Under the pieces are notes generated by a model, which had not been told where the DNA came from, did not search any database, and worked only from the letters and a program-made list of their open reading frames with translations. From assembly GCF_902168435.1 (NCBI RefSeq), contig NZ_LR656172.1, positions 124,001 to 188,000 on the forward strand: a stretch of DNA of 64,000 nucleotides, given 5' to 3'. Both the position numbers and the translations under genes were made by a program. This DNA comes from Bacillus marasmi. GTDB taxonomy: Bacteria > Bacillota > Bacilli > Bacillales > Cytobacillaceae. Below are positions 1-64,000 of the stretch, one piece after another; positions within the stretch are counted from its first letter, which is position 1, and each line of letters starts with the position of its first letter.

Positions 1-3000
1 ATAATTAACGGTAACATGTTAGGCATTAACGAGTCCATTGTCTTTGGAAGTAAATCTGGCATTAATTCCTCCATATCTTCAGGTAATGGTCCCACTCGTC
101 TTGACACCTCAGCTAGCATATCTGGCATTACTTTCGGCATAATATCAGGTACAAGCTTTGGCATAAGGGGTGGCATCATTTTTGCCATCATATTTAATCC
201 ACCAGGGGTATGTTTCATGGCCTTCATCATCGAAACCATGGCAGATGGCATTGATTCGAACATGGGTTTGAAAAGAGAAGCCATAATATCGGCTAATACC
301 TCAGGTTTCATTAACAATATAAATTTTTCAAAATATCCCCACATTTCGATTGAGTATTCCGATTGATCCTTGATATGATATCCAAGACCTTCCATAACGA
401 AGCGAGCTAAATCTGTTATCTCTAATCCAAGCTCATTTTTAACATTTGAGTCTCTAAGCTGAACCTGACAGCAGGGACATAAGGCTACCACAGTATTGGC
501 TTTTACATCAACAGCTTCTTGAAGTCGCATCCCACCTAGTTTAGGAGCCACAGGCGTTTCGCCGATTAAGGTTAGTACTGAACCACAGCAATAGCCCTCC
601 TCACGATTATGCTCCATATCAACATAATCAACTCCCGGTATGGCTTTCAATAAATCTCTAGGAGGCTCATATATCCCTTGTGCTCTGCCAGCATGACAGG
701 AGTCGTGGAAAGTAACGCGTTTATTGACCTCATGGGTAAACTTGAGTTTTCCTTCTCTAAAGGCTTCTGCTGCTATTTCCGAATAGTGTTTTACTTCAAA
801 ATCATATTCAATTCCTTTTTTGGCAGCAAGTTCTGCATATAATTCCTTCCAAACTAAACCACAAGCAGGACAGGATGTGACAATGGTTTTTGCCCCTCGT
901 TTTTTTGCTTCAGCAACATTGTGCTCGAAAATTTCCTCAAATACATCCCATTTACCAGAAACTTTCATTGGGATTCCACAGCAGGCTTCATCGCCACCCA
1001 TATAGGAAAAATCAATCCCCGCTTCCGTTAACAATCTTACTGAGCTTTCAGCAACATCAGTATTAACGAAGGAGGCGGTACAACCAGCAAAATATAAAAT
1101 ATCAGCTTTATCTTTGATTTTTGCTTTAATATCCTCTGGAACCCAATTAGCACGGTTCTCTTTTTTGCCAGCCCAAATATTCCGTTCTCCTCGAAGAGAA
1201 GCTGCCATCATTTCAAATGGAGGGAAGGTCATCCGTTTTTCCTCGTGGATTAAGGTCCCGCGTAAGTCCATCCAGTTGTGTTCTACAGGTATATCAAGCT
1301 GACAACGCGTATTGCATACCTCACATGTTGTACATAATAAGAAATTCGACACAGTATCAGGGTTGAATTTTTCTCTGCCTGCAATTACCTCACGTAAATA
1401 ATGGTACTTACCGCGTGGAGATTGTGATTCCCAACCTCTACCAGCGAATTGCTCGCAAGATGAAACGCAATAGCCGCAGCGCGAACATGCAGTTGCATAA
1501 TAAGCAATATCTCCTGGAATGCCTTTCTTTTTGCCTTCACGGACTGACTCACCAAATGGCGCAGTGGCAGCATTAGCAAATGGACGAATAAGAGGTTCTA
1601 ATGAGGACGCAGTTCCCATTATTTTATCAATCATCCCACTGCCAAGTACTTTATTAGGATTAAATAATCCTTTTGGATCGATGTTCGCTTTATATGTTTG
1701 AACCTTTTCATAGCGATCAGTTCCAAGCACTGTTTTTGCTTCTCGCCGGAAATAAAGACCAGTTGCATACGCAGAGCCACCATGCCTTTTGGCGATTTCA
1801 ATGACTGACAATGACAAAGCGAAAGCCATATTGAATGCAAAAGTCCGCTCATCGTGTGGGATGAAACCTAGCAAGATGACCTTATCGCCTTTGGCAACCA
1901 TTCCTTCAAGGACAAATGGATGTTTTATTTTTGTCTCGATTTCACTTAGAACGATTGCTAAATTCTTTAATGGTACCACCACTTCAGTTGGAATCATTGA
2001 TGGTCCAATTCGCTTGAAGCGCATGGGTCTAAACCGCTCTGCCCATTCGTGCTCAGCTGTTTGGGCAGGTAACTCAAAACCGTTGTATTTTATCGTAATG
2101 TCCTTTAAGTCAGCATCAATAAGGTCATGGCGAGAAACTGGATAGGCGACTAAAAGAATGAACGCTTCCGGCAATTCAGGTTCTGATTTCCGAAGCTTTT
2201 CTTCGTATTGATGCCCATGACGGTGCGGCAGTTTTTTCTTAAGTTTTGACGATTCTGGATTTAAAAAAGTTAGCGACCAAATTGGAAGCTTTTTTTGAGA
2301 AATTTCGATTAAAGCATTCCCAATTGCATCATTGCTTGGAAAAGCTATTAATCGATGAATCTCATCTTCGAGCCTTCTTACCTTCATCGTGATCTCCGTA
2401 ATGATACCCGTGATTCCCTCAAGGTCGGCAATATACTGCATCAGATCATGTCCGGAAAAAACCTGCAACTTCCCGTCTGGTAAAATGACTTTTGCCTCTA
2501 ATACATTCTCCTTAAACACACCATACTCATAACCACCAAAGCCTGTCCCACCTTGTGCTAAAAGTCCTCCAACAGTCGAGGAAGGGAGTGAGGATGGGTA
2601 TAAAATTAAGTCGAGCATTTCTTTATGCAACTTTCTTTCCAGTTGCTCCCAAATGATTCCTGCTTCCACTGTAACCTCTAAACGATGATGGTCGATTGAT
2701 AAGACTTTGTTCATACCAGATAAGTCAACGACAATTGCACCTTCCTCAGGGAGTACACCCCCAAAACCGGATGTTGACATCCCCCGCGGAACAAGTTTTA
2801 AATTCTCCTCATTGGCAAGATCCACCAATTGTATTAGTTGTTCTTGGTTTTCTGGTCGGACTACGCCTCCAGGAATTCCGATAGGTAGAAATGGTTTAAC
2901 TAAACCAGGCAAGGCACCAACATCAAATGAGTACATCTTTCTTTCGACAATGTCAGTACGGACTCTATCTTGGAAAATTTCAACCAGTCTTTGTTCAACC

Positions 3001-3020
3001 CGCTTATCAATTGTTAACAT
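1..3020 (-). CDS. FAD-binding oxidase fused to Fe-S (GlcD-GlcF-like) protein, partial at 3' end
   Basis: About 1006 codons are visible and the end lies beyond base 1. The start at 3020 follows a good ribosome site (GGAGGGAATGTAA). Residues about 40-280 form a PCMH-type FAD domain (PRGMSTSGFGG near 79-88, then SSTVGGLLAQGGTGFGG). A ferredoxin-like cysteine cluster near residue 511 (ACSRCGYCVSSC) and a second near 565 (CTTCEVCNTRC) are followed by two CCG-type domains (GCTAS...CCGIP and DSCHAG...YCCGS...CPCC). The architecture is that of glycolate/D-lactate dehydrogenases with GlcD and GlcF in one chain, passing electrons from a 2-hydroxy acid through FAD and Fe-S centres to quinone; the substrate cannot be told. 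The last 100 or so residues form an odd tail rich in Met and Pro (MPPLMPKLVPDIMPKVMPDM and similar). No regulatory site was recognised upstream. Confidence 0.88.
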   Translation of the reverse strand, partial: MLTIDKRVEQRLVEIFQDRVRTDIVERKMYSFDVGALPGLVKPFLPIGIPGGVVRPENQEQLIQLVDLANEENLKLVPRGMSTSGFGGVLPEEGAIVVDLSGMNKVLSIDHHRLEVTVEAGIIWEQLERKLHKEMLDLILYPSSLPSSTVGGLLAQGGTGFGGYEYGVFKENVLEAKVILPDGKLQVFSGHDLMQYIADLEGITGIITEITMKVRRLEDEIHRLIAFPSNDAIGNALIEISQKKLPIWSLTFLNPESSKLKKKLPHRHGHQYEEKLRKSEPELPEAFILLVAYPVSRHDLIDADLKDITIKYNGFELPAQTAEHEWAERFRPMRFKRIGPSMIPTEVVVPLKNLAIVLSEIETKIKHPFVLEGMVAKGDKVILLGFIPHDERTFAFNMAFALSLSVIEIAKRHGGSAYATGLYFRREAKTVLGTDRYEKVQTYKANIDPKGLFNPNKVLGSGMIDKIMGTASSLEPLIRPFANAATAPFGESVREGKKKGIPGDIAYYATACSRCGYCVSSCEQFAGRGWESQSPRGKYHYLREVIAGREKFNPDTVSNFLLCTTCEVCNTRCQLDIPVEHNWMDLRGTLIHEEKRMTFPPFEMMAASLRGERNIWAGKKENRANWVPEDIKAKIKDKADILYFAGCTASFVNTDVAESSVRLLTEAGIDFSYMGGDEACCGIPMKVSGKWDVFEEIFEHNVAEAKKRGAKTIVTSCPACGLVWKELYAELAAKKGIEYDFEVKHYSEIAAEAFREGKLKFTHEVNKRVTFHDSCHAGRAQGIYEPPRDLLKAIPGVDYVDMEHNREEGYCCGSVLTLIGETPVAPKLGGMRLQEAVDVKANTVVALCPCCQVQLRDSNVKNELGLEITDLARFVMEGLGYHIKDQSEYSIEMWGYFEKFILLMKPEVLADIMASLFKPMFESMPSAMVSMMKAMKHTPGGLNMMAKMMPPLMPKLVPDIMPKVMPDMLAEVSRRVGPLPEDMEELMPDLLPKTMDSLMPNMLPLI

Positions 3021-3353
3021 TTACATTCCCTCCGATATAATGTTCAATAATTGAAATTAAACAGGTACAGTGGTCTGTCCTTCTTAATTAAAAGTATCGC
3101 TGTTTTCGGAGGGGCAACTCCGTGATATAGTCACCGAGAAAGCTGTTTTTTGTTACGATTGTATTACACTTTAGTTCGAATGGAATGGGACAAGGGGACA
3201 GGTTCACTGTCCCACCGTTTTTTTGGTGATTTGATAAAAAGCCAGCTGAAATTCAAAAAGAATACTACAGCATTTAATGTATGGGGTGTACCCTGTTTTG
3301 TAGTTTTTTATGGTCTTTTTTACAGGGGACATATTTGGTTTTGTTAAATTTTG
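3021..3353. other. Intergenic region with a degenerate GGGACGGTT-family repeat
   Basis: No convincing gene. A degenerate copy of the dispersed GGGAAAC/GTTTCCC repeat lies at 3187-3213 (GGGACAAGGGGACAGG and its closing GTCCC). The rest is AT-rich sequence between the tail of a membrane protein gene and the start of the oxidase gene, and presumably contains the oxidase promoter, which I could not place. Confidence 0.5.
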
Positions 3354-4181
3354 TTAATTATAGCCGATAACAATATTTCTTTTTAAGAAACGGAGTAATC
3401 CTACCATGGATAAAACCGAACCAATTAGAAAGAATCCCCATAAAGGAATTAATGTAGCAGCACCTTCAACTCCTTCACGGTGTTGAAAGAATGACCCCCA
3501 TATTAAAATAACATTATAGATAACGGATTTTACGTTGACCATTAACGAAACGATTAATCCTAAAATATGTTCTTTCCATAATAGAATTGCTCCAAAAAGG
3601 AACCCTGGTACGACAAATGTCATATCTAGTGCCGCTACAAGATGATTGGTCGACCCTAGCTGCTCTAACAAAGGTGGTTTGATTCCTTTAATGATGAAGT
3701 TTAGCCATTGTCCAACCCAACCAATGCTTAAAAAAGTTGCTGTCATAATCATATAGACGCTTATACTTTTTGTAACAAGAATGGATGGTAAATCCTCTTG
3801 ACTCACTAAGTGTAGCAAGGTGATAACTCCAGTAATTAGACCAAAGATCCCCAATACAAACACAATGACATAACCCAAAAATGCTGCATTAAATGCAGCG
3901 CCAAATAAATAATACGAGTAATTATAGACGGTATACATCATTAATCCTGTAAGCAATGCAAATCCACTTTTGTTACCTCTTTTTCCGAGGGAAATGGCGA
4001 TGATGAATATGGGGGTTGCCACCAAAAGTGTTACCCAATCATTAATTCTCCAACCTGATAAAATAAAAAAGTTAGTGTCTTGATAGAGGTCTTCTACCAA
4101 TAAACCTATTAAACTTAGCGTTGCACTTAGTAGCATAACAGCAGTTCCAATTTGTAAAAAAATTTTTGATGTATATTTCAT
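3354..4181 (-). CDS. Multi-pass membrane protein of unknown function
   Basis: A 275-residue protein dominated by hydrophobic stretches: seven or eight predicted membrane helices, the first at about residues 7-28 and the last near 247-266, with a short positively charged C-terminus (FLKRN). I recognise no family motif, catalytic residue or binding site. The start is preceded by GGGAGGTTAGAAAAAT, a good ribosome site. It stands alone between the oxidase gene and a surface-protein gene on the same strand, with about 330 and 430 bases of non-coding sequence on either side, so it is probably monocistronic. It could be a small-molecule transporter or a sensor membrane domain; nothing in the sequence decides this. 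Confidence 0.7.
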   Translation of the reverse strand: MKYTSKIFLQIGTAVMLLSATLSLIGLLVEDLYQDTNFFILSGWRINDWVTLLVATPIFIIAISLGKRGNKSGFALLTGLMMYTVYNYSYYLFGAAFNAAFLGYVIVFVLGIFGLITGVITLLHLVSQEDLPSILVTKSISVYMIMTATFLSIGWVGQWLNFIIKGIKPPLLEQLGSTNHLVAALDMTFVVPGFLFGAILLWKEHILGLIVSLMVNVKSVIYNVILIWGSFFQHREGVEGAATLIPLWGFFLIGSVLSMVGLLRFLKRNIVIGYN

Positions 4182-4609
4182 ATTTTTCTAACCTCCCTTC
4201 AATTAATATATTAAATAAAAATTCTAAACAATTTCACTTATCATATTAATTGTAGGAAATTCTACAAAGAAACACGGGGACGGTTCCGTTATTTACCTAA
4301 ATATTTACAAAAAAAGCTAATTTGCTGTTGAGCGTAATGGACTTTGTTGGTGTGTCGGCAGGTTCATTCTTAGGCGGTGCAAGTATGTTATGAGGTTCGG
4401 GACTGAAAATTATTAGAGGTAGTTTTTTCGTGGATATTAAATGGAGTGTTAACAAAAATAAGGTTTTAGTACCTTGCTTCTATTAATTACTATAATAACA
4501 GCGTATAAACCAAAAATGGCTAGCATGAGTTAGGTTCATCACCGTAACCATACCAGCCATTTATCTGTTTATACTAGAACTCTAACTTTTGGGGGTTATC
4601 TTAGATCTG
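4182..4609. other. Intergenic region with repeat and terminator
   Basis: No gene seen. A partial GGGACGGTT-family repeat sits at about 4269-4300 (AACACGGGGACGGTTCCG). A terminator-like hairpin for the surface-protein gene lies at 4513-4562. The remainder shows no recognisable feature. Confidence 0.5.
4513..4562 (-). terminator. Probable rho-independent terminator of the LPNTA surface protein gene
   Basis: On the minus strand, AAATGGCTGG pairs with CTAGCCATTT across a loop of about 28 bases and is followed by a short T-rich run (TTGGTTT). It lies about 50 bases after the stop codon of the surface protein. The loop is long, so the assignment is tentative. Confidence 0.5.
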
Positions 4610-6673
4610 TTACGCAGTTATTCTGTTTCTCTTGTTTCTTCTGATTAACATTAATGCTCCACCTAGAGCGATCATGGTTAACCCTAGTAAAAAAATGTTA
4701 TACACAGCTGATGCTGTATTTGGTAATTGGTTTTCAAGGGCAGTTGCATTAGTTGCCGTCGGCGCAGTTGTAGCTGGTACTACGCTAGTTGTGCTAGAAG
4801 TGGTGTTAGTCGGGATAATTGTAACCTCATTATTTGGACTTTGCTGAGCAGGTTCGCCCGCAACTTCAAACACACCATATTTACTGAAGTGAGTGACTTC
4901 AGCGCTGATTAAACCATTTGTTTTATCAATACTTACAATCTTAATTTCTTCTAAAGTTTTTGTTCCATTTTCATCGATATAGATTACTTTGATATTATCC
5001 CAATTACTTACTTTTGTAGGGTCAATTTTAAAAGTAATGATAATTGGTGTTGCAAACGTGTCAATAAGATTTTCATCTTCTGTTTGGATTGAAAAATTAT
5101 AAATTTTGCTTAATGCACCTTCATATTGGTTTCCGTCGATTTGAACGGATAAGCCTGAATTTAGATTCTCCGGCAGAATGCTTCCAGGAATCATTACTTC
5201 TAAATCAGTATATTTCACCAATACTTTCATGTTCGGGGATAACAGTTTAGTTTGATTAAGATTGTCTTTATTAAAATAAATACTATTGTTAGTTTCAATT
5301 GCACTTTGGGTATTATCAACGATAAAAATACTATCATTATTTGGTACGATTTTAGAAAAATCGATATCTTGATCGTTTTCATGAGTAGTATCTTCTTCTG
5401 GTGTTCCACTGTTGTCTTCAGTGTGCTCGTCAGTCGAATCAGTCGGATGCTCATCAACAACAGGATCAGTTGTGTTGTCAGCTGGAACTTCTTCGTGAAC
5501 GTGCTCATCAGTAGTGTCAGCCGGTGGCTCCTCAACAACAGGGTCAGTTGTGTTGTCAGCTGGAACTTCTTCATGAACGTGCTCATCAGTAGTGTCAGCC
5601 GGTGGCTCCTCAACAACAGGGTCAGTTGTGTTGTCAGCTGGAACCTCTTCATGAACGTGTTCGTCTGGTGTGTCAGCCGGAACTTCCTCATCAGTGTTCT
5701 CGTCAACAGTTCCTGTACCTTCGTCTTCGGCTACTTGTTTGCAAGCTTTGTCAGTAGTTTCGTCAGCTTGCTCAAGCTTACATTCTTTGTCTGAAGCATC
5801 TTTTGCACATTCAAGTTTGCAAACTTCTTTGTCGTGATTATGTTTACATTCTTTTTCTGTTGGTTGATCAGTACCGGTGTGCTCATCAGTTGAATCAGCA
5901 GGTTGTTCCTCAACAACAGGCTCAGTTGTGTCATCAGCCGGAACTTCTTCGTGAACGTGCTCATCAGTAGAGTCAGCAGGTTGTTCCTCAACAACAGGGT
6001 CAGTTGTGTCATCAGCCGGAACTTCTTCGTGAACGTGCTCATCAGTAGAGTCAGCAGGTTGCTCCTCAACTACAGGGTCAGTTGTGTCATCAGCCGGAAT
6101 TTCTTCGTGAACATGTTCTTCGGTAGTGTCAGCAGGTTGCTCCTCAACTACGGGTTCAGTTGAGTTGTCAGCCGGAACTTCTTCGTGAACATGCTCATCA
6201 GTTGATTCAGCAGGTTGCTCCTCAACAACAGGGTCAGTTGTGTCATCAGCCGGAACTTCTTCGTGAACATGCTCATCAGTAGAGTCAGCAGGTTGCTCCT
6301 CAACAACAGGCTCAGTAGTGTTGTCAGCCGGAACTTCTTCGTGAACGTGCTCATCGGTAGAGTCAGCAGGTTGTTCCTCAACAACAGGGTCAGTTGTGTT
6401 GTTAGCTGGAACTTCTTCGTGAACGTGCTCTTCAACGGTTTCAACTGGCTGTACAGTGTCAACAGCCTCGTCAATAGGCTGAGAAACCTCTTCTTCGTGG
6501 ACGTATTCGTCAGTATTCTCTGGCACATCTTCTTGAAGTTGCGATGTTGCTCCTTCAAGAGTTGCAGAATCATGAGAATGAGTGTCTTCCGATGCAAAGG
6601 TCACAGATGAAAAAATAAAAAAGAAATAGGCGAATACTGTTAAACCACTTAAGAAGGATAATTTTCTCTTCAT
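4610..6673 (-). CDS. LPNTA-anchored repetitive surface protein with His-rich repeats
   Basis: This is a 687-residue exported wall protein. It has a signal peptide (residues 1-27, ending FASED), a long acidic repeat region, a folded domain at about 430-625 ending HFSKYGVFEVA, a Thr/Ala-rich linker and a C-terminal sorting signal (LPNTA, a hydrophobic helix, then RRNKRNR). The repeat unit is 26 residues (DEHVHEEVPAD ... DPVVEEQPADST); I count ten copies. After the seventh comes a Lys/Cys insert with five cysteines (KECKHNHDKEVC, KLEC, DKEC, DKAC). LPNTA is the motif used by class D sortases in Bacillus; the only sortase in the window is class B-like and 21 kb away. The His-x-His pairs and cysteines suggest metal binding, which is inference. 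The ribosome site is GGGAG nine bases before the ATG. A SinI-like gene is divergent upstream. Confidence 0.85.
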   Translation of the reverse strand: MKRKLSFLSGLTVFAYFFFIFSSVTFASEDTHSHDSATLEGATSQLQEDVPENTDEYVHEEEVSQPIDEAVDTVQPVETVEEHVHEEVPANNTTDPVVEEQPADSTDEHVHEEVPADNTTEPVVEEQPADSTDEHVHEEVPADDTTDPVVEEQPAESTDEHVHEEVPADNSTEPVVEEQPADTTEEHVHEEIPADDTTDPVVEEQPADSTDEHVHEEVPADDTTDPVVEEQPADSTDEHVHEEVPADDTTEPVVEEQPADSTDEHTGTDQPTEKECKHNHDKEVCKLECAKDASDKECKLEQADETTDKACKQVAEDEGTGTVDENTDEEVPADTPDEHVHEEVPADNTTDPVVEEPPADTTDEHVHEEVPADNTTDPVVEEPPADTTDEHVHEEVPADNTTDPVVDEHPTDSTDEHTEDNSGTPEEDTTHENDQDIDFSKIVPNNDSIFIVDNTQSAIETNNSIYFNKDNLNQTKLLSPNMKVLVKYTDLEVMIPGSILPENLNSGLSVQIDGNQYEGALSKIYNFSIQTEDENLIDTFATPIIITFKIDPTKVSNWDNIKVIYIDENGTKTLEEIKIVSIDKTNGLISAEVTHFSKYGVFEVAGEPAQQSPNNEVTIIPTNTTSSTTSVVPATTAPTATNATALENQLPNTASAVYNIFLLGLTMIALGGALMLIRRNKRNRITA
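4720..6450 (-). repeat. 78-bp tandem coding repeats of the surface protein
   Basis: Ten in-frame copies of a 26-codon unit, seven at about 5880-6445 and three at about 5450-5680, are separated by the Cys-containing insert. The copies are nearly identical at DNA level, so copy number probably varies between strains and the region could be mis-assembled from short reads. The coordinates enclose both blocks loosely together with the C-terminal region. Confidence 0.6.
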
Positions 6674-6965
6674 TCAAATAATCTCCCTATCAATTACATT
6701 GAGTGGAGACCTTTTCCACCTCCAAAAATATTAGGAAAACTTATTTTCCTTAAGATTACTATAAAGGCAATATAGTAACTTTTACTAATATAATATTGGT
6801 GAAATCTCTATGTAGATGGCATGTAGAAACCGTGTAGATGATATGAAGAAGGGACCTGCCTATATGGACCTCGGAAAGCTCTTAAAAAAATCTCTATTAG
6901 TTCCGTTATGACACCACAAAAATATCCTTTGTATTCCGAAACATATAGAAATGGAGGGATACATT

Positions 6966-7097
6966 ATGAAAAAAAGCGACCTTAATTTACCTAAAGAATG
7001 GATTGAACTAGTAAAAGAGGCCAAGAAATCTGGTATAACTAAAGATGAATTTAAGATCTTTTTAGAAAAAGAAAAAGAGAAAAGAAAAGGGACATAG
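6966..7097 (+). CDS. SinI/SlrA-like anti-repressor micro-protein (43 aa)
   Basis: A 43-codon gene with a strong ribosome site (GGAGGG, seven bases before the ATG). Its core (LNLPKEWIELVKEAKKSG, then ITKDEFKIFLEKEK) matches the SinI pattern: an acidic helix with W-I/V-E-L, then an I-x-x-E/D-E-F/I-x-x-F/Y-L helix. SinI-family peptides bind the SinR/SlrR repressors and release them from biofilm-matrix promoters. No DNA-binding domain is attached, as expected for a stand-alone antagonist. No SinR partner is adjacent. The gene is divergent from the surface-protein gene, and a link to matrix or surface regulation is inferred from that. A GGGACGGTT-family repeat begins five bases after the stop codon. 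Confidence 0.75.
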   Translation: MKKSDLNLPKEWIELVKEAKKSGITKDEFKIFLEKEKEKRKGT

Positions 7098-7101
7098 GGA
7101 C

Positions 7102-7154
7102 AGGGAAACAAGGGGAAACAAGGGGAAACAAGGGGACGGTTCTACTGTTTCCCT
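7102..7154 (+). repeat. GGGACGGTT-family dispersed repeat with a small internal triplication
   Basis: This copy reads GGGAAACA ... AGGGGACGGTTCTACTG, then TTTCCC. The left arm AGGGGAAACA is repeated in tandem, so it looks like a slipped or extended copy. It directly follows the SinI-like gene. Confidence 0.75.
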
Positions 7155-7230
7155 AAATTCTTCCAACAGGTGAATTGAAGTACCAAAGGAGTTTCTAATT
7201 TTTAGCTAGTTAAAACTTTATGTTATTTAA

Positions 7231-7809
7231 TTAATACAAACTTCTAATATCAACATTGTCTGGCAACTTGTATGGATTTTCTGTATTAATTCTGTCATAA
7301 AACATTATTCCATTTAAATGATCTATTTCATGTTGCATAACGATGGAACCATATCCTCTGAAATTGTGAATTACTTCCTTACCGGTTATATCAAATGCTT
7401 TTACCTTAATTCTCGCATATCTCGGAACAATTCCGGTTACTTCCCTGTCCACAGAAAGGCAACCTTCCCCTTGAGGCAAATAAATCATATTAAGAGAATG
7501 GCTTATAATTTTTGGGTTAATTAACATATATTCGTTATCTTTTTGTCCATCCTCAAATAGAGCTGCAAACATACGTTTATATAGGCCAATTTGATTTGCA
7601 GATAATCCTGATCCAGGACGGAGGTTATATTTTTTTGATAAATCTGGGTCTTGGCTGTTTTTCAAATATTGAAGCATACATAGCAATGCATTTTTATCTT
7701 CATTAGAAACAGGAACTTTCACCTCTTCGGTTTTCTTTCGCAGTATTTCAGAACCTTCCTTTACAATATCTTTCATTTTAATTATGTAATCTGGATGAAA
7801 TTTATTCAA
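7231..7809 (-). CDS. def: Peptide deformylase (type 2, YkrB-like)
   Basis: A 192-residue enzyme that removes the formyl group from the initiator methionine of new proteins. All three family motifs are present: GSGLSANQIG (motif 1), EGCLS (motif 2, metal-binding Cys) and QHEIDHLNG (motif 3, the HExxH metal site). The insertions between motifs 1 and 2 fit the Gram-positive type 2 class, and the length is normal for it (about 184 in B. subtilis YkrB). The start codon overlaps the end of the small XRE regulator gene upstream by eight bases, so the two are translationally coupled. It is not beside fmt, where a housekeeping copy often sits, so it may be a second, regulated copy. Confidence 0.93.
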   Translation of the reverse strand: MNKFHPDYIIKMKDIVKEGSEILRKKTEEVKVPVSNEDKNALLCMLQYLKNSQDPDLSKKYNLRPGSGLSANQIGLYKRMFAALFEDGQKDNEYMLINPKIISHSLNMIYLPQGEGCLSVDREVTGIVPRYARIKVKAFDITGKEVIHNFRGYGSIVMQHEIDHLNGIMFYDRINTENPYKLPDNVDIRSLY

Positions 7810-8002
7810 AAATAAACACCTCGTCTACTTTCCTATTTAATACTTTTGCAATCTTAAAAGCTAATTCAAGCGTAGGATCATACTTATCATTTTCTACACA
7901 ATTAATTGTTTGCCTAACAACTCCACATTCTTTTGCTAATTTTTCCTGAGTCATCCCTAATTTTTTGCGCAATACCTTAATTAAATTTTTCAAATTTATC
8001 AC
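7802..8002 (-). CDS. Small XRE-type helix-turn-helix regulator (66 aa)
   Basis: A 66-residue protein that is essentially one Cro/C1 helix-turn-helix domain: MTQEKLAKECGVVRQTINCVEND (helices 2-3) followed by YDPTLELAFKIAKVLNRKVDEVF. This is the compact YozG/YvaO-like regulator type. It overlaps the deformylase start and is probably the first gene of a two-gene operon that it may control itself. The upstream sequence has TAGACATAAATC and ATGTCTAATGTTTTGGACA, hinting at direct or inverted motifs, but I could not define an operator with confidence. Confidence 0.85.
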   Translation of the reverse strand: MINLKNLIKVLRKKLGMTQEKLAKECGVVRQTINCVENDKYDPTLELAFKIAKVLNRKVDEVFIFE

Positions 8003-8267
8003 CTATTTTGTCCAATACTTTAGACATAAATCTTATTATATAACTCTAGAAATGTCTAATGTTTTGGACAAAAAACAAAGGATTAAACAAGGGGACGGTT
8101 CCGGCGTTTCCCTAAAATCTACCATTTCAAGAGATTGTTGATTAATATTATTTATTTTTCATATATTGAGGACGGGGAAATAATTACTCTCACAGAGTAT
8201 TTCAGCTTAAGATCCTTTTGAGCGTTATGAAAGATATCATCTAATTAGAGAAGAATCTGAATTAATA

Positions 8268-8415
8268 CCTCTAATCAAAAAGGCCAGGACTAAGAGTTTT
8301 TACTCTATGTCCTGACCTCTTTTAGTGGCTATTTACGCGATTTGAACGGTATATTTAATACTGAATGGTAAAATGGTAATAATTAGGGAAACAGGAGAAC
8401 CGTCCCGGTGTTTCC
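8268..8415. repeat. Composite dispersed element type 1, copy 1 (hairpin plus GGGACGGTT repeat)
   Basis: About 148 bases: a hairpin (AGGCCAGGACTAAGAG / ACTCTATGTCCTGACC, then CTTTT), a shared spacer (GTGGCTATTTACGCGATT, then GGTATATTTAATACTGAATGG), and the repeat GGGAAACAGGAGAACCGTCCC closing with TGTTTCC. Nearly the same sequence occurs at 14126-14264, so the whole composite is a dispersed unit. Confidence 0.8.
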
Positions 8416-8424
8416 AAAAAACGA

Positions 8425-8460
8425 AAAGCAGCATCCGACATGTGAGAGGATGCTGCTTTC
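8425..8460. terminator. GCAGCATCC-type terminator-like hairpin
   Basis: AAAAGCAGCATCC pairs with GGATGCTGCTTT around a short loop. The same hairpin type recurs at about 23014, 27899, 40806 and 43603. No gene ends immediately beside this copy, so it may be a stray element. Confidence 0.6.
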
Positions 8461-8507
8461 AGTAGAAAACAGTATAAACTGTTTCTTCTTCTACCAAACT
8501 ATTATTT

Positions 8508-8529
8508 ATTAATCAAACGTTTGATTAAT
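8508..8529. promoter_or_regulatory. 22-base perfect palindrome, possible orphan operator
   Basis: The core AATCAAACGTTTGATT is extended symmetrically by three bases on each side. Its size and symmetry resemble TetR-family operators. No regulator or start codon lies within 300 bases, so it may be the remnant of a lost gene. The half CAAACGTTTGATTAATT also occurs at about 53079-53095. Confidence 0.4.
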
Positions 8530-8833
8530 TTTTCGAATGAGAGGTTCATCACTTTAATTGAAGCTTAAGAAAAGGACTGGATTAACCAAAATAGGAATCA
8601 TTAGGAAAATGAGAGAATCCCTCTCTAGTAAATTTCTCACTCATTTCCTAATTTTAGCCACCTTTTAACCGGATAGTGGAGGCAGAAACAGAGCCACTAA
8701 TTAGCAGCTGTAATGGCACTGCCTTTTAACATTAGAGTTTTATCCAATGTCTTTCTATCATCAACATTTCTTCGTCCAACGTAGTCACTAGTGGATCAAA
8801 AAAATGGAACAAGTGGGTAATTTCAATGGCATT

Positions 8834-11371
8834 TCATTTTTTCATAGTATTGATAAGAGATAACATGTTTTTTTCAAATAATAGTTCCCTTACAATCTCA
8901 ATTTTTCGTCGTGTGGATTTGCCGGTATGTGCACTTCCATTACGATAAAGGTAAATTTCTTTTAGATTTGAAATTTGATATATCAATGGCTTAATTTTCT
9001 TATCCTCAATCACTCTTATACTTTGGCCTAACGTAAGCTTTTTATTTCCTAATAATACGCATAATTCTAATTCAATTACTTTGCAATACTCTACCATAAT
9101 TGGGGCAAAGTCTATAAAACTATTTTTATTAAGTTCGAATAAATATTCAGCAGTTGCAAGAAACTCAATGGAATGTGGTTCAAACTTGGGAAAAGTACTC
9201 TTTATTTTATTTAAATAATCATCTGGTTTGAGATTGCTTTTCGTCTCAGATAGCATTTGTGAAATAACCAATTCAATTTTTGTTGCGAATCCTTCCCATT
9301 GACTATCCTCAATTTCTTCCTCATCACCTTGAATTTTCATTAATTCTATTGCCCATTGTCTTAATGCTGATGTTTGACTCTCTGTTTTTCTTTTTTCCTT
9401 CTCAAATTCTTCTAGTAACTCCTTATTCCTTCTTTGGATAAGCTCTCTTTCGTTCCTAGCATCTATAATCTTATCGATAATGTTCTTCCAAACACTAAAT
9501 GCTTTATTTTGTGGGAATCGTTTATTGGCTATTTCCCATATGACTTTCGCACTAACTAGGTCATCTAAATTGAAATAACAGTCAATTATCGGAACATAAA
9601 TATTTTCTAATTTTTTCTCAAACCACGCTTGTTTTGAATAAGAAACCAACAACTTCTTATTCAAATCAATGTAATGAATAGATCTTTTATCTTCATCAAT
9701 AAAGGAAAGTGATTTTCTATATTGTTCCAATGCTTGCTTATATTCTTTTAAATAATAATAATTTTCCCCTAATAGGAAGTACGATGATTCATCTTCACCT
9801 ATATATAATGCCCTTTGACAGTATCGAATAGACTCTTCATACCTCTTTAAATAATACAGTACTAGTGCATGATTATGTAAATCAGTGTTATTCGGTTGTT
9901 TTGCAATTCTTTTCTTTGTTAAAACTAAAGCCTCTTCATATTTCCCCAAAGATATATATGCATTGATTTTGTGTCCTTCAGCTTCCCATTTGTATTTTAT
10001 GTTTTCAGTATTCTTATTATCCAGTAGCTTAAGTGCCTTTTGGGCAAATGTTAGTTGTTCATATGGTCGTTCTAAGTAACCCTCCCCACATAACATACTA
10101 ATTTGAATATATGCTAAGGGGATAGTTGGCCATTTATTAATTAGATTTTCTAATAACTCATAGGCTCTCAGTACTCCAACTCTTTCACTCATTGCTAATA
10201 ATTTTGCAATAGACAAGTGAATATAGTAGTTTTCTGAGTACGTCATAAGGATTTGCTCCAATAATGAATTACCTGCCTGTGAATTAATTTGCTGAGGAAA
10301 ATTCTGATCACTTATGACTAACATTTGTGCTGTTTCTAAGAATTTTTCTACTATTGGTTTTAATTCCACTTTACTAGTTTCATGGCGACATTTACTAATC
10401 CAGTAATAAGCAGATTGAAAATCTTTTAATAGAAGATAGAGATAAACAAAACCAACCGGTGCTACTTTATTGGATGGTTTAATTTCTAAAGCTTTATTAA
10501 GTAATCTTTCAATTTCGTTCCTTTTTTCTGACAAGGGTTTAGTGGATTTTTCATTTATTAAAATAAATGCCAAATTCACATAACAACCACTTGTAAAAGG
10601 AAATATTTCATTCTTTTTAATGAGTCTATAAATAATCGATTTAGCTTCAGCGTATCTCGCTTGATTTTTAAGTGCCAAGGACCTTCTGTATTCCTGTCCA
10701 TACTTATTATAAATAATCTGTCTTTCTCTTATATAAACAGCTAAACTATCCAATTCCCACTCTTTTACAAGGTGCCACTTAACCTGGACTCCGTCACATA
10801 AATCTGGAATAACAACTGTTGTATGAACCAATCCTGTTTCATTTATATACACCTCAATCAGCAGGTCGGACTCATCAGAAGGTAAAATTCCTTGTTGAAT
10901 TAAGTTGTATAGGAGGGATGTCCAAGAATTTAATTCCATTACCTTTGCCATTTTCATTTCTGATGACATATTAGAATCTAGCAACGATAATAACTGTTTT
11001 GCACTTAATAAATATGAATCTAATACTTTATTCTCGGTAGTGTTGATACGGTTCTTATTTTGATGAACTTGTTTATTTAGTTGTAAAGAGGCTTCCAAAT
11101 TATTGCTATATACCTTAACGGCTTCTTTTAGATCCTCCACGGATAAATCTTGTGAAAAACAATGGATTATGTTTAACAGGTAGCACAGTATACTCTCGCG
11201 AATATCACTATCATTATCCTTATGAATAGATTCATCCGTTTGTGGTAAAAAATTAAATCCACTAAGTATAAAGGGGCCAAAGTCTTTAACCAGTTCTTTA
11301 GAGAAATCTTCTAGAGATATCTCTCTCCCAAATTTCTCTTCCAATATACGAAAATTGACTTTTCTGCTCAT
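8834..11371 (-). CDS. TPR-repeat protein with C-terminal HEPN-like motif
   Basis: A large soluble helical protein of about 845 residues. The ATG at 11371 lies ten bases after GGAG; a TTG at 11377 is closer than usual. The middle (about 220-600) carries repeated tetratricopeptide-like helices (for example ALVLTKKRIAKQPNN, then LHNHALVLYYLKRYEESIRY, then SSYFLLGENYYYLKEYKQAL). Residues about 650-690 are a charged coiled coil. The C-terminal 150 residues form a helical domain ending with RNGSAH (about residue 810), which fits the R-x4-H motif of HEPN RNases. Many HEPN proteins act in toxin-antitoxin or phage-defence systems; the TPR part would be a sensor or scaffold. That role is inference. No partner nuclease or antitoxin gene is adjacent. 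Confidence 0.7.
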   Translation of the reverse strand: MSRKVNFRILEEKFGREISLEDFSKELVKDFGPFILSGFNFLPQTDESIHKDNDSDIRESILCYLLNIIHCFSQDLSVEDLKEAVKVYSNNLEASLQLNKQVHQNKNRINTTENKVLDSYLLSAKQLLSLLDSNMSSEMKMAKVMELNSWTSLLYNLIQQGILPSDESDLLIEVYINETGLVHTTVVIPDLCDGVQVKWHLVKEWELDSLAVYIRERQIIYNKYGQEYRRSLALKNQARYAEAKSIIYRLIKKNEIFPFTSGCYVNLAFILINEKSTKPLSEKRNEIERLLNKALEIKPSNKVAPVGFVYLYLLLKDFQSAYYWISKCRHETSKVELKPIVEKFLETAQMLVISDQNFPQQINSQAGNSLLEQILMTYSENYYIHLSIAKLLAMSERVGVLRAYELLENLINKWPTIPLAYIQISMLCGEGYLERPYEQLTFAQKALKLLDNKNTENIKYKWEAEGHKINAYISLGKYEEALVLTKKRIAKQPNNTDLHNHALVLYYLKRYEESIRYCQRALYIGEDESSYFLLGENYYYLKEYKQALEQYRKSLSFIDEDKRSIHYIDLNKKLLVSYSKQAWFEKKLENIYVPIIDCYFNLDDLVSAKVIWEIANKRFPQNKAFSVWKNIIDKIIDARNERELIQRRNKELLEEFEKEKRKTESQTSALRQWAIELMKIQGDEEEIEDSQWEGFATKIELVISQMLSETKSNLKPDDYLNKIKSTFPKFEPHSIEFLATAEYLFELNKNSFIDFAPIMVEYCKVIELELCVLLGNKKLTLGQSIRVIEDKKIKPLIYQISNLKEIYLYRNGSAHTGKSTRRKIEIVRELLFEKNMLSLINTMKK

Positions 11372-11522
11372 GGGCAATTTACTCCAATCAAATACAAATT
11401 TTTACTTTGTAAATAAGTTATGGTAATGTTGGCGAAATAATTTTTAAAAAAAGGAGTTAAGTTTGTGTAATTGTTACAAGGTTGAACCGTCACACTGTAA
11501 CCTCGTTTCCTTGTACTTAATA

Positions 11523-12164
11523 TCAAAGGATCATGAAGATGATGATGCTGAATAGATTGGCAATAAAATGCGATAGGGCACTGACCCAGGCATTATTAGT
11601 TTTATAAAAGATGATTCCGTACAAAATACTATTGATGAATACGAAGAAAATATCAAACGTTACTATGAAACTATTTCCCACTGAGATATGACCAAAGGCA
11701 AAAAATAGAGATGAGATTAATAGTGTTGGCACAATCGGCAGGACTTTGTTTAATTGCTTTTGAAAGAAGGCGCGCCACGCAATTTCTTCTCCTAAAGCTA
11801 GATATGCTAGCTGAAATAACATTAGTACAATTTTATCAAAGGAAATAAATGCATCTGACCTTGCCAGCACATGCTCAATGTACTCAGGCAAAAAAAGTTT
11901 TGATAGAGTTATACTGACAGCATCCATTATTAGCGGCAGTAATAGCCAGAACCAAATACTTCGGCCTTTGAGATTCGTTTTAATCGCTGCAAAATCAAGT
12001 CCGCTGTCTTTAAACGGCTTTTTTTCAACAGTTTTAACGATAAAGAAAAAGACAACTCCGATTACCACCGACATTCCTGCAATGTTTAACCCGATTAAAT
12101 TGGAAAAAGATAATATGGCCATTATGACCATCGCAATTAAAGGTAATGATTTTATGGTTTGCAT
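11523..12164 (-). CDS. CPBP-family intramembrane glutamic protease (Abi-like)
   Basis: About 213 residues with six or seven membrane helices and the CPBP/Rce1 signature motifs: EEIAWRAFFQKQL (EExxxR), FAFGHIS (FxxxH) and ALSHFIANL (HxxxN). Family members cleave peptides within the membrane and include bacteriocin self-immunity proteins and CAAX proteases; the substrate here is unknown. I prefer the ATG at 12164, which follows a G-rich stretch (GGGGGGC); an in-frame ATG at 12179 has no visible ribosome site. It stands alone; the TPR-HEPN gene follows about 150 bases downstream on the same strand. Confidence 0.85.
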   Translation of the reverse strand: MQTIKSLPLIAMVIMAILSFSNLIGLNIAGMSVVIGVVFFFIVKTVEKKPFKDSGLDFAAIKTNLKGRSIWFWLLLPLIMDAVSITLSKLFLPEYIEHVLARSDAFISFDKIVLMLFQLAYLALGEEIAWRAFFQKQLNKVLPIVPTLLISSLFFAFGHISVGNSFIVTFDIFFVFINSILYGIIFYKTNNAWVSALSHFIANLFSIIIFMIL

Positions 12165-12179
12165 TTCTTTGCCCCCCAT

Positions 12180-12536
12180 TATTAAATTAGCACTGCATCT
12201 TTAGATAATTATCGTTATGCTCAATGATTCACATAATTTATCAACTTATCTACCACTAACGAAATCTTCTGAACTATCATCCTATCTCAAACATATCACA
12301 AGGGAAAACTGAAGTAAAACGTGGTAAACATCTGAAAAGGAGGGGATAGGGAATAGAGGGAGAAGTTAATATCAAGATTTAATAGTAAATAAGTCCCGTT
12401 TTTTTAATGTAATTAAAATAATACTTGTTCAGTCATTATTATTAGTCTATTTTTATATGGTAATTATTTGGAATTTTTGAATGTTGATGTGTTTTTCTTG
12501 AGAATTAATTCTTGATCAGAAGGGAGTGTACGAAAC
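12180..12536. other. Intergenic region, nothing recognised
   Basis: AT-rich sequence between divergent genes. No repeat family member, terminator or clear promoter was identified. It should contain the promoters of both flanking genes. Confidence 0.4.
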
Positions 12537-12779
12537 TTGAGCAATAATAATAATGAAACCTCCACTTGGATGAAACCGATATGGAAATTAAGCCGCAAGC
12601 AAATATTTTTAAGGGTATTAGCACTTTTACCTTTAACAATATTTTTGGGTATACGTATTTTTGCAACTCGACCTGATTTCGAGCCAGCAACCACACATCT
12701 ATTAGCTGTAGCGGGAGTTATCGGACTACACATACTATTGTTAATAATAACCTTCATCAGATGGAAAAAAGAGAATTAG
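12537..12779 (+). CDS. Small two-helix membrane protein (80 aa, TTG start)
   Basis: An 80-residue protein with a hydrophilic N-terminus (SNNNNETSTWMKP) and two hydrophobic segments, about residues 25-42 and 53-73, ending in a basic tail (RWKKEN). The TTG start lies ten bases after GGGAG. No family is recognised. The stop codon overlaps the first base of a GGTGCCTGTCACC-family repeat, so the gene ends exactly where the repeat begins. It is probably a real small membrane gene but could be a remnant. Confidence 0.55.
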   Translation: MSNNNNETSTWMKPIWKLSRKQIFLRVLALLPLTIFLGIRIFATRPDFEPATTHLLAVAGVIGLHILLLIITFIRWKKEN

Positions 12780-12845
12780 GTGCCTGTCACCACCCGAACT
12801 TTGTCGAATTGTGAAACAAGGGGACAAAATTGTCCCCTTGTTTCC
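12779..12845 (+). repeat. GGTGCCTGTCACC-family repeat joined to a near-perfect palindrome
   Basis: Copy at 12779-12808 (variant GAACTTTGTCGAA). It is followed at 12813-12844 by the inverted repeat GAAACAAGGGGACAA / TTGTCCCCTTGTTTC (15 perfect base pairs, two-base centre), a symmetrical form of the GGGACGGTT family. The palindrome may work as a bidirectional terminator between the convergent genes. Confidence 0.85.
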
Positions 12846-12863
12846 ATTTACTCTCAACTTCAT

Positions 12864-13205
12864 TTAATCGATTTTAAAGTATGTTTTCCCTTTTGCGTGG
12901 GGGTAATCTCCGAAGGACCATTTAGCTGGATGGTCAATCATTACTTTGTAGAGAATTTGACCATAAAACTTTGCAGCGACTTCATCATTTTTCCTGCAAG
13001 CGAGCCAAATTGGCTCATACAAAGTACCTCTCCAGTCATGTCCTGGAATCCAGCTTGAGGTGTGTACATCTCCACAATTAATTACCCGATTTAATTCATC
13101 TACAATTGCTTGATAATCCACATTAGGAAGGCTTTTCATTCTTTGGTGAAATTCTTGCTTGTGCGCCACCTCCGTTATTTGCATACCTTCAACTGAAAAT
13201 AGCAT
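12864..13205 (-). CDS. Hypothetical protein, 113 aa
   Basis: A 113-residue soluble protein with a strong ribosome site (AGGGGGAA before the ATG). It has a conserved-looking core: SSWIPGHDWRGTLYEPIW, then AARK-like CRKNDEVAAKFYGQILY and HPAKWSFGDYPHAKGKTYFKI. The aromatic-rich pattern looks like a compact folded domain, but I do not recognise the family. It lies between a convergent small membrane gene and an EVE-like gene on the same strand about 115 bases upstream. No signal peptide or membrane helix. Confidence 0.6.
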   Translation of the reverse strand: MLFSVEGMQITEVAHKQEFHQRMKSLPNVDYQAIVDELNRVINCGDVHTSSWIPGHDWRGTLYEPIWLACRKNDEVAAKFYGQILYKVMIDHPAKWSFGDYPHAKGKTYFKID

Positions 13206-13319
13206 AATTATTCCCCCTAAAGAAAAATAACTTGAAATATTAGCAGAACTTAATATTCTATGAAGTCCCTATGCAAGCTTAAGTTTGTATATGCCTATGA
13301 ATCGAACTTTTCACTTTTG

Positions 13320-13946
13320 CTAGTTGTTAAAATATAAAGTTTTAACAAAATTACCCAGTCGTTCTGCTTCTTCCTTTGTTATATCTGCAGGGATTTTTAT
13401 CATGCAATTTAAGTCCATTCTTAAGGGATAGGAAATCTCCATAAATGATGATACAGGTGGTTGTTCGGATCCATCATGATCTTCGGCTATATGTTTTATC
13501 GCATTAAGATGAAGGCTAAGATTAGCTGCTGTTCTTGGCGCTCTCAGAGAATTTCTTAGATCATCAGGCAGAGAGTTCCGGGATATTGGTCCTTTTAACC
13601 ATTCAACTTTTCGTTGATGTGGATACCCATCATTCACTTTTGTTGGCTCGAAGAAATAGTCACTAATAACCTTTATAAAATAGATATCGTCCTCATAAGG
13701 AATCACGACTAAATCACCCTTAGCAATTTCGTTTACGAAGATATTCACCGTTGCCAATGCTGCACCTAATTGGCTAGGAGAATAATTTAAAGGATGGTTT
13801 CTTAATAATTCTTTAATCTCGTTTTTGTCTTTTCCTTTAAGTGAAGAAATTTCAGGCCAACCAATGGCGATGATGTTGTCAGATTTGAAGTTAGCCAGGC
13901 GATCAATATCATGTGGAAACGGTCTAATTAACCAAGCTTTTACCAT
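13320..13946 (-). CDS. EVE/PUA-like (Mrr N-terminal-like) protein
   Basis: About 208 residues. The ATG at 13946 follows AAAGGGG with eight-base spacing; the open frame extends 11 codons further upstream without a ribosome site. The N-terminus (VKAWLIRPFPHDIDRLANF, then DNIIAIGWPEISSLKG) and the middle (FVNEIAKGDLVVIPYEDDIYFIKVISDYFF) resemble the EVE/PUA-like fold found at the N-terminus of some modification-dependent restriction enzymes and in stand-alone readers of modified bases. Residues about 150-208 form a separate small domain (helix KEEAERLGNFVKTLYF). No nuclease motif is visible, so this would be a reader without its effector. Family assignment rests on pattern recall. Confidence 0.55.
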   Translation of the reverse strand: MVKAWLIRPFPHDIDRLANFKSDNIIAIGWPEISSLKGKDKNEIKELLRNHPLNYSPSQLGAALATVNIFVNEIAKGDLVVIPYEDDIYFIKVISDYFFEPTKVNDGYPHQRKVEWLKGPISRNSLPDDLRNSLRAPRTAANLSLHLNAIKHIAEDHDGSEQPPVSSFMEISYPLRMDLNCMIKIPADITKEEAERLGNFVKTLYFNN

Positions 13947-14125
13947 GAAAATTGCCCCTTTACGTTTTATTTTAATCAAATTTTACCATAAGTTCATCAA
14001 GCTGTAAAGTAGTGACTTACTAGTGACTACTTAGTTGTTTATGGTATAACATGAAGTGCTGTACTACTTCAATTTATTTAGGGTGAAAATAAACAAGAGG
14101 ACGGGTCTAGATTATTGCCCCTAAA

Positions 14126-14264
14126 TGAAAAAGGCCAGGACTAAGAGTATTACTCTTTGTCCTGGTCTCTTTTAGTGGCTATTTACGCGATTCAAATGGT
14201 ATATTTAATACTGAATGGAAAATTGGTAATAATTAGGGGAACACCAGAACCGTCCCCATGTTTC
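14126..14264. repeat. Composite dispersed element type 1, copy 2
   Basis: It matches the element at 8268-8415: hairpin AGGCCAGGACTAAGAG / CTCTTTGTCCTGGTC, the spacer GTGGCTATTTACGCGATT, and the repeat GGGGAACACCAGAACCGTCC closing with ATGTTTC. It ends seven bases from the stop codon of the ABC permease gene and its hairpin probably terminates that operon. A further degenerate repeat (AACAAGAGGACGGG) precedes it at about 14090-14122. Confidence 0.8.
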
Positions 14265-14270
14265 ATGTTC

Positions 14271-14945
14271 CTATAATTCTTTATTTCTATAAATCTTAAT
14301 AGATATAAACAGTGAAAGCAGATAGATGATTATAACTGCTATAAGCGAGCCTGCTTTTAATAGAGATGCGTTCGTTTCGTTTAGGATCGATAAAACCACC
14401 TTAACCACTTTACTTTCTGGATTTTCAGCAGCAAAGGACGTGATTAAATTGGGCGCAAAAAACAACACCATGAACAAAGCCATATTCACAAACCGCATTT
14501 TCTCCATGCCGAACTTGAAATATAATGGATAAAAGACGCTTACTAAAAACAAGCCGCTAATCAATACGATTAATACGTCATCCAAAGAAATAAAGCGCTC
14601 AATTTCAGGGAAACCAGTGAAGATTCCGATTGCCCCAATCAGCATTGAAAATAGAATGGCAACTGCCATAAAACCTATAGCAGAGACATACTTTGCGATA
14701 ACTAATTCTGCTCTTGTAATCGGGAGACTATTTAGTATGATTTCTGCTTTATTTTTATCATCAAAACCACAGGCATACATGACTAGGAGATAAACAGTTG
14801 CATAAGGAGCAACCATATATATGGCGCCGCCACCTGGCACCATTTCTTTGAAAAAGAAGGCCGCAAATACCGTATAAAGAAACCCGAACAGGAAGATGTT
14901 TCTTTGCACTAAGAAATCTTTGCGAATGAGATTATACATGTTCAC
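14271..14945 (-). CDS. ABC-2 type transporter permease
   Basis: A 224-residue membrane protein with six predicted helices, typical of the short ABC-2 permeases paired with YtrA-type regulators. A conserved-looking loop (GFDDKNKAEIILNSLPITRAELVIAKY) after the second helix is characteristic: the NSLPI...R...KY stretch is common in this family. It overlaps the ATPase gene by 14 bases, so the two are translationally coupled and probably form the exporter. The substrate is unknown; related operons respond to cell-envelope antibiotics. Confidence 0.85.
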   Translation of the reverse strand: MNMYNLIRKDFLVQRNIFLFGFLYTVFAAFFFKEMVPGGGAIYMVAPYATVYLLVMYACGFDDKNKAEIILNSLPITRAELVIAKYVSAIGFMAVAILFSMLIGAIGIFTGFPEIERFISLDDVLIVLISGLFLVSVFYPLYFKFGMEKMRFVNMALFMVLFFAPNLITSFAAENPESKVVKVVLSILNETNASLLKAGSLIAVIIIYLLSLFISIKIYRNKEL

Positions 14946-15798
14946 GCCTCCTTACGGTATAGACCATAATATCCTCAAGACTGGCCTTTTCAATTATTGC
15001 ATTTTGCTTAAAACTAGCGCTGAACTGCCCTAGATTGTTAGTGAGACCTTCGAATCCAAAACTGCTTTCGCGTATCGAAATGAACAGTTTCCGGGTTTCA
15101 TCGTCCAATAATTCCTTATTTCCCTTAACAATGGCATAGGTCTCTATGACCGTATCTTTCGTTTCAGAAAAAACAATCTTGCCATCGTTAATAAATGTAA
15201 TGTAATCGGCTATTTTCTCAAGGTCGGTCGTGATATGTGTGGAGAAAAAAACACTTACATTTTCATCTTGAATGATATCACTTAAAAGGGTAAGTAATTC
15301 ACTGCGAAAAACAGGGTCCAGCCCAGCGGTAGGTTCATCCATGATGATCAATTCCGCTTTATGGGACAAGGCAATTGCCAAGGAAAACTTCATCTTCATA
15401 CCTTTGGAAAAATCCTTCAGCTTTTTCTTATGCGGAAGCTGAAAATCTTGAATGAGCTTATTAAAAAGCCCATGATCCCACTTTTTATAAAATGGTGCAA
15501 TTATTTTTTCTATTTGTGGAATAGTTAAATTTTCATAGTAATGATTCTCATCATAAACAAAGCCGATTCTGGATTTTATTTCCTTTTCATGTTGGAGATG
15601 GTCTAATCCAAAAACTTTGATGTCACCACTAGACTTTTTTATTAAATTCATAATGATCTTGATTGTCGTACTTTTTCCGGCTCCATTTGGTCCAATAAAC
15701 CCCATAATGTAGCCTGGTTTTAGTGAAAAACTGACATCTTGTAAAGAAAATTGATTGTAGTGTTTACTTAGATTGGAAATTTCCAATATATTGTTCAA
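14932..15798 (-). CDS. ABC transporter ATP-binding protein (YtrB/YhcG-like)
   Basis: A 288-residue ATPase with Walker A GPNGAGKST (about residues 36-44), a degenerate signature FSKGMKMKFSLA, Walker B LIIMDEPTAGLD and switch His in FFSTHI. The C-terminal 80 residues form the extension seen in drug-type ABC-2 ATPases. It lies between the GntR gene (13-base gap) and the permease (14-base overlap), in the order regulator, ATPase, permease. Confidence 0.92.
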   Translation of the reverse strand: MNNILEISNLSKHYNQFSLQDVSFSLKPGYIMGFIGPNGAGKSTTIKIIMNLIKKSSGDIKVFGLDHLQHEKEIKSRIGFVYDENHYYENLTIPQIEKIIAPFYKKWDHGLFNKLIQDFQLPHKKKLKDFSKGMKMKFSLAIALSHKAELIIMDEPTAGLDPVFRSELLTLLSDIIQDENVSVFFSTHITTDLEKIADYITFINDGKIVFSETKDTVIETYAIVKGNKELLDDETRKLFISIRESSFGFEGLTNNLGQFSASFKQNAIIEKASLEDIMVYTVRRREHV

Positions 15799-15810
15799 CT
15801 TACTCCCCCC

Positions 15811-16185
15811 TTAAGCTTCTTCATACAAGAGGCGCAACATTTCTTGTAGTTCCTCAATACTCAACCCGATTAATTTACTTTCGACAATCACTTCATTTAG
15901 TTTGTTTTCCAGCTCTGCCAAGCGTTTTTCTTTTAGTAGCTCTTTATTTTGCATGGAAACATAGGAGCCTTTTCCAGGTACTGTCTCAATAAAGCCAGCT
16001 CGCTCCAGCTCCTCATAAGCACGCTTTGTCGTAATCACACTGATTTGTAGTTCTTTCGCCAATAACCTAATGGATGGAAGCTGTTCCCCTTCAGCCAGTT
16101 CACCTACTATAATGGCCCTTTTGATTTGGTTTGTTATTTGCTCATAAATTGGGTCACCTGATGAATTGCTGATAATAATGTTCAT
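15811..16185 (-). CDS. GntR-family regulator, YtrA subfamily
   Basis: A 124-residue repressor-type protein. The N-terminal winged helix (PIYEQITNQIKRAIIVGEL, then LPSIRLLAKELQISVITTKRAYEELERAGFIETVPGKGSYV) is the classic GntR DNA-binding domain. The short C-terminal helical tail defines the YtrA group, which lacks a large ligand domain and dimerises through the tail. It is first in an ABC transporter operon and very likely represses it. Ribosome site AGGAGGGGC. A promoter with an inverted repeat just downstream of the -10 lies 40-95 bases upstream. Confidence 0.93.
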   Translation of the reverse strand: MNIIISNSSGDPIYEQITNQIKRAIIVGELAEGEQLPSIRLLAKELQISVITTKRAYEELERAGFIETVPGKGSYVSMQNKELLKEKRLAELENKLNEVIVESKLIGLSIEELQEMLRLLYEEA

Positions 16186-16225
16186 GGCGCCCCTCCTTTG
16201 GATTTTGTCTTGGTTGGAAGTTTGC

Positions 16226-16282
16226 GTTCATCCTGTATATATCGTATATGAACAGTATATATCTATTGTTCGAAATAGTCAA
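16226..16282 (-). promoter_or_regulatory. Promoter and putative operator of the GntR-ABC operon
   Basis: On the minus strand: -35 TTGACT (16282-16277), exactly 17 bases, -10 TATACT (16259-16254). Immediately downstream, GTTCAT and ATGAAC form an inverted repeat (16253-16226) covering the transcription start, with TATATA motifs inside. This position suits repression by the GntR protein. The -35 lies four bases from a GGTGCCTGTCACC repeat. Confidence 0.75.
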
Positions 16283-16356
16283 TGAGGTGCCTGTCACGCC
16301 CCGAATTTTGTCGAATAGTCAATGAGGTGCCTGTCACGCCCCGAATTTTGTCGAAT
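16277..16356 (+). repeat. 40-bp tandem duplication carrying two GGTGCCTGTCACC-family copies
   Basis: Two identical 40-base units each contain AGTCAATGAG and a repeat copy (16286-16315 and 16326-16355; variant CACGCCCCG). The AGTCAA part is the complement of the TTGACT -35 of the neighbouring operon, so the duplication copied a promoter element. Confidence 0.85.
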
Positions 16357-16542
16357 GGGTTGTGGTTTTGTGGCAGCGAGAAGGGAAGATGGAGGAATGT
16401 AACCTGTTCATGCAGGTCCTTGCATGAATCAAATATGTGCATTGCATGAGAGGGAATGTTAAATTTTTAATAGTTTGGGGATTTTTGAAATAATGGTAGT
16501 AGAATAGAGTTAAATACATGTGTAAGGGGGAGCGCTTATCTT

Positions 16543-17061
16543 ATGACGGTTCAAGCGAAGAATATTAAACGCATTCGAAAAGAGTATGTGAGCAAATTAA
16601 ACGGCATAAAGGAAGACGCGAAGAAAGTAAAAGAAATAGTGAATGCAGATTGGTATAAAGAAACTGGGTTGGTCAATATGACGAAGGAAGAGTTCAAAGA
16701 ATGGTTTCAGGCAAGGCAGGATGAAATATACGCTGGTTATTTGATCAAACTCATTGCCACAACGGAGCAGGCGTTGAAACAGGTGTATGCAGAAATCTTT
16801 AACAGTGAGGTCAATATAGATAGAAATATCATTGCGACCATCATCGTACGTCTTAATAGACAAATGAACATCTCCATTCCTCAGAATGAGTATGAACAAG
16901 TGAGAAAGTTAGTTCATGCTAGAAACACATTAATTCATGAAAGTTACAGCGTTTCTGCCATCCTACCTGAAGGAGTATCAGGCCATACATATGTAAAAAA
17001 CTATATAAAAATCTATAAAACTACATTCAAACAATACTTCAAAGAAATCGAAAACATATAA
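16543..17061 (+). CDS. Small HEPN-like protein (172 aa)
   Basis: A helical 172-residue protein with ribosome site AAGGGGGAGC. A charged N-terminal part (about 1-60) is followed by a domain with helices YAGYLIKLIATTEQALKQVYAEIF and EYEQVRKLVHARNTLIHESY. The RNTLIH hexamer (about residues 127-132) fits the R-x4-H signature of HEPN RNase-fold proteins, and its position after a helix is typical of the RiboL-PSP/MAE_28990-type HEPN group. It has no membrane helix and no adjacent nucleotidyltransferase antitoxin. It could be a defence-related RNase or an inactive binding relative. A repeat copy begins one base after the stop codon. Confidence 0.6.
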   Translation: MTVQAKNIKRIRKEYVSKLNGIKEDAKKVKEIVNADWYKETGLVNMTKEEFKEWFQARQDEIYAGYLIKLIATTEQALKQVYAEIFNSEVNIDRNIIATIIVRLNRQMNISIPQNEYEQVRKLVHARNTLIHESYSVSAILPEGVSGHTYVKNYIKIYKTTFKQYFKEIENI

Positions 17062-17062
17062 A

Positions 17063-17249
17063 GGTGCCTGTCACCGCCCGAATTTTGTCGAATGGGGTGC
17101 TCCTTTTTTTGAGGTCATGTCATTATAGAAATAGACTGATGCATCACTAAAGAGCTGTAATTCTTTCGGTGAAGGTGCGTAGGTATATGATATTGGTTGT
17201 AAAAGCAAAAGCATTTACATTAGGGAAACAAGAGCACCCCCTTGTTTCC
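17063..17249 (+). repeat. GGTGCCTGTCACC copy and GGGAAAC/GTTTCC copy
   Basis: The 17063-17092 copy starts one base after the HEPN-like gene stop. A second-family copy at 17223-17249 (GGGAAACAAGAGCACCCCC, then TTGTTTCC) ends three bases before the FhuF-like gene's stop. The segment between shows nothing recognisable. Confidence 0.75.
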
Positions 17250-17252
17250 TTC

Positions 17253-17996
17253 TTATTTTCTACATGGACATGTTTTGCAATTCTTGGAAGCCCCTTGTAG
17301 AGTGTAATTGAAACAACACGTTTTTCTTATCCTAATTTCTTCATCTGAAGCAGCAATGTTTTTCTTTTTACTATAGTATTTTTGCAGTGGATTGACCTTG
17401 TAATGACCAAATAACTTTCCTTCCGCTTCAAAAATCAAAAAGCGGAAATCCTCGATTTTGTTTGGATTTACGACATCTTTTAATTCTGCTTCATATAACC
17501 AAAAAAGATAAACAGCAATATTTTCCCACAAGATAAGTTTTGAAATTTTGAATGTCTTTTCAAATTGATCAATTAGTAAAGAAATGTTTTCAGCAAAAAG
17601 CTCATGCAAAACCTTTTCTCGCCATTCTTTACGGTTGTGCCCACTCCATTCTTCACCGGAATCGGCCCCATTTTTGATAGAAAACGACGGGAGCCAATCT
17701 TGCCCATGCTCGGGGTTTTGCATAAATATATCATCGATTGATACATTTATCTTTTTATTCCATACAGTCATGGCATACAAAGACATGACAGCTACAAAAG
17801 CATATCTTTTCATAAAAATAGAAGCAGTGACTTTGACCGACGGAGCTTTAATCATCATCGTTAAGTTTTCGATAAAATCCTTAAGGAATTCTTCTTCAAG
17901 TAAGGCAGCAACCTCAAAAGAATCATTCAATTCAGCTTGAAACCGATATTTCCGCAGCTGCTGGATAATTTCAGGTACGGTTATTTCATTAACCAT
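17253..17996 (-). CDS. fhuF: FhuF-like ferric-siderophore reductase
   Basis: A 247-residue cytoplasmic protein. The C-terminus has TCCFNYTLQGASKNCKTC, i.e. Cys-Cys-x10-Cys-x2-Cys, the [2Fe-2S] signature of FhuF reductases, which reduce Fe(III) in imported hydroxamate siderophores so that the iron is released. The N-terminal helical domain contains the usual IFMKRYAFVAVMSLYAMTVW stretch. It overlaps the transporter ATPase gene by eight bases and is last in the minus-strand operon permease-permease-ATPase-reductase, which fits removal of iron after uptake. Regulation is presumably through the Fur boxes far upstream. Confidence 0.85.
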   Translation of the reverse strand: MVNEITVPEIIQQLRKYRFQAELNDSFEVAALLEEEFLKDFIENLTMMIKAPSVKVTASIFMKRYAFVAVMSLYAMTVWNKKINVSIDDIFMQNPEHGQDWLPSFSIKNGADSGEEWSGHNRKEWREKVLHELFAENISLLIDQFEKTFKISKLILWENIAVYLFWLYEAELKDVVNPNKIEDFRFLIFEAEGKLFGHYKVNPLQKYYSKKKNIAASDEEIRIRKTCCFNYTLQGASKNCKTCPCRK

Positions 17997-18813
17997 TTAA
18001 TGATACCGCCTGTTTCAAAACACATCTTCCTCTACCGTATGGAATGCACAATGGTGTGCCAAATAACGGATCGATTGTTACTTCACAGTCCATGCCGAAT
18101 ACATTTTTCACTAGGCTGCAATTGATGATATACTCAGGTTTTCCTTTTGCAAAAACCTTTTGGTCCTTAATCGCTACAATATTATGGGCGTAACGACATG
18201 CCAGGTTAAGATCATGTAGTACCATGACCACAGTTCTGTTTTTCTGTTCATTTAATTCAAAAAGTAAATCGAGAATTTCGATTTGATGGGTCATATCCAA
18301 ATAAGTGGTTGGCTCATCTAACAGAATAATGTCCGTATCCTGCGCCAAGGTCATTGCAATCCAAGCGCGTTGCCGTTGTCCGCCTGAAAGTGAATCGACT
18401 GCTCTTTCTTTTAAAGCTTCTAAATGTGTTGCAGCCAAAGCCTCATTTACCTTTTTTTCATCTTCTTCTGTCCACTGCTTTAGCCAGGTTTGATGAGGGT
18501 AACGGCCTTGTTTTACAAGTTGTAAGACTGTTAATCCTTCCGGAGCAGATGGAGATTGCGGTAGTATCGCCATTCTTTTAGCTACATCTTTCGTTGACAA
18601 CTTGGCAATTGCTTCTCCATCTAATAAAATTGAACCGGATTTTGGTTTAAGCAAACGAGCAATTGTTCTAAGTAGAGTCGATTTTCCACAACCATTTGCC
18701 CCGATAAATACTGTAATCTCACCTTTTGGTATCATTAAATCCAGCTCATTAATGATTAGTGTATCCCCGTATGAAATCGATAGATTTTTTGTCTCAATCG
18801 CATTCAGCATCAT
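17989..18813 (-). CDS. yusV: Iron-siderophore ABC transporter ATP-binding protein (FecE/YusV-like)
   Basis: A 274-residue ATPase with Walker A GANGCGKSTLL, signature LSGGQRQRAW, Walker B IILLDEPTTYLD, and D-loop/switch MVLHDLNLA. The TYLDMTHQIEILDLL stretch is typical of iron-siderophore ATPases. The ribosome site AAGGAG is six bases before the ATG at 18813. It powers the two FecCD-type permeases encoded just upstream and overlaps the reductase gene downstream. Confidence 0.93.
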   Translation of the reverse strand: MMLNAIETKNLSISYGDTLIINELDLMIPKGEITVFIGANGCGKSTLLRTIARLLKPKSGSILLDGEAIAKLSTKDVAKRMAILPQSPSAPEGLTVLQLVKQGRYPHQTWLKQWTEEDEKKVNEALAATHLEALKERAVDSLSGGQRQRAWIAMTLAQDTDIILLDEPTTYLDMTHQIEILDLLFELNEQKNRTVVMVLHDLNLACRYAHNIVAIKDQKVFAKGKPEYIINCSLVKNVFGMDCEVTIDPLFGTPLCIPYGRGRCVLKQAVSLNG

Positions 18814-18878
18814 TGTCAGCTCCTTAACATATTGATGGTCGCAAGCACCTATGCATCCAAGATTTAGGGCTCTATGAT

Positions 18879-19934
18879 TTAAGTATTTTTAGATTTAAAA
18901 AGTAAATAGATAAAGTAGGGGGCACCGATTCCAGCAGTGAACACACCTGCCGGGACCTCTAATGGCGAAAACATGGTCCGGCCAATTAAATCAGCCAGCA
19001 TCACCAGTGCTCCACCTAGTAGTGCAGATGTAGGCAGCAGTGCTCCAAACGAAGAGCCCACTAACCGTCTGGCCATGTGAGGTGCCATTAAACTTACAAA
19101 ACCTATGCCGCCGGCAAATGCCACAGCTCCTCCAATTAGGGCCGTACTAATCATCAACAGGAAAAATCGCTGTTTTTGAACTTTTCCACCTAGACCGGTG
19201 GCAACGTCATCTCCCAGTTCTTGAATATTGATGATTCTAGCAGCAATAAAGGCGATGATGAGGAAAATGACAGTCCAAGGAACAAGAATAGAAACATTTT
19301 TCCAATTCGAACCATATACAGTCCCAGTAATCCAAATATTGGCCTGGCTTGCTTGATAAATAGGACCCATCACCATTAAAAGTGTTGTAAAAGCCTGCAT
19401 CAAAGCTGAGATTCCAATCCCAATTAACACAAGTCTGATGGGGGAGACACCATTTTTCCATGCCAGAAAATAAATTAAGAAAGCAACAATCCCGGCGCCA
19501 ATAAAAGCAGCCAGTGGAAGCCAAGCAATACTGACCGTAAGCGAATGGTTTTTATCACTAAATAGAACTAAAAACCCAACAACTGAAACTGCTGCACCGC
19601 CGGTAATCCCTAAAACATCCGGGGATGCAAGCGGATTTCTGACCATCCCTTGTAAAATGCCACCAGCTACCGCTAAAGAAATTCCAACAGCTAGGGCAAC
19701 AATAATTCTCGGTAGACGGAAGGATGTAATGACCAGCGTTTCCATTTCTGGGCCTGCACCGAATAAAACCTTCATTACAGTAAGTGGGTTAACTTTCATT
19801 TCTCCTGAGCCAGTACTTACAACAAATACAGCAAAGACAATAATAGTGAGAAAGAATATGATAAATGCGGCTTTCCTATCAATTAAAACGGAAAATTTGC
19901 CGTTAATTGGCCGGAAATTTTTATACTTGTTCAT
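18879..19934 (-). CDS. yfhA: Iron-siderophore ABC permease, second subunit (YfhA-like)
   Basis: A 351-residue FecCD-family permease with about nine helices. Family landmarks are present: SFRLPRIIVALAVGISLAVAGG, GMVRNPLASPDVLGITGGAAV, the coupling motif GEDVATGLG-like (LGDDVATGLG) and the C-terminal GFVSLMAPHMARRLVG. Its start overlaps the end of the first permease by four bases. It forms a heterodimeric channel with that partner. The naming follows B. subtilis YfiZ-YfhA, which import schizokinen/arthrobactin-type hydroxamates; substrate identity here is inferred. Confidence 0.92.
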   Translation of the reverse strand: MNKYKNFRPINGKFSVLIDRKAAFIIFFLTIIVFAVFVVSTGSGEMKVNPLTVMKVLFGAGPEMETLVITSFRLPRIIVALAVGISLAVAGGILQGMVRNPLASPDVLGITGGAAVSVVGFLVLFSDKNHSLTVSIAWLPLAAFIGAGIVAFLIYFLAWKNGVSPIRLVLIGIGISALMQAFTTLLMVMGPIYQASQANIWITGTVYGSNWKNVSILVPWTVIFLIIAFIAARIINIQELGDDVATGLGGKVQKQRFFLLMISTALIGGAVAFAGGIGFVSLMAPHMARRLVGSSFGALLPTSALLGGALVMLADLIGRTMFSPLEVPAGVFTAGIGAPYFIYLLFKSKNT

Positions 19935-20935
19935 TTTCCATTGAACCCCCTTCTTGCAATGAAGATAAAAAATGGAGTTCCAATGATAGCAGTCATGACC
20001 CCAACTGGGACTTCGGACGGCATCAATAGATATCTTGCGGTGATATCGGCCATTAATAATAAAATCGCCCCTAATATGCCGGAAAATGGAATCACCCAGC
20101 GATGATCAACGCCCATCATGGAGCGCGCGATGTGGGGAATGACAATTCCAACGAAGCCGATTGGTCCTGCCACAGCAACCGAACCTCCAGCTAATAAAAT
20201 AACCAGTATTCCTATCGTTATTTTTATGAAAACAGTATTTAATCCTAGCCCTTTCGCAACATCTTCTCCCATTGCCAAGACGTTCATTTTTCCAGCAATA
20301 AGCACAGAACCAATTAATCCCATTCCAATATAAGGAAGAACGGATATCAGGGTATCTAATTTCCGCCCTTGGACAGATCCGGCTAACCAAAATAAAACTT
20401 GATCAAGCAGAGCCTCATCCAAGACTAATAATCCTTGAGTAAACGAGGAAAACATAGCTGCCATCGCTGCACCTGCCAATGTTAGCTTCATCGGCGTTAA
20501 CCCGTCTCGACCGAATGACCCAATTGTATATACACCGACAGCTGCAATCGCAGCGCCCAAAAATGCAAGAGCACTAAATCCTTGCATACTATTGACGGAA
20601 AAGACAGTCATTGCCACAACAACAGTAAATCCAGCACCGGCATTAATTCCGAATAATCCAGGTTCTGCTAATGGATTTTTCGTTAAAGTTTGCATGAGGG
20701 TCCCGGCTATGGCTAAGCTGGCACCAACGACTGAAGCAATTAATGCTCTCGGAATTCTAACAGTTTGAATAATAATATGTTCATTCGAACCATCATTTTG
20801 ATTGATAGCATCAAGGGCCATTTTCCAGTTGGTTTCTGTATAGCCAAATATGACACTGGCACACATGAAAAAGATCATCACGAGTACCGCAACCAACAGT
20901 CCAATCCATTTTAATGAAGTACTTTTTAACATCAT
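19931..20935 (-). CDS. yfiZ: Iron-siderophore ABC permease, first subunit (YfiZ-like)
   Basis: A 334-residue FecCD-family permease with GSNEHIIIQTVRIPRALIASVVG, LTKNPLAEPGLFGINAGAG, the coupling motif MGEDVAKGLG and the C-terminal GFVGIVIPHIARSMMG. First gene of the minus-strand uptake operon, with ribosome site AGAAAGGTAA. No strong promoter is visible in the 120 bases directly upstream. A good minus-strand promoter covered by a Fur box lies about 800 bases away at 21745-21773, on the far side of the tandem repeat array. Confidence 0.92.
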   Translation of the reverse strand: MMLKSTSLKWIGLLVAVLVMIFFMCASVIFGYTETNWKMALDAINQNDGSNEHIIIQTVRIPRALIASVVGASLAIAGTLMQTLTKNPLAEPGLFGINAGAGFTVVVAMTVFSVNSMQGFSALAFLGAAIAAVGVYTIGSFGRDGLTPMKLTLAGAAMAAMFSSFTQGLLVLDEALLDQVLFWLAGSVQGRKLDTLISVLPYIGMGLIGSVLIAGKMNVLAMGEDVAKGLGLNTVFIKITIGILVILLAGGSVAVAGPIGFVGIVIPHIARSMMGVDHRWVIPFSGILGAILLLMADITARYLLMPSEVPVGVMTAIIGTPFFIFIARRGFNGK

Positions 20936-21057
20936 AGTAAGTTACCTTTCTGACATAATGCGATCCTTTTTAAACAGCGTAGTTAGGAATCTTTATTTTC
21001 GTAAAAATTTGTTGTTGATTTTTGCATTATTGATTGGAACTGAGGAGCCAAGAACCC

Positions 21058-21620
21058 TTTTGATTCCCATTTTTACTCTGTCATGAAAATATGGGCATCA
21101 ATACGGCATTTTGATTCCCATTTTTGCTCTGTCATGAAAATATGGGCATCAATGCGGCACTTTGATTCCCATTTTTGCTCTGTCATGAAAATATGGGCAT
21201 CAATGCGGCACTTTGATTCCTATTTTTGCTCTGTCATGAAAATATGGGCATCAATACGGCATTTTGATTCCCATTTTTGCTCGGTCATGAAAATATGGGC
21301 ATCAAAGCGGCATTTTGATTCCCATTTTTGCTCTGTCATGAAAATATGGGCATCAATGCGGCATTTTGATTCCCATTTTTGCTCGGTCATGAAAATATGG
21401 GCATCAAAGCGGCATTTTGATTCCCATTTTTGCTCAGTCATGAAAATATGGGCATCAAAGCGGCATTTTGATTCCCATTTTTGCTCTGTCATGAAAATAT
21501 GGGCATCAAAGCGGCATTTTGATTCCCATTTTTGCTCTGTCATGAAAATATGGGCATCAAAGCGGCATTTTGATTCCCATTTTTGCTCTGTCATGAAAAT
21601 ATGGGCATCAATGCGGCTCG
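21058..21620. repeat. 51-bp tandem repeat array, about 11 units, each a potential hairpin
   Basis: Ten full units and a partial unit at each end. Each unit reads ATGGGCATCAATGCGGCA, then TTTTGATTCCCATTTTTGC, then TCTGTCATGAAAAT. Inside each, ATGGGcATCAA pairs with TTGATtCCCAT across a loop of about nine bases. Unit variation is limited to a few positions (ATACGG/ATGCGG/AAGCGG, TCTGTC/TCGGTC/TCAGTC). Because 51 is divisible by three and the unit has few stops, long frames are open on both strands (MKIWASxRHFDSHFCSV and MTEQKWESKCRFDAHIF); neither looks like a real protein. It sits between two divergent Fur-controlled genes. Confidence 0.9.
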
Positions 21621-21744
21621 AGTCTCCGTGTTGCCTCATCTTGACTGGCTTCCTACAACTTCCCACAATGATTGAAGCAATCTCGTGAAAATCACCATAC
21701 AAGATTGGCAGACTTTCGTAAAAAACGTTAATACTATAAACATA

Positions 21745-21774
21745 AATATAATGAATATGAGAATCATTTTCAAT
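21745..21774 (-). promoter_or_regulatory. Minus-strand promoter with Fur box, candidate for the siderophore permease operon
   Basis: Minus strand: -35 TTGAAA (21773-21768), 17 bases, -10 TATATT (21750-21745). The sequence GAATATGAGAATCATTTTC (21753-21771) matches 15 of 19 positions of the Fur consensus and covers the -35 and spacer. The transcript would run about 800 bases through the hairpin array before reaching the first permease gene. Confidence 0.65.
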
Positions 21775-21802
21775 TATATCACAAATTAATCACAATTTTT
21801 AT

Positions 21803-21886
21803 GATATTGAAAATCATTTTCAATTAACTGTTGACAGTTTATTCGTTTTCATTTTATGATTAACTCGCAAATGAAAATGATTATCA
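21803..21886 (+). promoter_or_regulatory. Promoter of the siderophore-binding lipoprotein with two Fur boxes
   Basis: -35 TTGACA (21831-21836), 18 bases, -10 TATGAT (21855-21860). One Fur box upstream (21803-21821, GATATTGAAAATCATTTTC, 16 of 19 consensus matches, perfect 17-base palindrome core) and one just after the start point (21867-21885, ending GAAAATGATTATC, 15 of 19). Iron repression is strongly indicated. Confidence 0.82.
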
Positions 21887-21919
21887 ATTACAATTAGTCG
21901 AGGAGGCTTTACATTAACA

Positions 21920-22906
21920 ATGAAACCAGTAAAAATGTTCATGACTCTTTTCTCTGTTTTAGCACTATTCTTTTTAGCAGCATGTGGAGGAGCAGAAGAT
22001 AAAACCTCAGAAACACAAGATACAAAAAAGACCGAGGAAAAATCCTATACAGTTGAACACGCAATGGGTACAACCACTATCAAAGGTACTCCGAAAAAGG
22101 TTGTTATTTTATCAAATGAGGGTACTGAGGCATTGTTAGCATTAGGGGTAAAACCTGTTGGTGCAGTTCAATCGTGGTTAGGTGATCCATGGTATGACCA
22201 CATTAAAGACGACATGAAGGGCGTTGAAGTAGTTGGCGTCGAAAGTGAAGTAAATGTAGAGAAAATCGCTACTTTAAAACCTGACCTCATTATTGGGAAC
22301 AAGTTGCGTCAAGAAGCAGTTTATGACCAACTTAGCGCGATTGCACCTACCGTTTTTTCTGAAACATTAAGAGGAGATTGGAAAGACAATTTTTCGTTAT
22401 ATGCAAAAGCATTAAATCTTGAGGAAAAAGGTATCGAAGTCCTCGCCGCTTACGATAAGAAAGTGGAAGACTTGAAAGAAAAACTTGGTGATAAAGCAAA
22501 TAAAGAGGTTTCAGTTGTTCGTTTCATGGCTGGTAAATCTCGTATTTACTACACAGATTCATTTTCCGGTGTCATTTTCAATGAAATTGGTTTTAAACGT
22601 GCTGCGCAGCAAGCTGAACTATTCACTCCAGATAATAAATTAGGTAATCTTGCAATAGAGGTTGGTAAGGAAGTCATTCCTAAAATGGATGCTGACTATC
22701 TCTTCTACTTCACATATGCTCCAAACGGTGACCAACAAGCATTGAATACGGCAGAAGAGTGGACAAATGATCCACTTTGGAAAAACTTAAATGCAGTCAA
22801 AACTAGAAACGCCTTTGAGGTAAGCGATGCTATTTGGAACACTGCCGGTGGCGTTCTAGCTGCTAACCTAATGTTAGATGACCTTGAAGAAATATTAATT
22901 AAGTAA
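21920..22906 (+). CDS. yfiY: Iron-siderophore substrate-binding lipoprotein (YfiY-like)
   Basis: A 328-residue exported lipoprotein: signal peptide with lipobox LAAC (Cys at residue 22), an acidic linker, then a FecB/BtuF-type binding fold. The signatures KVVILSNEGTEALLALGVKPVGA and EVNVEKIATLKPDLIIGNKLRQE, then LSAIAPTVFSETLRGDWKDNF, resemble YfiY, the schizokinen/arthrobactin binding protein of B. subtilis. Ribosome site GGAGG is separated from the ATG by AT-rich bases. It is divergent from its cognate permease-ATPase-reductase operon, both under Fur boxes. It captures ferric hydroxamate outside the membrane and delivers it to the permease. Confidence 0.92.
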   Translation: MKPVKMFMTLFSVLALFFLAACGGAEDKTSETQDTKKTEEKSYTVEHAMGTTTIKGTPKKVVILSNEGTEALLALGVKPVGAVQSWLGDPWYDHIKDDMKGVEVVGVESEVNVEKIATLKPDLIIGNKLRQEAVYDQLSAIAPTVFSETLRGDWKDNFSLYAKALNLEEKGIEVLAAYDKKVEDLKEKLGDKANKEVSVVRFMAGKSRIYYTDSFSGVIFNEIGFKRAAQQAELFTPDNKLGNLAIEVGKEVIPKMDADYLFYFTYAPNGDQQALNTAEEWTNDPLWKNLNAVKTRNAFEVSDAIWNTAGGVLAANLMLDDLEEILIK

Positions 22907-22916
22907 AGAACCTAGA

Positions 22917-23126
22917 GGTGCCTGTCACCGCCCGAATTTTGTCGAATTTGTTTGTGGTAGGAGTATTATGGATTTAGTTAAATTTAAAAAATAATAATTT
23001 TATAAAAAGGAAAGCAGCATCCTCCATTTGAAGGTGCTGCTTTTTCTAGTTGAATTTGGTTTATTGCAAGTTAGATTTCAAAAATGGAATTTTTTAGGTA
23101 AACGGGATAATCGTCCCCTTGTTCCC
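22917..23126 (+). repeat. GGTGCCTGTCACC copy followed by composite element type 2, copy 1
   Basis: Repeat copy at 22917-22946, ten bases after the yfiY stop. At 22990-23126 is a composite: hairpin AAAGCAGCATCCTCC / GAAGGTGCTGCTTTTTC, the spacer AGTTGAATTTGGTTTATTG, and a degraded GGGACGGTT-family copy (AAACGGGATAATCGTCCCC). It is almost the same as 27888-28019. It lies between convergent genes and the hairpin can serve as terminator for both. Confidence 0.82.
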
Positions 23127-23153
23127 TGTTCCTACCTGTTCCTTCCGTCCCCC

Positions 23154-23960
23154 CTAAAGTGTTACTGTTGAGCCAGTTGCTATATAGTTTAGTTTTCCGC
23201 CCAACATGTTTTTTAAGGCGTTGTACGAATCTACGCCGGTGCAATGACCGGTATAGTAGTTCGACTTTGTTTTGCAAAGGTACTCACCGATTTTTTCAAC
23301 CAATGAAACGGGTAGATTATATAGATGGAATCCGCCAACGACATAGCTTGGATGTTTTTTCTCCGTTTCAATTACATGATCGATAATACTCACGATGCCA
23401 TTATGGGCGCAGCCTGTTACAATTGTGATTTTGTTATTTTCCTTAATTAATAGATTCTGTTCATGTTCAAAATGGTCATACCCAAAGAAAATACCAGATT
23501 TTCGTAATAGATTGCGATTGCTAATCGATGTTACTTTATTTCTTTTAATATTTGAAAATAATTCAAGTTCGTCATCGATACAGAAAGAATCACTTGTAAA
23601 AATAATGCTAGGGTTGGACATTAATTCTTTTTCTAAGCCGATATAAACCTTCTTACCATGCTCGCGTAATGAAAAATGGGCGCCAAATGCTTTATGGTTT
23701 ACATAAATATTTGCCTTATGATTGATTTCTAAAAACGCCTTAAGCCCGCCACCATGATCAGAGTGACCGTGTGAAATAATAACGGTATCGACTTCGGTGA
23801 GGTCAATTCCTAGTTTCGCAGCATTCTCAATAAATAACGGACTAGCTCCTAAGTCAAACAGAAGCTTGTGCTTGCTCGTCTCTATATAAAGGCTTAATCC
23901 GTGTTCACTTTTGAAATCATCTGAGATGGAAGTGTTTTCTATCAGAGTTTTTATGATCAT
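23154..23960 (-). CDS. MBL-fold metallohydrolase
   Basis: A 268-residue protein of the metallo-beta-lactamase fold. It has the metal motif SHGHSDHGGG (HxHxDH, about residues 63-72), the later ligands CAHNG and GGFHLY, and a C-terminal TGHCTG. This arrangement matches the subfamily annotated as dihydropteridine/DHPS-like MBL hydrolases found beside NifX-like and MinD-ferredoxin genes. It overlaps the upstream ATPase gene by 44 bases and is last in a five-gene operon. Its substrate is unknown; the context suggests metal-cofactor or redox-centre metabolism. Confidence 0.88.
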   Translation of the reverse strand: MIIKTLIENTSISDDFKSEHGLSLYIETSKHKLLFDLGASPLFIENAAKLGIDLTEVDTVIISHGHSDHGGGLKAFLEINHKANIYVNHKAFGAHFSLREHGKKVYIGLEKELMSNPSIIFTSDSFCIDDELELFSNIKRNKVTSISNRNLLRKSGIFFGYDHFEHEQNLLIKENNKITIVTGCAHNGIVSIIDHVIETEKKHPSYVVGGFHLYNLPVSLVEKIGEYLCKTKSNYYTGHCTGVDSYNALKNMLGGKLNYIATGSTVTL

Positions 23961-24837
23961 AGTCCTGCTCTAATCCTTCTTTCATAAGCATTTTCATTAC
24001 TTTATTGAAAACTTGTTTTGTCGCCTGACCAGCGTCACAATCTATATCAACAATACTTTGACCAGCATTGACCGCTCGATTTGCCGTAATATCAAAGGGG
24101 ATTGCTCCGACAAATCGTATATTTTTAGTTTCGCAAATCAATTCGATTTCTTTAGTATTGATAACGTTTATGTCATATTTATTTACACATACAGCTACTT
24201 CTGGTTGGAAGCTAGAAGCGGTTTTGATGATTCGTTCCATATCACTAATGCCAGATAACGAAGGCTCCGCAACAATCAATACCATGTCCACACCGCTTAT
24301 GGAAGAGATGACTGGACATCCAATCCCTGGTGAGCCATCGATAATTGCCAATTTAGCTTTTGGAGCATGAGCTTCCATCTGTTTTTTAACCTCAGATACC
24401 AATAATCCCGAGTTCCCGCTGCCCATTGTTAACTGGGCTGTTGAAAAGACATCATCATCCTTGTAAAGCATTAAATCTCCTGCTTTAGCAGGTTTTAGGG
24501 AAATCGCGCCTACTGGACAAATTAGTTCACAAACACCACAGCCTTCACATGATAAACGATCAACCTCATAAAATTCATCTGCTTTTATAGCATCAAATCG
24601 GCAGTATTTTTTACAAAAACCACAATACACACATTGATTCGGATCAATTTCTGCTTTTGGCATTCCATAGAAGTTTGTCTGATTGGCAATATTTTCTTGA
24701 CTTTGTACTAAGTGTAAATTTGGAGCATCGACATCACAATCAGCGTATGCCTCAGGTTTGGCAAGCTTAATGAAGGCGCTGGCTATCGTTGTTTTTCCTG
24801 TTCCGCCTTTGCCACTAAGAATTAGTAATTGCTTCAT
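23917..24837 (-). CDS. MinD/Mrp-type ATPase with two 4Fe-4S clusters, second copy
   Basis: 306 residues from the ATG at 24837, chosen for its ribosome site AAGGAGGAGGTG. The deviant Walker A SGKGGTGKTT is at the N-terminus. Two ferredoxin motifs follow: CVYCGFCKKYC and CEGCGVCELICP. A second P-loop-family motif (IIDGSPGIGCPV) completes the ATP site. Such proteins combine a ParA/MinD ATPase with an inserted ferredoxin and are thought to load or reduce metal clusters. It is paired with a paralogue immediately upstream (overlap of 23 bases), as in operons of strict anaerobes. Confidence 0.88.
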   Translation of the reverse strand: MKQLLILSGKGGTGKTTIASAFIKLAKPEAYADCDVDAPNLHLVQSQENIANQTNFYGMPKAEIDPNQCVYCGFCKKYCRFDAIKADEFYEVDRLSCEGCGVCELICPVGAISLKPAKAGDLMLYKDDDVFSTAQLTMGSGNSGLLVSEVKKQMEAHAPKAKLAIIDGSPGIGCPVISSISGVDMVLIVAEPSLSGISDMERIIKTASSFQPEVAVCVNKYDINVINTKEIELICETKNIRFVGAIPFDITANRAVNAGQSIVDIDCDAGQATKQVFNKVMKMLMKEGLEQDYDHKNSDRKHFHLR

Positions 24838-25678
24838 TTTGCACCTCCTCCTTGACTTTATAAAGGAGAGATACAAATAAATCATGATACAGGTTGTCTT
24901 CTCTAGCAGCGATTAGTGCTTTAGAATTCATTAGAGCAAGTTTCTTGTTGAATTGAATTTTTGCTAAAATTTTCATATCATTTCTATGGCAAAATACTTC
25001 AACAGGATTATCTGTATCTAAGCATTTATTCATGACGACACCATGCGGCTTTTTGAAAAATTTTACCAAATCATATACGATATTTAGATTATGAACGCCA
25101 AACAATGTGGGCTCAGCCACTAAAATACAATAATCAGCATCCCTAATACTTTCCATCACCGTACAAGCGCTGCCAGGCGGACAATCGATGACGGTGAGAC
25201 CGAGATTTGCTTCTTGAGAACTTAACATTGTTTTGATTATTGGCACACCAGATTCCTGGCCAGGCTCTAACATTCCCGTAATGACATTTACATTGTCAGA
25301 AATTCCTGTTTGGATTTCACCAATCTTTTTATCCCTTTCAGAAATCGCATTTTGCGGACAAATTAATGAGCAGCCCCCACAAGAATGACATATCTCATCA
25401 AAAACAAAGGGTTTATCGTTGACAAGAGCTAACGCATTATATTTGCAAAAATCAACACACTTTCGGCAGGCATTACACAGTTTCTCATCTACAACTGGAA
25501 CTTTAATATGAACGGGCTTCGTGTTAATTTTTGCGGGCTTAAAAAATAAATGGCCATTTGGTTCCTCAACATCGCAATCTATATAAACAGAATGTGGTTC
25601 CGCTGATGCTGCTGCTAAATTTACTGCAACAAAGGTTTTCCCTGTGCCACCTTTTCCACTAAGAACAGCAATCTTCAT
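24815..25678 (-). CDS. MinD/Mrp-type ATPase with two 4Fe-4S clusters, first copy
   Basis: 287 residues from the ATG at 25678, eight bases after GGAGG. Deviant Walker A SGKGGTGKTF, ferredoxin motifs CNACRKCVDFC and CHSCGGCSLICP, then VIDCPPGSACTV. It is a paralogue of the following gene with the same domain order; the pair may act as a heterodimer. It lies two bases after the NifX-like gene's stop codon. Confidence 0.88.
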   Translation of the reverse strand: MKIAVLSGKGGTGKTFVAVNLAAASAEPHSVYIDCDVEEPNGHLFFKPAKINTKPVHIKVPVVDEKLCNACRKCVDFCKYNALALVNDKPFVFDEICHSCGGCSLICPQNAISERDKKIGEIQTGISDNVNVITGMLEPGQESGVPIIKTMLSSQEANLGLTVIDCPPGSACTVMESIRDADYCILVAEPTLFGVHNLNIVYDLVKFFKKPHGVVMNKCLDTDNPVEVFCHRNDMKILAKIQFNKKLALMNSKALIAAREDNLYHDLFVSLLYKVKEEVQNEAITNS

Positions 25679-25679
25679 A

Positions 25680-26045
25680 TTATTTGCCTCCATGATGGGA
25701 ACCTTTGTGAAATTGCTCCATTACCGTTAACCTTCCATTGAATAAAGCATCAATATTTTCCTTAATTGAACCAGTATTGGTTTCGTATATTTCCATTTGT
25801 GCCGCTTTTAATACTTTAGCCGCATTCTCTCCGCAGCGCGGGGCAAGTAGCACATCGATATGGTGGTCAATTAAAAATTGTGCGGCTTTAATCCCTGCAC
25901 CACCATGGCTTTTGACTGAAGGGTTATCAATAAAAAAGCCATCATTATGATCTGAGTTAAAAATAAAAAAATGTGGTGTGCGTGCAAACGAACTTCCGAC
26001 TTCAGACTCAACATGATTAACGTCGGCTGGAACTGCAATTTTCAT
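25680..26045 (-). CDS. NifX/NifB-type iron-molybdenum cofactor binding family protein
   Basis: A 121-residue protein of the dinitrogenase iron-molybdenum cofactor biosynthesis family: MKIAVPADVNHVESEVGSSF, then FFIFNSDHNDGFFIDNP, then HGGAGIKAAQFLIDHHIDVLLAPRCGENA. The single-domain form binds metal clusters in nif and related systems, but no nitrogenase genes are present here. The C-terminus carries HKGSHHGG, possibly metal-binding. It sits between the DUF134 regulator and the paired ATPases, an arrangement seen mainly in anaerobes. Confidence 0.88.
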   Translation of the reverse strand: MKIAVPADVNHVESEVGSSFARTPHFFIFNSDHNDGFFIDNPSVKSHGGAGIKAAQFLIDHHIDVLLAPRCGENAAKVLKAAQMEIYETNTGSIKENIDALFNGRLTVMEQFHKGSHHGGK

Positions 26046-26079
26046 TAGGAATCCTCCTCGATTTAACAGGTTGTTGTTT

Positions 26080-26718
26080 CTATTTCATTTCCTGATTTTG
26101 TGAAGGGCTTTGTTCGACATCAGTTTCTTTCTCGCAAGAATGGCGTTTGCATTGGTGTTCGGGCATGTGAACGTCCTCAGGTGAATGGCGTTTGCATTGG
26201 TGCTCGACTACATGGCTCTCATCAGTAGAATGGCGTTTGCAATGTTGTTCAATCACTTGACCGTTCTCAAAAGAATGGCGTTTGCAATGTTTTTCGAGCA
26301 CTTGACCGTCCTCAAAAGAATGAGGTTTGCAATGGTGTTCAACCATGTGACCGTCCTCAAAAGATTGAGGTTTGCACATTTGCTTACGCCTACGTTCGTC
26401 ACAGCCACACGGTTTATTAAATCCTTTACAAAGCCTAAAATCGCCACCTTTAATTGTTAAAAGCTTGCCATTCACCAAAGATTCTGCAAGTTTTCTCCGT
26501 GCATCTGTATAAATACGCTGGACGGTTGTTCGTGCAATATACATTTGATCTGCGCATTCTTCCTGAGTAAAGCCTTCAAGGTCAATTAAACGAATCGTTT
26601 CAAACTCTTCAACGGTCATAATCACGAAATCATTACCTTGATTACTACCATTAAGCGGTCCGAATCGATCATTCTCGGGTAAACAGCAAACCCGTCTCCA
26701 TTTCCTAGGTCTTGGCAA
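26080..26718 (-). CDS. DUF134 helix-turn-helix regulator with Cys/His repeat tail
   Basis: A 212-residue protein. Residues 1-110 are a DUF134 DNA-binding domain: PRPRKWRRVCCLPENDRFGP, then MTVEEFETIRLIDLEGFTQEE and ADQMYIARTTVQRIYTDARRK. Typical members end soon after; here about 90 more residues contain six copies of a 14-15-residue unit (HCKPHSFEDGQVLEK-like), each with one Cys and two or three His. These would form a multi-site metal-binding tail, suggesting a metal-sensing regulator (inference). First gene of the NifX-ATPase-ATPase-MBL operon. Two GACATATGTCC palindromes in its promoter suggest self-regulation. Confidence 0.85.
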   Translation of the reverse strand: MPRPRKWRRVCCLPENDRFGPLNGSNQGNDFVIMTVEEFETIRLIDLEGFTQEECADQMYIARTTVQRIYTDARRKLAESLVNGKLLTIKGGDFRLCKGFNKPCGCDERRRKQMCKPQSFEDGHMVEHHCKPHSFEDGQVLEKHCKRHSFENGQVIEQHCKRHSTDESHVVEHQCKRHSPEDVHMPEHQCKRHSCEKETDVEQSPSQNQEMK

Positions 26719-26754
26719 AATCAGTCACCTCAATCGATGTATTAAGTTTGTTTT

Positions 26755-26805
26755 GGACATATGTCCTTTTGACTTGAATTATAATCCGTTTTGAACATAT
26801 GTCCA
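26755..26805 (-). promoter_or_regulatory. Promoter of the DUF134 operon with two palindromic operators
   Basis: Minus strand: -35 TGGACA (26805-26800), 16 bases, -10 TATAAT (26783-26778). GGACATATGTTC (26804-26793) overlaps the -35, and a perfect palindrome GGACATATGTCC (26766-26755) lies just after the start point; their centres are 38 bases apart. The DUF134 protein is the obvious candidate binder. Confidence 0.72.
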
Positions 26806-26849
26806 TAAAACTCGAGCAGAATACAACAAGTTGGGGGAAACCACCTAGA

Positions 26850-26879
26850 GGTGCCTGTCACCGCCCGGATTTTGTCGAA
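26850..26879 (+). repeat. GGTGCCTGTCACC-family repeat
   Basis: Single copy with CCCGGATTTTGTCGAA (A to G variant) between the divergent DUF134 and zinT genes. Confidence 0.85.
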
Positions 26880-26898
26880 TTTTTTAGGGATGGAATTT

Positions 26899-26983
26899 AA
26901 ATCGAAATCATTACGATTTGCATTGACAGAATTTTTTCACTTTAGTATATTGGTTAAAGTGTAAATCGTAATTATTACGATTT
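26899..26983 (+). promoter_or_regulatory. zinT promoter flanked by two Zur boxes
   Basis: -35 TTGACA (26923-26928), exactly 17 bases, -10 TATATT (26946-26951). A Zur box lies just upstream (26899-26919, core ATCGAAATCATTACGAT) and a perfect one just downstream of the start point (26963-26983, core AATCGTAATTATTACGATT). Both fit the Bacillus Zur consensus TCGTAATNATTACGA. Zinc repression is strongly predicted. Confidence 0.88.
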
Positions 26984-27027
26984 AATGATTGCAATCCAGT
27001 ACATAAGGAAAAAGGAGAGGTTTTATC

Positions 27028-27804
27028 ATGAAAAAGGGGTTTATCCAAGCAATACTTGTGTTCTTTTTAATAGGTGTTGTGTTATTAACTGGCTGCCAAG
27101 ATAGCGTAGACAAACCAGCAGAAAAGGCATCGTCAAGCTCAAGTTCTGATTCGGAAAAGAGTTCGAAGGAAAAATCAAATTCAGAATCTGAATCTGAACC
27201 AACATCAGCATCAGCGGAGAGTGCTGAACATAGTCATGACCATAACCACTTAGATGAAAAACAGAAAGAAATTTATTCAGGGATATTTAAGGATGACGAG
27301 GTCAAAGATAGAGAATTATCGGATTGGGAAGGTGATTGGCAATCAGTTTATCCGTATCTGTTAGATGGGACATTAGACAATGTCTTAAAGAAAAAGGCAG
27401 AAACTAAGAAAGATAAAACGTTTGAAGAGTATAAGCAATATTATAAAGTGGGCTATGAGACGGACATTGAGCGGATTGTAATTAAAGATAACAAGATGAC
27501 CCTTTATAAAAGTGGAGAAGGTCAAACGGGTGAATATAAGTATCACGGCTATGAAATTTTGACCTATGAATCTGGTAATAGAGGGGTTCGGTACTTATTT
27601 GATTTAGTTGGGGAAGTAGAAGGTTTGCCAAAATACATTCAGTTCAGTGATCACAGTATTTACCCAACTAAGGCGGAGCATTATCACATTTATTTTGGAA
27701 ATGAAAATCAAGAGACGCTTCTAAAAGAAATGGAAAATTGGCCAACTTATTTTTCATCAAAATTAAGTGGAGCAGAAATTGCAGAAGAAATGAGTGCACA
27801 TTAA
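27028..27804 (+). CDS. zinT: ZinT/YodA-type zinc-binding lipoprotein
   Basis: A 258-residue lipoprotein with lipobox LLTGC (Cys at residue 23), a long Ser/Glu-rich linker, a His cluster (AEHSHDHNHLDEKQ) and a ZinT domain (WEGDWQSVYPYLLDGTL ... YKVGYETDIERIVI ... PKYIQFSDHSIYPTKAEHYHIYFGN). The HSHDH and HYHIYFG histidines are zinc ligands in the family. It captures zinc outside the membrane, usually passing it to a ZnuA/AdcA-type transporter; here it is a stand-alone domain with no transporter beside it. Two Zur boxes flank its promoter. Ribosome site AAAGGAGAGG. Confidence 0.92.
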   Translation: MKKGFIQAILVFFLIGVVLLTGCQDSVDKPAEKASSSSSSDSEKSSKEKSNSESESEPTSASAESAEHSHDHNHLDEKQKEIYSGIFKDDEVKDRELSDWEGDWQSVYPYLLDGTLDNVLKKKAETKKDKTFEEYKQYYKVGYETDIERIVIKDNKMTLYKSGEGQTGEYKYHGYEILTYESGNRGVRYLFDLVGEVEGLPKYIQFSDHSIYPTKAEHYHIYFGNENQETLLKEMENWPTYFSSKLSGAEIAEEMSAH

Positions 27805-27887
27805 TATGATTTTAATGTTTGATGGAAACGCTGGGACGGTATCAATTTTTACCCAAGATTAACCAATGTAAATTATGGAGATAGTCT

Positions 27888-28019
27888 AATTTTATAAAAA
27901 GGAAAGCAGCATCCTCTGTATGAAGGTGCTGCTTTTTCTAGTTGAATTTGGTTTATTGTAAGTTAGATTTTAAAAATGGAATTTTTTAGGGAAACGGGAG
28001 AACCGTCCCCTTGTTTCCC
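27888..28019. repeat. Composite dispersed element type 2, copy 2
   Basis: Nearly identical to 22990-23126: hairpin AAAGCAGCATCCTC / GAAGGTGCTGCTTTTTC, spacer AGTTGAATTTGGTTTATTG, then GGGAAACGGGAGAACCGTCC closing with TTGTTTCCC. It is the likely terminator of zinT. Confidence 0.85.
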
Positions 28020-28038
28020 AAAAATTTGTAAATTCTTG

Positions 28039-28066
28039 TTGAATAAAAGGAAAATAGTGGTATATT
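28039..28066 (+). promoter_or_regulatory. Possible promoter of the sortase operon
   Basis: TTGAAT (28039-28044), 16 bases, TATATT (28061-28066). It leaves a leader of about 110 bases before the sortase start. No operator recognised. Confidence 0.4.
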
Positions 28067-28181
28067 AGTTAATTGGTGTAATGTTTTGCGTTCGTTAGTC
28101 CGTTTGAACCTTTGTGGTGTGTTACACAGTTAGTAATTTTGTTTACTATCTTGAATTACCACTATGGTAAAGGGAGGTGAT

Positions 28182-28916
28182 TTGTCGATTAAGAAAGGTT
28201 TTTTATTGCTGCTTATACTATTGGGTTTAAGCGGGGTTGGTTATTCCGTGGTTTCCATTTTCAATGGAATGAAGGGATATTATGAATCTAACAAAAAATA
28301 CGATGCTATCCGAGAGATTTACTATAAGCAAAAAGCTCCTGCCCGACAAACTAGCAACCTAAACAACAAAGAATTAATTGCATTGAATGATGAATATGTA
28401 GGTTGGATATCCATTGCTGACACTAGAATTGATTATCCGGTTGTGAAAACAGATAATAATGATTTTTATCTGACTCATAATTTTAATAAGGAACGAGATA
28501 AAACTGGTTCGATTTTTATAGATTATCGGAATTCTGTTGATCAGTTGGATAAAAATACGATTCTGTACGGTCACAATATGAAGGACAAGAGCATGTTTGG
28601 TAGTTTAAGTAAGTTCACAAATCAATCATTCTTTGAAATTCACAAAAACATAAGTTTTGAGTTGTTTAACAATACATATACATGGGAAATTTTCTCGGTT
28701 TATACAGATACTGATACAAAGTGGCTGAAAACTAGCTTTTCGACAGCAGAAGAGTTTGCTAAGTATATAAAAATTGTGAGTGCTCAATCTCTCATCAAAG
28801 TTCCTACAGAAGTGGATTATGAAGATACGCTTTTAACGTTATCTACATGTACAAATGTCGATGAGGACGAACGCATCATTATTCATGCAAAGTTAATAGA
28901 AAAGGAAGGGGAATAA
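28182..28916 (+). CDS. srtB: Class B sortase
   Basis: About 244 residues. The likely start is the TTG at 28182, because the strong ribosome site AAAGGGAGGTGAT lies just before it and inside the longer frame that begins with an ATG at 28164. A membrane anchor spans about residues 6-27. Catalytic residues are visible: His in LYGHNMKD (about 131), Cys in TLSTC (about 223) and Arg in DERIIIHAK (about 231). TLSTC and the overall length fit class B. It would attach proteins with an NPQTN-like or similar signal to peptidoglycan. It is four bases upstream of a protein with an APQTGDD signal, its probable substrate. Confidence 0.9.
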   Translation: MSIKKGFLLLLILLGLSGVGYSVVSIFNGMKGYYESNKKYDAIREIYYKQKAPARQTSNLNNKELIALNDEYVGWISIADTRIDYPVVKTDNNDFYLTHNFNKERDKTGSIFIDYRNSVDQLDKNTILYGHNMKDKSMFGSLSKFTNQSFFEIHKNISFELFNNTYTWEIFSVYTDTDTKWLKTSFSTAEEFAKYIKIVSAQSLIKVPTEVDYEDTLLTLSTCTNVDEDERIIIHAKLIEKEGE

Positions 28917-28920
28917 GAAA

Positions 28921-30660
28921 ATGAAGAAGTTTAATAAAATGCTATTTGTATTGACTTTTATATTTGGATTTTTCCTTCAGCAGAATTATGTTGCCCACGC
29001 TGAAGAGCTTCCAACATTAAAAGTTGAAACTACAACTGATAAACAAGAATACACTGAAACAGATGAAATTAAGTATAAACTTGCTATTTCCAATACATCA
29101 GAGGATTCTGTAGTAGATGTTGTCGTTAAAAGTACTCTTCCTGAAGGATTAGAACTCGTAACTCAAGATTTAAATGTTGAAAATAATACTATTACATGGA
29201 ACCTAGATGAAATTGCTCCTGAAAGTGAGACAAATCTAGAGTTTACTGCAAAAATAAAAACTGCTGATGCAGGTGAGGTAACACCGCCGGTTAATACAGA
29301 AGTTAAAGGTGACGCTACACCAGGTGCTGGCAGTGATAAAGGTAAACAAGAGGTAAAAGCAGGAAGCAATGCAGCCCCTCAAACAGGTGATGATACAAAC
29401 TTCCTTGGCTACTTCTTATTGCTGCTTGTGTCCATGGTTGTCCTAGTCGTAGCGATTAGAGCGATTCGTCAAAAGCGCGTACCAAAAGAACTAAGCTATA
29501 TTCTTATTGGAGGGCTGCTACTTTCTTCTTTTTCAGCGATTGCAAATGCAGAGGATCGTATGGTAGCAACGGCTCAAAATAGCCACGAATTAACAATTAA
29601 TGATAAAAAATATGTTTTAAAAACAACTGTAGAAGGCGTTATTGAAAGTGAACATGGAACGCTTATCGGAAATGTTGTCGATGCTGTAAGTAACACAGCA
29701 CTTAATGATGCCTCTGTGAAGATTTATAATGAGTCAGTCCTAGTTAAAGAGAGTGTTACAAAAGAGGATGGCTCTTATGAGGTTCGTTTAAAACCAGGTA
29801 TTTATAATGTTGTCGTGTCTCATCCGAACTATATCACTGATTCCTCTTATGTAAGTATCGATGAAGCTAATACAACGACGTTTAATGCAAAGTTACAAAT
29901 GGTTGGTAATGAATACAGCGGAATTGGTACTGCGACAGGGAAAGTTGTTAATGCATTGACAGGAGATCCTGTAAGCAGACTTAAAATCGATATCCGTAAA
30001 GGCAAAAATAACGTGTTTGGTGAAATAGTTGAGACCGTAACGACAAATGAATCAGGCGTCTATAGCGTTGATCTGCCAGGTGGTAACTACACAATGCATA
30101 TAAGCGGTGCGGGATATATTTCAACTTCTGCCTATATTATTTCTATAGGTGGCCAGACAAAGGGTAACCAAGATGCCACAATTTCTCCTGACGGTTTACT
30201 TGGAGAAGAAATCCGAGCAGTCTTAACCTGGGGTGAAAGTCCAGAAGATTTAGACTCCCATTTCACTGGACCTACTGCCGATGGTGGCCGTTTCCATGTA
30301 TATTTCAGTAAAAAATCTTATTCTGATGAAGAAAATGAAGTGAACCTGGACATTGATGATACAACTTCATATGGTCCTGAAACGGTCACAGTTATTAACC
30401 GTATAAATGAAGGAACCTATACTTATGCTATCCATGACTATACAAATCGTTATGATGAGAACTTGGCTCTTTCAAACTCAGAAGCAACAGTACGCATATA
30501 TAAAGGAAATTCTCTAGTAGCAACATACAATGTACCATTGGATCAAGAAGGAAATGTTTGGCGCGTATTCGAAATCCGCAACGGAGACATCGTACCAATC
30601 AACCGCATAGACACTATCGACGACTGGCACAACGACGACAACTTCCTCCCAGAAGAGTAA
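28921..30660 (+). CDS. Two-part exported protein with internal sorting signal and internal signal peptide
   Basis: A 579-residue product that reads like two secreted proteins in one frame. Part 1: signal peptide (1-27), a DUF11-like beta domain (about 30-118), a Pro/Gly linker, then a complete sorting signal, APQTGDD (152-158), hydrophobic helix 161-178 and RAIRQKR. Part 2 begins immediately: KRVPKELS, hydrophobic stretch 191-207 and AIANA-ED (a good signal-peptidase site near 210), then two CarboxypepD-reg-like beta domains (about 245-330 and 338-425) and a DUF2135/YfaP-like domain (about 435-579, AVLTWGESPEDLDSHFTGP). The chain would cross the membrane twice with a 10-residue cytoplasmic loop. 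Cleavage would yield a sortase-anchored N-part and a released C-part. It follows the sortase by four bases. Confidence 0.85.
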   Translation: MKKFNKMLFVLTFIFGFFLQQNYVAHAEELPTLKVETTTDKQEYTETDEIKYKLAISNTSEDSVVDVVVKSTLPEGLELVTQDLNVENNTITWNLDEIAPESETNLEFTAKIKTADAGEVTPPVNTEVKGDATPGAGSDKGKQEVKAGSNAAPQTGDDTNFLGYFLLLLVSMVVLVVAIRAIRQKRVPKELSYILIGGLLLSSFSAIANAEDRMVATAQNSHELTINDKKYVLKTTVEGVIESEHGTLIGNVVDAVSNTALNDASVKIYNESVLVKESVTKEDGSYEVRLKPGIYNVVVSHPNYITDSSYVSIDEANTTTFNAKLQMVGNEYSGIGTATGKVVNALTGDPVSRLKIDIRKGKNNVFGEIVETVTTNESGVYSVDLPGGNYTMHISGAGYISTSAYIISIGGQTKGNQDATISPDGLLGEEIRAVLTWGESPEDLDSHFTGPTADGGRFHVYFSKKSYSDEENEVNLDIDDTTSYGPETVTVINRINEGTYTYAIHDYTNRYDENLALSNSEATVRIYKGNSLVATYNVPLDQEGNVWRVFEIRNGDIVPINRIDTIDDWHNDDNFLPEE

Positions 30661-30730
30661 GGTGCCTGTCACCACCCGAATTTTGTCGAATGGCGAATTG
30701 GGTGCCTGTCACCGCCCGAATTTTGTCGAA
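30661..30730 (+). repeat. Two GGTGCCTGTCACC-family copies directly after a stop codon
   Basis: Copies at 30661-30690 and 30701-30730, 40 bases apart. The first begins at the base after the TAA of the preceding gene. Confidence 0.88.
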
Positions 30731-30739
30731 AGACTGAAA

Positions 30740-30860
30740 TGAAAGCAAAGGCTCCACTAGCGTAAACATCCGCTAGTGGAGCCTTTTTGTGAGTAAAACT
30801 TCTGAGTGTTTCGATTTTATGGAAATTTTTAGGAAAACAGAAGAACCGTCCCCTGTTTCC
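30740..30860. repeat. Composite dispersed element type 3, copy 1
   Basis: Hairpin AAGGCTCCACTAGCG / CGCTAGTGGAGCCTTTTT, the spacer GTGAGTAAAACTTCTGAGTG, then GGAAAACAGAAGAACCGTCC closing with CCTGTTTCC. The spacer-plus-repeat half recurs at 31272-31350 and a full relative lies at 33696-33815. The hairpin can terminate the sortase operon. Confidence 0.82.
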
Positions 30861-30879
30861 ATGTAGGTATGAGAATCTA

Positions 30880-31091
30880 AATAAGAGTAGAATTTCCCCT
30901 TATTGTATGTAAAGGGGGCTAAATGAGCTGAAATAAGAGTAGATTTTCCGCTTAACTACTCCATAAAAGACAAAATCAATTGAATTTTGTGAAATAAGCG
31001 GAAAAACTCCCGTTATTATAAGGGAAATATGGGTCTTTTCCAAAATAAGCGTAATTCTTCCGCTTATTTTCAAACAGAAGGAAATCAACAT
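30880..31091. repeat. Cluster of AATAAG/CTTATT inverted motifs
   Basis: Four related stretches: AAATAAGAGTAGAATTTCCC, GAAATAAGAGTAGATTTTCC, GAAATAAGCGGAAAAACTCC and TTCTTCCGCTTATTTTC. They alternate in orientation so that AATAAGCGGAA can pair with TTCCGCTTATT. No gene is supported here. The right end (GGAAATCAACA) matches the end of the GC-rich element at 34830-35077. Confidence 0.55.
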
Positions 31092-31185
31092 TCGGGTTAA
31101 CAAACCCTCAAGCAAAAAAATCTGCACTTAATGTGTGATACAATCCACATTTATTTCAGGGTAGCTCTATAGTAAAAAGGAATTA

Positions 31186-31350
31186 AAAAATCGAACTATT
31201 AGGAAATTCTAAGTTGGAATTTCGCATGATAGTTCGGTTTTTTGTTTAGCTGAAATACTTATGTCCCAGCCTCTTTTTGTGAGTAAAACTTCTGAGTGTT
31301 TCGAGTTGATGGAAATTTTTAGGAAAACAGAAGAACCGTCCCCTGTTTCC
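31186..31350. repeat. Terminator-like hairpin plus partial composite type 3, copy 2
   Basis: AAAAAATCGAACTAT pairs with ATAGTTCGGTTTTTT (31186-31241). It is followed at 31272-31350 by the type 3 spacer and GGAAAACAGAAGAACCGTCC repeat, identical in most positions to 30790-30860. The element ends three bases from the stop codon of the DUF4163/DUF3298 gene. Confidence 0.75.
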
Positions 31351-31352
31351 AA

Positions 31353-32180
31353 TTATTGATAAACCGAACTTGGTATCAGTATTTCTGGATGACCTTGTGC
31401 ATAGGACGCGACTTCGTATTCTTGGAATATTAGATATATTCCATCATCTGCAAATGAAAATTGGGTATCTTGATCAACCGTGAAATCATCTCTATTTTTA
31501 ACAAACATAGAATATTCCTCATTGGTGCTTAAATAATTAAACGCATATTCCTTAACCGCCGAATAACGGGATGGGCTCGTTAGAATATCATCCAATTGAT
31601 ACAGCTTTCCTGTTTTGGTATCGAAATTATAAAGGGTCACATATCCGTTCCCATGAGCCCCGCCAGTGTATTGATAATCATAATATAAGATGCTCAGTTT
31701 GCCTTTAGAGTTATATTTCACTTCAAAACTCAAGCTATAGGAATACTGACATGAACTTGGCACTTCTTTACAATAGTCTTCGTCTTGGATTGCCTCTTGA
31801 TCCTTCATGAGATTTAAGTAATCTTGGTAGGATTTTTCGGCAGCTTTAGTTAAGGCCTCATTAATGCTTTTTTCAGCTGATTTACTTTTCATACCTGAAA
31901 CCTCAGGATACTGCAAAAAATCCATATCTTTATAATGCTTTTCAGAAATTTTCATATCTGCAGATGATGTGTCTTCCCCAGTGGGTGTGTTACCCTCTTG
32001 AGAGTCAACGGGCTGTTGTTCCTTTTCCTCGATTTCTGATGGATAGTCATCTTTGGGTTTTGATTCATCCTGTACCTTCGTGGTTTCTACGGCTTTGTTT
32101 TCGATATATGTTTGGTAGCCCCAATAACCCCCAATAGCAATAATAACAGTTAAGACAATAGCTCCTATCACTTTAATCAT
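31353..32180 (-). CDS. Membrane-anchored DUF4163/DUF3298 (RsiV/PdaC-N-like) protein
   Basis: A 275-residue protein: an N-terminal membrane anchor or signal (IGAIVLTVIIAIGGYWGYQ), an acidic linker (about 30-75), then a DUF4163-DUF3298 module (KISEKHYKDMDFLQYPEVSG ... YSYSLSFEVKYNSKGKLSI ... YTGGAHGNGYVTLYNFDTKTGK ... YLIFQEYEVASYAQGHPEI). The same module is the extracellular lysozyme-sensing part of RsiV and the N-part of PdaC. The conserved GGAHG and EYEVASYAxG motifs are intact. A longer paralogue is at 51470-52894 with the same anchor. The role is unknown; muramyl-ligand or lysozyme binding at the cell surface is possible. Confidence 0.83.
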   Translation of the reverse strand: MIKVIGAIVLTVIIAIGGYWGYQTYIENKAVETTKVQDESKPKDDYPSEIEEKEQQPVDSQEGNTPTGEDTSSADMKISEKHYKDMDFLQYPEVSGMKSKSAEKSINEALTKAAEKSYQDYLNLMKDQEAIQDEDYCKEVPSSCQYSYSLSFEVKYNSKGKLSILYYDYQYTGGAHGNGYVTLYNFDTKTGKLYQLDDILTSPSRYSAVKEYAFNYLSTNEEYSMFVKNRDDFTVDQDTQFSFADDGIYLIFQEYEVASYAQGHPEILIPSSVYQ

Positions 32181-32261
32181 CTTGTCACCTCTGTTTCTAG
32201 AATATTAGAATATTATGACATTTTTACCTTATCATAACACTCAACTAGTAAGCTGTAAAAA

Positions 32262-32291
32262 GGTGCCTGTCACCACCCGAATTTTGTCGAA
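32262..32291 (+). repeat. GGTGCCTGTCACC-family repeat
   Basis: Single consensus-like copy (CACCACCCG variant) between the divergent DUF4163/DUF3298 and satA genes. Confidence 0.85.
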
Positions 32292-32362
32292 TGTAGTTGT
32301 GCGGAGGTGTAAAAAAGTATGTTATGCTCAGCTTAGAGGTAAGAGGATGGGAGCGGTGAAGC

Positions 32363-32902
32363 ATGGCGAATGACGGGCTTAGCATTTTTTCGCTAAAGCG
32401 GGAGTTAATTCAAGATATTTATGAGACAAACGATGCCTTTGTTGTTTTTGGAAGGTTGGTTCCTAGTCTTCAAAATGGTGTGTGGTCTTATGAGGAGTAT
32501 CTTTTTGAAGAAACGAAAGAAGTGCGTTTTCCTGATGATCAGCTTGATTGGAGTCGTTACATCGACAGCGAGGAGCGGGCATTATTTTTAGCCTATAAAA
32601 ACAATCATTGTGTTGGGCAAATTAGGATTATGAAAGACTGGAGCCGTTTCTGCTACATCGAAAATATTGCTGTGAAAAAAGAGTTTCGGAGAAATGGAAT
32701 TGCCGGGCAGCTTTTGAATCAAGCAGAGACATGGGCGAAGCACCGAAACTTGATCGGATTTTCTCTCGAAGCGCAGGACGATAATCTTGGAGCGTGCAGA
32801 TATTACATAAAACAAGGCTTCAAACTAGGTGGAGTGGACACATTGAAGCAAACATATAATCCAAACATCGATACGACACTGTATTGGTACAAGCTATTTT
32901 AA
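32363..32902 (+). CDS. satA: SatA-like streptothricin N-acetyltransferase (GNAT)
   Basis: A 179-residue GNAT enzyme. The acetyl-CoA motif is AVKKEFRRNGIAGQLLNQAETWAK (R/Q-x-x-G-x-A/G). The N-terminal region (FGRLVPSLQNGVWSYEE, PDDQLDWSRYI) and C-terminal region (QDDNLGACRYYIKQGFKLGGVDT ... TTLYWYKLF) match the SatA family of Bacillus, which acetylates the beta-lysine of streptothricin. It gives intrinsic resistance in relatives; here that is inferred from similarity. Monocistronic. A repeat copy starts four bases after its stop codon. Confidence 0.85.
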   Translation: MANDGLSIFSLKRELIQDIYETNDAFVVFGRLVPSLQNGVWSYEEYLFEETKEVRFPDDQLDWSRYIDSEERALFLAYKNNHCVGQIRIMKDWSRFCYIENIAVKKEFRRNGIAGQLLNQAETWAKHRNLIGFSLEAQDDNLGACRYYIKQGFKLGGVDTLKQTYNPNIDTTLYWYKLF

Positions 32903-32906
32903 ATAA

Positions 32907-33104
32907 GGTGCCTGTCACCGCCCGAATTTTGTCAAATTTATTCTTACTCATTAAAAAGGTTAGGACACTTTAGAAACACATTTCTATGTCCTGACCTTTT
33001 ATTGTTATTTAAACTTATGATTGAGTTTGGCAAGTGTTTTGACTTTTATAGGCAATTTTATGTTTAGGAAAAATTAAGTAAAAAGAGAACAAGCCCCTCG
33101 TTCC
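32907..33104. repeat. GGTGCCTGTCACC copy and a composite element with another hairpin
   Basis: Copy at 32907-32936 (variant GTCAAA). At 32953-33000 the hairpin AAAAGGTTAGGACAC / ATGTCCTGACCTTTT follows, then a spacer and a degenerate GGGAAAC-family copy (about 33063-33104, AAGCCCCTCGTTCC). The hairpin terminates the convergent genes satA and DUF2062. Confidence 0.7.
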
Positions 33105-33112
33105 ATGTTCAT

Positions 33113-33604
33113 TCAGATAGTCTCTTTTTTTCCTTTCAGCTTATCTAAAATGTTTAATCGATATTTTTTAAAAAGAGTATAAACAGTGAGGTAGATGAAT
33201 AGGAAAGAGAGAAGTGTATTTACGAGTGCTCCTCCAAAAAACAATAATCCACCAGAACCGATGTTGTGAATGGTTAGGTGAGAAAAATCAAGATGCGCAA
33301 CATCCGCAGTATTATTAAATTCTGTGACTGAAGTTGAATGGTGAAATAAAAGGCTTCCAATTTTGTAGTTTAGGAAAAACAAAAAAGGCCATATCGCTGT
33401 TCCGAGTGCTCCTCCCAAAAATGCGGCAACTAAATTGCCCCTCCCTAATTTAGCTAAGCCAAGTGACAGGATGGCACCAATACCGAAAGTGGGGTACCAG
33501 TGCGGGATAAAGCCTAACGTTAATCCCATCGCAATCGTATGCGTGCCGGCCCTCAAGCGAAACAAACGGAGAAGATAATATTTAACACGACTCTTCAGTT
33601 TCAT
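33113..33604 (-). CDS. DUF2062 membrane protein
   Basis: About 163 residues from the ATG at 33604 (ribosome site GGGTGA); a longer TTG frame from 33619 is less likely. The DUF2062 signature is clear: AGTHTIAMGLTLGFIPHWYP, then FGIGAILSLGLAKLGRGNLVAAFLGG, then GTAIWPFLFFLNYKIGSLL. Three or four membrane helices. The cellular role of the family is unknown; some members are fused to or near glycosyltransferases. No operon partner here. Confidence 0.85.
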   Translation of the reverse strand: MKLKSRVKYYLLRLFRLRAGTHTIAMGLTLGFIPHWYPTFGIGAILSLGLAKLGRGNLVAAFLGGALGTAIWPFLFFLNYKIGSLLFHHSTSVTEFNNTADVAHLDFSHLTIHNIGSGGLLFFGGALVNTLLSFLFIYLTVYTLFKKYRLNILDKLKGKKETI

Positions 33605-33663
33605 CTCATCACCCAACAAAAATCCTAAAATAAATTATTTGCCTCATATTACCACAACACCAA

Positions 33664-33815
33664 GGTGCCTGTCACCGCCCGAATTTTGTCGAATGACATA
33701 AAGGCTCCAATTGCGTTAACATCCGCTAGTGGAGCCTTTTTGTGAGCAAAACTTCCTATTGTTTCGAGTGGGTGATGGAAAAATTCAGGAGGCCAAGAGA
33801 GCTCCCCCTTGTTTT
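33664..33815. repeat. GGTGCCTGTCACC copy plus composite element type 3, copy 3
   Basis: Copy at 33664-33693. The composite at 33696-33815 has the hairpin AAAGGCTCC ... TCCGCTAGTGGAGCCTTTTT (left arm partly degenerate), a GTGAGCAAAACTTC spacer and a decayed repeat (AGCTCCCCCTTGTTT). The FNR box of the next gene begins at its right edge. Confidence 0.75.
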
Positions 33816-33856
33816 TGATTTATATCAATTTCATTTATGGTGGTTTTCTTTATGAT
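33815..33856 (+). promoter_or_regulatory. FNR-type box and -10 in class II spacing
   Basis: A perfect FNR half-site pair TTGAT-TTAT-ATCAA (33815-33828) is followed by -10 TATGAT (33851-33856). With the start point about seven bases after the -10, the box centre falls near -41.5, the position used for direct activation by FNR. No good -35 is present, as expected for an activator-dependent promoter. Confidence 0.75.
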
Positions 33857-33889
33857 AAGTGTATGCATGTATAAAAATGTAAAAAATTA

Positions 33890-33920
33890 GGGAAACGCAA
33901 GAACCGTCCCCCTGTTTCCC
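33890..33920 (+). repeat. GGGAAAC/GTTTCCC repeat inside the Crp/Fnr gene leader
   Basis: A well-conserved copy (GGGAAACGCAAGAACCGTCC, closing TGTTTCCC) between the predicted start point and the coding region, so it would be transcribed as a leader hairpin. Confidence 0.8.
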
Positions 33921-33949
33921 GCCTTTCCCCCTTAGGAGGTGTAGTAGCA

Positions 33950-34669
33950 ATGGATTGTAATGGAACACATCATCATTTTCGATGTCTTCATCATGGTGAT
34001 GATTCTTCTTCCAAATTGTGTGTATCTCTAGTCCCGATATTTAATCACTTGGAAGAGGAGCAAATGAAAGAAGTTATGGCGACGGCAAAATCTATTTCCT
34101 ATAGTAGAGGCGAAAGTGTATACCATGCTGGAAATCAATCTGCCTCATTATATATTGTGAACAAGGGGAAAATTAAGATTTACAGATTGTCCGAGGCTGG
34201 AAAAGAACAGATTGTGCGCATTTTAAACCCTGGCGATTTCACAGGAGAACTAGCTTTATTTAATGAAACCATCCATGAATCCTATGCGGAAGCAATCGAG
34301 GAGACAGAGGTTTGTCGGATTGAAAGGACGGACTTACATGAATTTCTGTTAAAATATCCATCGATATCCTTAAAATTTTTGGCGGAGTTTTCGAATCGCC
34401 TCGAAATTGCAGAAAAACAGGCAACCCGGTTTGCGACGGAGAAAGTGGAAACACGGATTGCCCAATTTTTAGCTGAATGCATCGATTCAGACAGCCAAAC
34501 AAAAGAGTTTATGTTACCGATGAGTAGAAAGCATCTAGCATCGTATTTAGGAACCTCACCGGAGACGTTGAGTCGAAAGCTCTATGAATTCGAGGAAATC
34601 GGGTATATCAAACAAAAGAAACATAAAAAAATAGAGATATTAGACTTAGAAGGCTTATTATCTTTATAA
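33950..34669 (+). CDS. Crp/Fnr-family transcription regulator
   Basis: A 239-residue regulator: cyclic-nucleotide-binding-like beta barrel (about 30-140, GNQSASLYIVNKGKIKIYRLSEAG and PGDFTGELALF), dimer helix, then a helix-turn-helix (MSRKHLASYLGTSPETLSRKLYEFEEIGYI). The recognition helix E-T-x-S-R is that of FNR proteins, matching the TTGAT-N4-ATCAA box upstream. The N-terminus is Cys/His-rich (MDCNGTHHHFRCLHHGDD) plus Cys in KLCVS, so an Fe-S or haem sensor is possible. It differs from B. subtilis Fnr, whose cluster ligands are C-terminal. Ribosome site AGGAGGTG. It may respond to oxygen or NO; self-activation is inferred. Confidence 0.88.
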   Translation: MDCNGTHHHFRCLHHGDDSSSKLCVSLVPIFNHLEEEQMKEVMATAKSISYSRGESVYHAGNQSASLYIVNKGKIKIYRLSEAGKEQIVRILNPGDFTGELALFNETIHESYAEAIEETEVCRIERTDLHEFLLKYPSISLKFLAEFSNRLEIAEKQATRFATEKVETRIAQFLAECIDSDSQTKEFMLPMSRKHLASYLGTSPETLSRKLYEFEEIGYIKQKKHKKIEILDLEGLLSL

Positions 34670-34754
34670 AAATAATCATGATATTTCGGGTTATTTTTAG
34701 AAAGCAGCACCACCAATATCGTTTTCCGTAACCCCAACGACAAAAAATCCATTG

Positions 34755-34797
34755 AAGCATCTGTTGTGTAAAAGCAGCAGATGCTTTTTTATTTTAT
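34755..34797 (+). terminator. Rho-independent terminator after the Crp/Fnr gene
   Basis: AAGCATCTG pairs with CAGATGCTTTTTT (interior GTTGTGTAAAAGCAG), followed by a T-rich run. It lies about 90 bases after the stop codon. Confidence 0.7.
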
Positions 34798-34829
34798 GGC
34801 TGTGTTAATGCATGTTGTTGTTTTTGGGC

Positions 34830-35077
34830 ACGTTGATCTTCGTTGCAGGCATGTAGACTCCTATGGGAGTAGCTGGCATGGGAGACACCACAGGCGCAAA
34901 GCGCCGAGGAGTTCGAAAAGCGGAAGCGGCTTGCTCAGGAGCGACAGGCATAAGACGAATCGCGCAAGAGACGTTAGTCTCTGGCGGGATTTGGCTTATG
35001 ACCCCGAGCTCCTAGCCGCTGGAGCTAGACAGGCTCCCAGTTAGCCCCATGAACCGCACGTGCCTGGAGCGGAAATC
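34830..35077. repeat. G+C-rich structured dispersed element
   Basis: A stretch clearly richer in G+C than its surroundings: GACTCCTATGGGAGTAGC, then GGCGCAAAGCGCCGAGGAG, GCGGAAGCGGCTTGC, GACGTTAGTCTCTGGCGGG, and CCTAGCCGCTGGAGCTAGAC, ending GCGGAAATCAACA. Several short self-complementary arms are visible (GGCGCAAAGCGCC, CTAGCCGCTGGAGCTAG). Related elements are common between Bacillus genes; an 87-codon open frame across it looks accidental. It may be a mobile non-coding element or encode a structured RNA. Confidence 0.6.
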
Positions 35078-35135
35078 AACATCCAAATTTTACACAGCTT
35101 ATTTTATAAAAATAGAAAAACTTGACCACGGTCAA

Positions 35136-35164
35136 TTAATAATGAGAATCATTATCATTATAAT
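35136..35164 (+). promoter_or_regulatory. Fur-box promoter of the mevalonate-kinase operon
   Basis: TTAATA (35136-35141), 17 bases, TATAAT (35159-35164). Within the spacer, AATAATGAGAATCATTATC (35138-35156) matches the 19-base Fur consensus at 17 positions. Fur bound here would block polymerase, so the operon should be on when iron is scarce. A TTGACC at 35122 is an alternative -35. Confidence 0.8.
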
Positions 35165-35233
35165 TAACCTATAGCAAAACCACAGCCCCAATAAATGTGA
35201 TTTTCCTCAAACGCTTAAAAGGAGTTGATGCTG

Positions 35234-35527
35234 TTGGTAGGTTCCAAGATAAAGAGTGTTCCGATTTCGCAAATCCAAGAATCCAAACCGGATCAAAGCA
35301 AACCAGTTCATATTGAGGTTTGGGAAGATCTTGTGAAAATAAAAAGCTTAATTCTATCGCTATTCATCTGCAGCACGACTTCATTAGCGGGATATTTTAT
35401 TGCGCCAAATCAAGCGCCAAAGCCGTTGTTTTTTGGCTTAATCGGTGCCCTAATCGGTTTTATTTTTTGCAGTATGATCATCAAACCAAAACGATTGATT
35501 CATGAAGTCACAAGGGAGGATTCATAA
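35234..35527 (+). CDS. Small two-helix membrane protein of the mevalonate operon
   Basis: About 97 residues. The ribosome site AAAAGGAG ends at 35224; the TTG at 35234 has the best spacing, with in-frame ATG (35228) and TTG (35225) too close. A hydrophilic N-terminal half (SVPISQIQESKPDQSKPVHIEVWEDL) is followed by two membrane helices (LILSLFICSTTSLAGYFI and PLFFGLIGALIGFIFCSMI) and a basic end. No family recognised. It lies two bases before a TctA-like permease gene, so it could take the role of the small TctB subunit, although it is shorter than usual. Confidence 0.7.
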   Translation: MVGSKIKSVPISQIQESKPDQSKPVHIEVWEDLVKIKSLILSLFICSTTSLAGYFIAPNQAPKPLFFGLIGALIGFIFCSMIIKPKRLIHEVTREDS

Positions 35528-35529
35528 GA

Positions 35530-36885
35530 GTGGATACAATCGTTATTTTTCAAATGATTGCGGCGGCGCTGATTGCTGCAGCAGCTTACACTGTGATTGG
35601 AATCGCACCTGGTACCGATGAAACGGCAACCATCGCCCCAGTCACATTGGCGCTTGTGCTATCAGGATTGCACCCTGCTGTGATTTTGTCCTTCTTTATC
35701 GCAGCGATTGTCGCCAGCAAATTAACCGATTCGATTCCCGTTGCTTTAGCGGGGATACCGGGAGGCGTTATGGCAACGCCGATGGTCGAGCACGCGATGA
35801 TTTTAAAGAAGCATGGGATGTCCGATGTAAGCATTCGCAAGATGGCGTCCGGCTCGGCGATTGGAACAATCGTTGCTGTACCAGTGAGCTTGTTATTGGC
35901 GAGCGCCTTAATTCCCGTCGCTGATGTGATCAAAGAATACGCTAATCCATTGTTTCTATTTGGGGCAATTTTTCTAGCACTTATGTCAAAAAATAGATGG
36001 CTGGCCCTGACGACGATCATACCGTTTGCGCTCTTAATACAAGGCCTGCGTCATTTGTACTGGGGAGTTGGAGCTGTCGCCGAAGGGACGAATGTGTTTG
36101 TATCGTTTTTCTTATGGATTACCATCGGTCCAGTCATTTTGAAATTATTTGAACTTTTAAATAAGGAAAAAAGAGATCAGTTAGAACGATTTGATGTGAA
36201 AACGATTCATCTAAATAAAACAACACACACAAATGGAATCCCGAATCCGTTCAATATTTTAACCAAACAGGAGCTGGGGATGAGTGCACTTGCTTCACTC
36301 ATTGGCTCTGTGACCTTTATTATGAGTCCGGTGGGGATGACGATTTTCTTAGGGGAGGTTTTTTCGAGCAAAGTCAAAGATCCGGTCAAGAAAGCAAGCT
36401 TGTCCATCGCTTGTATGGAGGCATTAGCGAATGCGACGTATATCGCTGGAACGTTAATCCCGTTAATTGCTTTAGGAATCCCGCTGTCACCAATGGCGAT
36501 AGGTCCAGCGAATGCCCTCTTTAATGCTCCGCCGGTCTTTACTTTGGAGCATAATATGCATCATATTCTCACAAACGCAGGCTTTGTTTGGGCTACGCTC
36601 ATCGGCGCCGTGATTGCCTTAACAATGACGTATTTTGTAACAATCAAGTACTCCCAGCAAATATGTGCATTTGTATTTAGACGAATTCCCCATGAGGCAA
36701 TCCTAGGCTTGTTCTTTAGTTTAGTGCTATTGCTTTCTTATATGGATGCCGGCTGGATTAATGTTGGCGGGGTTCTGTTAATTGGACTTGTCGCTGGCGT
36801 GCTTCATCGTTTGGGGGTAAATTACGGCGTTCAATTCATGGTTCTTTATTCTGCACCTTGGATTATTGAAAAATTAGTCGGTTAA
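35530..36885 (+). CDS. TctA-like (tripartite tricarboxylate transporter type) permease
   Basis: A 451-residue protein with about ten to twelve membrane helices and a GTG start (GGGAGG about 11 bases upstream). The TctA hallmarks are present in altered form: YTVIGIAPGTDETATIAP (usual pattern GxxPGxGxxxxxAxL), SKLTDSIPVALAGIPGGVMATPM and the internal repeat GIPLSPMAIGPANALFNAPP. It is a secondary transporter of carboxylates in the family; no periplasmic-type TctC protein is encoded here. Position directly before three mevalonate enzymes under a Fur box makes mevalonate (or a related short hydroxy acid) an attractive substrate. That is inference. Confidence 0.82.
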   Translation: MDTIVIFQMIAAALIAAAAYTVIGIAPGTDETATIAPVTLALVLSGLHPAVILSFFIAAIVASKLTDSIPVALAGIPGGVMATPMVEHAMILKKHGMSDVSIRKMASGSAIGTIVAVPVSLLLASALIPVADVIKEYANPLFLFGAIFLALMSKNRWLALTTIIPFALLIQGLRHLYWGVGAVAEGTNVFVSFFLWITIGPVILKLFELLNKEKRDQLERFDVKTIHLNKTTHTNGIPNPFNILTKQELGMSALASLIGSVTFIMSPVGMTIFLGEVFSSKVKDPVKKASLSIACMEALANATYIAGTLIPLIALGIPLSPMAIGPANALFNAPPVFTLEHNMHHILTNAGFVWATLIGAVIALTMTYFVTIKYSQQICAFVFRRIPHEAILGLFFSLVLLLSYMDAGWINVGGVLLIGLVAGVLHRLGVNYGVQFMVLYSAPWIIEKLVG

Positions 36886-36926
36886 TGTGGGACAAATCAT
36901 TCCGTTTAAGTAGGAGATGTAAGGTA

Positions 36927-37934
36927 ATGATCCAGTTAGCTCAAACATGCTCAATGGGCAGCGCGCACGGGAAGTTGATTTTGTTGGGGGAGCATTCAGT
37001 TGTCTATGGTATGCCGGCGATTGCTATTCCGTTCACATCGCTTAAAGTGTGGGCAACGGTAGAGGTGATACGAGGCCCATTAACGTTTAGTTGTGATTAT
37101 TTTCAGGGACCGCTAGCCGATGTCTCGATGAAAATGCGTGGCATCGCAACTTGCATCACTGAAGCGTTAACCATGCTTAACCAACAACAATCTGGTTTAT
37201 TGATTACGATTCATTCCTCAATTCCAATTGGGCGAGGCCTGGGTTCAAGTGCTGCGATTGCGCTGGCGATTGTCAAAAGCTTATTTGCTTTTTATAAAAT
37301 AAATCTTGATCATCATACGCTCATGTCGCTTGTCCATATCGCTGAAACATACGCGCATGGGAACCCTAGTGGCATCGATATGTATACAGCTTCAAGTGCT
37401 AAACCTCTTTGGTTTCAAAAAGGAAAGCCGATGGAGGCGCTGCATATAGCTCGTCCACTCTATATAGTAGTTGCCGACACTGGAAGGTTTGGAGATACCC
37501 ATTTGGCCGTATCAAATGTTAAGAAGGCTTTAATAAACCATCCGAAAAAAACAAAAGAATCCTTGGCGCAGTTGGAAATGCTTACGCATGAGGTGAGGTT
37601 TGCCTTGGCACAGGGTGAGCGAAAGCGCTTAGGAAGATTATTAGATTTTGCTCAAGCGGAGCTGACGGCAATCGGTGTAAGTGATGCTGGCATTAATCAT
37701 CTGATTGACGCGGCTCGAAATGCTGGTGCACTTGGCGCAAAGCTTACTGGAGGAGGTCTCGGTGGTTGTGTGCTGGCGCTTGCCGAGAGCTCAACGCACG
37801 CAAAGGCGCTGGCAAATAGGTTGCTGACTGCCGGGGCGAGTAATACTTGGTATTTTAAATTAGATGCAGGAAATGAAGGTGAGATCATTGATGAAGGCAA
37901 CCGCACGAGCTTATACAAATATTGCACTCATTAA
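36927..37934 (+). CDS. mvaK1: Mevalonate kinase
   Basis: About 335 residues of the GHMP kinase family: phosphorylates mevalonate to 5-phosphomevalonate with ATP. Motifs: AHGKLILLGEHSVVYG (about 13-28), the ATP loop PIGRGLGSSAAIA (100-112), HGNPSGIDMYT with the catalytic Asp (about 151), and GAKLTGGGLGGCV near the end. The ATG at 36927 has GGAG ten bases upstream. An in-frame ATG at 36885 overlaps the previous stop (TAATG) and could allow coupled initiation; the extra residues (WDKSFRLSRRCKV) are not family-like. First of three mevalonate genes in the order kinase, decarboxylase, phosphokinase found in Gram-positive cocci. Confidence 0.93.
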   Translation: MIQLAQTCSMGSAHGKLILLGEHSVVYGMPAIAIPFTSLKVWATVEVIRGPLTFSCDYFQGPLADVSMKMRGIATCITEALTMLNQQQSGLLITIHSSIPIGRGLGSSAAIALAIVKSLFAFYKINLDHHTLMSLVHIAETYAHGNPSGIDMYTASSAKPLWFQKGKPMEALHIARPLYIVVADTGRFGDTHLAVSNVKKALINHPKKTKESLAQLEMLTHEVRFALAQGERKRLGRLLDFAQAELTAIGVSDAGINHLIDAARNAGALGAKLTGGGLGGCVLALAESSTHAKALANRLLTAGASNTWYFKLDAGNEGEIIDEGNRTSLYKYCTH

Positions 37935-38907
37935 GTATTGGGGGAAGCGGGATGAATCTTTATTTTTACCAATGAACAGCAGCCTTTCGATTACGCTTGA
38001 TAAGTTCTATACAACGACGACTGTTGAATTCTGTTCATGTCTCTCCGTGGACGTGTTTGTCTTAAATAATCAACTTGCAAGCGAACATGATTTAGCTAAA
38101 ATTACCCGGTTTCTGGACCGAATTAGACAACTGTCAGGAAAAGGATATCGTGCCGTCGTGAATTCGACCAACAATGTGCCAACAGCGGCCGGCTTTGCTT
38201 CTTCGGCATCTGGCTTTGCGGCGTTAACAGCGGCGGCTTCAAAGGCGCTTGGACTTAACTTAGAAGGTGAAAACTTGTCAAAATTGGCCCGCCAAGGTTC
38301 TGGTTCTGCTTGTCGCTCCATCCATGGTGGATTCGTAGAATGGCAAAAAGGCGAAAAGCCAGATGGAACAGATTCATTTGCGAAGCCGATTATTAGTGAA
38401 AAGGATTGGGATTTGAGCATTCTATCCGTGCAACTTACATCCAAACCAAAAGCGATCACCAGTCGAGACGGAATGAAGCGGACCGTCATGACCTCCTCGT
38501 TTTATTCGGGGTGGCTGACGACCGTTGAACAAGATTTTCAAACAGCCAAGGAAGCGATTAAGGACCGAGATTTCGAAAAGCTTGGCACGGTCGCCGAGGC
38601 CAACGCCCTGAAAATGCATGCGACGACACTAGCTGCCAACCCGCCGTTTTCATATTGGACTAGCGCGACATTTGAAGTCATTCAAGAAGTGTATACGCTG
38701 CGGTCTATGGGGATTCAAGCCTACTTTACGATTGATGCTGGACCGAATGTGAAGATTCTTTGCCAGCCAAAGGATGAGCAGGCTGTGTTTGACGCCCTGA
38801 TCAAAGTACCAATTGTTCATGAGGTTCATATATGCCATCCTGGCCAAGGGGTCGAGTACTTATCTAATGTAAAACATTCAAAAACTTGTAGGGGTGAAAC
38901 GCAATGA
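37891..38907 (+). CDS. mvaD: Diphosphomevalonate decarboxylase
   Basis: About 338 residues from the ATG at 37891 (ribosome site GAAGGTGAG). It overlaps mvaK1 by 44 bases. Signature start RAYTNIALIKYWGKRDESL and LPMNSSLSITLD, phosphate loop GFASSASGFAAL, basic Ser/Arg segment SACRSIHGGFVEW, and the catalytic Asp in TIDAGPNVK. It converts mevalonate diphosphate to isopentenyl diphosphate with ATP, releasing CO2. It needs no Fe-S centre. Confidence 0.95.
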   Translation: MKATARAYTNIALIKYWGKRDESLFLPMNSSLSITLDKFYTTTTVEFCSCLSVDVFVLNNQLASEHDLAKITRFLDRIRQLSGKGYRAVVNSTNNVPTAAGFASSASGFAALTAAASKALGLNLEGENLSKLARQGSGSACRSIHGGFVEWQKGEKPDGTDSFAKPIISEKDWDLSILSVQLTSKPKAITSRDGMKRTVMTSSFYSGWLTTVEQDFQTAKEAIKDRDFEKLGTVAEANALKMHATTLAANPPFSYWTSATFEVIQEVYTLRSMGIQAYFTIDAGPNVKILCQPKDEQAVFDALIKVPIVHEVHICHPGQGVEYLSNVKHSKTCRGETQ

Positions 38908-40052
38908 CATATTCAAGTTATCGGGTAAAAGTTCCAGGTAAACTATTAATTGCTGGTGAATACTCTGTCCTTGAACCTAAGCAACAGGCAATTGTCGCTG
39001 CTGTCAATCGCTATCTCTCCGCTTATATCGAGCCAAGTAAGCAGAATCAGGTTTCGCTGCCGCAGTTGGGACTTCATTCTGTTTCTTGGAAAATCAAGAA
39101 TCGGGTTGTTCAGTTTAACCGAGGGGACGCCCGTTTGAAATATATTCAAAACGCCATCGAGGTGGCTCATCAATACTTAAAGGAACTTGGAATTTCAGTT
39201 CGGCCGTTTCATTTAACGATTAAAAGTGACCTGAATGACCCAACTACCGGGAAGAAATACGGATTAGGCTCGAGCGCGGCGGTGACAGTAGCAGTTATTT
39301 CAGCGATGCTCGTTTTATATTGTCCTAGAAACTCACAACCGACACTCGAACAAATCTTTAAGCTAGCAGCTCTTGCCCATTTACGGACGCAAAAAAATGG
39401 CTCGGGAGTAGATATTGCTGCCTCAACATACGGCGGTTGGATTTGTTACACCGCTTATCAACCTAAATGGGTTTTAGCACAAGCGCTAGAAGTCGATAAA
39501 CTAAGTGATTTAATTAATAAAACTTGGCCTGGTTTATCAATTAACCCGTTACAGCCACCAGCCCAATTAAGCCTATGCGTTGGTTGGACAGCAGAAGCGG
39601 CGTCTACTGCTCCGTTAATAAACGAGTTTAAAAAGTTTCAAGTTTGGAATAAAGCTGCATATGCTCGCTTTCTAGCAGAAAGCACGCAGGCCGTGACCCG
39701 CTTGATTCATAGTTTCAAAGAAGGAGATGGTCTTGGAGCAATTTCAAGCTTAACGCAAAATCGTAAAGCGTTGTCGATTGTTAGCGAGGAAGCCGGAATA
39801 TCAATTGAAACGCCAAAACTAAAAGCTTTATGCCAGATGGCTGAGGTGACTGGCAGCGGGAAATCGTCTGGTGCTGGCGCTGGTGATTGCGGCATAGCAT
39901 TTGTGCTGGGTGAAGAAGACCAAGTTGACGAGCTCCACCGCTTATGGAAAACTGCCGGAATCGTACCCTTGAAAATAACAGTATCACCAGAAGGAGCAAC
40001 AGCAACCGAATACAACTGCGAAGCCTCACTCAAACAATACCTAAGCTCCTAA
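38904..40052 (+). CDS. mvaK2: Phosphomevalonate kinase
   Basis: A 382-residue GHMP kinase: KVPGKLLIAGEYSVLEP (about 9-25), GKKYGLGSSAAVTVAV (about 117-132), SGVDIAASTYGGWI with the probable catalytic Asp, and SGKSSGAGAGDCGIAF near the end. It phosphorylates phosphomevalonate to mevalonate diphosphate. Its ATG overlaps the mvaD stop by four bases (ATGA), so the pathway genes are tightly coupled. With mvaK1 and mvaD it completes the route from mevalonate to isopentenyl diphosphate; HMG-CoA synthase and reductase are not in the window. Confidence 0.94.
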   Translation: MTYSSYRVKVPGKLLIAGEYSVLEPKQQAIVAAVNRYLSAYIEPSKQNQVSLPQLGLHSVSWKIKNRVVQFNRGDARLKYIQNAIEVAHQYLKELGISVRPFHLTIKSDLNDPTTGKKYGLGSSAAVTVAVISAMLVLYCPRNSQPTLEQIFKLAALAHLRTQKNGSGVDIAASTYGGWICYTAYQPKWVLAQALEVDKLSDLINKTWPGLSINPLQPPAQLSLCVGWTAEAASTAPLINEFKKFQVWNKAAYARFLAESTQAVTRLIHSFKEGDGLGAISSLTQNRKALSIVSEEAGISIETPKLKALCQMAEVTGSGKSSGAGAGDCGIAFVLGEEDQVDELHRLWKTAGIVPLKITVSPEGATATEYNCEASLKQYLSS

Positions 40053-40069
40053 AACGGCGCCACCAAAAC

Positions 40070-40137
40070 GGTGCCTGTCACCACCCGAATTTTGTCGAAT
40101 CAAACTCGGTGCCTGTCACCGCCCGAATTTTGTCGAA
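40070..40137 (+). repeat. Two GGTGCCTGTCACC-family copies between mvaK2 and the flavodoxin gene
   Basis: Copies at 40070-40099 and 40108-40137, period 38. They fill nearly all the gap. No promoter or Fur box is visible here, so the flavodoxin is probably read through from the mevalonate operon. Confidence 0.88.
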
Positions 40138-40168
40138 AATAAAAGATTTGTAGGGAGTGAGAAAATGA

Positions 40169-40624
40169 ATGAATATCATCATTATTTATACCAGTATGAC
40201 CGGTACTACGGAACAAATGGCCAATACCATTGCCGCGGAATTCATGAAGGCTGGCAAGAACGTGGTTATAAAAGATTCAATCGAAGCCCAAGCGGCGGAA
40301 TTGATTTCTTACGACATGATCCTAATCGGCAGTTATACGTGGGGAGATGGAGAGTTACCTGACGAGTTGGTCGATTTTTATGATGAATTGCGTAGTACAG
40401 ATTTAACTGGAAAAATTGTTGCGATATTTGGTGCTGGCGACTCAACCTATCCTCACTTTGCCACGGCAGTTGATATTCTGGAGGAAACGGCAAAAGGACA
40501 AGGCGGTCGAATCCTCATCGACGGTTTAAAAACGGATCGGGAATCAGAAGACATTCTCACAAGCAGTTGTCGCCTGTATAGTAAAAAACTAATCGAGGCG
40601 CTGGAGCTTGCGTGGATACATTGA
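40169..40624 (+). CDS. Flavodoxin (short chain)
   Basis: A 151-residue FMN electron carrier. FMN phosphate loop YTSMTGTTEQMA (about 7-18), the FMN-stacking loop GSYTWGDGELPDE, and the third loop FGAGDSTYPHF. In bacteria flavodoxins replace ferredoxin when iron is short, and related Bacillus genes (ykuN/ykuP) are Fur-controlled. An out-of-frame ATG at 40165 sits closer to the ribosome site (AGGGAGTGAG); the true start at 40169 gives the family N-terminus MNIIIIYTS. It is downstream of the Fur-box mevalonate operon, consistent with an iron-sparing role. Confidence 0.92.
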   Translation: MNIIIIYTSMTGTTEQMANTIAAEFMKAGKNVVIKDSIEAQAAELISYDMILIGSYTWGDGELPDELVDFYDELRSTDLTGKIVAIFGAGDSTYPHFATAVDILEETAKGQGGRILIDGLKTDRESEDILTSSCRLYSKKLIEALELAWIH

Positions 40625-40794
40625 AAACGCTGGATGATTCGTGATTTTTCCAAAATGTTACCAAATTTTATGGGTTAAGTGAATTGAAAATTGTGCAGAA
40701 AGAGAGGAGCGGTATCACTGCCTGTCCAATATTATCCATTGTATATTGTGAATTTGGTTTATTACTATAATCATTGAAAGTTTATTAAGAATAA

Positions 40795-40926
40795 TTTATA
40801 TAAAGGGAGAGCAGCATCCTCAATATGAAGGTGCTGCTTTCAAGTTGTACAAGGTTTATCGAAAGCCAGGAGTATGTGTGGATGGAATTATTGAGGTGTC
40901 GAGAGAATCTCCCTTCTTGTTTCCCC
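40795..40926. repeat. Diverged composite element type 2, copy 3
   Basis: Hairpin GAGCAGCATCCTCAATATG / AAGGTGCTGCTTTC (about 40806-40842), shortened spacer (GTTGTACAAGGTTTATCG) and a decayed repeat (GAGAGAATCTCCC, TTCTTGTTTCCCC, 40896-40926). It separates the flavodoxin gene from the collagen-like gene. The 40625-41034 gap shows nothing else I can name. Confidence 0.65.
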
Positions 40927-41034
40927 ATGCTAAGGAATCTAGAATGCTTACCCAACTTCGAAGGCAAAAATTGTCCAATCATTTATCTTGATATTCCATA
41001 TTATGTAAGGTCAAATATGTTTTGGGGTGAGTTT

Positions 41035-43602
41035 ATGAACAGGGAAAATCATAACCTTAAAGGAAAGGATCAACAGGATTCTAAAGCAAAGAAACTCAAA
41101 AAAAAACTAATTAAACCAGCTTGCATAACAGGAGCAACAGGCGAGCAAGGTCCCCAAGGAATACAAGGCCCAACAGGAGCAACAGGCGAACAAGGTCCCC
41201 AAGGAATACAAGGCCCAACAGGAGCGACAGGCGAGCAAGGTCCCCAAGGAATACAAGGTCCAACAGGCCCAACAGGAGCGACAGGCGAGCAAGGTCCCCA
41301 AGGAATACAAGGTCCAACAGGCCCAACAGGAGCAACAGGCGAGCAAGGTCCCCAAGGAATACAAGGCCCAACAGGAGTAACAGGCGAGCAAGGTCCCCAA
41401 GGAATACAAGGCCCAACAGGAGCGACAGGCGAACAAGGTCCCCAAGGAATACAAGGTCCAACAGGAGCAACAGGCGAACAAGGTCCCCAAGGAATACAAG
41501 GCCCAACAGGAGCGACAGGCGAACAAGGTCCCCAAGGAATACAAGGCCCAACAGGAGCAACAGGCGAGCAAGGTCCCCAAGGAATACAAGGTCCAACAGG
41601 CCCAACAGGCGAACAAGGTCCCCAAGGAATACAAGGCCCAACAGGAGCGACAGGCGAACAAGGTCCCCAAGGAATACAAGGCCCAACAGGAGCGACAGGC
41701 GAGCAAGGTCCCCAAGGAATACAAGGCCCAACAGGAGCGACAGGCGAACAAGGTCCCCAAGGAATACAAGGCCCAACAGGAGCGACAGGCGAGCAAGGTC
41801 CCCAAGGAATACAAGGCCCAACAGGAGCAACAGGCGAACAAGGTCCCCAAGGAATACAAGGCCCAACAGGAGCGACAGGCGAACAAGGTCCCCAAGGAAT
41901 ACAAGGCCCAACAGGAGCGACAGGCGAGCAAGGTCCCCAAGGAATACAAGGTCCAACAGGAGCAACAGGCGAACAAGGTCCCCAAGGAATACAAGGTCCA
42001 ACAGGCCCAACAGGAGCGACAGGCGAACAAGGTCCCCAAGGAATACAAGGCCCAACAGGAGCGACAGGCGAGCAAGGTCCCCAAGGAATACAAGGTCCAA
42101 CAGGCCCAACAGGAGCAACAGGCGAGCAAGGTCCCCAAGGAGGAGGGGTAAGCTTATTTTCAGACCAATCAAATGATAGCGAATCGCTGCTTCCGGCTAA
42201 TACAACAATAACACTTGAACTTCCACCAATATCAACACTTGACGGAGAAAGCATTAAACTTGATGCCTTTGCAAGAATCTTTTTCGAAACCACAGATTCT
42301 ACTAATCACTCCTTGGAAATATCTATTGTATTACAAAGATTGGGTGACGCACCGACAACGCTAACCTCAGCACAAATTAATCGTAGCAGACAATTTAGCA
42401 CATCTACTATAACGAGTGATACCTATACCCCGTCACTTACCTGGATAGATAAGCCTCCATCAGGGACTCATTTTTATAAAATAGAAATTACTGCATTAAC
42501 AGCCATAAATATACTAACCTTAGATATTATTAATCGTTCATTAAATTCAGTCGCTCAGATCAGTTCTGATCCATTCAACATTTTCGTTCAGTCTGGGGCA
42601 GTAGGAGGAAATGGCACACTGAATCATCCGTTTGGAACAATTGAAGAGGGGATGAACGCAGTTGCGGATGGTGGTACTGTTCATATTTTAGAAGGAATTT
42701 ACAACATCGCTTCACAGCTTAACATTACAAAATCGATGATACTTGATGGTTCGCAAGCAATATCGATGCCACAACTCATATTTGATCCGATAGTGAATTT
42801 AGATGGTTTAGTCATTGAGTCTGACGATGTGACAATTAGCAATTTACACCTAATAAGCAACAGAACTCTGACAGGTTCAAACGCAGTTGTTAAAGTGGAA
42901 TTAAGAACACTCGCAAACCTTTATCATAATATCAATATCAGTTCGAATATCATTGAAGGCACAGTTCGTAGCGGGTACTTCTGGGCGGAAGATTTAACAA
43001 TTGAGGATAATATCTTTAATCATAATGCGACAAATTCACAAAGCCTACGGTTTCAAATGGTTAGAGGCACTACTAATATATTAAATAATACATTTAATGG
43101 TAATAGCACCAGTGTTGGAGCTGTTATATTCGAACCTAACCTTGTATCGTATACGATGTCTGGAACCATTCATATAAATGGAAATACGATGAGTAGCTTT
43201 AATCAATTCGTAAATTTCTTCGGAATCCTTGAAGGTCCAACTAGTTTATATATTGAGGGCAACAACATTAACCATGGAAGCAATTCTGGAAGTAGTATCA
43301 TTTTAACCACACGTATAGACTATAGTTTAATGAATGACCTCTTAATCCAAAATAACTATTTTGAAAATAACGACAATGAACGCCTAGCCGTTTATTTTGC
43401 TAGTGGAGGAGGAGGCACCAGTATACCATCGAACAATCAAATTCAGGTGTATTCTAATGATGCGTTTTTTCCAAATGGGTATGGTCAGCGTCCTGGCGAT
43501 ACAGCAGACCCAAATTTCCCGGTAGGATATAACAACACGGCTGGTGGATTGGGGATGACCCTAAGCGCATTCGACTTACAAGGAAACCAACTCATCATCT
43601 AG
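41035..43602 (+). CDS. Collagen-like repeat protein with beta-helix-type C-terminus
   Basis: About 855 residues from the ATG at 41035 (ribosome site GGGGTGA). After a charged N-terminus ([24 protein letters not shown]), residues about 32-365 are uninterrupted G-x-y triplets built from the 15-residue unit [15 protein letters not shown], with some GPT insertions; this forms a collagen triple helix as in exosporium filament proteins of the BclA type. The C-terminal 480 residues are a Ser/Thr-rich beta domain followed by a right-handed beta-helix-like segment ([20 protein letters not shown], then [21 protein letters not shown], then repeated ISSNIIEG / IEDNIFNHN / INGNTMSS / IEGNNINHG / IQNNYFENN coils). 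BclA proteins normally end in a TNF-like trimer domain, so this C-terminus is different. Surface or spore-coat location is inferred. Confidence 0.85.
41131..42142 (+). repeat. 45-bp tandem collagen-coding repeats
   Basis: More than twenty units coding [15 protein letters not shown], nearly identical at DNA level; some units carry an added GPT (nine bases). Several other frames are also free of stops throughout, a by-product of the repeat composition. Copy number is likely to vary between strains. Confidence 0.88.
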
Positions 43603-43636
43603 AAAAGCAGCATCCGTTATTGTGATGCTGCTTTTC
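43603..43636. terminator. GCAGCATC-type hairpin terminator of the collagen-like gene
   Basis: AAAAGCAGCATC pairs with GATGCTGCTTTTCC around CGTTATTGT. It begins at the base after the stop codon. Confidence 0.8.
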
Positions 43637-43647
43637 CTATTAGCAAA

Positions 43648-43751
43648 GGTGCCTGTCACCACCCGAAATTTGTCGAACGCATAAGGTGCCTGTCACCACC
43701 CGAAATTTGTCGAACGCATAAGGTGCCTGTCACCACCCGAATTTTGTCGAA
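43648..43751 (+). repeat. Three tandem GGTGCCTGTCACC-family copies
   Basis: Copies at 43648-43677, 43685-43714 and 43722-43751 with a constant 37-base period and the linker CGCATAA. Two carry the AAATTTGTCGAA variant. This is the largest cluster of the family in the window. Confidence 0.9.
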
Positions 43752-43781
43752 AAGATTACTATGTTGATTTCCCCAGGAGGA

Positions 43782-43830
43782 TTGAGGTTTTGGGGGAAGT
43801 GGTGTATAGTACATTACATCAGTAATGCAC
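43782..43830 (+). promoter_or_regulatory. Promoter and operator of the second GntR-ABC operon
   Basis: -35 TTGAGG (43782-43787), exactly 17 bases, -10 TATAGT (43805-43810). An inverted repeat GTACATTAC-ATCA-GTAATGCAC (43809-43830, eight of nine pairs) covers the start point. The layout is the same as in the first GntR operon at 16226-16282. Confidence 0.75.
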
Positions 43831-43854
43831 TAACTTAGAGAGGAGGTAAAGCGG

Positions 43855-44235
43855 TTGATTCCAAATTTTAATGGAGCGAAGCCCATCTATCTACAAATCT
43901 CAGAATGGTTAGAGACGGAAATTTTAAACGACCATTTTCAAAGTGACGAAAAAATCTACTCACAATATCAGCTTGCGGAAATGTTTAACATTAACCCGGC
44001 AACGGCAGCAAAGGGTTTAAATTTATTAGCCGACGAACAAATCTTATATAAAAGGCGGGGATTGGGGATGTACGTAACAGCAAACGCCAAAGAAATGATC
44101 ACAAATAAGCGCAAAAACCAAACGCTAAAGCAGTTAATCATAGAAGTCGTTCAAGAAGCACAACGGTTAAACGTGACGAAGGAAGAACTAATCAAAATGA
44201 TTAACAATACCGAACCAGGGGAGGGTGGAAAATGA
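43855..44235 (+). CDS. GntR-family regulator, YtrA subfamily (second copy)
   Basis: A 126-residue protein with a TTG start eight bases after AGGAGG. Winged helix: PIYLQISEWLETEILNDHF, then YSQYQLAEMFNINPATAAKGLNLLADEQILYKRRGLGMYV. The short C-terminal helical tail places it with YtrA. First gene of a four-gene operon whose second gene overlaps it by four bases. It probably represses its own promoter through the inverted repeat at 43809-43830. Confidence 0.92.
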   Translation: MIPNFNGAKPIYLQISEWLETEILNDHFQSDEKIYSQYQLAEMFNINPATAAKGLNLLADEQILYKRRGLGMYVTANAKEMITNKRKNQTLKQLIIEVVQEAQRLNVTKEELIKMINNTEPGEGGK

Positions 44236-45134
44236 GCGTGATAGAATGCAACGGACTGATCAAAGTCTATCAAAACAATCGGGCGCTAAATGGGATTTCT
44301 TTTACCATTGAAGATAATAAAATCACGGGTCTCATCGGGCGAAATGGTGCAGGGAAAACAACACTCCTAAGCATCATCGCCGGGTTATTAACGCCCTCAG
44401 CTGGTGATGTAAAAGTATTTTCAGAGACTCCGTTCAATAATCTATTCGTGTCGGCAAACACGATTTTTATTCATGACCAAATGAGCCTCCCAGCTTCACT
44501 GTCACTAACGGAAATCCTGCAGGTTGCTGGTGGATTTTACCAAAACTGGGACGCAAAGCTTGCCCAAGGCTTGTTTCAATATTTCTCGTTTAAACCGAAT
44601 GACTCATATACCTCATTATCGAAAGGGCGAAAAAGCACATTTAACGCTATTTTAGGCTTAGCCGCGCATTGCCAGCTCACGATTTTTGATGAGCCAACAA
44701 CAGGGATGGATGCGACAGCCCGTCAAGATTTTTACAGAGCGCTCCTAAAAGACTATCTTGCCTTTCCGCGTACCATCATCGTTTCGACCCATCATTTAAA
44801 TGAGATGGAAGATTTGCTGGAGGATATTCTCCTAATCAACAATGGCCGCGAGCTACTTCACATGCCAGCGGCGGAATTAAAGGAATATGCGATTGGTTTG
44901 CAAGGACCGGCGGCACTTGTCGGGAAGTGGACAGAAGCGAAAGAGGTCTTATACACGAAAACGCTTGGATTCGACTCTGCCTATACCGTGGTTAAAAACG
45001 ATTTTACCGAGGCACAATTCGAACGCTTGGCGACTGAAGGCCTCAGCATATCACCCGTACCATTGAATGATTTATGTATTTACTTGACCGGTAGCACAAA
45101 GGGGGGAATTGACGATGTCTTTAATCAAGCCTAG
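44232..45134 (+). CDS. ABC transporter ATP-binding protein (second GntR operon)
   Basis: A 300-residue ATPase: Walker A GRNGAGKTTLL, signature SLSKGRKSTFNAILG (a degenerate LSGGQ), Walker B LTIFDEPTTGMD, switch STHHLNEME. The C-terminal third is the extension typical of ABC-2 drug/peptide ATPases. It overlaps the regulator gene by four bases and the permease gene by 20. Confidence 0.92.
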   Translation: MSVIECNGLIKVYQNNRALNGISFTIEDNKITGLIGRNGAGKTTLLSIIAGLLTPSAGDVKVFSETPFNNLFVSANTIFIHDQMSLPASLSLTEILQVAGGFYQNWDAKLAQGLFQYFSFKPNDSYTSLSKGRKSTFNAILGLAAHCQLTIFDEPTTGMDATARQDFYRALLKDYLAFPRTIIVSTHHLNEMEDLLEDILLINNGRELLHMPAAELKEYAIGLQGPAALVGKWTEAKEVLYTKTLGFDSAYTVVKNDFTEAQFERLATEGLSISPVPLNDLCIYLTGSTKGGIDDVFNQA

Positions 45135-45864
45135 CTTGACCGAAATCGTAAGAAAACAGTTTCTTTATAAAATGAAGGCCTATTTGCCGGCGTTTCTGAC
45201 GATGGTGGTATTACAGGTTATCGCCATCGCACTTTCCTTTAATGGAACAGGGATGTCAGGGTCCGGCAGTGACACCCTCGATATGACCGTCCACTTTTAT
45301 TCTGGGGACTTTGTCGTGACGTTTACAATGCTTTGGGCATTCGTGATTGGCTTTAATTTAACGACAAAAGCGAACCGCAACGATGACTTTACCTTTGTGA
45401 CAAATCGATTCAGCAGCAATTTGTCCAATGCGGCATTCTTATTTGCGGCAAGCGTCATTGGCGGCATCACAGCATTATTAGCCTCAAATTTGTTAATGGT
45501 TTTTGTATATTATTTTTCAAATAAGGTTCTTCTGCATAGCTTTAATGTGATGAATCATCCGTTGGAGCTGCTGACCGGGATGACTGCAGCCAGTTTGTAC
45601 GTGTTTTTAATTGGTGTGTTGGGGTATATTTGCGGGACGATCATCGGGATTTCTCGGATTTTTATTTTGCTCCTGCCAGCGGTGGCCTTCGCAACGTTTA
45701 TTGTCGGCGCCGGACTTGGTGAGAATGGTGTGATCATTTCTATATTTTTCTTTTTTACGAGAGAGACTTCGCTCCTATTATTTATTATTAAAGTGGTTGT
45801 TACAGTATTTATTCTATTGGCCGGCTCGTTTGCCTTGTCAAATCGAATGGAGGTAAGACCATGA
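45115..45864 (+). CDS. ABC-2 type permease (second GntR operon)
   Basis: About 249 residues with six membrane helices and a short soluble loop after the first (FNGTGMSGSGSDTLDM). The ATG at 45115 lies eight bases after GGGGGG; a TTG at 45109 is less likely. It pairs with the preceding ATPase as a putative exporter; the substrate is unknown. The next gene overlaps its stop by four bases. Confidence 0.85.
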   Translation: MSLIKPSLTEIVRKQFLYKMKAYLPAFLTMVVLQVIAIALSFNGTGMSGSGSDTLDMTVHFYSGDFVVTFTMLWAFVIGFNLTTKANRNDDFTFVTNRFSSNLSNAAFLFAASVIGGITALLASNLLMVFVYYFSNKVLLHSFNVMNHPLELLTGMTAASLYVFLIGVLGYICGTIIGISRIFILLLPAVAFATFIVGAGLGENGVIISIFFFFTRETSLLLFIIKVVVTVFILLAGSFALSNRMEVRP

Positions 45865-46553
45865 CCTTTATCTTACCGATTTTGATTATTTTATTCCTTG
45901 TTGGCGTTCCGATGGCGATTATGAAGCTGTTTTCTCGAAATTCCTTTTTTAAACAGTGGTTTCGAATCATGTTAGCGGGATACTTAGCAATTTTACTAGT
46001 AGGAACAGTCCTAGTGTTTACTTTGCCGATGGAGTCTAATATTTCTGGAAAAATTGTTCAGTCTGAGCGCCCTGAAATGGAATATGTAGATTTATATGAA
46101 GTGGCGTTGCAAGGAAAGCTTGACGACGAGAAATATGCGTTGAAACAGAAGGAATGGAGCTTCGATTTCAAGGGCGATGCGCTCGAACTTAAAGCGGAAG
46201 TCGAGGGGCAATTTTTTACTAGCATTGTTGTGGAAAAAACAGATGCGGCTGATGGGAAAATAAACGCTATTTTCTATAAGGGAAAAACATACATGAATAA
46301 TTGGGACGTAACAGCGGCTACAAAACCGGCTCGATTAATATTAGACGGTAACACATTGATGCTAGGAAATCCTGAACATGTTCAACTAGAATTCTCAGAC
46401 TTTAGAAATGCATTTCCAGTAGCGCAATTTACTAAAGAGCGCTCGATTATGCAAGGAGGCAACTTCTTCTCCAACCAAGACTTGCTCTACCTAAAAATAC
46501 CAAAAAGCACAAAAATCACCAACCTAACCCAACTCTACATCCAATACAAATAG
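45861..46553 (+). CDS. Membrane-anchored accessory protein of the second ABC operon
   Basis: A 230-residue protein with two N-terminal hydrophobic segments (about 3-21 and 34-53) and an extracytoplasmic C-terminal domain of about 170 residues rich in beta-strand patterns (WSFDFKGDALELKAEVEGQFF ... GKINAIFYKGKTYMNNW). No family recognised. Overlap with the permease gene shows that it belongs to the transporter operon, perhaps as a sensing or accessory subunit. A repeat copy starts one base after its stop. Confidence 0.7.
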   Translation: MTFILPILIILFLVGVPMAIMKLFSRNSFFKQWFRIMLAGYLAILLVGTVLVFTLPMESNISGKIVQSERPEMEYVDLYEVALQGKLDDEKYALKQKEWSFDFKGDALELKAEVEGQFFTSIVVEKTDAADGKINAIFYKGKTYMNNWDVTAATKPARLILDGNTLMLGNPEHVQLEFSDFRNAFPVAQFTKERSIMQGGNFFSNQDLLYLKIPKSTKITNLTQLYIQYK

Positions 46554-46554
46554 C

Positions 46555-46584
46555 GGTGCCTGTCACCGCCCGAATTTTGTCGAA
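46555..46584 (+). repeat. GGTGCCTGTCACC-family repeat
   Basis: Consensus copy, one base after a stop codon. A likely -10 (TATAAT, 46675-46680) for the cyclase gene follows further downstream. Confidence 0.85.
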
Positions 46585-46701
46585 AAAACTCAATTGTCAT
46601 TAGTTTAGAAAAACGTTTACAAATGTTAACAATATTTCGTTATTTCGGCATAATTTGTATGATACACTTAACGGTATAATGAGGGTTGGGATGGATGCTA
46701 T

Positions 46702-47388
46702 ATGGAGTACAGGGGCAGGGCGTTTTCCACCATATTTGTAATGATGATTTATGTAGTGATGTGGTCTAGTGGTAGTCTGACATTCAATTATTTTCATTTA
46801 ATAACCTTGATTTTCTTTTGCTTAATCGGTTGGTGGATGGGGAACCAGTATGACAAGGTAAAATTCCACTCCGAAAAAGACCAACTAACTAATTTATACA
46901 ATCGAAGATTCGTCCAGATCATTGCTCCTAAGTTATTGGCATTAGCTCTTCGAAAAAGTAAAAAATTATGCATCTCGTTTGTAGACGTTGATAATTTCAA
47001 ACCAATTAATGACAATTACGGTCATGAAGTTGGGGATAAAATACTCCATGATATTGCCTCAGTCATTACAAAGGTGACAAGAGAGAATGATATTGTTGCC
47101 CGTTGGGGAGGCGATGAAATTCTAATCATTTCACCTTTGTTAACAGCTAAAAAGCCCAAAGATTTGAATCAACGTATTCAGGAAAAATTAACCGAAGTTT
47201 CGCAGCGCAACAGAATAAACGTTTCCGTATCGATTGGCACAGCGATTTTTCCCGATGATGGTATCAGTTTTAGTGAATTAGTCAAAAAGGCTGACAGAAA
47301 TATGTATTTATATAAAGCAGCAAAAAAAGAGAAACATGAGGATGGATCCAAGTTTTCCCGAAAATTCCCCAATGTAGCTAAATATTAA
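46702..47388 (+). CDS. Membrane diguanylate cyclase (GGDEF domain)
   Basis: A 228-residue protein: two membrane helices (about 8-27 and 33-49) then a GGDEF domain starting DQLTNLYNRR. The active site reads RWGGDEILI, i.e. GGDEI, a change at the last, non-catalytic position. Metal-binding Asp lies in FVDVDNFKPINDNYGHEVGD. Five residues before GGDE is REND, the R-x-x-D inhibitory site for product feedback. It should make cyclic-di-GMP from GTP. No sensor domain is present apart from the short membrane part. Monocistronic, with terminator downstream. Confidence 0.9.
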   Translation: MEYRGRAFSTIFVMMIYVVMWSSGSLTFNYFHLITLIFFCLIGWWMGNQYDKVKFHSEKDQLTNLYNRRFVQIIAPKLLALALRKSKKLCISFVDVDNFKPINDNYGHEVGDKILHDIASVITKVTRENDIVARWGGDEILIISPLLTAKKPKDLNQRIQEKLTEVSQRNRINVSVSIGTAIFPDDGISFSELVKKADRNMYLYKAAKKEKHEDGSKFSRKFPNVAKY

Positions 47389-47402
47389 TCATATGTAATA
47401 AT

Positions 47403-47437
47403 TGAGCATTGCCCTTTTGGGGTAATGCTCTTTTGTT
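47403..47437 (+). terminator. Terminator of the diguanylate cyclase gene
   Basis: GAGCATTGCCC pairs with GGGTAATGCTC around TTTTG, followed by TTTTGTTG. Confidence 0.82.
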
Positions 47438-47455
47438 GTAGAAATTGGGCATAAA

Positions 47456-47503
47456 GGTGCCTGTCACCGCCCGAAAAATCTTGTTTCACGGAGTGTTTCA
47501 CAA
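47456..47503 (+). repeat. Variant GGTGCCTGTCACC repeat with a TTGTTTCAC tail
   Basis: The head GGTGCCTGTCACCGCCCG is intact, but the second half is replaced by AAAAATCTTGTTTCACGGAG and TGTTTCAC. The same chimera occurs at 48803-48849. Confidence 0.8.
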
Positions 47504-47524
47504 ATCATTATTTCGTGGAAAGGT

Positions 47525-47989
47525 TCAATATAGTTTTGATTCGGAAAAGTTTTGGAATGTACCCCAAACTTCTCTCCTAGCAATCTGAGGGTAAGTAGAC
47601 ATAAAGTTCACTATAATTGGAGCTTGATCTAGATTAGGGTAGGCGTCGAATAAAAACCGATCACCGTACCGGATAGCTGTTAATGCAAGTGGTAATTCGC
47701 ACTTAAATATTTCATTACGTTTTGAAGATTCACCCGCGGTATACTCGCCTTGATCAATATATAAATAAACATGATAGGAAAAGGAATTGCCGCTTAGGTT
47801 CCATTCACCTAAAACTTCATCTCTATTAGGGTTTATTTTATTCCAGGCATAATGAGTTCCAATTGTTAAAAATAGATTTCCCGTTAAATCGGAATGAGTT
47901 AATGTGTGTCGTCTTGGGATAACAGGTCCTGTTGCAGTAACACCATCCATGTATTCCACGGATAGTTTATATGGATTGAATTTGCTCAA
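47525..47989 (-). CDS. Staygreen (SGR) family protein
   Basis: A 154-residue protein matching the bacterial staygreen family: FNPYKLSVEYMDGVTATGPV, PRRHTLTHSDLTGNLFLTIG, INPNRDEVLGEW, and LPLALTAIRYGDRFLFDAYP. In plants SGR removes magnesium from chlorophyll a; bacterial relatives occur in non-photosynthetic Bacillus, where the native substrate is unknown. Single domain of usual bacterial length. Monocistronic, about 315 bases from its upstream neighbour. Confidence 0.85.
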   Translation of the reverse strand: MSKFNPYKLSVEYMDGVTATGPVIPRRHTLTHSDLTGNLFLTIGTHYAWNKINPNRDEVLGEWNLSGNSFSYHVYLYIDQGEYTAGESSKRNEIFKCELPLALTAIRYGDRFLFDAYPNLDQAPIIVNFMSTYPQIARREVWGTFQNFSESKLY

Positions 47990-48305
47990 GTCATCATCCC
48001 CTTGACGTTTTTTTTATCATTATGCTGATTATTAAATGTTAATTCGTAAAAACCAACGAATTAGAAAAAATGGTAATTATACCCTAATGGCGCAGTTCCA
48101 TATTTATTAAAAAATCTTTTTACTCCCAGCGAGCGGTGAGGAGAAGGTTGCTTGCTTATCGAATAATAATAAATGCCCAATTAGCTGGTGGAGGCTAATT
48201 GGGCATTTATTTTATCTTATGTGAAAATGGAGATGGAGGTACTTCAAATTTGCATGAGCCAGTCGATGATTTGCGGGTGAGTCTTAGTTATCTTTATTTT
48301 TCCAG
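47990..48305. other. Intergenic region with one strong terminator
   Basis: Besides the hairpin at 48171-48212, the region shows nothing recognisable. It must hold the staygreen promoter. Confidence 0.45.
48171..48212. terminator. Strong bidirectional-type terminator hairpin
   Basis: AAATGCCCAATTAG pairs perfectly (14 bases) with CTAATTGGGCATTT across a ten-base loop. It lies downstream of the 129-residue protein gene on the minus strand. Confidence 0.85.
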
Positions 48306-48695
48306 TTAAGCTTCAAATCTGTTAAACACATAAATAAAGCTCTGTAACCCGTTTTCATCAATACCATTTCGGTAAATTGAAATCAATTCCATGCCGAGGG
48401 CCTTGCGGATTGCGCTTGGGAAGGCATGTCCGGAAAAGCAGCAACCAAAACTAGCATTACATACGGTCTCAAGAATGTTAGTTGTTGTTTCATTGCAAAC
48501 TCCGAGATGATCTTCCTTTTCAGCTAAGACAATAATCCACTGCAACGACAGCAATTCACATCTTGTAAAATCAGCTTCATATTCATCAATCCACATTGCG
48601 ATATGCCGATGAAACTCATCCTTTGTCCCAAACTGGGATAAATCCTCCAAAATTTCATTCTTCGAGAATTGATTAATAAGTTGCTCTGTAATCAT
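48306..48695 (-). CDS. Hypothetical protein, 129 aa
   Basis: A mostly helical, acidic, soluble protein with a Cys-rich spot (CNASFGCCFSGH). No family recognised. N-terminal helices (EQLINQFSKNEILEDLSQF, then EFHRHIAMWIDEYEADF) resemble small accessory or immunity-like proteins only in general character. The ribosome site (AAAGGACGG) is further than usual from the ATG. A strong terminator follows, suggesting a real transcribed unit. Confidence 0.55.
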   Translation of the reverse strand: MITEQLINQFSKNEILEDLSQFGTKDEFHRHIAMWIDEYEADFTRCELLSLQWIIVLAEKEDHLGVCNETTTNILETVCNASFGCCFSGHAFPSAIRKALGMELISIYRNGIDENGLQSFIYVFNRFEA

Positions 48696-48802
48696 AAATT
48701 TTCGACCGTCCTTTCAATGTGTATCAAACTCGCTTGCTTTCACCCTCTATATAGGGAGCAAAGAGCAAAAAGGACAGGGTGAAATAGTCGTTTGTGTGAC
48801 GG

Positions 48803-48849
48803 GGTGCCTGTCACCGCCCGAAAAATCTTGTTTCACGGATGTTTCACAG
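48803..48849 (+). repeat. Variant GGTGCCTGTCACC repeat with a TTGTTTCAC tail, second copy
   Basis: Same chimera as at 47456-47503. The nearby GACAGACAGACAGAC stretch (about 48892-48906) is a simple tetranucleotide repeat. Confidence 0.78.
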
Positions 48850-48940
48850 GCGTGTTTTGTGTGTCATTCAAAGCCCAAGTAAATGCTCCAGACAGACAGA
48901 CAGACAAAGCAAAAGTTCTCCCCCTTACTTTCCGAACGGT

Positions 48941-49528
48941 TCAATGCTGATTTTTTATGAAAGGTAATTCATATAAACCGGCCAAGACATCTTTTACTTC
49001 GAGAAATATCCCTTCGAAATCGTTTTGATCATCTGTTATTTCTAACTCCCAGTAATGCGTAGCCTTAATTGCAGAAATATATGTATCGCCATTTTTGTTT
49101 GCTGTTACTTTCCAGTGAATTGTTGGTATATTTTCATGCTCCATTATTTTATTAAAAAAAGAGAATAACTCATTGGATAAATGACTTGTGTCCTTTTTTA
49201 AGTCTTCATGAATTTCAATGTTATAACTAATTTCTAATTCTATTGAAGCTTCCAAATTAGATTCATCATGTGGACAATCTACAAAATCATCATGGTATAA
49301 CGCGCAAGAATCTCCGTAGATTGAAGTAGCAGAAAGGAGGGAATCCCAACCAAAGTTGATTTGAGCGCTGATTAAATGTGGAGCATTTGCACTATCGACC
49401 CCACAGTTACAATTAAACTCTTTATATAAACTCCTCAATTCAATGTTTTCTCTAATATTATATGGTTCTAAACCAACATCTTTCATCGATCCTAACAATT
49501 CGTCTACTATTTCCTCATACGTCCTCAT
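48941..49528 (-). CDS. Hypothetical protein, 195 aa
   Basis: A soluble acidic protein with a good ribosome site (GAGGTGAT). A Cys-containing stretch (YKEFNCNCGVDSANAPHLIS) and several strand-helix alternations are visible; the C-terminus (YWELEITDDQNDFEGIFLEV) is also acidic. I recognise no domain. It is flanked by repeats on both sides and lies in a run of small minus-strand genes of accessory character. Confidence 0.55.
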   Translation of the reverse strand: MRTYEEIVDELLGSMKDVGLEPYNIRENIELRSLYKEFNCNCGVDSANAPHLISAQINFGWDSLLSATSIYGDSCALYHDDFVDCPHDESNLEASIELEISYNIEIHEDLKKDTSHLSNELFSFFNKIMEHENIPTIHWKVTANKNGDTYISAIKATHYWELEITDDQNDFEGIFLEVKDVLAGLYELPFIKNQH

Positions 49529-49562
49529 TTAAAATCACCTCAGCAATAGTATATCCAGAAAG

Positions 49563-49650
49563 GGTGCCTGTCACCGCCCGAAATTTGTCGAATAATAAAG
49601 GGACCACGGGGACCTGAGACAAAGTAAAGAAACACGGGGCGCTGCTCGTG
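49563..49650 (+). repeat. GGTGCCTGTCACC copy and decayed GGGGAC-family copy
   Basis: Copy at 49563-49592 (AAATTTGTCGAA variant), then AGGGACCACGGGGACCTGAG and GAAACACGGGGCGCTGCTCG, then TGTTTC, at about 49600-49650. Confidence 0.7.
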
Positions 49651-49656
49651 TTTCTT

Positions 49657-50658
49657 TTACTTATACAGATCCTTTCTGTTTATCGGTTGGGGCGGTTGTT
49701 CCATCCATCCGCGGTTGATCATTAGATTTAGACCATCACTTCCGTATTTTAAAATTTCAGCTATAAGTAATGAACACCTAGAAACTAAATCCTGACGCAG
49801 TGAATTAGCAATGGTATAAGCAATTAAATAAATTCCTGTTGTAGTCGTTGACGATATCAAGAAAAGGATTAATCGTTCAGAATATGGTGAGACGGTTGAG
49901 CCTGTTACCTCAACATTTATTGGGATGTTACCAAGGTGCTCTTCATCTTTTAGGATTTTATTGAAGATTTCAATCTGCTTTTCGGACAGCTTTTTCCCAT
50001 TTATGAGATGTTCTTTTAACTCTTTATCTTTTGTCACCTGAATAAAACCCATTAAAAGGATAATTCCTATATAATTCCGTTCAATTGCGTAAAAGATTTC
50101 ACCTAATTCGGCTGCATTTAGCGGAGGTTTTTCACCGAAAAATAATCCTAATAGTGATTGTTGTTTTTCCATATATTCAATTTTATTAGGATATGGTATT
50201 TTTGGCGGACGATCATAGATACCTTTTGATAGCATTAATTTTAATGATTTTTGATACAGCTCGGTTGAAGATTTTAAACATTCATCAAAAAATTGGACAA
50301 CGTCCGACCTAGCAACTTTAGTAAGCACTGTACCGTAATTTGGAACGCTTACCTGCCCCATTCGGTACACAATACTTAGGGCAAACAAATCTGAAAACAA
50401 TGGAGGCGCAGATAAATCAACATCTTTATCAGAAAAGCCTTCAGGAATAGGAAAATCTTCCACTGTAAAGATGGCTTCGATTTTTCTAATGTTGTCTTTT
50501 TGTAACAGCATCATCTCTTCAACAATAGGCTTAATCTCCAAATCTTTAAGATGTTGATGAAAAGGCTGTAAAAAATAAAAGGTTGCACTGCTTTGCATGT
50601 ATGTACTCCACAATGCAGCTATTTCCGGTGTCGTTAATTGAAAACTATTTTCCTTCAT
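49657..50658 (-). CDS. DUF3231 family protein
   Basis: A 333-residue helical protein made of two similar four-helix-bundle halves: LTTPEIAALWSTYMQSSATFY and PLNAAELGEIFYAIERNYIG each begin a half, typical of the DUF3231 family found in spore-formers. Family members are ferritin-like in predicted fold and several are linked to spores, but the biochemical role is unknown. Start supported by GAGGAG. A gap of about 220 bases separates it from the upstream acetyltransferase gene. Confidence 0.85.
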   Translation of the reverse strand: MKENSFQLTTPEIAALWSTYMQSSATFYFLQPFHQHLKDLEIKPIVEEMMLLQKDNIRKIEAIFTVEDFPIPEGFSDKDVDLSAPPLFSDLFALSIVYRMGQVSVPNYGTVLTKVARSDVVQFFDECLKSSTELYQKSLKLMLSKGIYDRPPKIPYPNKIEYMEKQQSLLGLFFGEKPPLNAAELGEIFYAIERNYIGIILLMGFIQVTKDKELKEHLINGKKLSEKQIEIFNKILKDEEHLGNIPINVEVTGSTVSPYSERLILFLISSTTTTGIYLIAYTIANSLRQDLVSRCSLLIAEILKYGSDGLNLMINRGWMEQPPQPINRKDLYK

Positions 50659-50813
50659 TTGTTAACTCCTCATAGCAAATGTTGTTATAACTATCATTTG
50701 TAAAAATCAGAAATATTATCCTCACAAAATACCAAATGTAAGCTAAAACTCTTGAAATATTAGAGGAATAGTTATAAGTCGGATTGGTTAAATTCCCTAG
50801 CAAAATATAAAGA

Positions 50814-50850
50814 AAAGGAGAGTTGCACAATCTCGCAGCTCTCCTTTCCA
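50814..50850 (-). terminator. Terminator of the acetyltransferase gene
   Basis: GGAAAGGAGAGCTGC pairs with GCAACTCTCCTTTTC (one mismatch) around a seven-base loop; it lies about 30 bases after the gene's stop codon on the minus strand. Confidence 0.78.
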
Positions 50851-50878
50851 AATTTCAACTATTTATAATCATTTGTAA

Positions 50879-51346
50879 TTATAACTTCAAGCAATAAATG
50901 GCCTCAGACTCATTGCCGAATTCTACTGAACGTCCCGTATCTGTAAATCCAATGCTAGTATATATTTTTTTAGCTTTAACGTTAGTTGGAACAAAGCTCG
51001 TATAAATTTCCCCGCAGACAGATTTTCTCATCTGTTTAATAATTTCAAGTACCGATAGCCGTCCGTACCCATTACCTTGGAATCGGTAATCAATCATTAG
51101 TCTAGAAATAAAAAATACATTTAAAATAGGAGAAAGTCCGTACATGGCAAATCCAACCAGTTGGTCTTCTTCATTATAAATGGCTTTTGTTTCCCATTCA
51201 GGCTCGACTTTTGATTGGGCAATCGAAAAAGCGTTTGAAGCCACATTTTCCTCAAATAGAGTATGTTGATCCGATTCTTCAGATTTTAATAGGATGCACT
51301 GATAAAAATTTTTGTTATCTATATCCTTCAAGGCAACTGATTTCAT
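50879..51346 (-). CDS. GNAT acetyltransferase (BltD/PaiA-like)
   Basis: A 155-residue GNAT protein. The acetyl-CoA loop is IDYRFQGNGYGRLSV (Q-x-x-G-x-G), preceded by ISRLM and followed by the helix ALEIIKQ-like VLEIIKQMRK and the C-terminal NVKAKKIYTSIGFTDTGR. This resembles spermine/spermidine acetyltransferases (BltD, PaiA). Ribosome site AAAGGAG. Polyamine as substrate is inferred from family resemblance only. Confidence 0.83.
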   Translation of the reverse strand: MKSVALKDIDNKNFYQCILLKSEESDQHTLFEENVASNAFSIAQSKVEPEWETKAIYNEEDQLVGFAMYGLSPILNVFFISRLMIDYRFQGNGYGRLSVLEIIKQMRKSVCGEIYTSFVPTNVKAKKIYTSIGFTDTGRSVEFGNESEAIYCLKL

Positions 51347-51418
51347 GTTGTTGTCTCCTTTTTTATTTTCATAATTTTTAATTATATCAGAAAAAAAGGA
51401 GAGTTATAAGATGCTTGA

Positions 51419-51448
51419 GGTGCCTGTCACCACCCGAATTTTGTCGAA
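51419..51448 (+). repeat. GGTGCCTGTCACC-family repeat
   Basis: Consensus-like copy (CACCACCCG) downstream of the long DUF4163/DUF3298 gene. Confidence 0.85.
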
Positions 51449-51469
51449 TGATTTGGTCATTTTATTTAG

Positions 51470-52894
51470 TTATTTATATACAGAAGTTGGAACAAATATT
51501 GCTGGGTGTCCATCAGCATAAGAGGCAACCTCGTACTCTTGGAAAATTAAAAATATACCGTCGTCCCCGTATGAGAATTGTGTATTTTCGTTAATGGTAA
51601 AGTCAGCTTTATTTGTTACAAAACTTGAGTATGGTCTATTAGTGCTCAAATAATTAAATGCATATTCTGTTACTTTTGAGAAAGCATCAGGAGTCTTTAG
51701 CATATCGCTGATTTGGTATTGTTTCCCTGTCTTGATATCAAAATTGTAAACAGACACAACTCCGTTTCCGTGAGCCCCACCAGTGTAAGTGTAATCGTAG
51801 AATGAAATACTCAGTTTTCCATCGGCATTATATTTCACTTCGTAACTCAAATCATAGGCAAAGTGACATGAATCTGGCATTTCCTTACAATAATCTTCGT
51901 TTTGAATTTCCTCTTGTTCTTTCATCAGATTCAGGTAAGCATCATAAGCCTTCTTGGCTGCTCCAGTTAGCGCTGCATTAATGCTTTCTTGTGACGATTT
52001 GCTACTAACACCTGAAACCTGGGGATAGGTGATAAAATCTTTATCATTATAATGATTCTTTGACAAGGTTATCTTAGATGTAAAAGCATTTTCCTTATTT
52101 TCCTTAGGTTTCGAGTTACTCTCTTCTGTCTGAGTAGCCTGTGTTTTTGTTTCTGTTTCTACGTGTTCCTGATAGTCATATAACAATTGAGTATCCTTTG
52201 AACTTATCGCCATTAGCATTTCGCTGTTCTGGTCTGCAATTTTAAATAGAAATGCCTTTCTGGCACCATCTTTTGATTCATACTCTTTAATAAACTCGGG
52301 TTTACTAGAATAACGGGATAGTAATTTTCGAGCTTCCTCTTTTGTTAATTTAAGATCCTTCCCTTGTAAAGATTGAGTTTCCCATTTTGCCAATTTCCAA
52401 GTTTCATTTTCTTTTATTAACTGAAACTCCCATTGAAAACCCATGTTCGTCATTTCCGTTGCCGGCTCTATCGCAGAGATATTTAGTTTGTTATCCTCCT
52501 GTTCAACAATGAAACGAACATCATACTGAATTTGAGGGTAAATGAAAGAATCACAATCACAGTAATAGTTTTCAGCGAATTCTTTTAAACTAGTGTCAGC
52601 AAATTCCTCGGTTGCAAATGGTAATACTTCAGGCCGTATGATATTAAAATCGGGACGAAGATTAGGCCCCCATTGGTGTTGATCTCCTAATGTATTAAAG
52701 GTATTTAATATGGAATCTAGATTGGATTCTAAAATCTTCTGAACCTCATCTACTTTCAAGTCATCGCTTGTTTCTTTTTGATTTTGTGGCTTCGTTGTTT
52801 CTTCTGATTTATGTAGTACAATCTCTTGATAGCCGAAATATCCACCCACACCAATAATGGCAGTGGCAGCAATAGCAATAATCATTTTTAGCAT
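51470..52894 (-). CDS. Membrane-anchored DUF4163/DUF3298 protein, long paralogue
   Basis: About 474 residues from the ATG at 52894 (ribosome site GAGGTGAAAAC); an upstream frame to 52927 has no ribosome site. N-terminal anchor (IIAIAATAIIGVGGYFGYQ) as in the shorter paralogue at 31353-32180. Residues about 45-260 are an extra extracellular region (ADTSLKEFAENYYCDCDSF, PATEMTNMGFQWEFQLIKEN, LTKEEARKLLSRYSSKPEF). The last 200 residues are the DUF4163-DUF3298 module with YTGGAHGNGVVSVYNFDIKT and FQEYEVASYADGHP. The two genes clearly arose by duplication; the long one has gained, or the short one lost, the middle domain. Confidence 0.82.
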   Translation of the reverse strand: MLKMIIAIAATAIIGVGGYFGYQEIVLHKSEETTKPQNQKETSDDLKVDEVQKILESNLDSILNTFNTLGDQHQWGPNLRPDFNIIRPEVLPFATEEFADTSLKEFAENYYCDCDSFIYPQIQYDVRFIVEQEDNKLNISAIEPATEMTNMGFQWEFQLIKENETWKLAKWETQSLQGKDLKLTKEEARKLLSRYSSKPEFIKEYESKDGARKAFLFKIADQNSEMLMAISSKDTQLLYDYQEHVETETKTQATQTEESNSKPKENKENAFTSKITLSKNHYNDKDFITYPQVSGVSSKSSQESINAALTGAAKKAYDAYLNLMKEQEEIQNEDYCKEMPDSCHFAYDLSYEVKYNADGKLSISFYDYTYTGGAHGNGVVSVYNFDIKTGKQYQISDMLKTPDAFSKVTEYAFNYLSTNRPYSSFVTNKADFTINENTQFSYGDDGIFLIFQEYEVASYADGHPAIFVPTSVYK

Positions 52895-53015
52895 GTTTTC
52901 ACCTCTGTTAATAATGTTAACCCCCAATAGTCCTTAATAATAATACAACATATCAGGTGGATAATTAACAGGAAATATAAAAAATGGAATTTAATTGAAG
53001 TTGCAAAGAGGTAGA

Positions 53016-53045
53016 GGTGCCTGTCACCACCCGAATTTTGTCGAA
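53016..53045 (+). repeat. GGTGCCTGTCACC-family repeat
   Basis: Consensus-like copy between the long DUF4163/DUF3298 gene and the DUF4180 gene, both on the minus strand. Confidence 0.85.
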
Positions 53046-53114
53046 TGGGTGATGCCATCTAATCTGGATGTTGTTATTCAAACGTTTGATTAATTGCGGA
53101 TTCAGGCTAACATA

Positions 53115-53305
53115 ATTAGCGGACATACAATCCTCTATTTGTGCAAAAAACAGTTTTTCCGAGGTGGAAGCGGACATAGAATCCCTTATTTGCCCAAAAA
53201 ACTATCAAACTATAAAGAATTTCATTAAATAAGGGATCTGATGTCCGCAAACCATTTGAATTTAGGGCTTTTAAAGAAAATAAGGTACTCAGTGTCCGCT
53301 ATAAT
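53115..53305. repeat. GCGGACAT...CTTATTT inverted repeat block
   Basis: GCGGACATAGAATCCCTTAT (from 53170) pairs with ATAAGGGATCTGATGTCCGC (to 53247), about 19 of 22 positions matching over the full arms. Partial extra copies lie at both sides (AGCGGACATACAATCC at about 53119; CAGTGTCCGCT at about 53291). It could fold into a long hairpin; it resembles a MITE-like or dispersed Bacillus repeat. Confidence 0.65.
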
Positions 53306-53338
53306 CAGAAAAATAATAGGAACGAACTTCTAATCTGT

Positions 53339-53707
53339 TTATATTGCCTTGGACAATTTATCGATTGCTTCAGTTTCTGATGATACGAAAAATATGCTGT
53401 TGCCTTTGTTGCATTCGTAAATGAAATCTTTAAGTGGTTTACTAGTGTAAGTTGAAAAATCGCCAATGATGGCAAACTTAATATTGTAGTTAGCGAATTT
53501 TTGTAGGATGGCTCCTGCAAGTTTTGTACTAAGGTTAAAGAAATCCTCTGAAATGGATTCCTTGTTAAGTGCGATTCGATTACAACCAGTTTCAAAACTT
53601 ATTGACATAATTACATCTAAAGCGCTTTGCTCATCTTTTAGAATGATAGAATCCGCCTGTGCAGTGGCGATGATATGGCCGTTCGCTTCTGTCTTTTTAA
53701 TGTTCAT
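53339..53707 (-). CDS. DUF4180 family protein
   Basis: About 122 residues from the ATG at 53707 (GGAGG upstream). The sequence IILKDEQSALDVIMSISFET, then NRIALNKESISEDFFNLSTKLAGAILQKFANYNIKFAIIGDFS, matches DUF4180 (an STAS-like alpha/beta domain in Bacillus and other bacteria). Function unknown. A longer frame from 53770 (RPLLRKEQYIMKVEW) lacks support. The VOC-family gene upstream ends about 100 bases away, with a hairpin between. Confidence 0.8.
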   Translation of the reverse strand: MNIKKTEANGHIIATAQADSIILKDEQSALDVIMSISFETGCNRIALNKESISEDFFNLSTKLAGAILQKFANYNIKFAIIGDFSTYTSKPLKDFIYECNKGNSIFFVSSETEAIDKLSKAI

Positions 53708-53760
53708 CGTTAATTTAAACCTCCATTCAACTTTCATTATATATTGTTCTTTTCGTAATA

Positions 53761-53790
53761 ATGGACGCATTTGCTACAGAAATGCGTCCA
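53761..53790. terminator. Hairpin after the VOC-family gene
   Basis: TGGACGCATTT pairs perfectly with AAATGCGTCCA across a seven-base loop. There is no strong T run, so it may be a processing or weak termination site. Confidence 0.5.
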
Positions 53791-53805
53791 CTAGCTGCAC
53801 TCATA

Positions 53806-54720
53806 TTATCCCTTATATGCCTCTTGCAGTTTCGCAAGATCAAATTTCTTCATTTTTAGGAAGGCTTTCGTTACGCGAGCAAGCTGCTCTGGTGTACCTT
53901 GACTCATCATCTTGTCCATTTCAGTAGGTGAAATCTGCCAGGAGATGCCAAACTTATCCTTAAGCCAGCCACATTGCTCGGCGGAAGGAACAGCAGAGAG
54001 CTTTTCCCAGTAATAATCAATTTCCGCTTGTGTGTCGCAATTCACTAAGAATGAGATGGCTTCGTTAAAATTAAAATGGTGCTCGTGCGCGCTATCCATT
54101 GCGGTAAACCACTGATTCTCTATGCAAAAATCGGAAAACATAATCGTACCTTCTTTATCAGGCTCCATGCCCTTAGGGTAGCGAGCGAGTTGACCCGGCT
54201 TTGAATCGTTAAAAACAGATAAATAAAAATTCATAGCTTCCTCCGCGCTACCGCAACGATCGCCGACAAACAAAAGGGAAGGGACAATTGGTGGTCGCAC
54301 CTCACCCTCGGGATTAGTCAGTATTAATTGCCAGGACAATCCATATTTATCCTGAATCCAGCCATACTTTTCGCTGAACGGATATTTTTCAAATGGCATC
54401 AACACTGTTCCGCCATCAGAGAGTTTATTCCAAACCTCTTGGATTTTTTCCTCAGCGTCTTTATCTCTTGAAGGGTCAAAATTAACCATGAATGACACCG
54501 ATGGATTGAGCTTGAAGTATGGACCTGCACTGATAGCCATGAACTTATGCCCATATAGCTCAAAAGAGACTAAATCTGAGTCGCCTGATGGCGTGTCATG
54601 GATGGTTGTTATATTCGTAATTTTCGAGTTCGGGAAAACGGAAACGTAAAATTCGGCAGCTTCCTTTGCTTCCTTGTCATACCATAAATGTGGAACGATT
54701 TTTTGATTTGGATTCGACAT
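53806..54720 (-). CDS. Two-domain VOC / PhnB-like protein
   Basis: A 304-residue protein of two homologous vicinal-oxygen-chelate halves. Each has the pattern P-x-L-W/L-x-x ... A-x-E-F/A-x-x-F-Y-x-S-V-F ... W-Q and a GWIQDKYGLSWQL or GWLKDKFGISWQI motif. The family is annotated as 3-demethylubiquinone methyltransferase-like or PhnB, but usually has no known reaction. The fold binds a metal between the halves; likely ligands His (PHLWYDK), Glu and His (DSAHEHHF). Ribosome site AAGGAGG. Monocistronic. Confidence 0.85.
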   Translation of the reverse strand: MSNPNQKIVPHLWYDKEAKEAAEFYVSVFPNSKITNITTIHDTPSGDSDLVSFELYGHKFMAISAGPYFKLNPSVSFMVNFDPSRDKDAEEKIQEVWNKLSDGGTVLMPFEKYPFSEKYGWIQDKYGLSWQLILTNPEGEVRPPIVPSLLFVGDRCGSAEEAMNFYLSVFNDSKPGQLARYPKGMEPDKEGTIMFSDFCIENQWFTAMDSAHEHHFNFNEAISFLVNCDTQAEIDYYWEKLSAVPSAEQCGWLKDKFGISWQISPTEMDKMMSQGTPEQLARVTKAFLKMKKFDLAKLQEAYKG

Positions 54721-54919
54721 AGTGGTGCCTCCTTAATTTGTATTGAACCAGATTGGGAGTAAATATCCAGCATGGCACAAGATGATGTATTAACTAACCG
54801 AAAAAACAACCTTTGATGTGAGGGATTATATGTATTCCAATTCTTTACTCAAGTCTACCCAAAGTAAACCTTGTTTTTTGAAATATAACACTAATTTCAT
54901 ACTTTTTTCACAAATGTGT

Positions 54920-54952
54920 TATACAATGGTTCTATATACCGTACGGGGTATA
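54920..54952 (+). promoter_or_regulatory. Candidate promoter with CsoR/CstR-like operator
   Basis: TATACC-GTACGG-GGTATA (54935-54952) is an inverted repeat resembling the G-tract operators of CsoR/CstR-family copper or persulfide sensors. TATACA at 54920-54925 could be the -10; a second possible -10 TATAAT overlaps the operator's right end (54949-54954). Confidence 0.4.
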
Positions 54953-54970
54953 ATAATAGGAGGTTTAAAA

Positions 54971-55189
54971 ATGAAAAATATCGTGTTGAACTTTAGGAAA
55001 ATACATAGGATCCTAACAATTCCAATTGTAATATTGATGATTTTGAAGTTTGTATTAAATGATTCAGATTATGGAGTGATTGTAACAAAGGTTGTTTCGA
55101 TGGGTATGATGTTTATGGCAGTTTCAGGACTGTTTATGTACACCTATACAAATATGATGAAGAAGAAAAAACAACTACATCATAATTAA
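54971..55189 (+). CDS. Small two-helix membrane protein, 72 aa
   Basis: The ATG at 54971 follows AGGAGG with seven-base spacing, so the true gene starts well inside the longer open frame that begins at 54818. Two membrane helices (ILTIPIVILMILKFVL and VVSMGMMFMAVSGLFMYTYT) with a short loop and a Lys/His tail (KKKKQLHHN). No family recognised; the pattern N-F-R-K-I-H-R recalls small PepSY-like or heme-associated membrane proteins, but weakly. A possible CsoR/CstR-type operator lies just upstream, which would link it to copper or sulfide stress. Confidence 0.7.
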   Translation: MKNIVLNFRKIHRILTIPIVILMILKFVLNDSDYGVIVTKVVSMGMMFMAVSGLFMYTYTNMMKKKKQLHHN

Positions 55190-55452
55190 GCCAACCTGTA
55201 CCAGTGCCTGGCACCGACTGAGTGGTGCCAACCTGTAATCACACTTAATATGCTGGCGTTGATGGTAACTCCCACTGAAAATAACAGAAACAGCGTTCTC
55301 GAAGATGGCGGTGAATGCCAATCGAAGGGGGGCTCTATGAGCATTTTTCTAGGAAAAGCAACGAAAGTGTCTCATAGAGCATGCTTGTTTCTTTATTTTT
55401 ACCACAAAATAGAACTACTTGAGCAGCCTTCAAGAAACCGCCTCTTTTTTCA
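55190..55452. other. Intergenic region with GTGCCTGGCACC motif and a hairpin
   Basis: AGTGCCTGGCACCGACTG and TGGTGCCA (55202-55229) look like a diverged relative of the GGTGCCTGTCACC head. GCTCTATGAG (about 55332) pairs with CTCATAGAGC (about 55371). No gene recognised. Confidence 0.4.
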
Positions 55453-55959
55453 TTACATTTTCTCTATTAGCTTTGAAGCGAGGTCATTCTGTTTAATTAA
55501 AACCGCGATTTGTTCTTGGATATTTCTTTGTATTTCTATTAAACGGTCAATGGTTTCATTTTTGTGCTTCAAATTTTCTTTTAAATCATGAATTTCTTCG
55601 TGCATTGACTTCGCTAGTTCATGATAAGCTTTTCCATTCTCGTGTGCTTCGTGAAGGTATTCCTCTAATGTTTCTATTTTTTCCAATAAATCTGATAGAG
55701 TTACTTCAGGGAGAGGTGGTTTGGTTTCTACTGATTTAATTTTACCCGTGGCTTTTTCATATTTCCAAATAGAAGCGGAGATATTTACTTCCTTATTGGT
55801 TTCAATTTGACCTGTTGCGACCCATTGAATTTTGAGATAAACAACCCCATCTTTACCGAGAAATCGATCAAGTATTTGAAATCTTCCTGAAGCATTTTCG
55901 TGAAAAGTTCCGTTGGCATATTTTTTGGAAGGCTTAATTCCTTCTTGTTTTTCAACCAT
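55453..55959 (-). CDS. Hypothetical coiled-coil protein, 168 aa
   Basis: A small N-terminal beta domain (residues about 10-72: SGRFQILDRFLGKDGVVYLKI, then NKEVNISASIWKYEK) followed by a long charged coiled coil (about 85-168: DLLEKIETLEEYLHEAHENG ... KENLKHKNETIDRLIEIQRN). The beta domain resembles AP2-like or phage DNA-binding modules, although I cannot be certain. Ribosome site GGAGGGG. It follows a possible 59-codon gene by 29 bases on the same strand. Confidence 0.65.
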   Translation of the reverse strand: MVEKQEGIKPSKKYANGTFHENASGRFQILDRFLGKDGVVYLKIQWVATGQIETNKEVNISASIWKYEKATGKIKSVETKPPLPEVTLSDLLEKIETLEEYLHEAHENGKAYHELAKSMHEEIHDLKENLKHKNETIDRLIEIQRNIQEQIAVLIKQNDLASKLIEKM

Positions 55960-55988
55960 ATATGTAACCCCTCCGTAAGTTGTTTTGA

Positions 55989-56168
55989 TTACGATGAAGA
56001 GCCCTCATTATGAATGTTTAGGAGCTTTATTATTTTTCCCTTAACCCGTTTTTTCCATTCTGTAACTGCTGCAACGGATAACCAAAATTCCTCTTTTTGG
56101 AACTGAGAGCGTTCTTCAACCTTACACTGCTTTGTTAATTTTGCTAAAAATAACCCTAAGTTAATCAT
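55989..56168 (-). CDS. Possible small gene, 59 aa
   Basis: An open frame from the ATG at 56168 to TAA at 55989-55991. The sequence (MINLGLFLAKLTKQCKVEE, then FWLSVAAVTEWKKRVKGKII) is helix-forming and basic, with normal-looking codon use. The ribosome site is weak (AAGATTGCA). It is on the same strand and 29 bases upstream of the coiled-coil protein gene, so the two may be an operon. It could equally be the remnant of a longer gene. Confidence 0.4.
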   Translation of the reverse strand: MINLGLFLAKLTKQCKVEERSQFQKEEFWLSVAAVTEWKKRVKGKIIKLLNIHNEGSSS

Positions 56169-56249
56169 TGCAATCTTGTTAAAAATACTACGAAACTGGT
56201 TTTTTTAGTTTTGAGGCGGAAAACATCTATTTTTAGTGTGAAAAATAAG

Positions 56250-56278
56250 AAAAAAGCACCCAAAAGGGTACTTTTGTA
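56250..56278 (-). terminator. Terminator of the KAP-like NTPase gene
   Basis: ACAAAAGTACCC pairs with GGGTGCTTTTTTC (minus strand) around TTTT, about 15 bases after the stop codon. Confidence 0.72.
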
Positions 56279-56292
56279 AAAAATAGGAAAAG

Positions 56293-58590
56293 TTATTCCT
56301 TATCGATTTTATTAAAAATTTCAAGCAAGTAATCTCTCAGTGGTTTGTCCTTATCCCGATAAATGTTGGGGGATATGATTTCTAGGGACACCTTTGGTGA
56401 GAGACCAAGGGTGAAGAACGTATCTTCCGTTAATGATTGAACCTTGTTATCAGTAGAAGAATGGTAAAATATTAAGATTAATTTAATCGGCTTTTCTAAA
56501 ACGTCTAGTTTACTAAGGATTTCTTCAATCTGGGTTCTAACCTTTTTTAGTCTTGAAGCTGCATTTTCCATTAATTTAATCTCTACGATTATGTCTGGAA
56601 CGTTGTGGTCCGGTGCCTTAGTGATAATATAGTCCGGGACATGAACATTCCTTTGGCCTGCTTCGGAAAAGGCTTTAGCCCATTTTACGCCATCGGAAGC
56701 TAAGTATTTTTCCTTGTTCAGCGTATTTTCGATAATGTGATAGGTGAAGCGTTCAAGAATCGAAATGGTGAATATCTTGATCTCTCGCTCCAAATTCCTA
56801 ATTTTTCCAATTTCTATATCTTCATTATTTTTCACAGTAAGTAATTCTTGTTTCTGAGCAATTATATTACTGATTTTATAAAAATTGCGCTCGTTCATAA
56901 TCCCCGCTGAATGTAGTTCTTTGAGGATGTTGTATAATGCACCACCGTTGCTAGCGAATACCTCTTTGTAAATTCCTTTGAGAAAAAGTTCAAACCGTTC
57001 TGCTTCCTTAAGGAATTGCTTGGCTGTTAGCTCAAGCGTATTTTCCTCCTGGATTAATTCTGTGAATGAATAGGAGGATGCCTCCTCGCTATAATCAAGG
57101 ATTTTTCTGTTGTCCATTTCTTCAAGGAATGCTTGTAAAACGGTATCAAGCGCTTCGCGATGCCCAGTTGGCCATTTATCTTTAATATCCTGATCGATTT
57201 TATTTATATCCTCGATTTGAAAGGAAGCCGCTCCCATTGATTTGATTTTATCAGCGTAGAGGTGCAGCCTGCTGATTAGAAAATCAATAAGAGGGGGATC
57301 AGGATTTTTGGTGGTTTCGTGATATTTTGTTATGACACTACTAATGCAGCGCAGTATTTCAGTATCTCTTTCATAGATTTTGAGATTCTCTTTAGAGATT
57401 TCAATATATGGTTTTGGTGGGATTGAGGTATTATCCCATTTTGAATCTTTTCTAATAATATTAAAAAATTTCCTCGGTACTCTAGTTGATCTTAAAATGG
57501 CTGAGTGGAGATAGTGTTGATAATGATTATTTTTTTCACTATAATTGGTGAGCTTTTCAAAAACCTTATCAAAGCTGGCTTTGTCAGGTAAAGGGACATG
57601 GATTGTATCAGAAATAATGCTTGGAAGAATTGCGTCATCCTCCATAAAGGCCTTTTCGAAGCTCTTCGATAGGACTTGGCCCGTAACTAACAAAAATGAA
57701 GCCTTGCCATTAATTAAAATCGGTTTAAGTTCACCTAAAAATTTATCTAAATCCACGTCATTTTTAAATTTATCTAATTCATCTAAAATGAAAATGATTT
57801 TTATTTTAAGCTTTGCTAGATTATGTATGCACTCTTGCAAGCGGACCTCGGCAATCTCATCATCGTAGAGGGTTTTTACTTCCTTTTCATCCACCTCTTT
57901 ATTTTCATAGCCCTTTCCGATTAGGAGGGAGGCAATCGAAAACAAGCCAAGAATCGCCGTTCCAGCTGGAATATATTTGGGGTTATCTTTGATAAGCTCG
58001 TAAAAGTCACTCACTTCTTGCCGAAAAGATAGAGAAATATTGCTGAAAAAAATGATGACCATAAGTACTAAAGGGATGATTAAACTTAACGAAACGCCCC
58101 AGTTAAACTTATTTTCAATCGTGCGTTTTTGGTTATCAACAACGGAATAAAAGGTTCGGTTATATAGTAATGATAGTTCTTGTTCAATGTCAGGATTTTT
58201 TTCTAATTTTTGTGGAAGATGTTCTTTTGTTGCGGATACCAATTGTCTAATTAATTTTCGTAAAATATTTTCCTTTGTATCTCCCTGAACAAAATTGCAA
58301 TTCACAAATAAGATATCCTCGAATTCATCGTCTTCGGATGAGTGAGTATTTTTTCGTTTAAGGTCTTCGTGTATTCGATTCTTTAATAATTCTATAAAAC
58401 TCGTTTTTCCTACGCCTCTGTAGCCCGTAATAACATAACACGATGGGGGGCCGTACAGGATTTTTTCTTTGAAGCGCAACAGTTCGGATTCTGGATTAAT
58501 CTCAAGATTCGGTTCGGTAGAACTTAACAGCTTCGCATCTAATTTTATTGTTTTGTGAGTATCCTCTTGATTAACGATTGTATTGTTCAT
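56293..58590 (-). CDS. KAP-like membrane NTPase with possible C-terminal PD-(D/E)XK nuclease
   Basis: A 765-residue protein, start supported by GGAGG. Walker A GYRGVGKTS (56-64). Two membrane helices (about 165-184 and 207-225) are inserted between Walker A and Walker B (IIFILDELDKF, 265-275), the hallmark of KAP-type P-loop NTPases. A conserved Arg finger-like RSTRVPRKFF follows. The middle is a helical region. The C-terminal 120 residues read as an alpha/beta domain: VPDYIIT (Asp about 653), PDIIVEIKLM (E-x-K at 670-672), then LKLILIFYHSS-like strand. PD-x(n)-E-x-K fits the PD-(D/E)XK nuclease fold. Membrane NTPase plus nuclease is typical of phage-defence effectors; this role is inferred. 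Monocistronic, with repeats upstream. Confidence 0.75.
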   Translation of the reverse strand: MNNTIVNQEDTHKTIKLDAKLLSSTEPNLEINPESELLRFKEKILYGPPSCYVITGYRGVGKTSFIELLKNRIHEDLKRKNTHSSEDDEFEDILFVNCNFVQGDTKENILRKLIRQLVSATKEHLPQKLEKNPDIEQELSLLYNRTFYSVVDNQKRTIENKFNWGVSLSLIIPLVLMVIIFFSNISLSFRQEVSDFYELIKDNPKYIPAGTAILGLFSIASLLIGKGYENKEVDEKEVKTLYDDEIAEVRLQECIHNLAKLKIKIIFILDELDKFKNDVDLDKFLGELKPILINGKASFLLVTGQVLSKSFEKAFMEDDAILPSIISDTIHVPLPDKASFDKVFEKLTNYSEKNNHYQHYLHSAILRSTRVPRKFFNIIRKDSKWDNTSIPPKPYIEISKENLKIYERDTEILRCISSVITKYHETTKNPDPPLIDFLISRLHLYADKIKSMGAASFQIEDINKIDQDIKDKWPTGHREALDTVLQAFLEEMDNRKILDYSEEASSYSFTELIQEENTLELTAKQFLKEAERFELFLKGIYKEVFASNGGALYNILKELHSAGIMNERNFYKISNIIAQKQELLTVKNNEDIEIGKIRNLEREIKIFTISILERFTYHIIENTLNKEKYLASDGVKWAKAFSEAGQRNVHVPDYIITKAPDHNVPDIIVEIKLMENAASRLKKVRTQIEEILSKLDVLEKPIKLILIFYHSSTDNKVQSLTEDTFFTLGLSPKVSLEIISPNIYRDKDKPLRDYLLEIFNKIDKE

Positions 58591-58695
58591 TGCTTCCTCC
58601 AGTGGTGTCGTTTCGTAACAAAAGATTCTAGTTAGGATGAAAAATTCAGATTTATTTTACAATAATTTTCAAGGTAAAGGATATAAAAAAGCTTA

Positions 58696-58727
58696 AGCTG
58701 CCGCCGCGGTTCCTCCGCTGCGGCAGC
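58696..58727. repeat. G+C-rich hairpin upstream of the KAP-like gene
   Basis: AGCTGCCGC pairs with GCGGCAGCT around CGCGGTTCCTCCGCT, then GCGGTGCAGCTGTGGTGCC runs into the first repeat copy. Much richer in G+C than its surroundings. Confidence 0.55.
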
Positions 58728-58741
58728 TGCGGTGCAGCTGT

Positions 58742-58813
58742 GGTGCCTGTCACCGCCCGAATATTGTCGAACAGATTAAACGAGGTGCCTGTCACCACCC
58801 GAATTTTGTCGAA
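58742..58813 (+). repeat. Two GGTGCCTGTCACC-family copies
   Basis: Copies at 58742-58771 (ATATTGTCGAA variant) and 58784-58813, 42 bases apart, between the tagH terminator and the KAP-like gene. Confidence 0.87.
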
Positions 58814-58850
58814 AAAAAGCAAAGGCTGGGTGCCTTTGCTTTTTTTTTTG
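58813..58850. terminator. Strong terminator of tagH
   Basis: AAAAAAAGCAAAGGC pairs with GCCTTTGCTTTTTTT around TGGGT; T runs on both sides allow use from either strand. It lies about 20 bases after the tagH stop codon. Confidence 0.9.
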
Positions 58851-58867
58851 ATAGTTTTGATTGGTTG

Positions 58868-60985
58868 TTACTCTGCTGTTGGTTTTTCACCTGGGTCTGC
58901 CGGTGGATCTGTTGGTTTATCATCTCCTGGTGGTTCTGGGTCAGGAGTGGTTGAACCGCCATCGCCATCACCTGGTGGTGTAACTGGATCTGGATCTGGC
59001 TTTGGATCATCCGGTTTTGTCGGCGGTGGTGTAGGAGTGTTGTTATCCTTCGGTGGTTGAGTAGGCTCAGGGTTAGGTTTACTTGTTCCACCAGGTGAAG
59101 GAGTAGTACCTCCTGTTGATGTACTTGGTGCTGTTGTGCCGTTCTTACCAGATGTTTTTGATGACGATGTAACTTTTTTGGTCTTTTTACTTGGGATAAT
59201 AACCTCAGTGTCATCCTCATTTGCGGGTAAGTCTGGCTCAATAACAGGAATGTTTTCCACTGGTGTTTCCACAATAGTATTTGATTTGTCTTCAGTCTGC
59301 ATCGGATTAAGCGCAGGTCGGATGGTTATTTTATTAAAAAACTTCCCGCCATTTTTATAAACGATGAAATCGAAATTTTGCCCGTGATATAAATAGGCGT
59401 TATCACCTAATTGATAACTTGGTTTTCCAACGAGCTCTATCATTTGCAGCGGAGTGGTTGGAATAATGTCGAGTGTAATTCCGTCCACGACATCCCTTGA
59501 ATTAAAGAAGACCTTTTCATGCATTAACTCGGAGGTTTTTATCGCGTCTAACTCTTTTTTTGATTTTCCAATTAATGAAGTAGCCTGTTGTAGACTCTTA
59601 GCTGAAATGAATTTTTTAGAAGCAGCTACAAATCGACTCTCATCAATGCTAGGTTTTTCAGACAAGCTTGCAGTTGCAAAGCTTTCATCCGGATTTATTT
59701 TTCCATCAAAGGCTAAAACGCTCTCAACACCATCGCCATAATAAAATTTCCAACGAATCAAACTCTCGAGTGGAGTTTTTTCCGAAAACGCAACGCTCTT
59801 TGTATCGCTGACGTCCGATACGTTGTGGGCAGAAGCAGGCTTGTCAGTTGAAGCCTTGCCAATTAGGTTGTCCCAGTTAAGATAGGCCATAATACCGCCA
59901 ACAGAAACTGCAATCACAATACCGGAAGCAACGAGCAACTTTCTTCCGGATTTTATCGAATTGCTTAATAGCAGTGGGAGGTTACGGCGCGACTTGTGAG
60001 CTTGCTCATCGCTGGTCAGCCCCTTAGAAGCCTCGATTTTCTCCATAATCTGTTGAACTTCATTTTGATTTTCCGCAAGCGGTTTAGTCGCCTCTTCGGA
60101 TGCCTTGGCTACTGTTGCTGAATTTTTCTCAACATCAGCCACAATCAACTGATCTTGTTTGTCCCCTTTTGCAGTGTTAGCAGGCTGTTCATTGAGCGGC
60201 TGGCTTCTTCTATCCATAACCTGCTGCTTGTATTGCTTCTGCTGCTCAGGGGTCATTTTTTTATAGTCTTGAATGAATTTTTCGTATTGTGGAAGAACCT
60301 CTTGAATCGTTCCATATGCCTTGATTTCACCGGCTTCTAACCAGAGTGCTTTTTGGCAAAACTCCTTAATTTGCCCGATTGAGTGGCTGACGAAGAAAAT
60401 CGTCTTTCCTTTTAATTTGAACTCGTTCATCTTCACTTGGCACTTCTGGGCAAAGGTTTTATCCCCAACGGATAACGCCTCGTCAATTACTAGCACATCT
60501 GGGTCAACATTAACGGAGATGGCAAAGCCTAATCTCGACTTCATCCCGCTCGAGTATCGTTTTACTGGCTGGTCGATGAACTGGCCGATATCGGCAAATT
60601 CAATGATTGCCGGCTCAAGCTCCTGGATCTGCTGCTTTGAAAAACCAAGCATGAGAAGCTTCAGCTCGATGTTTTCCCGTCCTGACAACTGCGTGTTAAG
60701 GCCAGAGGCAATCGAGATAAGGGAGGCTTCACCATTCACCTTAATCGAGCCATGAGATGGGGGAATGATGCCAGTAATCAAATTGGAAAACGTAGATTTA
60801 CCAGCTCCATTTACACCGATTACGGCGATACTATCGCCCTTCTCTGCGGTGAAACTGATATTACGCAGCGCATAAAAATCCTGTCCATAGCCCATCGGCA
60901 ACGCTAAGTCTAGTAATTTATCAGAAGTCTTTTGATACAATTTATATTTCTTTGATACATTTTTAAAAACAACAGAGGTGTTCAT
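58868..60985 (-). CDS. tagH: Teichoic acid export ATPase (TagH) with long extracellular tail
   Basis: A 705-residue protein. Residues 1-240 are the ABC ATPase of wall teichoic acid export: Walker A GVNGAGKST, signature YSSGMKSRLGFA, Walker B VLVIDEALSVGD, with the TagH-type start FKNVSKKYKLYQKTSDKLLD. A linker leads to a membrane helix (about 350-372, LLVASGIVIAVSVGGIMAYL), an extracellular domain (about 400-575) and a Pro/Thr/Asp-rich tail (TPSPGGTSKPNPEPTQPP and similar). B. subtilis TagH is about 527 residues; the extra length is mostly this low-complexity tail. The permease TagG, usually adjacent, is not here. Ribosome site AAGGAG. It is divergent from gtaB and the CDP-glycerol transferase. 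Confidence 0.92.
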   Translation of the reverse strand: MNTSVVFKNVSKKYKLYQKTSDKLLDLALPMGYGQDFYALRNISFTAEKGDSIAVIGVNGAGKSTFSNLITGIIPPSHGSIKVNGEASLISIASGLNTQLSGRENIELKLLMLGFSKQQIQELEPAIIEFADIGQFIDQPVKRYSSGMKSRLGFAISVNVDPDVLVIDEALSVGDKTFAQKCQVKMNEFKLKGKTIFFVSHSIGQIKEFCQKALWLEAGEIKAYGTIQEVLPQYEKFIQDYKKMTPEQQKQYKQQVMDRRSQPLNEQPANTAKGDKQDQLIVADVEKNSATVAKASEEATKPLAENQNEVQQIMEKIEASKGLTSDEQAHKSRRNLPLLLSNSIKSGRKLLVASGIVIAVSVGGIMAYLNWDNLIGKASTDKPASAHNVSDVSDTKSVAFSEKTPLESLIRWKFYYGDGVESVLAFDGKINPDESFATASLSEKPSIDESRFVAASKKFISAKSLQQATSLIGKSKKELDAIKTSELMHEKVFFNSRDVVDGITLDIIPTTPLQMIELVGKPSYQLGDNAYLYHGQNFDFIVYKNGGKFFNKITIRPALNPMQTEDKSNTIVETPVENIPVIEPDLPANEDDTEVIIPSKKTKKVTSSSKTSGKNGTTAPSTSTGGTTPSPGGTSKPNPEPTQPPKDNNTPTPPPTKPDDPKPDPDPVTPPGDGDGGSTTPDPEPPGDDKPTDPPADPGEKPTAE

Positions 60986-61326
60986 GAGTACTCCTTAACT
61001 TAAAATCCTATTTGGTGTTGCGGCTTTTTTCTTAAATTGGCAAAACCTTACTATTAAAATTGCCACCATAAAATAATAGCACAAATTGCCTAATTATTTG
61101 GAAAAAAATAATTTTTTAGTTTTTTTAATCAGGCGAAAAAGCCCGATATATCGCAAAAAACTCGTAATAAATTGTAAGAAAATGTAGTTTGTAAATAGAT
61201 ACAATTATTTACATTTTATCCAATTTGTCATAAAATTGTAACATTGTATAATATTATGAAAATACGTGCGGACTATGAACCAAAAATCAATAGTGCAAAA
61301 GTATAGTTTTAGGGGTTGTGAATGAT
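60986..61326. other. Intergenic region between divergent tagH and gtaB
   Basis: AT-rich region carrying the gtaB promoter (61225-61252) and presumably the tagH promoter. No repeats of the dispersed families are present, unlike most gaps in the window. Confidence 0.5.
61225..61252 (+). promoter_or_regulatory. Probable gtaB promoter
   Basis: TTGTCA (61225-61230), 16 bases, TATAAT (61247-61252), about 70 bases before the start codon. Confidence 0.6.
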
Positions 61327-62211
61327 TTGAAGAAAGTAAGAAAAGCGATAATTCCTGCAGCAGGATTAGGTACACGTTTCCTGCCAGCAACAAAGGCAAT
61401 GCCTAAGGAAATGCTACCAATCGTTGATAAGCCAACGATTCAGTACATAGTTGAGGAAGCAATCGAATCAGGAATCGAAGATATTATCATCGTGACGGGA
61501 AAATCAAAGCGGGCAATCGAGGACCACTTTGATTTCAACTATGAATTGGAACAAAACCTTTTAGAAAAGGAAAAGTTCAGCCTTTTGGAAAAAATCAATC
61601 ATGCTTCCAATTTGGCAGATATTCATTACATCAGACAAAAAGAACCAAGAGGACTTGGTCACGCAGTTTGGTGTGCAAGAAAATTTATCGGAAACGAACC
61701 ATTTGCTGTTCTTTTGGGTGACGACATTGTCCAAAGTGACACTCCATGCTTAAAGCAGCTCATTAATCAGTACGAAGAAACGCATTCATCTGTAATTGGT
61801 GTGCAGCAGGTTCCGGACAGTGAAACCAACCGTTATGGAATCATTGATCCCGAGAGTCAAGCTGGCCGTCGTTACCAGGTTAAAAACTTCGTTGAAAAAC
61901 CAAAGCAAGGCACAGCACCATCCAACTTAGCCATCATGGGAAGATACATACTTACTCCAGAAATCTTCACATTCTTGGACCGCCAAGAAACAGGAGCGGG
62001 CGGAGAAATTCAACTAACAGATGCCATCCAAAATCTAAACACCATCCAACGCGTATTTGCCTACAATTTTGAAGGTCAGCGCTACGACGTCGGCGAAAAA
62101 ATCGGCTTCATCAAAACAACCATCGAATTCGCCATGAAAGACCCCGAACTTCGTGGGGAAGTGTTGGAGTATTTAGATGCGATAATTGAAAAGGAGAAAG
62201 TGATACTATAA
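61327..62211 (+). CDS. gtaB: UTP-glucose-1-phosphate uridylyltransferase
   Basis: About 294 residues. I choose the TTG at 61327 because it gives the family N-terminus [19 protein letters not shown]; a GTG at 61318 lies too close to AGGGG. Nucleotide-binding motif [25 protein letters not shown] with the metal Asp, KNFVEKP and [12 protein letters not shown] are all present. It makes UDP-glucose from glucose-1-phosphate and UTP, used for glucosylated teichoic acids and glycolipids, which fits the neighbouring tagH and CDP-glycerol transferase genes. Confidence 0.95.
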
Positions 62212-62250
62212 AAAGTTTAGAAATTAGACAGTATTTTATAGTTTGAGTAT

Positions 62251-62294
62251 TACACCTCTATTTCTTTATTAGTATTGAGATAGAGGTTTTTTGA
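62251..62294 (+). terminator. Terminator of gtaB
   Basis: CACCTCTATTTC pairs with GAGATAGAGGTTTTTTG, about 40 bases after the stop codon. Confidence 0.78.
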
Positions 62295-62377
62295 AATTAC
62301 CCCACATTAAAGCTAAATAATATATAAAAATAGATAAACTTGGATTATTGTACTTCAATAAAGGAGAGGCTTTGTAA

Positions 62378-64000
62378 GTGAATAAAAAGATTTTAAAAAG
62401 GAAAATCGATTTTATTAAAACGCCATTTTCAAATTATTTACATAAAAATAATCATCGTAGAGTAAATCAGTATGCAAAGTATTACGATAAGTTGCAAATT
62501 AAGAAAAATACAATTTTATACGAAAGTCGCGATGGAAATAGCATGACTGATAGCCCATACGCAATGTTTAAATATATGCTAGAAAATCCTGAATACAGGG
62601 ATTTTCAACATGTTTGGTCTATAGTTGATTACGAAAAAATTGGGCCATCCTATCAAAAATATAAAGACCATCCTAAAGTGAAGTTTGTAATTAGAAATTC
62701 CAAACAGTACTTAAAATGTCTTGCATCATGTGAATTCTTAATTAATAATTCAACTTTCCAATCTTTTTATATACCAAAAAAAGATCAAAAATACATTAAC
62801 ACATGGCATGGAACACCACTAAAAAGCATGGGTTTTGATATTCCTGGCAATCCATCTTCATCTCAAAATGTTGTCCGGAATTTTTTGAGTGCTGATTTTA
62901 TTTTGAGCCCTAATGCACATACTACAAAGATTTTTACTGATAGTTATAAATTAAATGGTGTATATGAAGGTACTATTATCGAAGAAGGATATCCAAGAAT
63001 TGATTTAACCTTGAATACAAATCCAGATGAGTTTAAGGATTGTTTAACAGAATTAGATTTAAGAATAGATGAAAATAAGGAAAGTATCCTTTATGCCCCC
63101 ACTTGGAAGGGCACTAATGTATTAAAAGCGAATAATGACGTACTACAAATATTAGCCGATATTAATTACTTAGAAAGTCAAGTCGGCCACAAATATAATA
63201 TTTTCATTAAAGTTCACCCATTCCTTTATGCGGAAGCAGCAAAGAATCATAATCTCAAAAGTAGATTAATCCCTGATTTTGTAGATACAAATGAATTACT
63301 ATCTATGATTGATTTACTTATAACCGATTATTCAAGTATTTTCTTTGATTTTCTTGTGACCAATAAACCGATTATTTTTTATACATGGGATTTAGATGTA
63401 TATAGTGAGCAAAGGGGTCAATATATTGATAACAAAGACCTACCAGGCCCAATACTTTATAATTCATTCGAACTAGCTGAATCAATAATAAATATTGATA
63501 GTATTAAAGAAGAGTATAAGTCCAAATATAAAAAAATGCAGAATAAATTTACAAACTTTGAAGATGGAAGAGTAACTGAAAGAGTTGTAAATTATGTTTT
63601 TGGCAATGGTGAGAAAACGCTTAATATAATTTCGAATTTAAGCACTAATAAGGAAAAAATCCTCATTTATCCTGGCGGAATGATGAACAATGGTATTACA
63701 TCATCTTTCATCAATCTAATGAATAACATCGATTATCAAAAGTATGATGTGAGCTGTTTTACAGCAACCCCACATGCCAAGGAAGTACTGAATAACTTGG
63801 ATAAAGTAAACAAGAACGTCCGATTTTTATTTAAACCTGGACTGCCGGTTTATAAATTATCTGAAGTGTATAGAGATAAATTTATTCATAACAGGGGTAA
63901 GAGAGGTTTCCTAAGTGGACTTATTTTTCCAGAGAAGGCTTATATTAGAGAGCATACTCGTTTATTTGGCAATTCCAAATTTGATTACGTAATAGATTTT
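62378..64000 (+). CDS. CDP-glycerol glycerophosphotransferase (TagB/TagF-like) fused to a second domain, partial
   Basis: At least 541 residues, running off the right edge. GTG start eight bases after AAAGGAGAGG. Residues about 130-400 are a CDP-glycerol glycerophosphotransferase domain: INNSTFQSFYIPKK, NTWHGTPLKSMGFD, ILYAPTWKGTN, FIKVHPF, and LITDYSSIFFDF with the catalytic and phosphate-binding His residues. From about 425 a new domain begins (KILIYPGGMMNNGITSSFIN), resembling the start of a GT-B glycosyltransferase. The product polymerises or primes poly(glycerol phosphate) wall teichoic acid, or a related capsule polymer. It lies downstream of gtaB and divergent from tagH, forming an envelope-polymer locus. 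Confidence 0.88.
   Translation, partial: MNKKILKRKIDFIKTPFSNYLHKNNHRRVNQYAKYYDKLQIKKNTILYESRDGNSMTDSPYAMFKYMLENPEYRDFQHVWSIVDYEKIGPSYQKYKDHPKVKFVIRNSKQYLKCLASCEFLINNSTFQSFYIPKKDQKYINTWHGTPLKSMGFDIPGNPSSSQNVVRNFLSADFILSPNAHTTKIFTDSYKLNGVYEGTIIEEGYPRIDLTLNTNPDEFKDCLTELDLRIDENKESILYAPTWKGTNVLKANNDVLQILADINYLESQVGHKYNIFIKVHPFLYAEAAKNHNLKSRLIPDFVDTNELLSMIDLLITDYSSIFFDFLVTNKPIIFYTWDLDVYSEQRGQYIDNKDLPGPILYNSFELAESIINIDSIKEEYKSKYKKMQNKFTNFEDGRVTERVVNYVFGNGEKTLNIISNLSTNKEKILIYPGGMMNNGITSSFINLMNNIDYQKYDVSCFTATPHAKEVLNNLDKVNKNVRFLFKPGLPVYKLSEVYRDKFIHNRGKRGFLSGLIFPEKAYIREHTRLFGNSKFDYVIDF

Follow-up and report, generated by a model that had tools for sequence, protein, structure and literature searches.

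A predicted Fur-controlled, mevalonate-scavenging backup for isoprenoid supply in Bacillus marasmi

Background

Isoprenoid synthesis in Bacillus-type bacteria is usually ascribed to the MEP route, and its final enzymes IspG and IspH, both of which require [4Fe-4S] clusters, are usually taken as steps without a bypass. The stretch of Bacillus marasmi DNA analysed here, 64,000 nucleotides in length and referred to below as the window, raises the question of what the genes of a lower mevalonate pathway are doing in such a genome, behind a Fur box and next to a permease gene. We judge it likely that the operon is a mevalonate-scavenging, Fe-S-independent isoprenoid backup that is turned on in iron shortage, and in the window's lineage anoxia or nitric oxide (NO) is probably an additional trigger. 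Bypass of IspG and IspH would, on this evidence, be the purpose of the operon.

Gene content of the operon

Direct reading of the letters and open reading frames in the run 35101..40624 gives a small membrane protein, a TctA-like permease, mvaK1-mvaD-mvaK2 and a flavodoxin (Table 1), and the Pfam and NCBIfam profile scores bear out the permease, the three mevalonate enzymes and the flavodoxin as the first-pass annotation had described them. MvaK1, MvaD and MvaK2 exceed their equivalog cut-offs 1.6 to 2.1 fold and, as judged by these scores, are the lower mevalonate pathway of the Gram-positive type; mvaD overlaps mvaK1 by 44 nt and mvaK2 overlaps mvaD by 4 nt. The small membrane protein, for which a TTG at 35234 suits the ribosome-binding site better (judged by eye), has no Pfam or NCBIfam match at 0.001; in 79 of the 80 wider loci the permease gene directly follows its gene. 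Neither this protein nor five of its relatives matches TctB, three of them giving weak, unrelated matches below cut-off.

Table 1. Predicted features of the operon and its upstream region (positions in the window)
Feature	Position	Strand	Evidence or remark
Perfect FNR-type palindrome TTGAT-N4-ATCAA, 5' of the Crp/Fnr-family gene	33815..33828	+	pattern search
Crp/Fnr-family regulator gene	33950..34669	+	PF00027 82.5 bits, PF13545 64.9 bits
Intrinsic terminator between the crp gene and the operon	34754-34787	+	14-pair stem
FNR-like box TTGACCACGGTCAA	35122..35135	+	centred near -42 relative to the start deduced from TATAAT
Sigma-70-type promoter TTAATA-N17-TATAAT	35136-35164	+	10/12
Predicted Fur box	35138..35157	+	19-mer 35138-35156, 17/19; 15-mer TGAGAATCATTATCA 35143-35157, 13/14
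Small membrane protein	35225-35527	+	start uncertain; no family
TctA-like permease, putative mevalonate importer	35530-36885	+	PF01970 99.5 bits; phylogeny and gene context
mvaK1, mevalonate kinase	36927-37934	+	TIGR00549 262 bits, cut-off 163
mvaD, diphosphomevalonate decarboxylase	37891-38907	+	TIGR01240 355 bits, cut-off 171
mvaK2, phosphomevalonate kinase	38904-40052	+	TIGR01220 336 bits, cut-off 166
Gap between mvaK2 and flavodoxin	40053..40168	+	two GGTGCCTGTCACC repeats
Short-chain flavodoxin	40169-40624	+	TIGR01753 134 bits; possibly co-transcribed

The operon promoter and its Fur box

The TTAATA-N17-TATAAT element is the top promoter match within 33.6-41.1 kb; the scan as a whole gives no excess over shuffles (16 found against 14.7 expected), and we therefore argue the promoter from conservation alone. 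Fur sites are described by a 19-mer consensus, GATAATGATAATCATTATC, and by a 7-1-7 form, TGATAATNATTATCA. Reading and scoring confirm the match of 17/19 to the former (AATAATGAGAATCATTATC) that had been reported inside this promoter, and the latter is matched at 13/14. The whole 64 kb holds two sites of at least 13/14, the second at 21872, 5' of siderophore-uptake genes, where 0.05 would be expected under a first-order Markov null that counts sites beginning with T, like the two real ones. The predicted box overlaps the promoter and is kept between species, the mean best score of shuffled regions being about 9-10/14, and since it is conserved in other species the promoter footprint is not chance. 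Both the synteny and the Fur box are conserved across Bacillaceae, a comparison that the first-pass annotation had proposed. Fur would accordingly be expected to bind and repress at the operon promoter.

Beyond the family set, 50 genomes (29 salvage-type and 21 lone) were scored for a Fur box of at least 12/14 at the operon start, and the distribution of this box follows that of IspH. It is found in 17 of 27 genomes with IspH and in 0 of 23 without; when five weak sites are dropped, namely four from Clostridium (L099, L105, L108 and L111, shuffle p 0.02-0.055) and L114, which lies 340 nt upstream, the figures are 12/27 and 0/23 (p = 1.5e-4, computed without phylogeny). Within the salvage-type class alone the association is weak (17/25 against 0/4, p = 0.02). 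Reductase-context loci have no Fur box (0/14), and at the operon start of 14 of the 37 salvage-type loci no site reaches 12/14. Six of these 14 belong to genomes with their own reductase (L112, L116, L121, L126, L133 and L164), those of L121 and L133 having IspH besides; the other eight, in genomes without a reductase, score 9-11 (L103, L104, L107, L109, L113, L115, L117 and L150), and at L113 a 12/14 site lies 5' of the small gene. Matches in genus g20 reach only 11-12/14. Taken together, these counts suggest that the Fur box goes with the presence of IspH and so follows need.

A Crp/Fnr-type box and the case for nitric oxide

The regulator encoded 5' of the operon carries the recognition helix PETLSRKL, whose E..SR we take to indicate FNR-type specificity, and is a candidate activator of the operon; the palindrome before its own gene makes autoregulation possible. 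Orthologues of 70-90% identity lie 5' of the mevalonate genes at seven loci (L021, L022, L023, L025, L037, L066 and L067). At the operon itself, the FNR-like box is centred where a class II activator would presumably sit, and among the 35 promoters listed ten have TTGA-N6-TCAA at a distance of exactly 21 nt upstream of the Fur 15-mer, with one more at -15, against a background of 0.065 per kb. These ten promoters are mostly from the window's family and include near-identical relatives (G140/G141 and G135/G136/G142). Such a conserved palindrome at an activator position suggests a putative Crp/Fnr-activated promoter, and it is this box, at a fixed spacing from the Fur box, that is new here.

NO destroys the [4Fe-4S] clusters of IspG and IspH and also inactivates Fur. 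The main trigger might thus be NO or loss of oxygen, with Crp/Fnr as activator and the Fur box as a second input (for iron, or for NO through Fur), and in relatives the NO would be cleared by a nitric oxide reductase whose gene is part of the run. We consider this unlikely as the main explanation, although it draws on more than the fixed offset of the box. Among 18 family loci checked, the Crp/Fnr gene precedes the operon in 7 and a NorB-type gene follows mvaK2 in 9 (G013, G140, G141, G007, G142, G135, G136, G067 and G068), and the nearest relative bears the title Bacillus sp. DNRA2. However, the window operon itself has no nitric oxide reductase gene, and the association weakens beyond the family: of 80 wider loci just 2 have that gene and 3 the Crp/Fnr gene, every one of them in a family genome. 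The promoters of g20, Sporolactobacillus, Amphibacillus and Clostridium have no TTGA-N6-TCAA box, although a CRP-type box is seen at L102, L138 and L141; the ten boxed promoters are partly near-duplicates, as noted, and the Fur box is conserved more widely. Iron as the switch, as originally proposed, is supported by the conserved Fur box, but it is probably not the sole signal, given the Crp/Fnr-type box and the nitric oxide reductase genes of relatives.

The source of mevalonate

A search of the window's own genome gives no match to HMG-CoA reductase (PF00368, a strong probe that detects 5 of 14 controls) and none to HMG-CoA synthase (PF08540, a weaker probe that detects 4 of 14 controls and gave true synthases scores of only about 48 bits when run on the genomes), while Fni, IspG and IspH are all found. 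The absence of mvaS and mvaA, noted earlier for the window, therefore extends genome-wide as far as these profiles reach, fni and, of the MEP genes, ispG and ispH, which the same annotation wished to see sought, are present, and neither of the two upper enzymes of a complete bacterial mevalonate pathway is matched in the genome. Nor is there a reductase in the operon, so it does not classify as a mevalonate catabolic operon.

MvaD scores above its cut-off in 21 of 193 family genomes. The permease is intact in 14 of them, and these have neither a reductase (0/14) nor a synthase over cut-off (0/14; one, G166, has a sub-cut-off synthase match with internal stops), whereas 6 of the 7 MvaD genomes without the permease have a reductase (Fisher p = 1.3e-4, kinship ignored). 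G142 illustrates the exchange: it has synthase and reductase, and all that is left of its permease is the C-terminal end. This complementarity supports the import reading first put forward from the window, with inward transport of mevalonate by the permease as its predicted step. It is not absolute, because outside the family six salvage-type genomes also have a reductase, encoded elsewhere than the permease operon. Of the 50 genomes outside the family set, 24 are without a reductase, and all 24 have IspH.

The permease also keeps company with the reductase itself. Relatives of 39-41% identity adjoin HMG-CoA reductase in G021, G040 and G060, genomes without MvaD over cut-off, and the same absence holds in 8 of 13 further reductase-context genomes, including L098, whose permease is 75% identical. 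A permease beside a reductase without MvaD suggests a context of mevalonate breakdown. We use genome-wide absence of MvaD as the mark of catabolism because the 'degradative' model TIGR00532 does not discriminate and was rejected as proof: the L071 reductase, beside an HMG-CoA synthase, passes it too. Well supported branches of the permease tree force at least four changes of reductase context. Lone permease loci (29, with L157 and L160 left out) were dropped as counter-evidence, as all 27 genomes searched carry MvaD elsewhere; since 20 of the 21 tested have a reductase, we regard them as full-pathway organisms, in which the permease does not stand in for the reductase and which give no evidence for scavenging.

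It is improbable, in light of these two settings, that the permease carries a different organic acid and that the lower enzymes use a missed mevalonate source or other substrates. TctA-family members are known for tricarboxylates, we found no mevalonate transporter of this family in the literature searched, and a search of solved structures gave no match. Yet across the family the permease takes the place of HMG-CoA reductase, and it is encoded beside the reductase where MvaD is absent, mevalonate being the compound common to both, and the enzymes score well above their equivalog cut-offs.

Flavodoxin and siderophores

The flavodoxin had been read as a member of the operon with no promoter of its own, and it may be co-transcribed: scans of the interval after mvaK2 found neither a terminator nor a promoter-like site on the plus strand. 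As a conserved partner it does not stand. A close match, a measure that could miss a divergent flavodoxin, occurs in the fetched flanks of just one of the 80 wider loci. Of the 18 family loci checked two have one: G013, where it follows the nitric oxide reductase gene, and G007, where it forms a unit apart, behind a 14/14 Fur box of its own; on this synteny we reject it as a core member. That the flavodoxin is the purpose of the operon, supplying electrons to IspG and IspH in low iron, is accordingly very improbable, its place behind mvaK2 notwithstanding. The gap before it is where the same-genus relative G013 has its nitric oxide reductase gene, and no relic of such a gene was found there.

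Short UvrC-like genes recur close to these operons. An Fe-S-free short UvrC was considered for the same iron-sparing set and dropped, as the cysteines of the motif that is presumably the UvrC cluster site are conserved in both of the copies read.

The suggestion that fungal hydroxamate siderophores, once imported, supply the mevalonate from their mevalonyl or anhydromevalonyl groups found no support and is scarcely credible: the window does have a FecCD-type importer, a binding protein and an FhuF-like reductase, with Fur-like boxes at 21758, 21808 and 21872, but siderophore-derived anhydromevalonate would need hydration, no esterase or hydratase was recognised among the operon proteins, and the permease belongs to an acid-permease family.

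Discussion

For the iron-dependent backup that we favour, the following course of events may be proposed. In the normal state IPP and DMAPP would come from the MEP route via IspG and IspH. When iron drops, Fur would leave its box between the -35 and -10 elements and the operon would be transcribed, probably aided by a Crp/Fnr-type activator at about -42. The permease and its small membrane partner would bring mevalonate in from the surroundings, MvaK1, MvaK2 and MvaD would use ATP, but no iron, to turn it into IPP, and Fni, a flavin enzyme of the same genome, would convert IPP to DMAPP.

A wider reading, which we hold only tentatively, is of a modular Fe-S bypass in Bacillota, in which Fur-kept lower mevalonate genes (with a Crp/Fnr AND gate in the window's lineage) are served by an interchangeable source of mevalonate, the signal in the family being iron shortage plus NO or anoxia, when IspG and IspH fail. 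Mevalonate could be imported, as in the window, by TctA-like mevalonate permeases of a new class, be made by HMG-CoA synthase and reductase (G135, G136, G142 and G065), or arise from leucine that is broken down to HMG-CoA, on which the reductase then acts (G067 and G068). The last is a lead only: the leucine-type operon of G067 has a Fur-like box, and the G067/G068 enzymes fall below curated cut-offs (enoyl-CoA hydratase 344/363 bits, carboxyltransferase 420/999, acyl-CoA dehydrogenase 404/640). The modular reading is made less likely by the confinement of the Crp/Fnr and nitric oxide reductase links to the window's family.

If the scavenging reading is correct, mevalonate would be a shared nutrient in microbial communities, isoprenoid supply would form part of the response to iron (perhaps also to NO), and dependence on the MEP route could vary with the surroundings. 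The permease is a candidate bacterial mevalonate importer; in recent work a mevalonate importer reportedly had to be evolved from a yeast carrier (PMC12405511). A genome survey scores the mevalonate pathway as present at two of four genes (PMC10663253), a rule that would class genomes such as this one as having both pathways.

Comparison with known systems

With the TctABC transporter the window shares a large subunit of the TctA family (PF01970), but the operon proteins include no match to TctB or TctC, and it is the family-less small membrane protein that precedes the permease. Mevalonate catabolic operons of the Pseudomonas mevalonii type combine HMG-CoA reductase with HMG-CoA lyase, and at L034 a 41% identical permease and a small protein precede just these two genes; in contrast, the enzymes of the window operon lead to IPP, and reductase-context loci, as counted above, are without the Fur box. 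The Gram-positive lower mevalonate pathway of staphylococci and streptococci has the same three enzymes, MvaK1, MvaD and MvaK2, each above its equivalog cut-off here, but the window's genome combines them with IspG and IspH, gives no reductase or synthase match, and places a Fur box and a permease on the operon. Genes of both isoprenoid routes in one genome are also known from Listeria monocytogenes and Mycobacterium marinum, described as using or encoding the mevalonate pathway (PMC13001223). Unlike these, the window's genome has the lower half only, together with a putative importer. A further parallel is with the iron-sparing responses under Fur, in which flavodoxin replaces ferredoxin and similar swaps are made: the operon would likewise be a Fur-controlled exchange of Fe-S proteins for iron-free ones, except that what is exchanged here would be a stretch of a pathway, fed by an imported intermediate, rather than a single protein.

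Gene content of the operon and of its host genome

On the present sequence comparisons, the operon as a whole probably serves as an iron-responsive backup that scavenges mevalonate. The first-pass annotation had proposed that cells short of iron import mevalonate and convert it to IPP, and genome-wide and comparative tests support this; its two additions, that the flavodoxin could feed electrons to IspG and IspH and that mevalonyl groups could come from fungal hydroxamate siderophores, found no support.

The operon reads, on the plus strand, small membrane protein, TctA-family permease, mvaK1, mvaD and mvaK2 in overlapping frames, and flavodoxin; MvaK1, MvaD and MvaK2 each pass the curated equivalog cut-off with a wide margin. 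The Fur box of the promoter scores 17/19, or 13/14 in the 7-1-7 form, and a site of the latter quality occurs at one other place in the 64 kb, upstream of siderophore genes, with 0.05 expected. Judged by eye, the box is closer to the Fur consensus than to that of PerR, on account of its G at position 2 and its C at position 14. Other features of the window are collected in the table, among them a collagen-like repeat protein of 925 aa directly 3' of the flavodoxin, a Staygreen-family protein (PF12638, 187 bits), the family being named from plant chlorophyll breakdown, and a region of MinD-type ATPases of which one protein was profile-scanned and the rest were recognised by eye.

The assembly of the host genome, G000, comprises 4.64 Mb in 46 contigs (completeness 100, contamination 3.26). 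Neither an HMG-CoA synthase domain nor HMG-CoA reductase, both remarked as lacking from the window in the first-pass annotation, was found in searches of this genome with probes that were positive in control genomes, the synthase probe being the weaker of the two. Searches for fni, ispG and ispH, part of the check earlier proposed, found IspG, IspH and one type 2 IPP isomerase over cut-off. The genome thus combines the terminal iron-sulfur steps of the MEP route with a lower mevalonate route and no visible means of making mevalonate.

Features of the window and of related loci
Feature	Locus	Position	Strand
Crp/Fnr-family gene	window	33950-34669	+
Terminator	window	34754-34787	+
Promoter with Fur box	window	35136-35164	+
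Collagen-like repeat protein	window	40825-43602	
Staygreen-family protein	window	47525-47989	-
MinD-type ATPases with ferredoxin domains, NifX-like and metallo-beta-lactamase-like proteins	window	23154-26718	-
Siderophore uptake genes (FhuF-like, FecCD, binding protein)	window	17253-22906	
Fur-like boxes of the siderophore uptake region	window	21758, 21808, 21872	
Repeat array within the siderophore uptake region, seen by eye	window	21083-21688	
13-mer GGTGCCTGTCACC	window	40070, 40108 and 20 others	
Reductase, acyl-CoA dehydrogenase, enoyl-CoA hydratase, carboxyltransferase run (Fur-like box 5')	L089	6788-11799	-
Reductase, acyl-CoA dehydrogenase, enoyl-CoA hydratase, carboxyltransferase run	L090	6545-11744	-
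Recurring protein, DnaI-like and UvrC-like genes	L021	15936-17586	
Recurring protein, DnaI-like and UvrC-like genes	L026	5104-6809	
Recurring protein, DnaI-like and UvrC-like genes	L065	3404-5099	
Recurring protein, DnaI-like and UvrC-like genes	L066	1256-2092	
Recurring protein, DnaI-like and UvrC-like genes	L071	6066-7166	
Recurring protein, DnaI-like and UvrC-like genes	L161, L162, L165		

The permease and HMG-CoA reductase

A permease search of 193 genomes of the family returned 20 matches: the window's own, 13 intact relatives (74-95% identity), three at 39-41%, a fragment in genome G142 and two marginal ones. The order from small protein through permease to mvaK1-mvaD-mvaK2 is conserved within the family, with G114, whose operon starts with mvaK1, as the exception, and is different in Clostridium and Sporolactobacillus; in G145 a contig end truncates the operon, and a second mvaK1-mvaD-mvaK2 set, without permease, lies on another contig. 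A wider scan of the genome collection gave 334 permease relatives, and the best 80 of these were analysed: 37 stand with mvaK/D genes (salvage-type), 14 with HMG-CoA reductase (reductase-context) and 29 with neither nearby (lone). In genus g20 the sixth operon gene is a type 2 isomerase (fni), its sole copy over cut-off, which would close the route to DMAPP within the operon; of the 80 wider loci, 16 likewise carry fni. Three genes turn up repeatedly near mevalonate or permease genes, coding for a short UvrC-like nuclease, a DnaI-like ATPase and a protein of some 200-290 aa that has no Pfam family.

MvaD exceeds its cut-off in 21 of the 193 family genomes; Bacillus subtilis, one of the controls of this search, gave no MvaD match. 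The permease is present in 14 of these, none of which has the reductase or a synthase over cut-off (one, G166, has a single synthase match below cut-off, with internal stops); among the seven without permease, the reductase occurs in six and the synthase in four. This exclusion of reductase by permease has a Fisher p of 1.3e-4, uncorrected for kinship. The reductase of G065 is split across two frames, and the seventh permease-less genome, G027, has mvaD with neither mvaK1 nor mvaK2 found in the surrounding 10 kb. G142 has both synthase and reductase, its permease being reduced to a C-terminal remnant. In the MvaD genomes of the family, the permease appears to take the reductase's place; outside the family the exclusion is looser, with 23 of 29 salvage-type genomes lacking the reductase and six having it.

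Probable mevalonate breakdown loci and possible other sources of mevalonate

The 39-41% permease relatives, in G021, G040 and G060, adjoin HMG-CoA reductase, in G021 also HMG-CoA lyase, and no MvaD over cut-off was found in these three genomes. MvaD is present in five and absent from eight of 13 reductase-context genomes; the fourteenth such locus, L151, belongs to G203, which has MvaD and also contains one of the lone loci. At locus L098 a permease 75% identical to the window's stands beside the reductase in a genome without MvaD. In the permease tree, branches with good support imply that the reductase label changed four times or more; a long-branch warning applies to G021. Mevalonate is the compound that the lower-pathway and breakdown settings of the permease would have in common. 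Upstream of three catabolic permease operons (L034, L035, L036) a palindrome of the TTCAACAAAGTTGAA type is seen by eye where a Fur box would stand, and a cupin-XRE regulator gene lies near the first of them.

G135, G136, G142 and G065 encode synthase and reductase elsewhere in the genome, as two convergent genes. Genome searches of G067 and G068 did not find the synthase; their reductase lies 3' of acyl-CoA dehydrogenase, enoyl-CoA hydratase and carboxyltransferase genes, and the Fur-like site before this run scores 13/14 in G067 and 10-11 at best in G068. The runs resemble leucine breakdown to HMG-CoA, and a leucine-to-mevalonate route would be a lead only, since the family matches fall below cut-offs. 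Such a route is also suggested by the gene runs of loci L089 and L090 in the table, whose genomes gave no synthase match.

Distribution of the Fur box

Fur sites were counted where they scored at least 12/14 between -400 and +60 of the operon start. The comparison across relatives that had been suggested gave, among the best 80 of 334, a site at 23 of 37 salvage-type, 0 of 14 reductase-context and 1 of 29 lone loci, the last being L157, whose contig ends just past the permease. Reductase and IspH were searched in 50 genomes (29 salvage-type, and 21 of the 29 lone loci): 24 have IspH without reductase, 23 reductase without IspH, three both and none neither. The Fur box occurs in 17 of 27 genomes with IspH and, in contrast, in 0 of 23 without (p = 1.5e-6, uncorrected); 12 of the 27 retain it when five weak sites are removed (p = 1.5e-4), and 10 when sites of at least 13 alone are taken (p = 9e-4). 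Within the salvage class the contrast, 17 of 25 with IspH against 0 of 4 without, is weak. The Fur box appears to follow need. A box of 14/14 precedes mvaK1 in G135 and G136, which have no permease and their own synthase and reductase, and a box also precedes mvaK1 in G142, where IspH was found; because of these three positions, iron control would belong to the lower pathway, beyond import.

A putative second regulatory site

Among 35 promoters examined, TTGA-N6-TCAA (background 0.065 per kb) lies exactly 21 nt 5' of the Fur 15-mer in ten, those of the window, G013, G140, G141, G143, G007, G142, G135, G136 and L097, which are not ten independent cases because some are close kin; in G065 the distance is 15 nt. 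Reckoned from the transcription start that TATAAT implies, its centre falls at about -42, the position at which class II Crp/Fnr-type activators bind. The window's Crp/Fnr protein has an E..SR helix, and a perfect FNR-type palindrome precedes its gene. Three further loci (L102, L138, L141) have a CRP-type box at a distance of 34-35 nt on the 5' side of the Fur site.

Of 18 family loci, nine have a NorB-type nitric oxide reductase gene after mvaK2 and seven a Crp/Fnr gene before the mevalonate genes; in the best 80 of 334 wider loci the two genes occur in two and three, respectively, all in family genomes. As both links are confined to the family, we propose that NO or anoxia may be a second signal of the operon in the window's family only. 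No relic of the nitric oxide reductase was found at its expected place in the window, and the gene was either lost from this operon or never there. That place holds two copies of the 13-mer listed in the table, which has 22 copies in the 64-kb window, several as close pairs.

Comparison with known systems

Among the literature matches listed, with subscription journals outside the scope, none described a TctA-like mevalonate importer from bacteria, a mevalonate operon under Fur control or a lower-mevalonate bypass of IspG/IspH as here, which does not prove that earlier reports are absent. One source gives the MEP pathway as native to Bacillus and related spore-formers (PMC12654598), and another shows Bacillus as a single-strategy genus and counts a full MEP route with at least two mevalonate genes in 83 of 4,400 species (PMC10663253).
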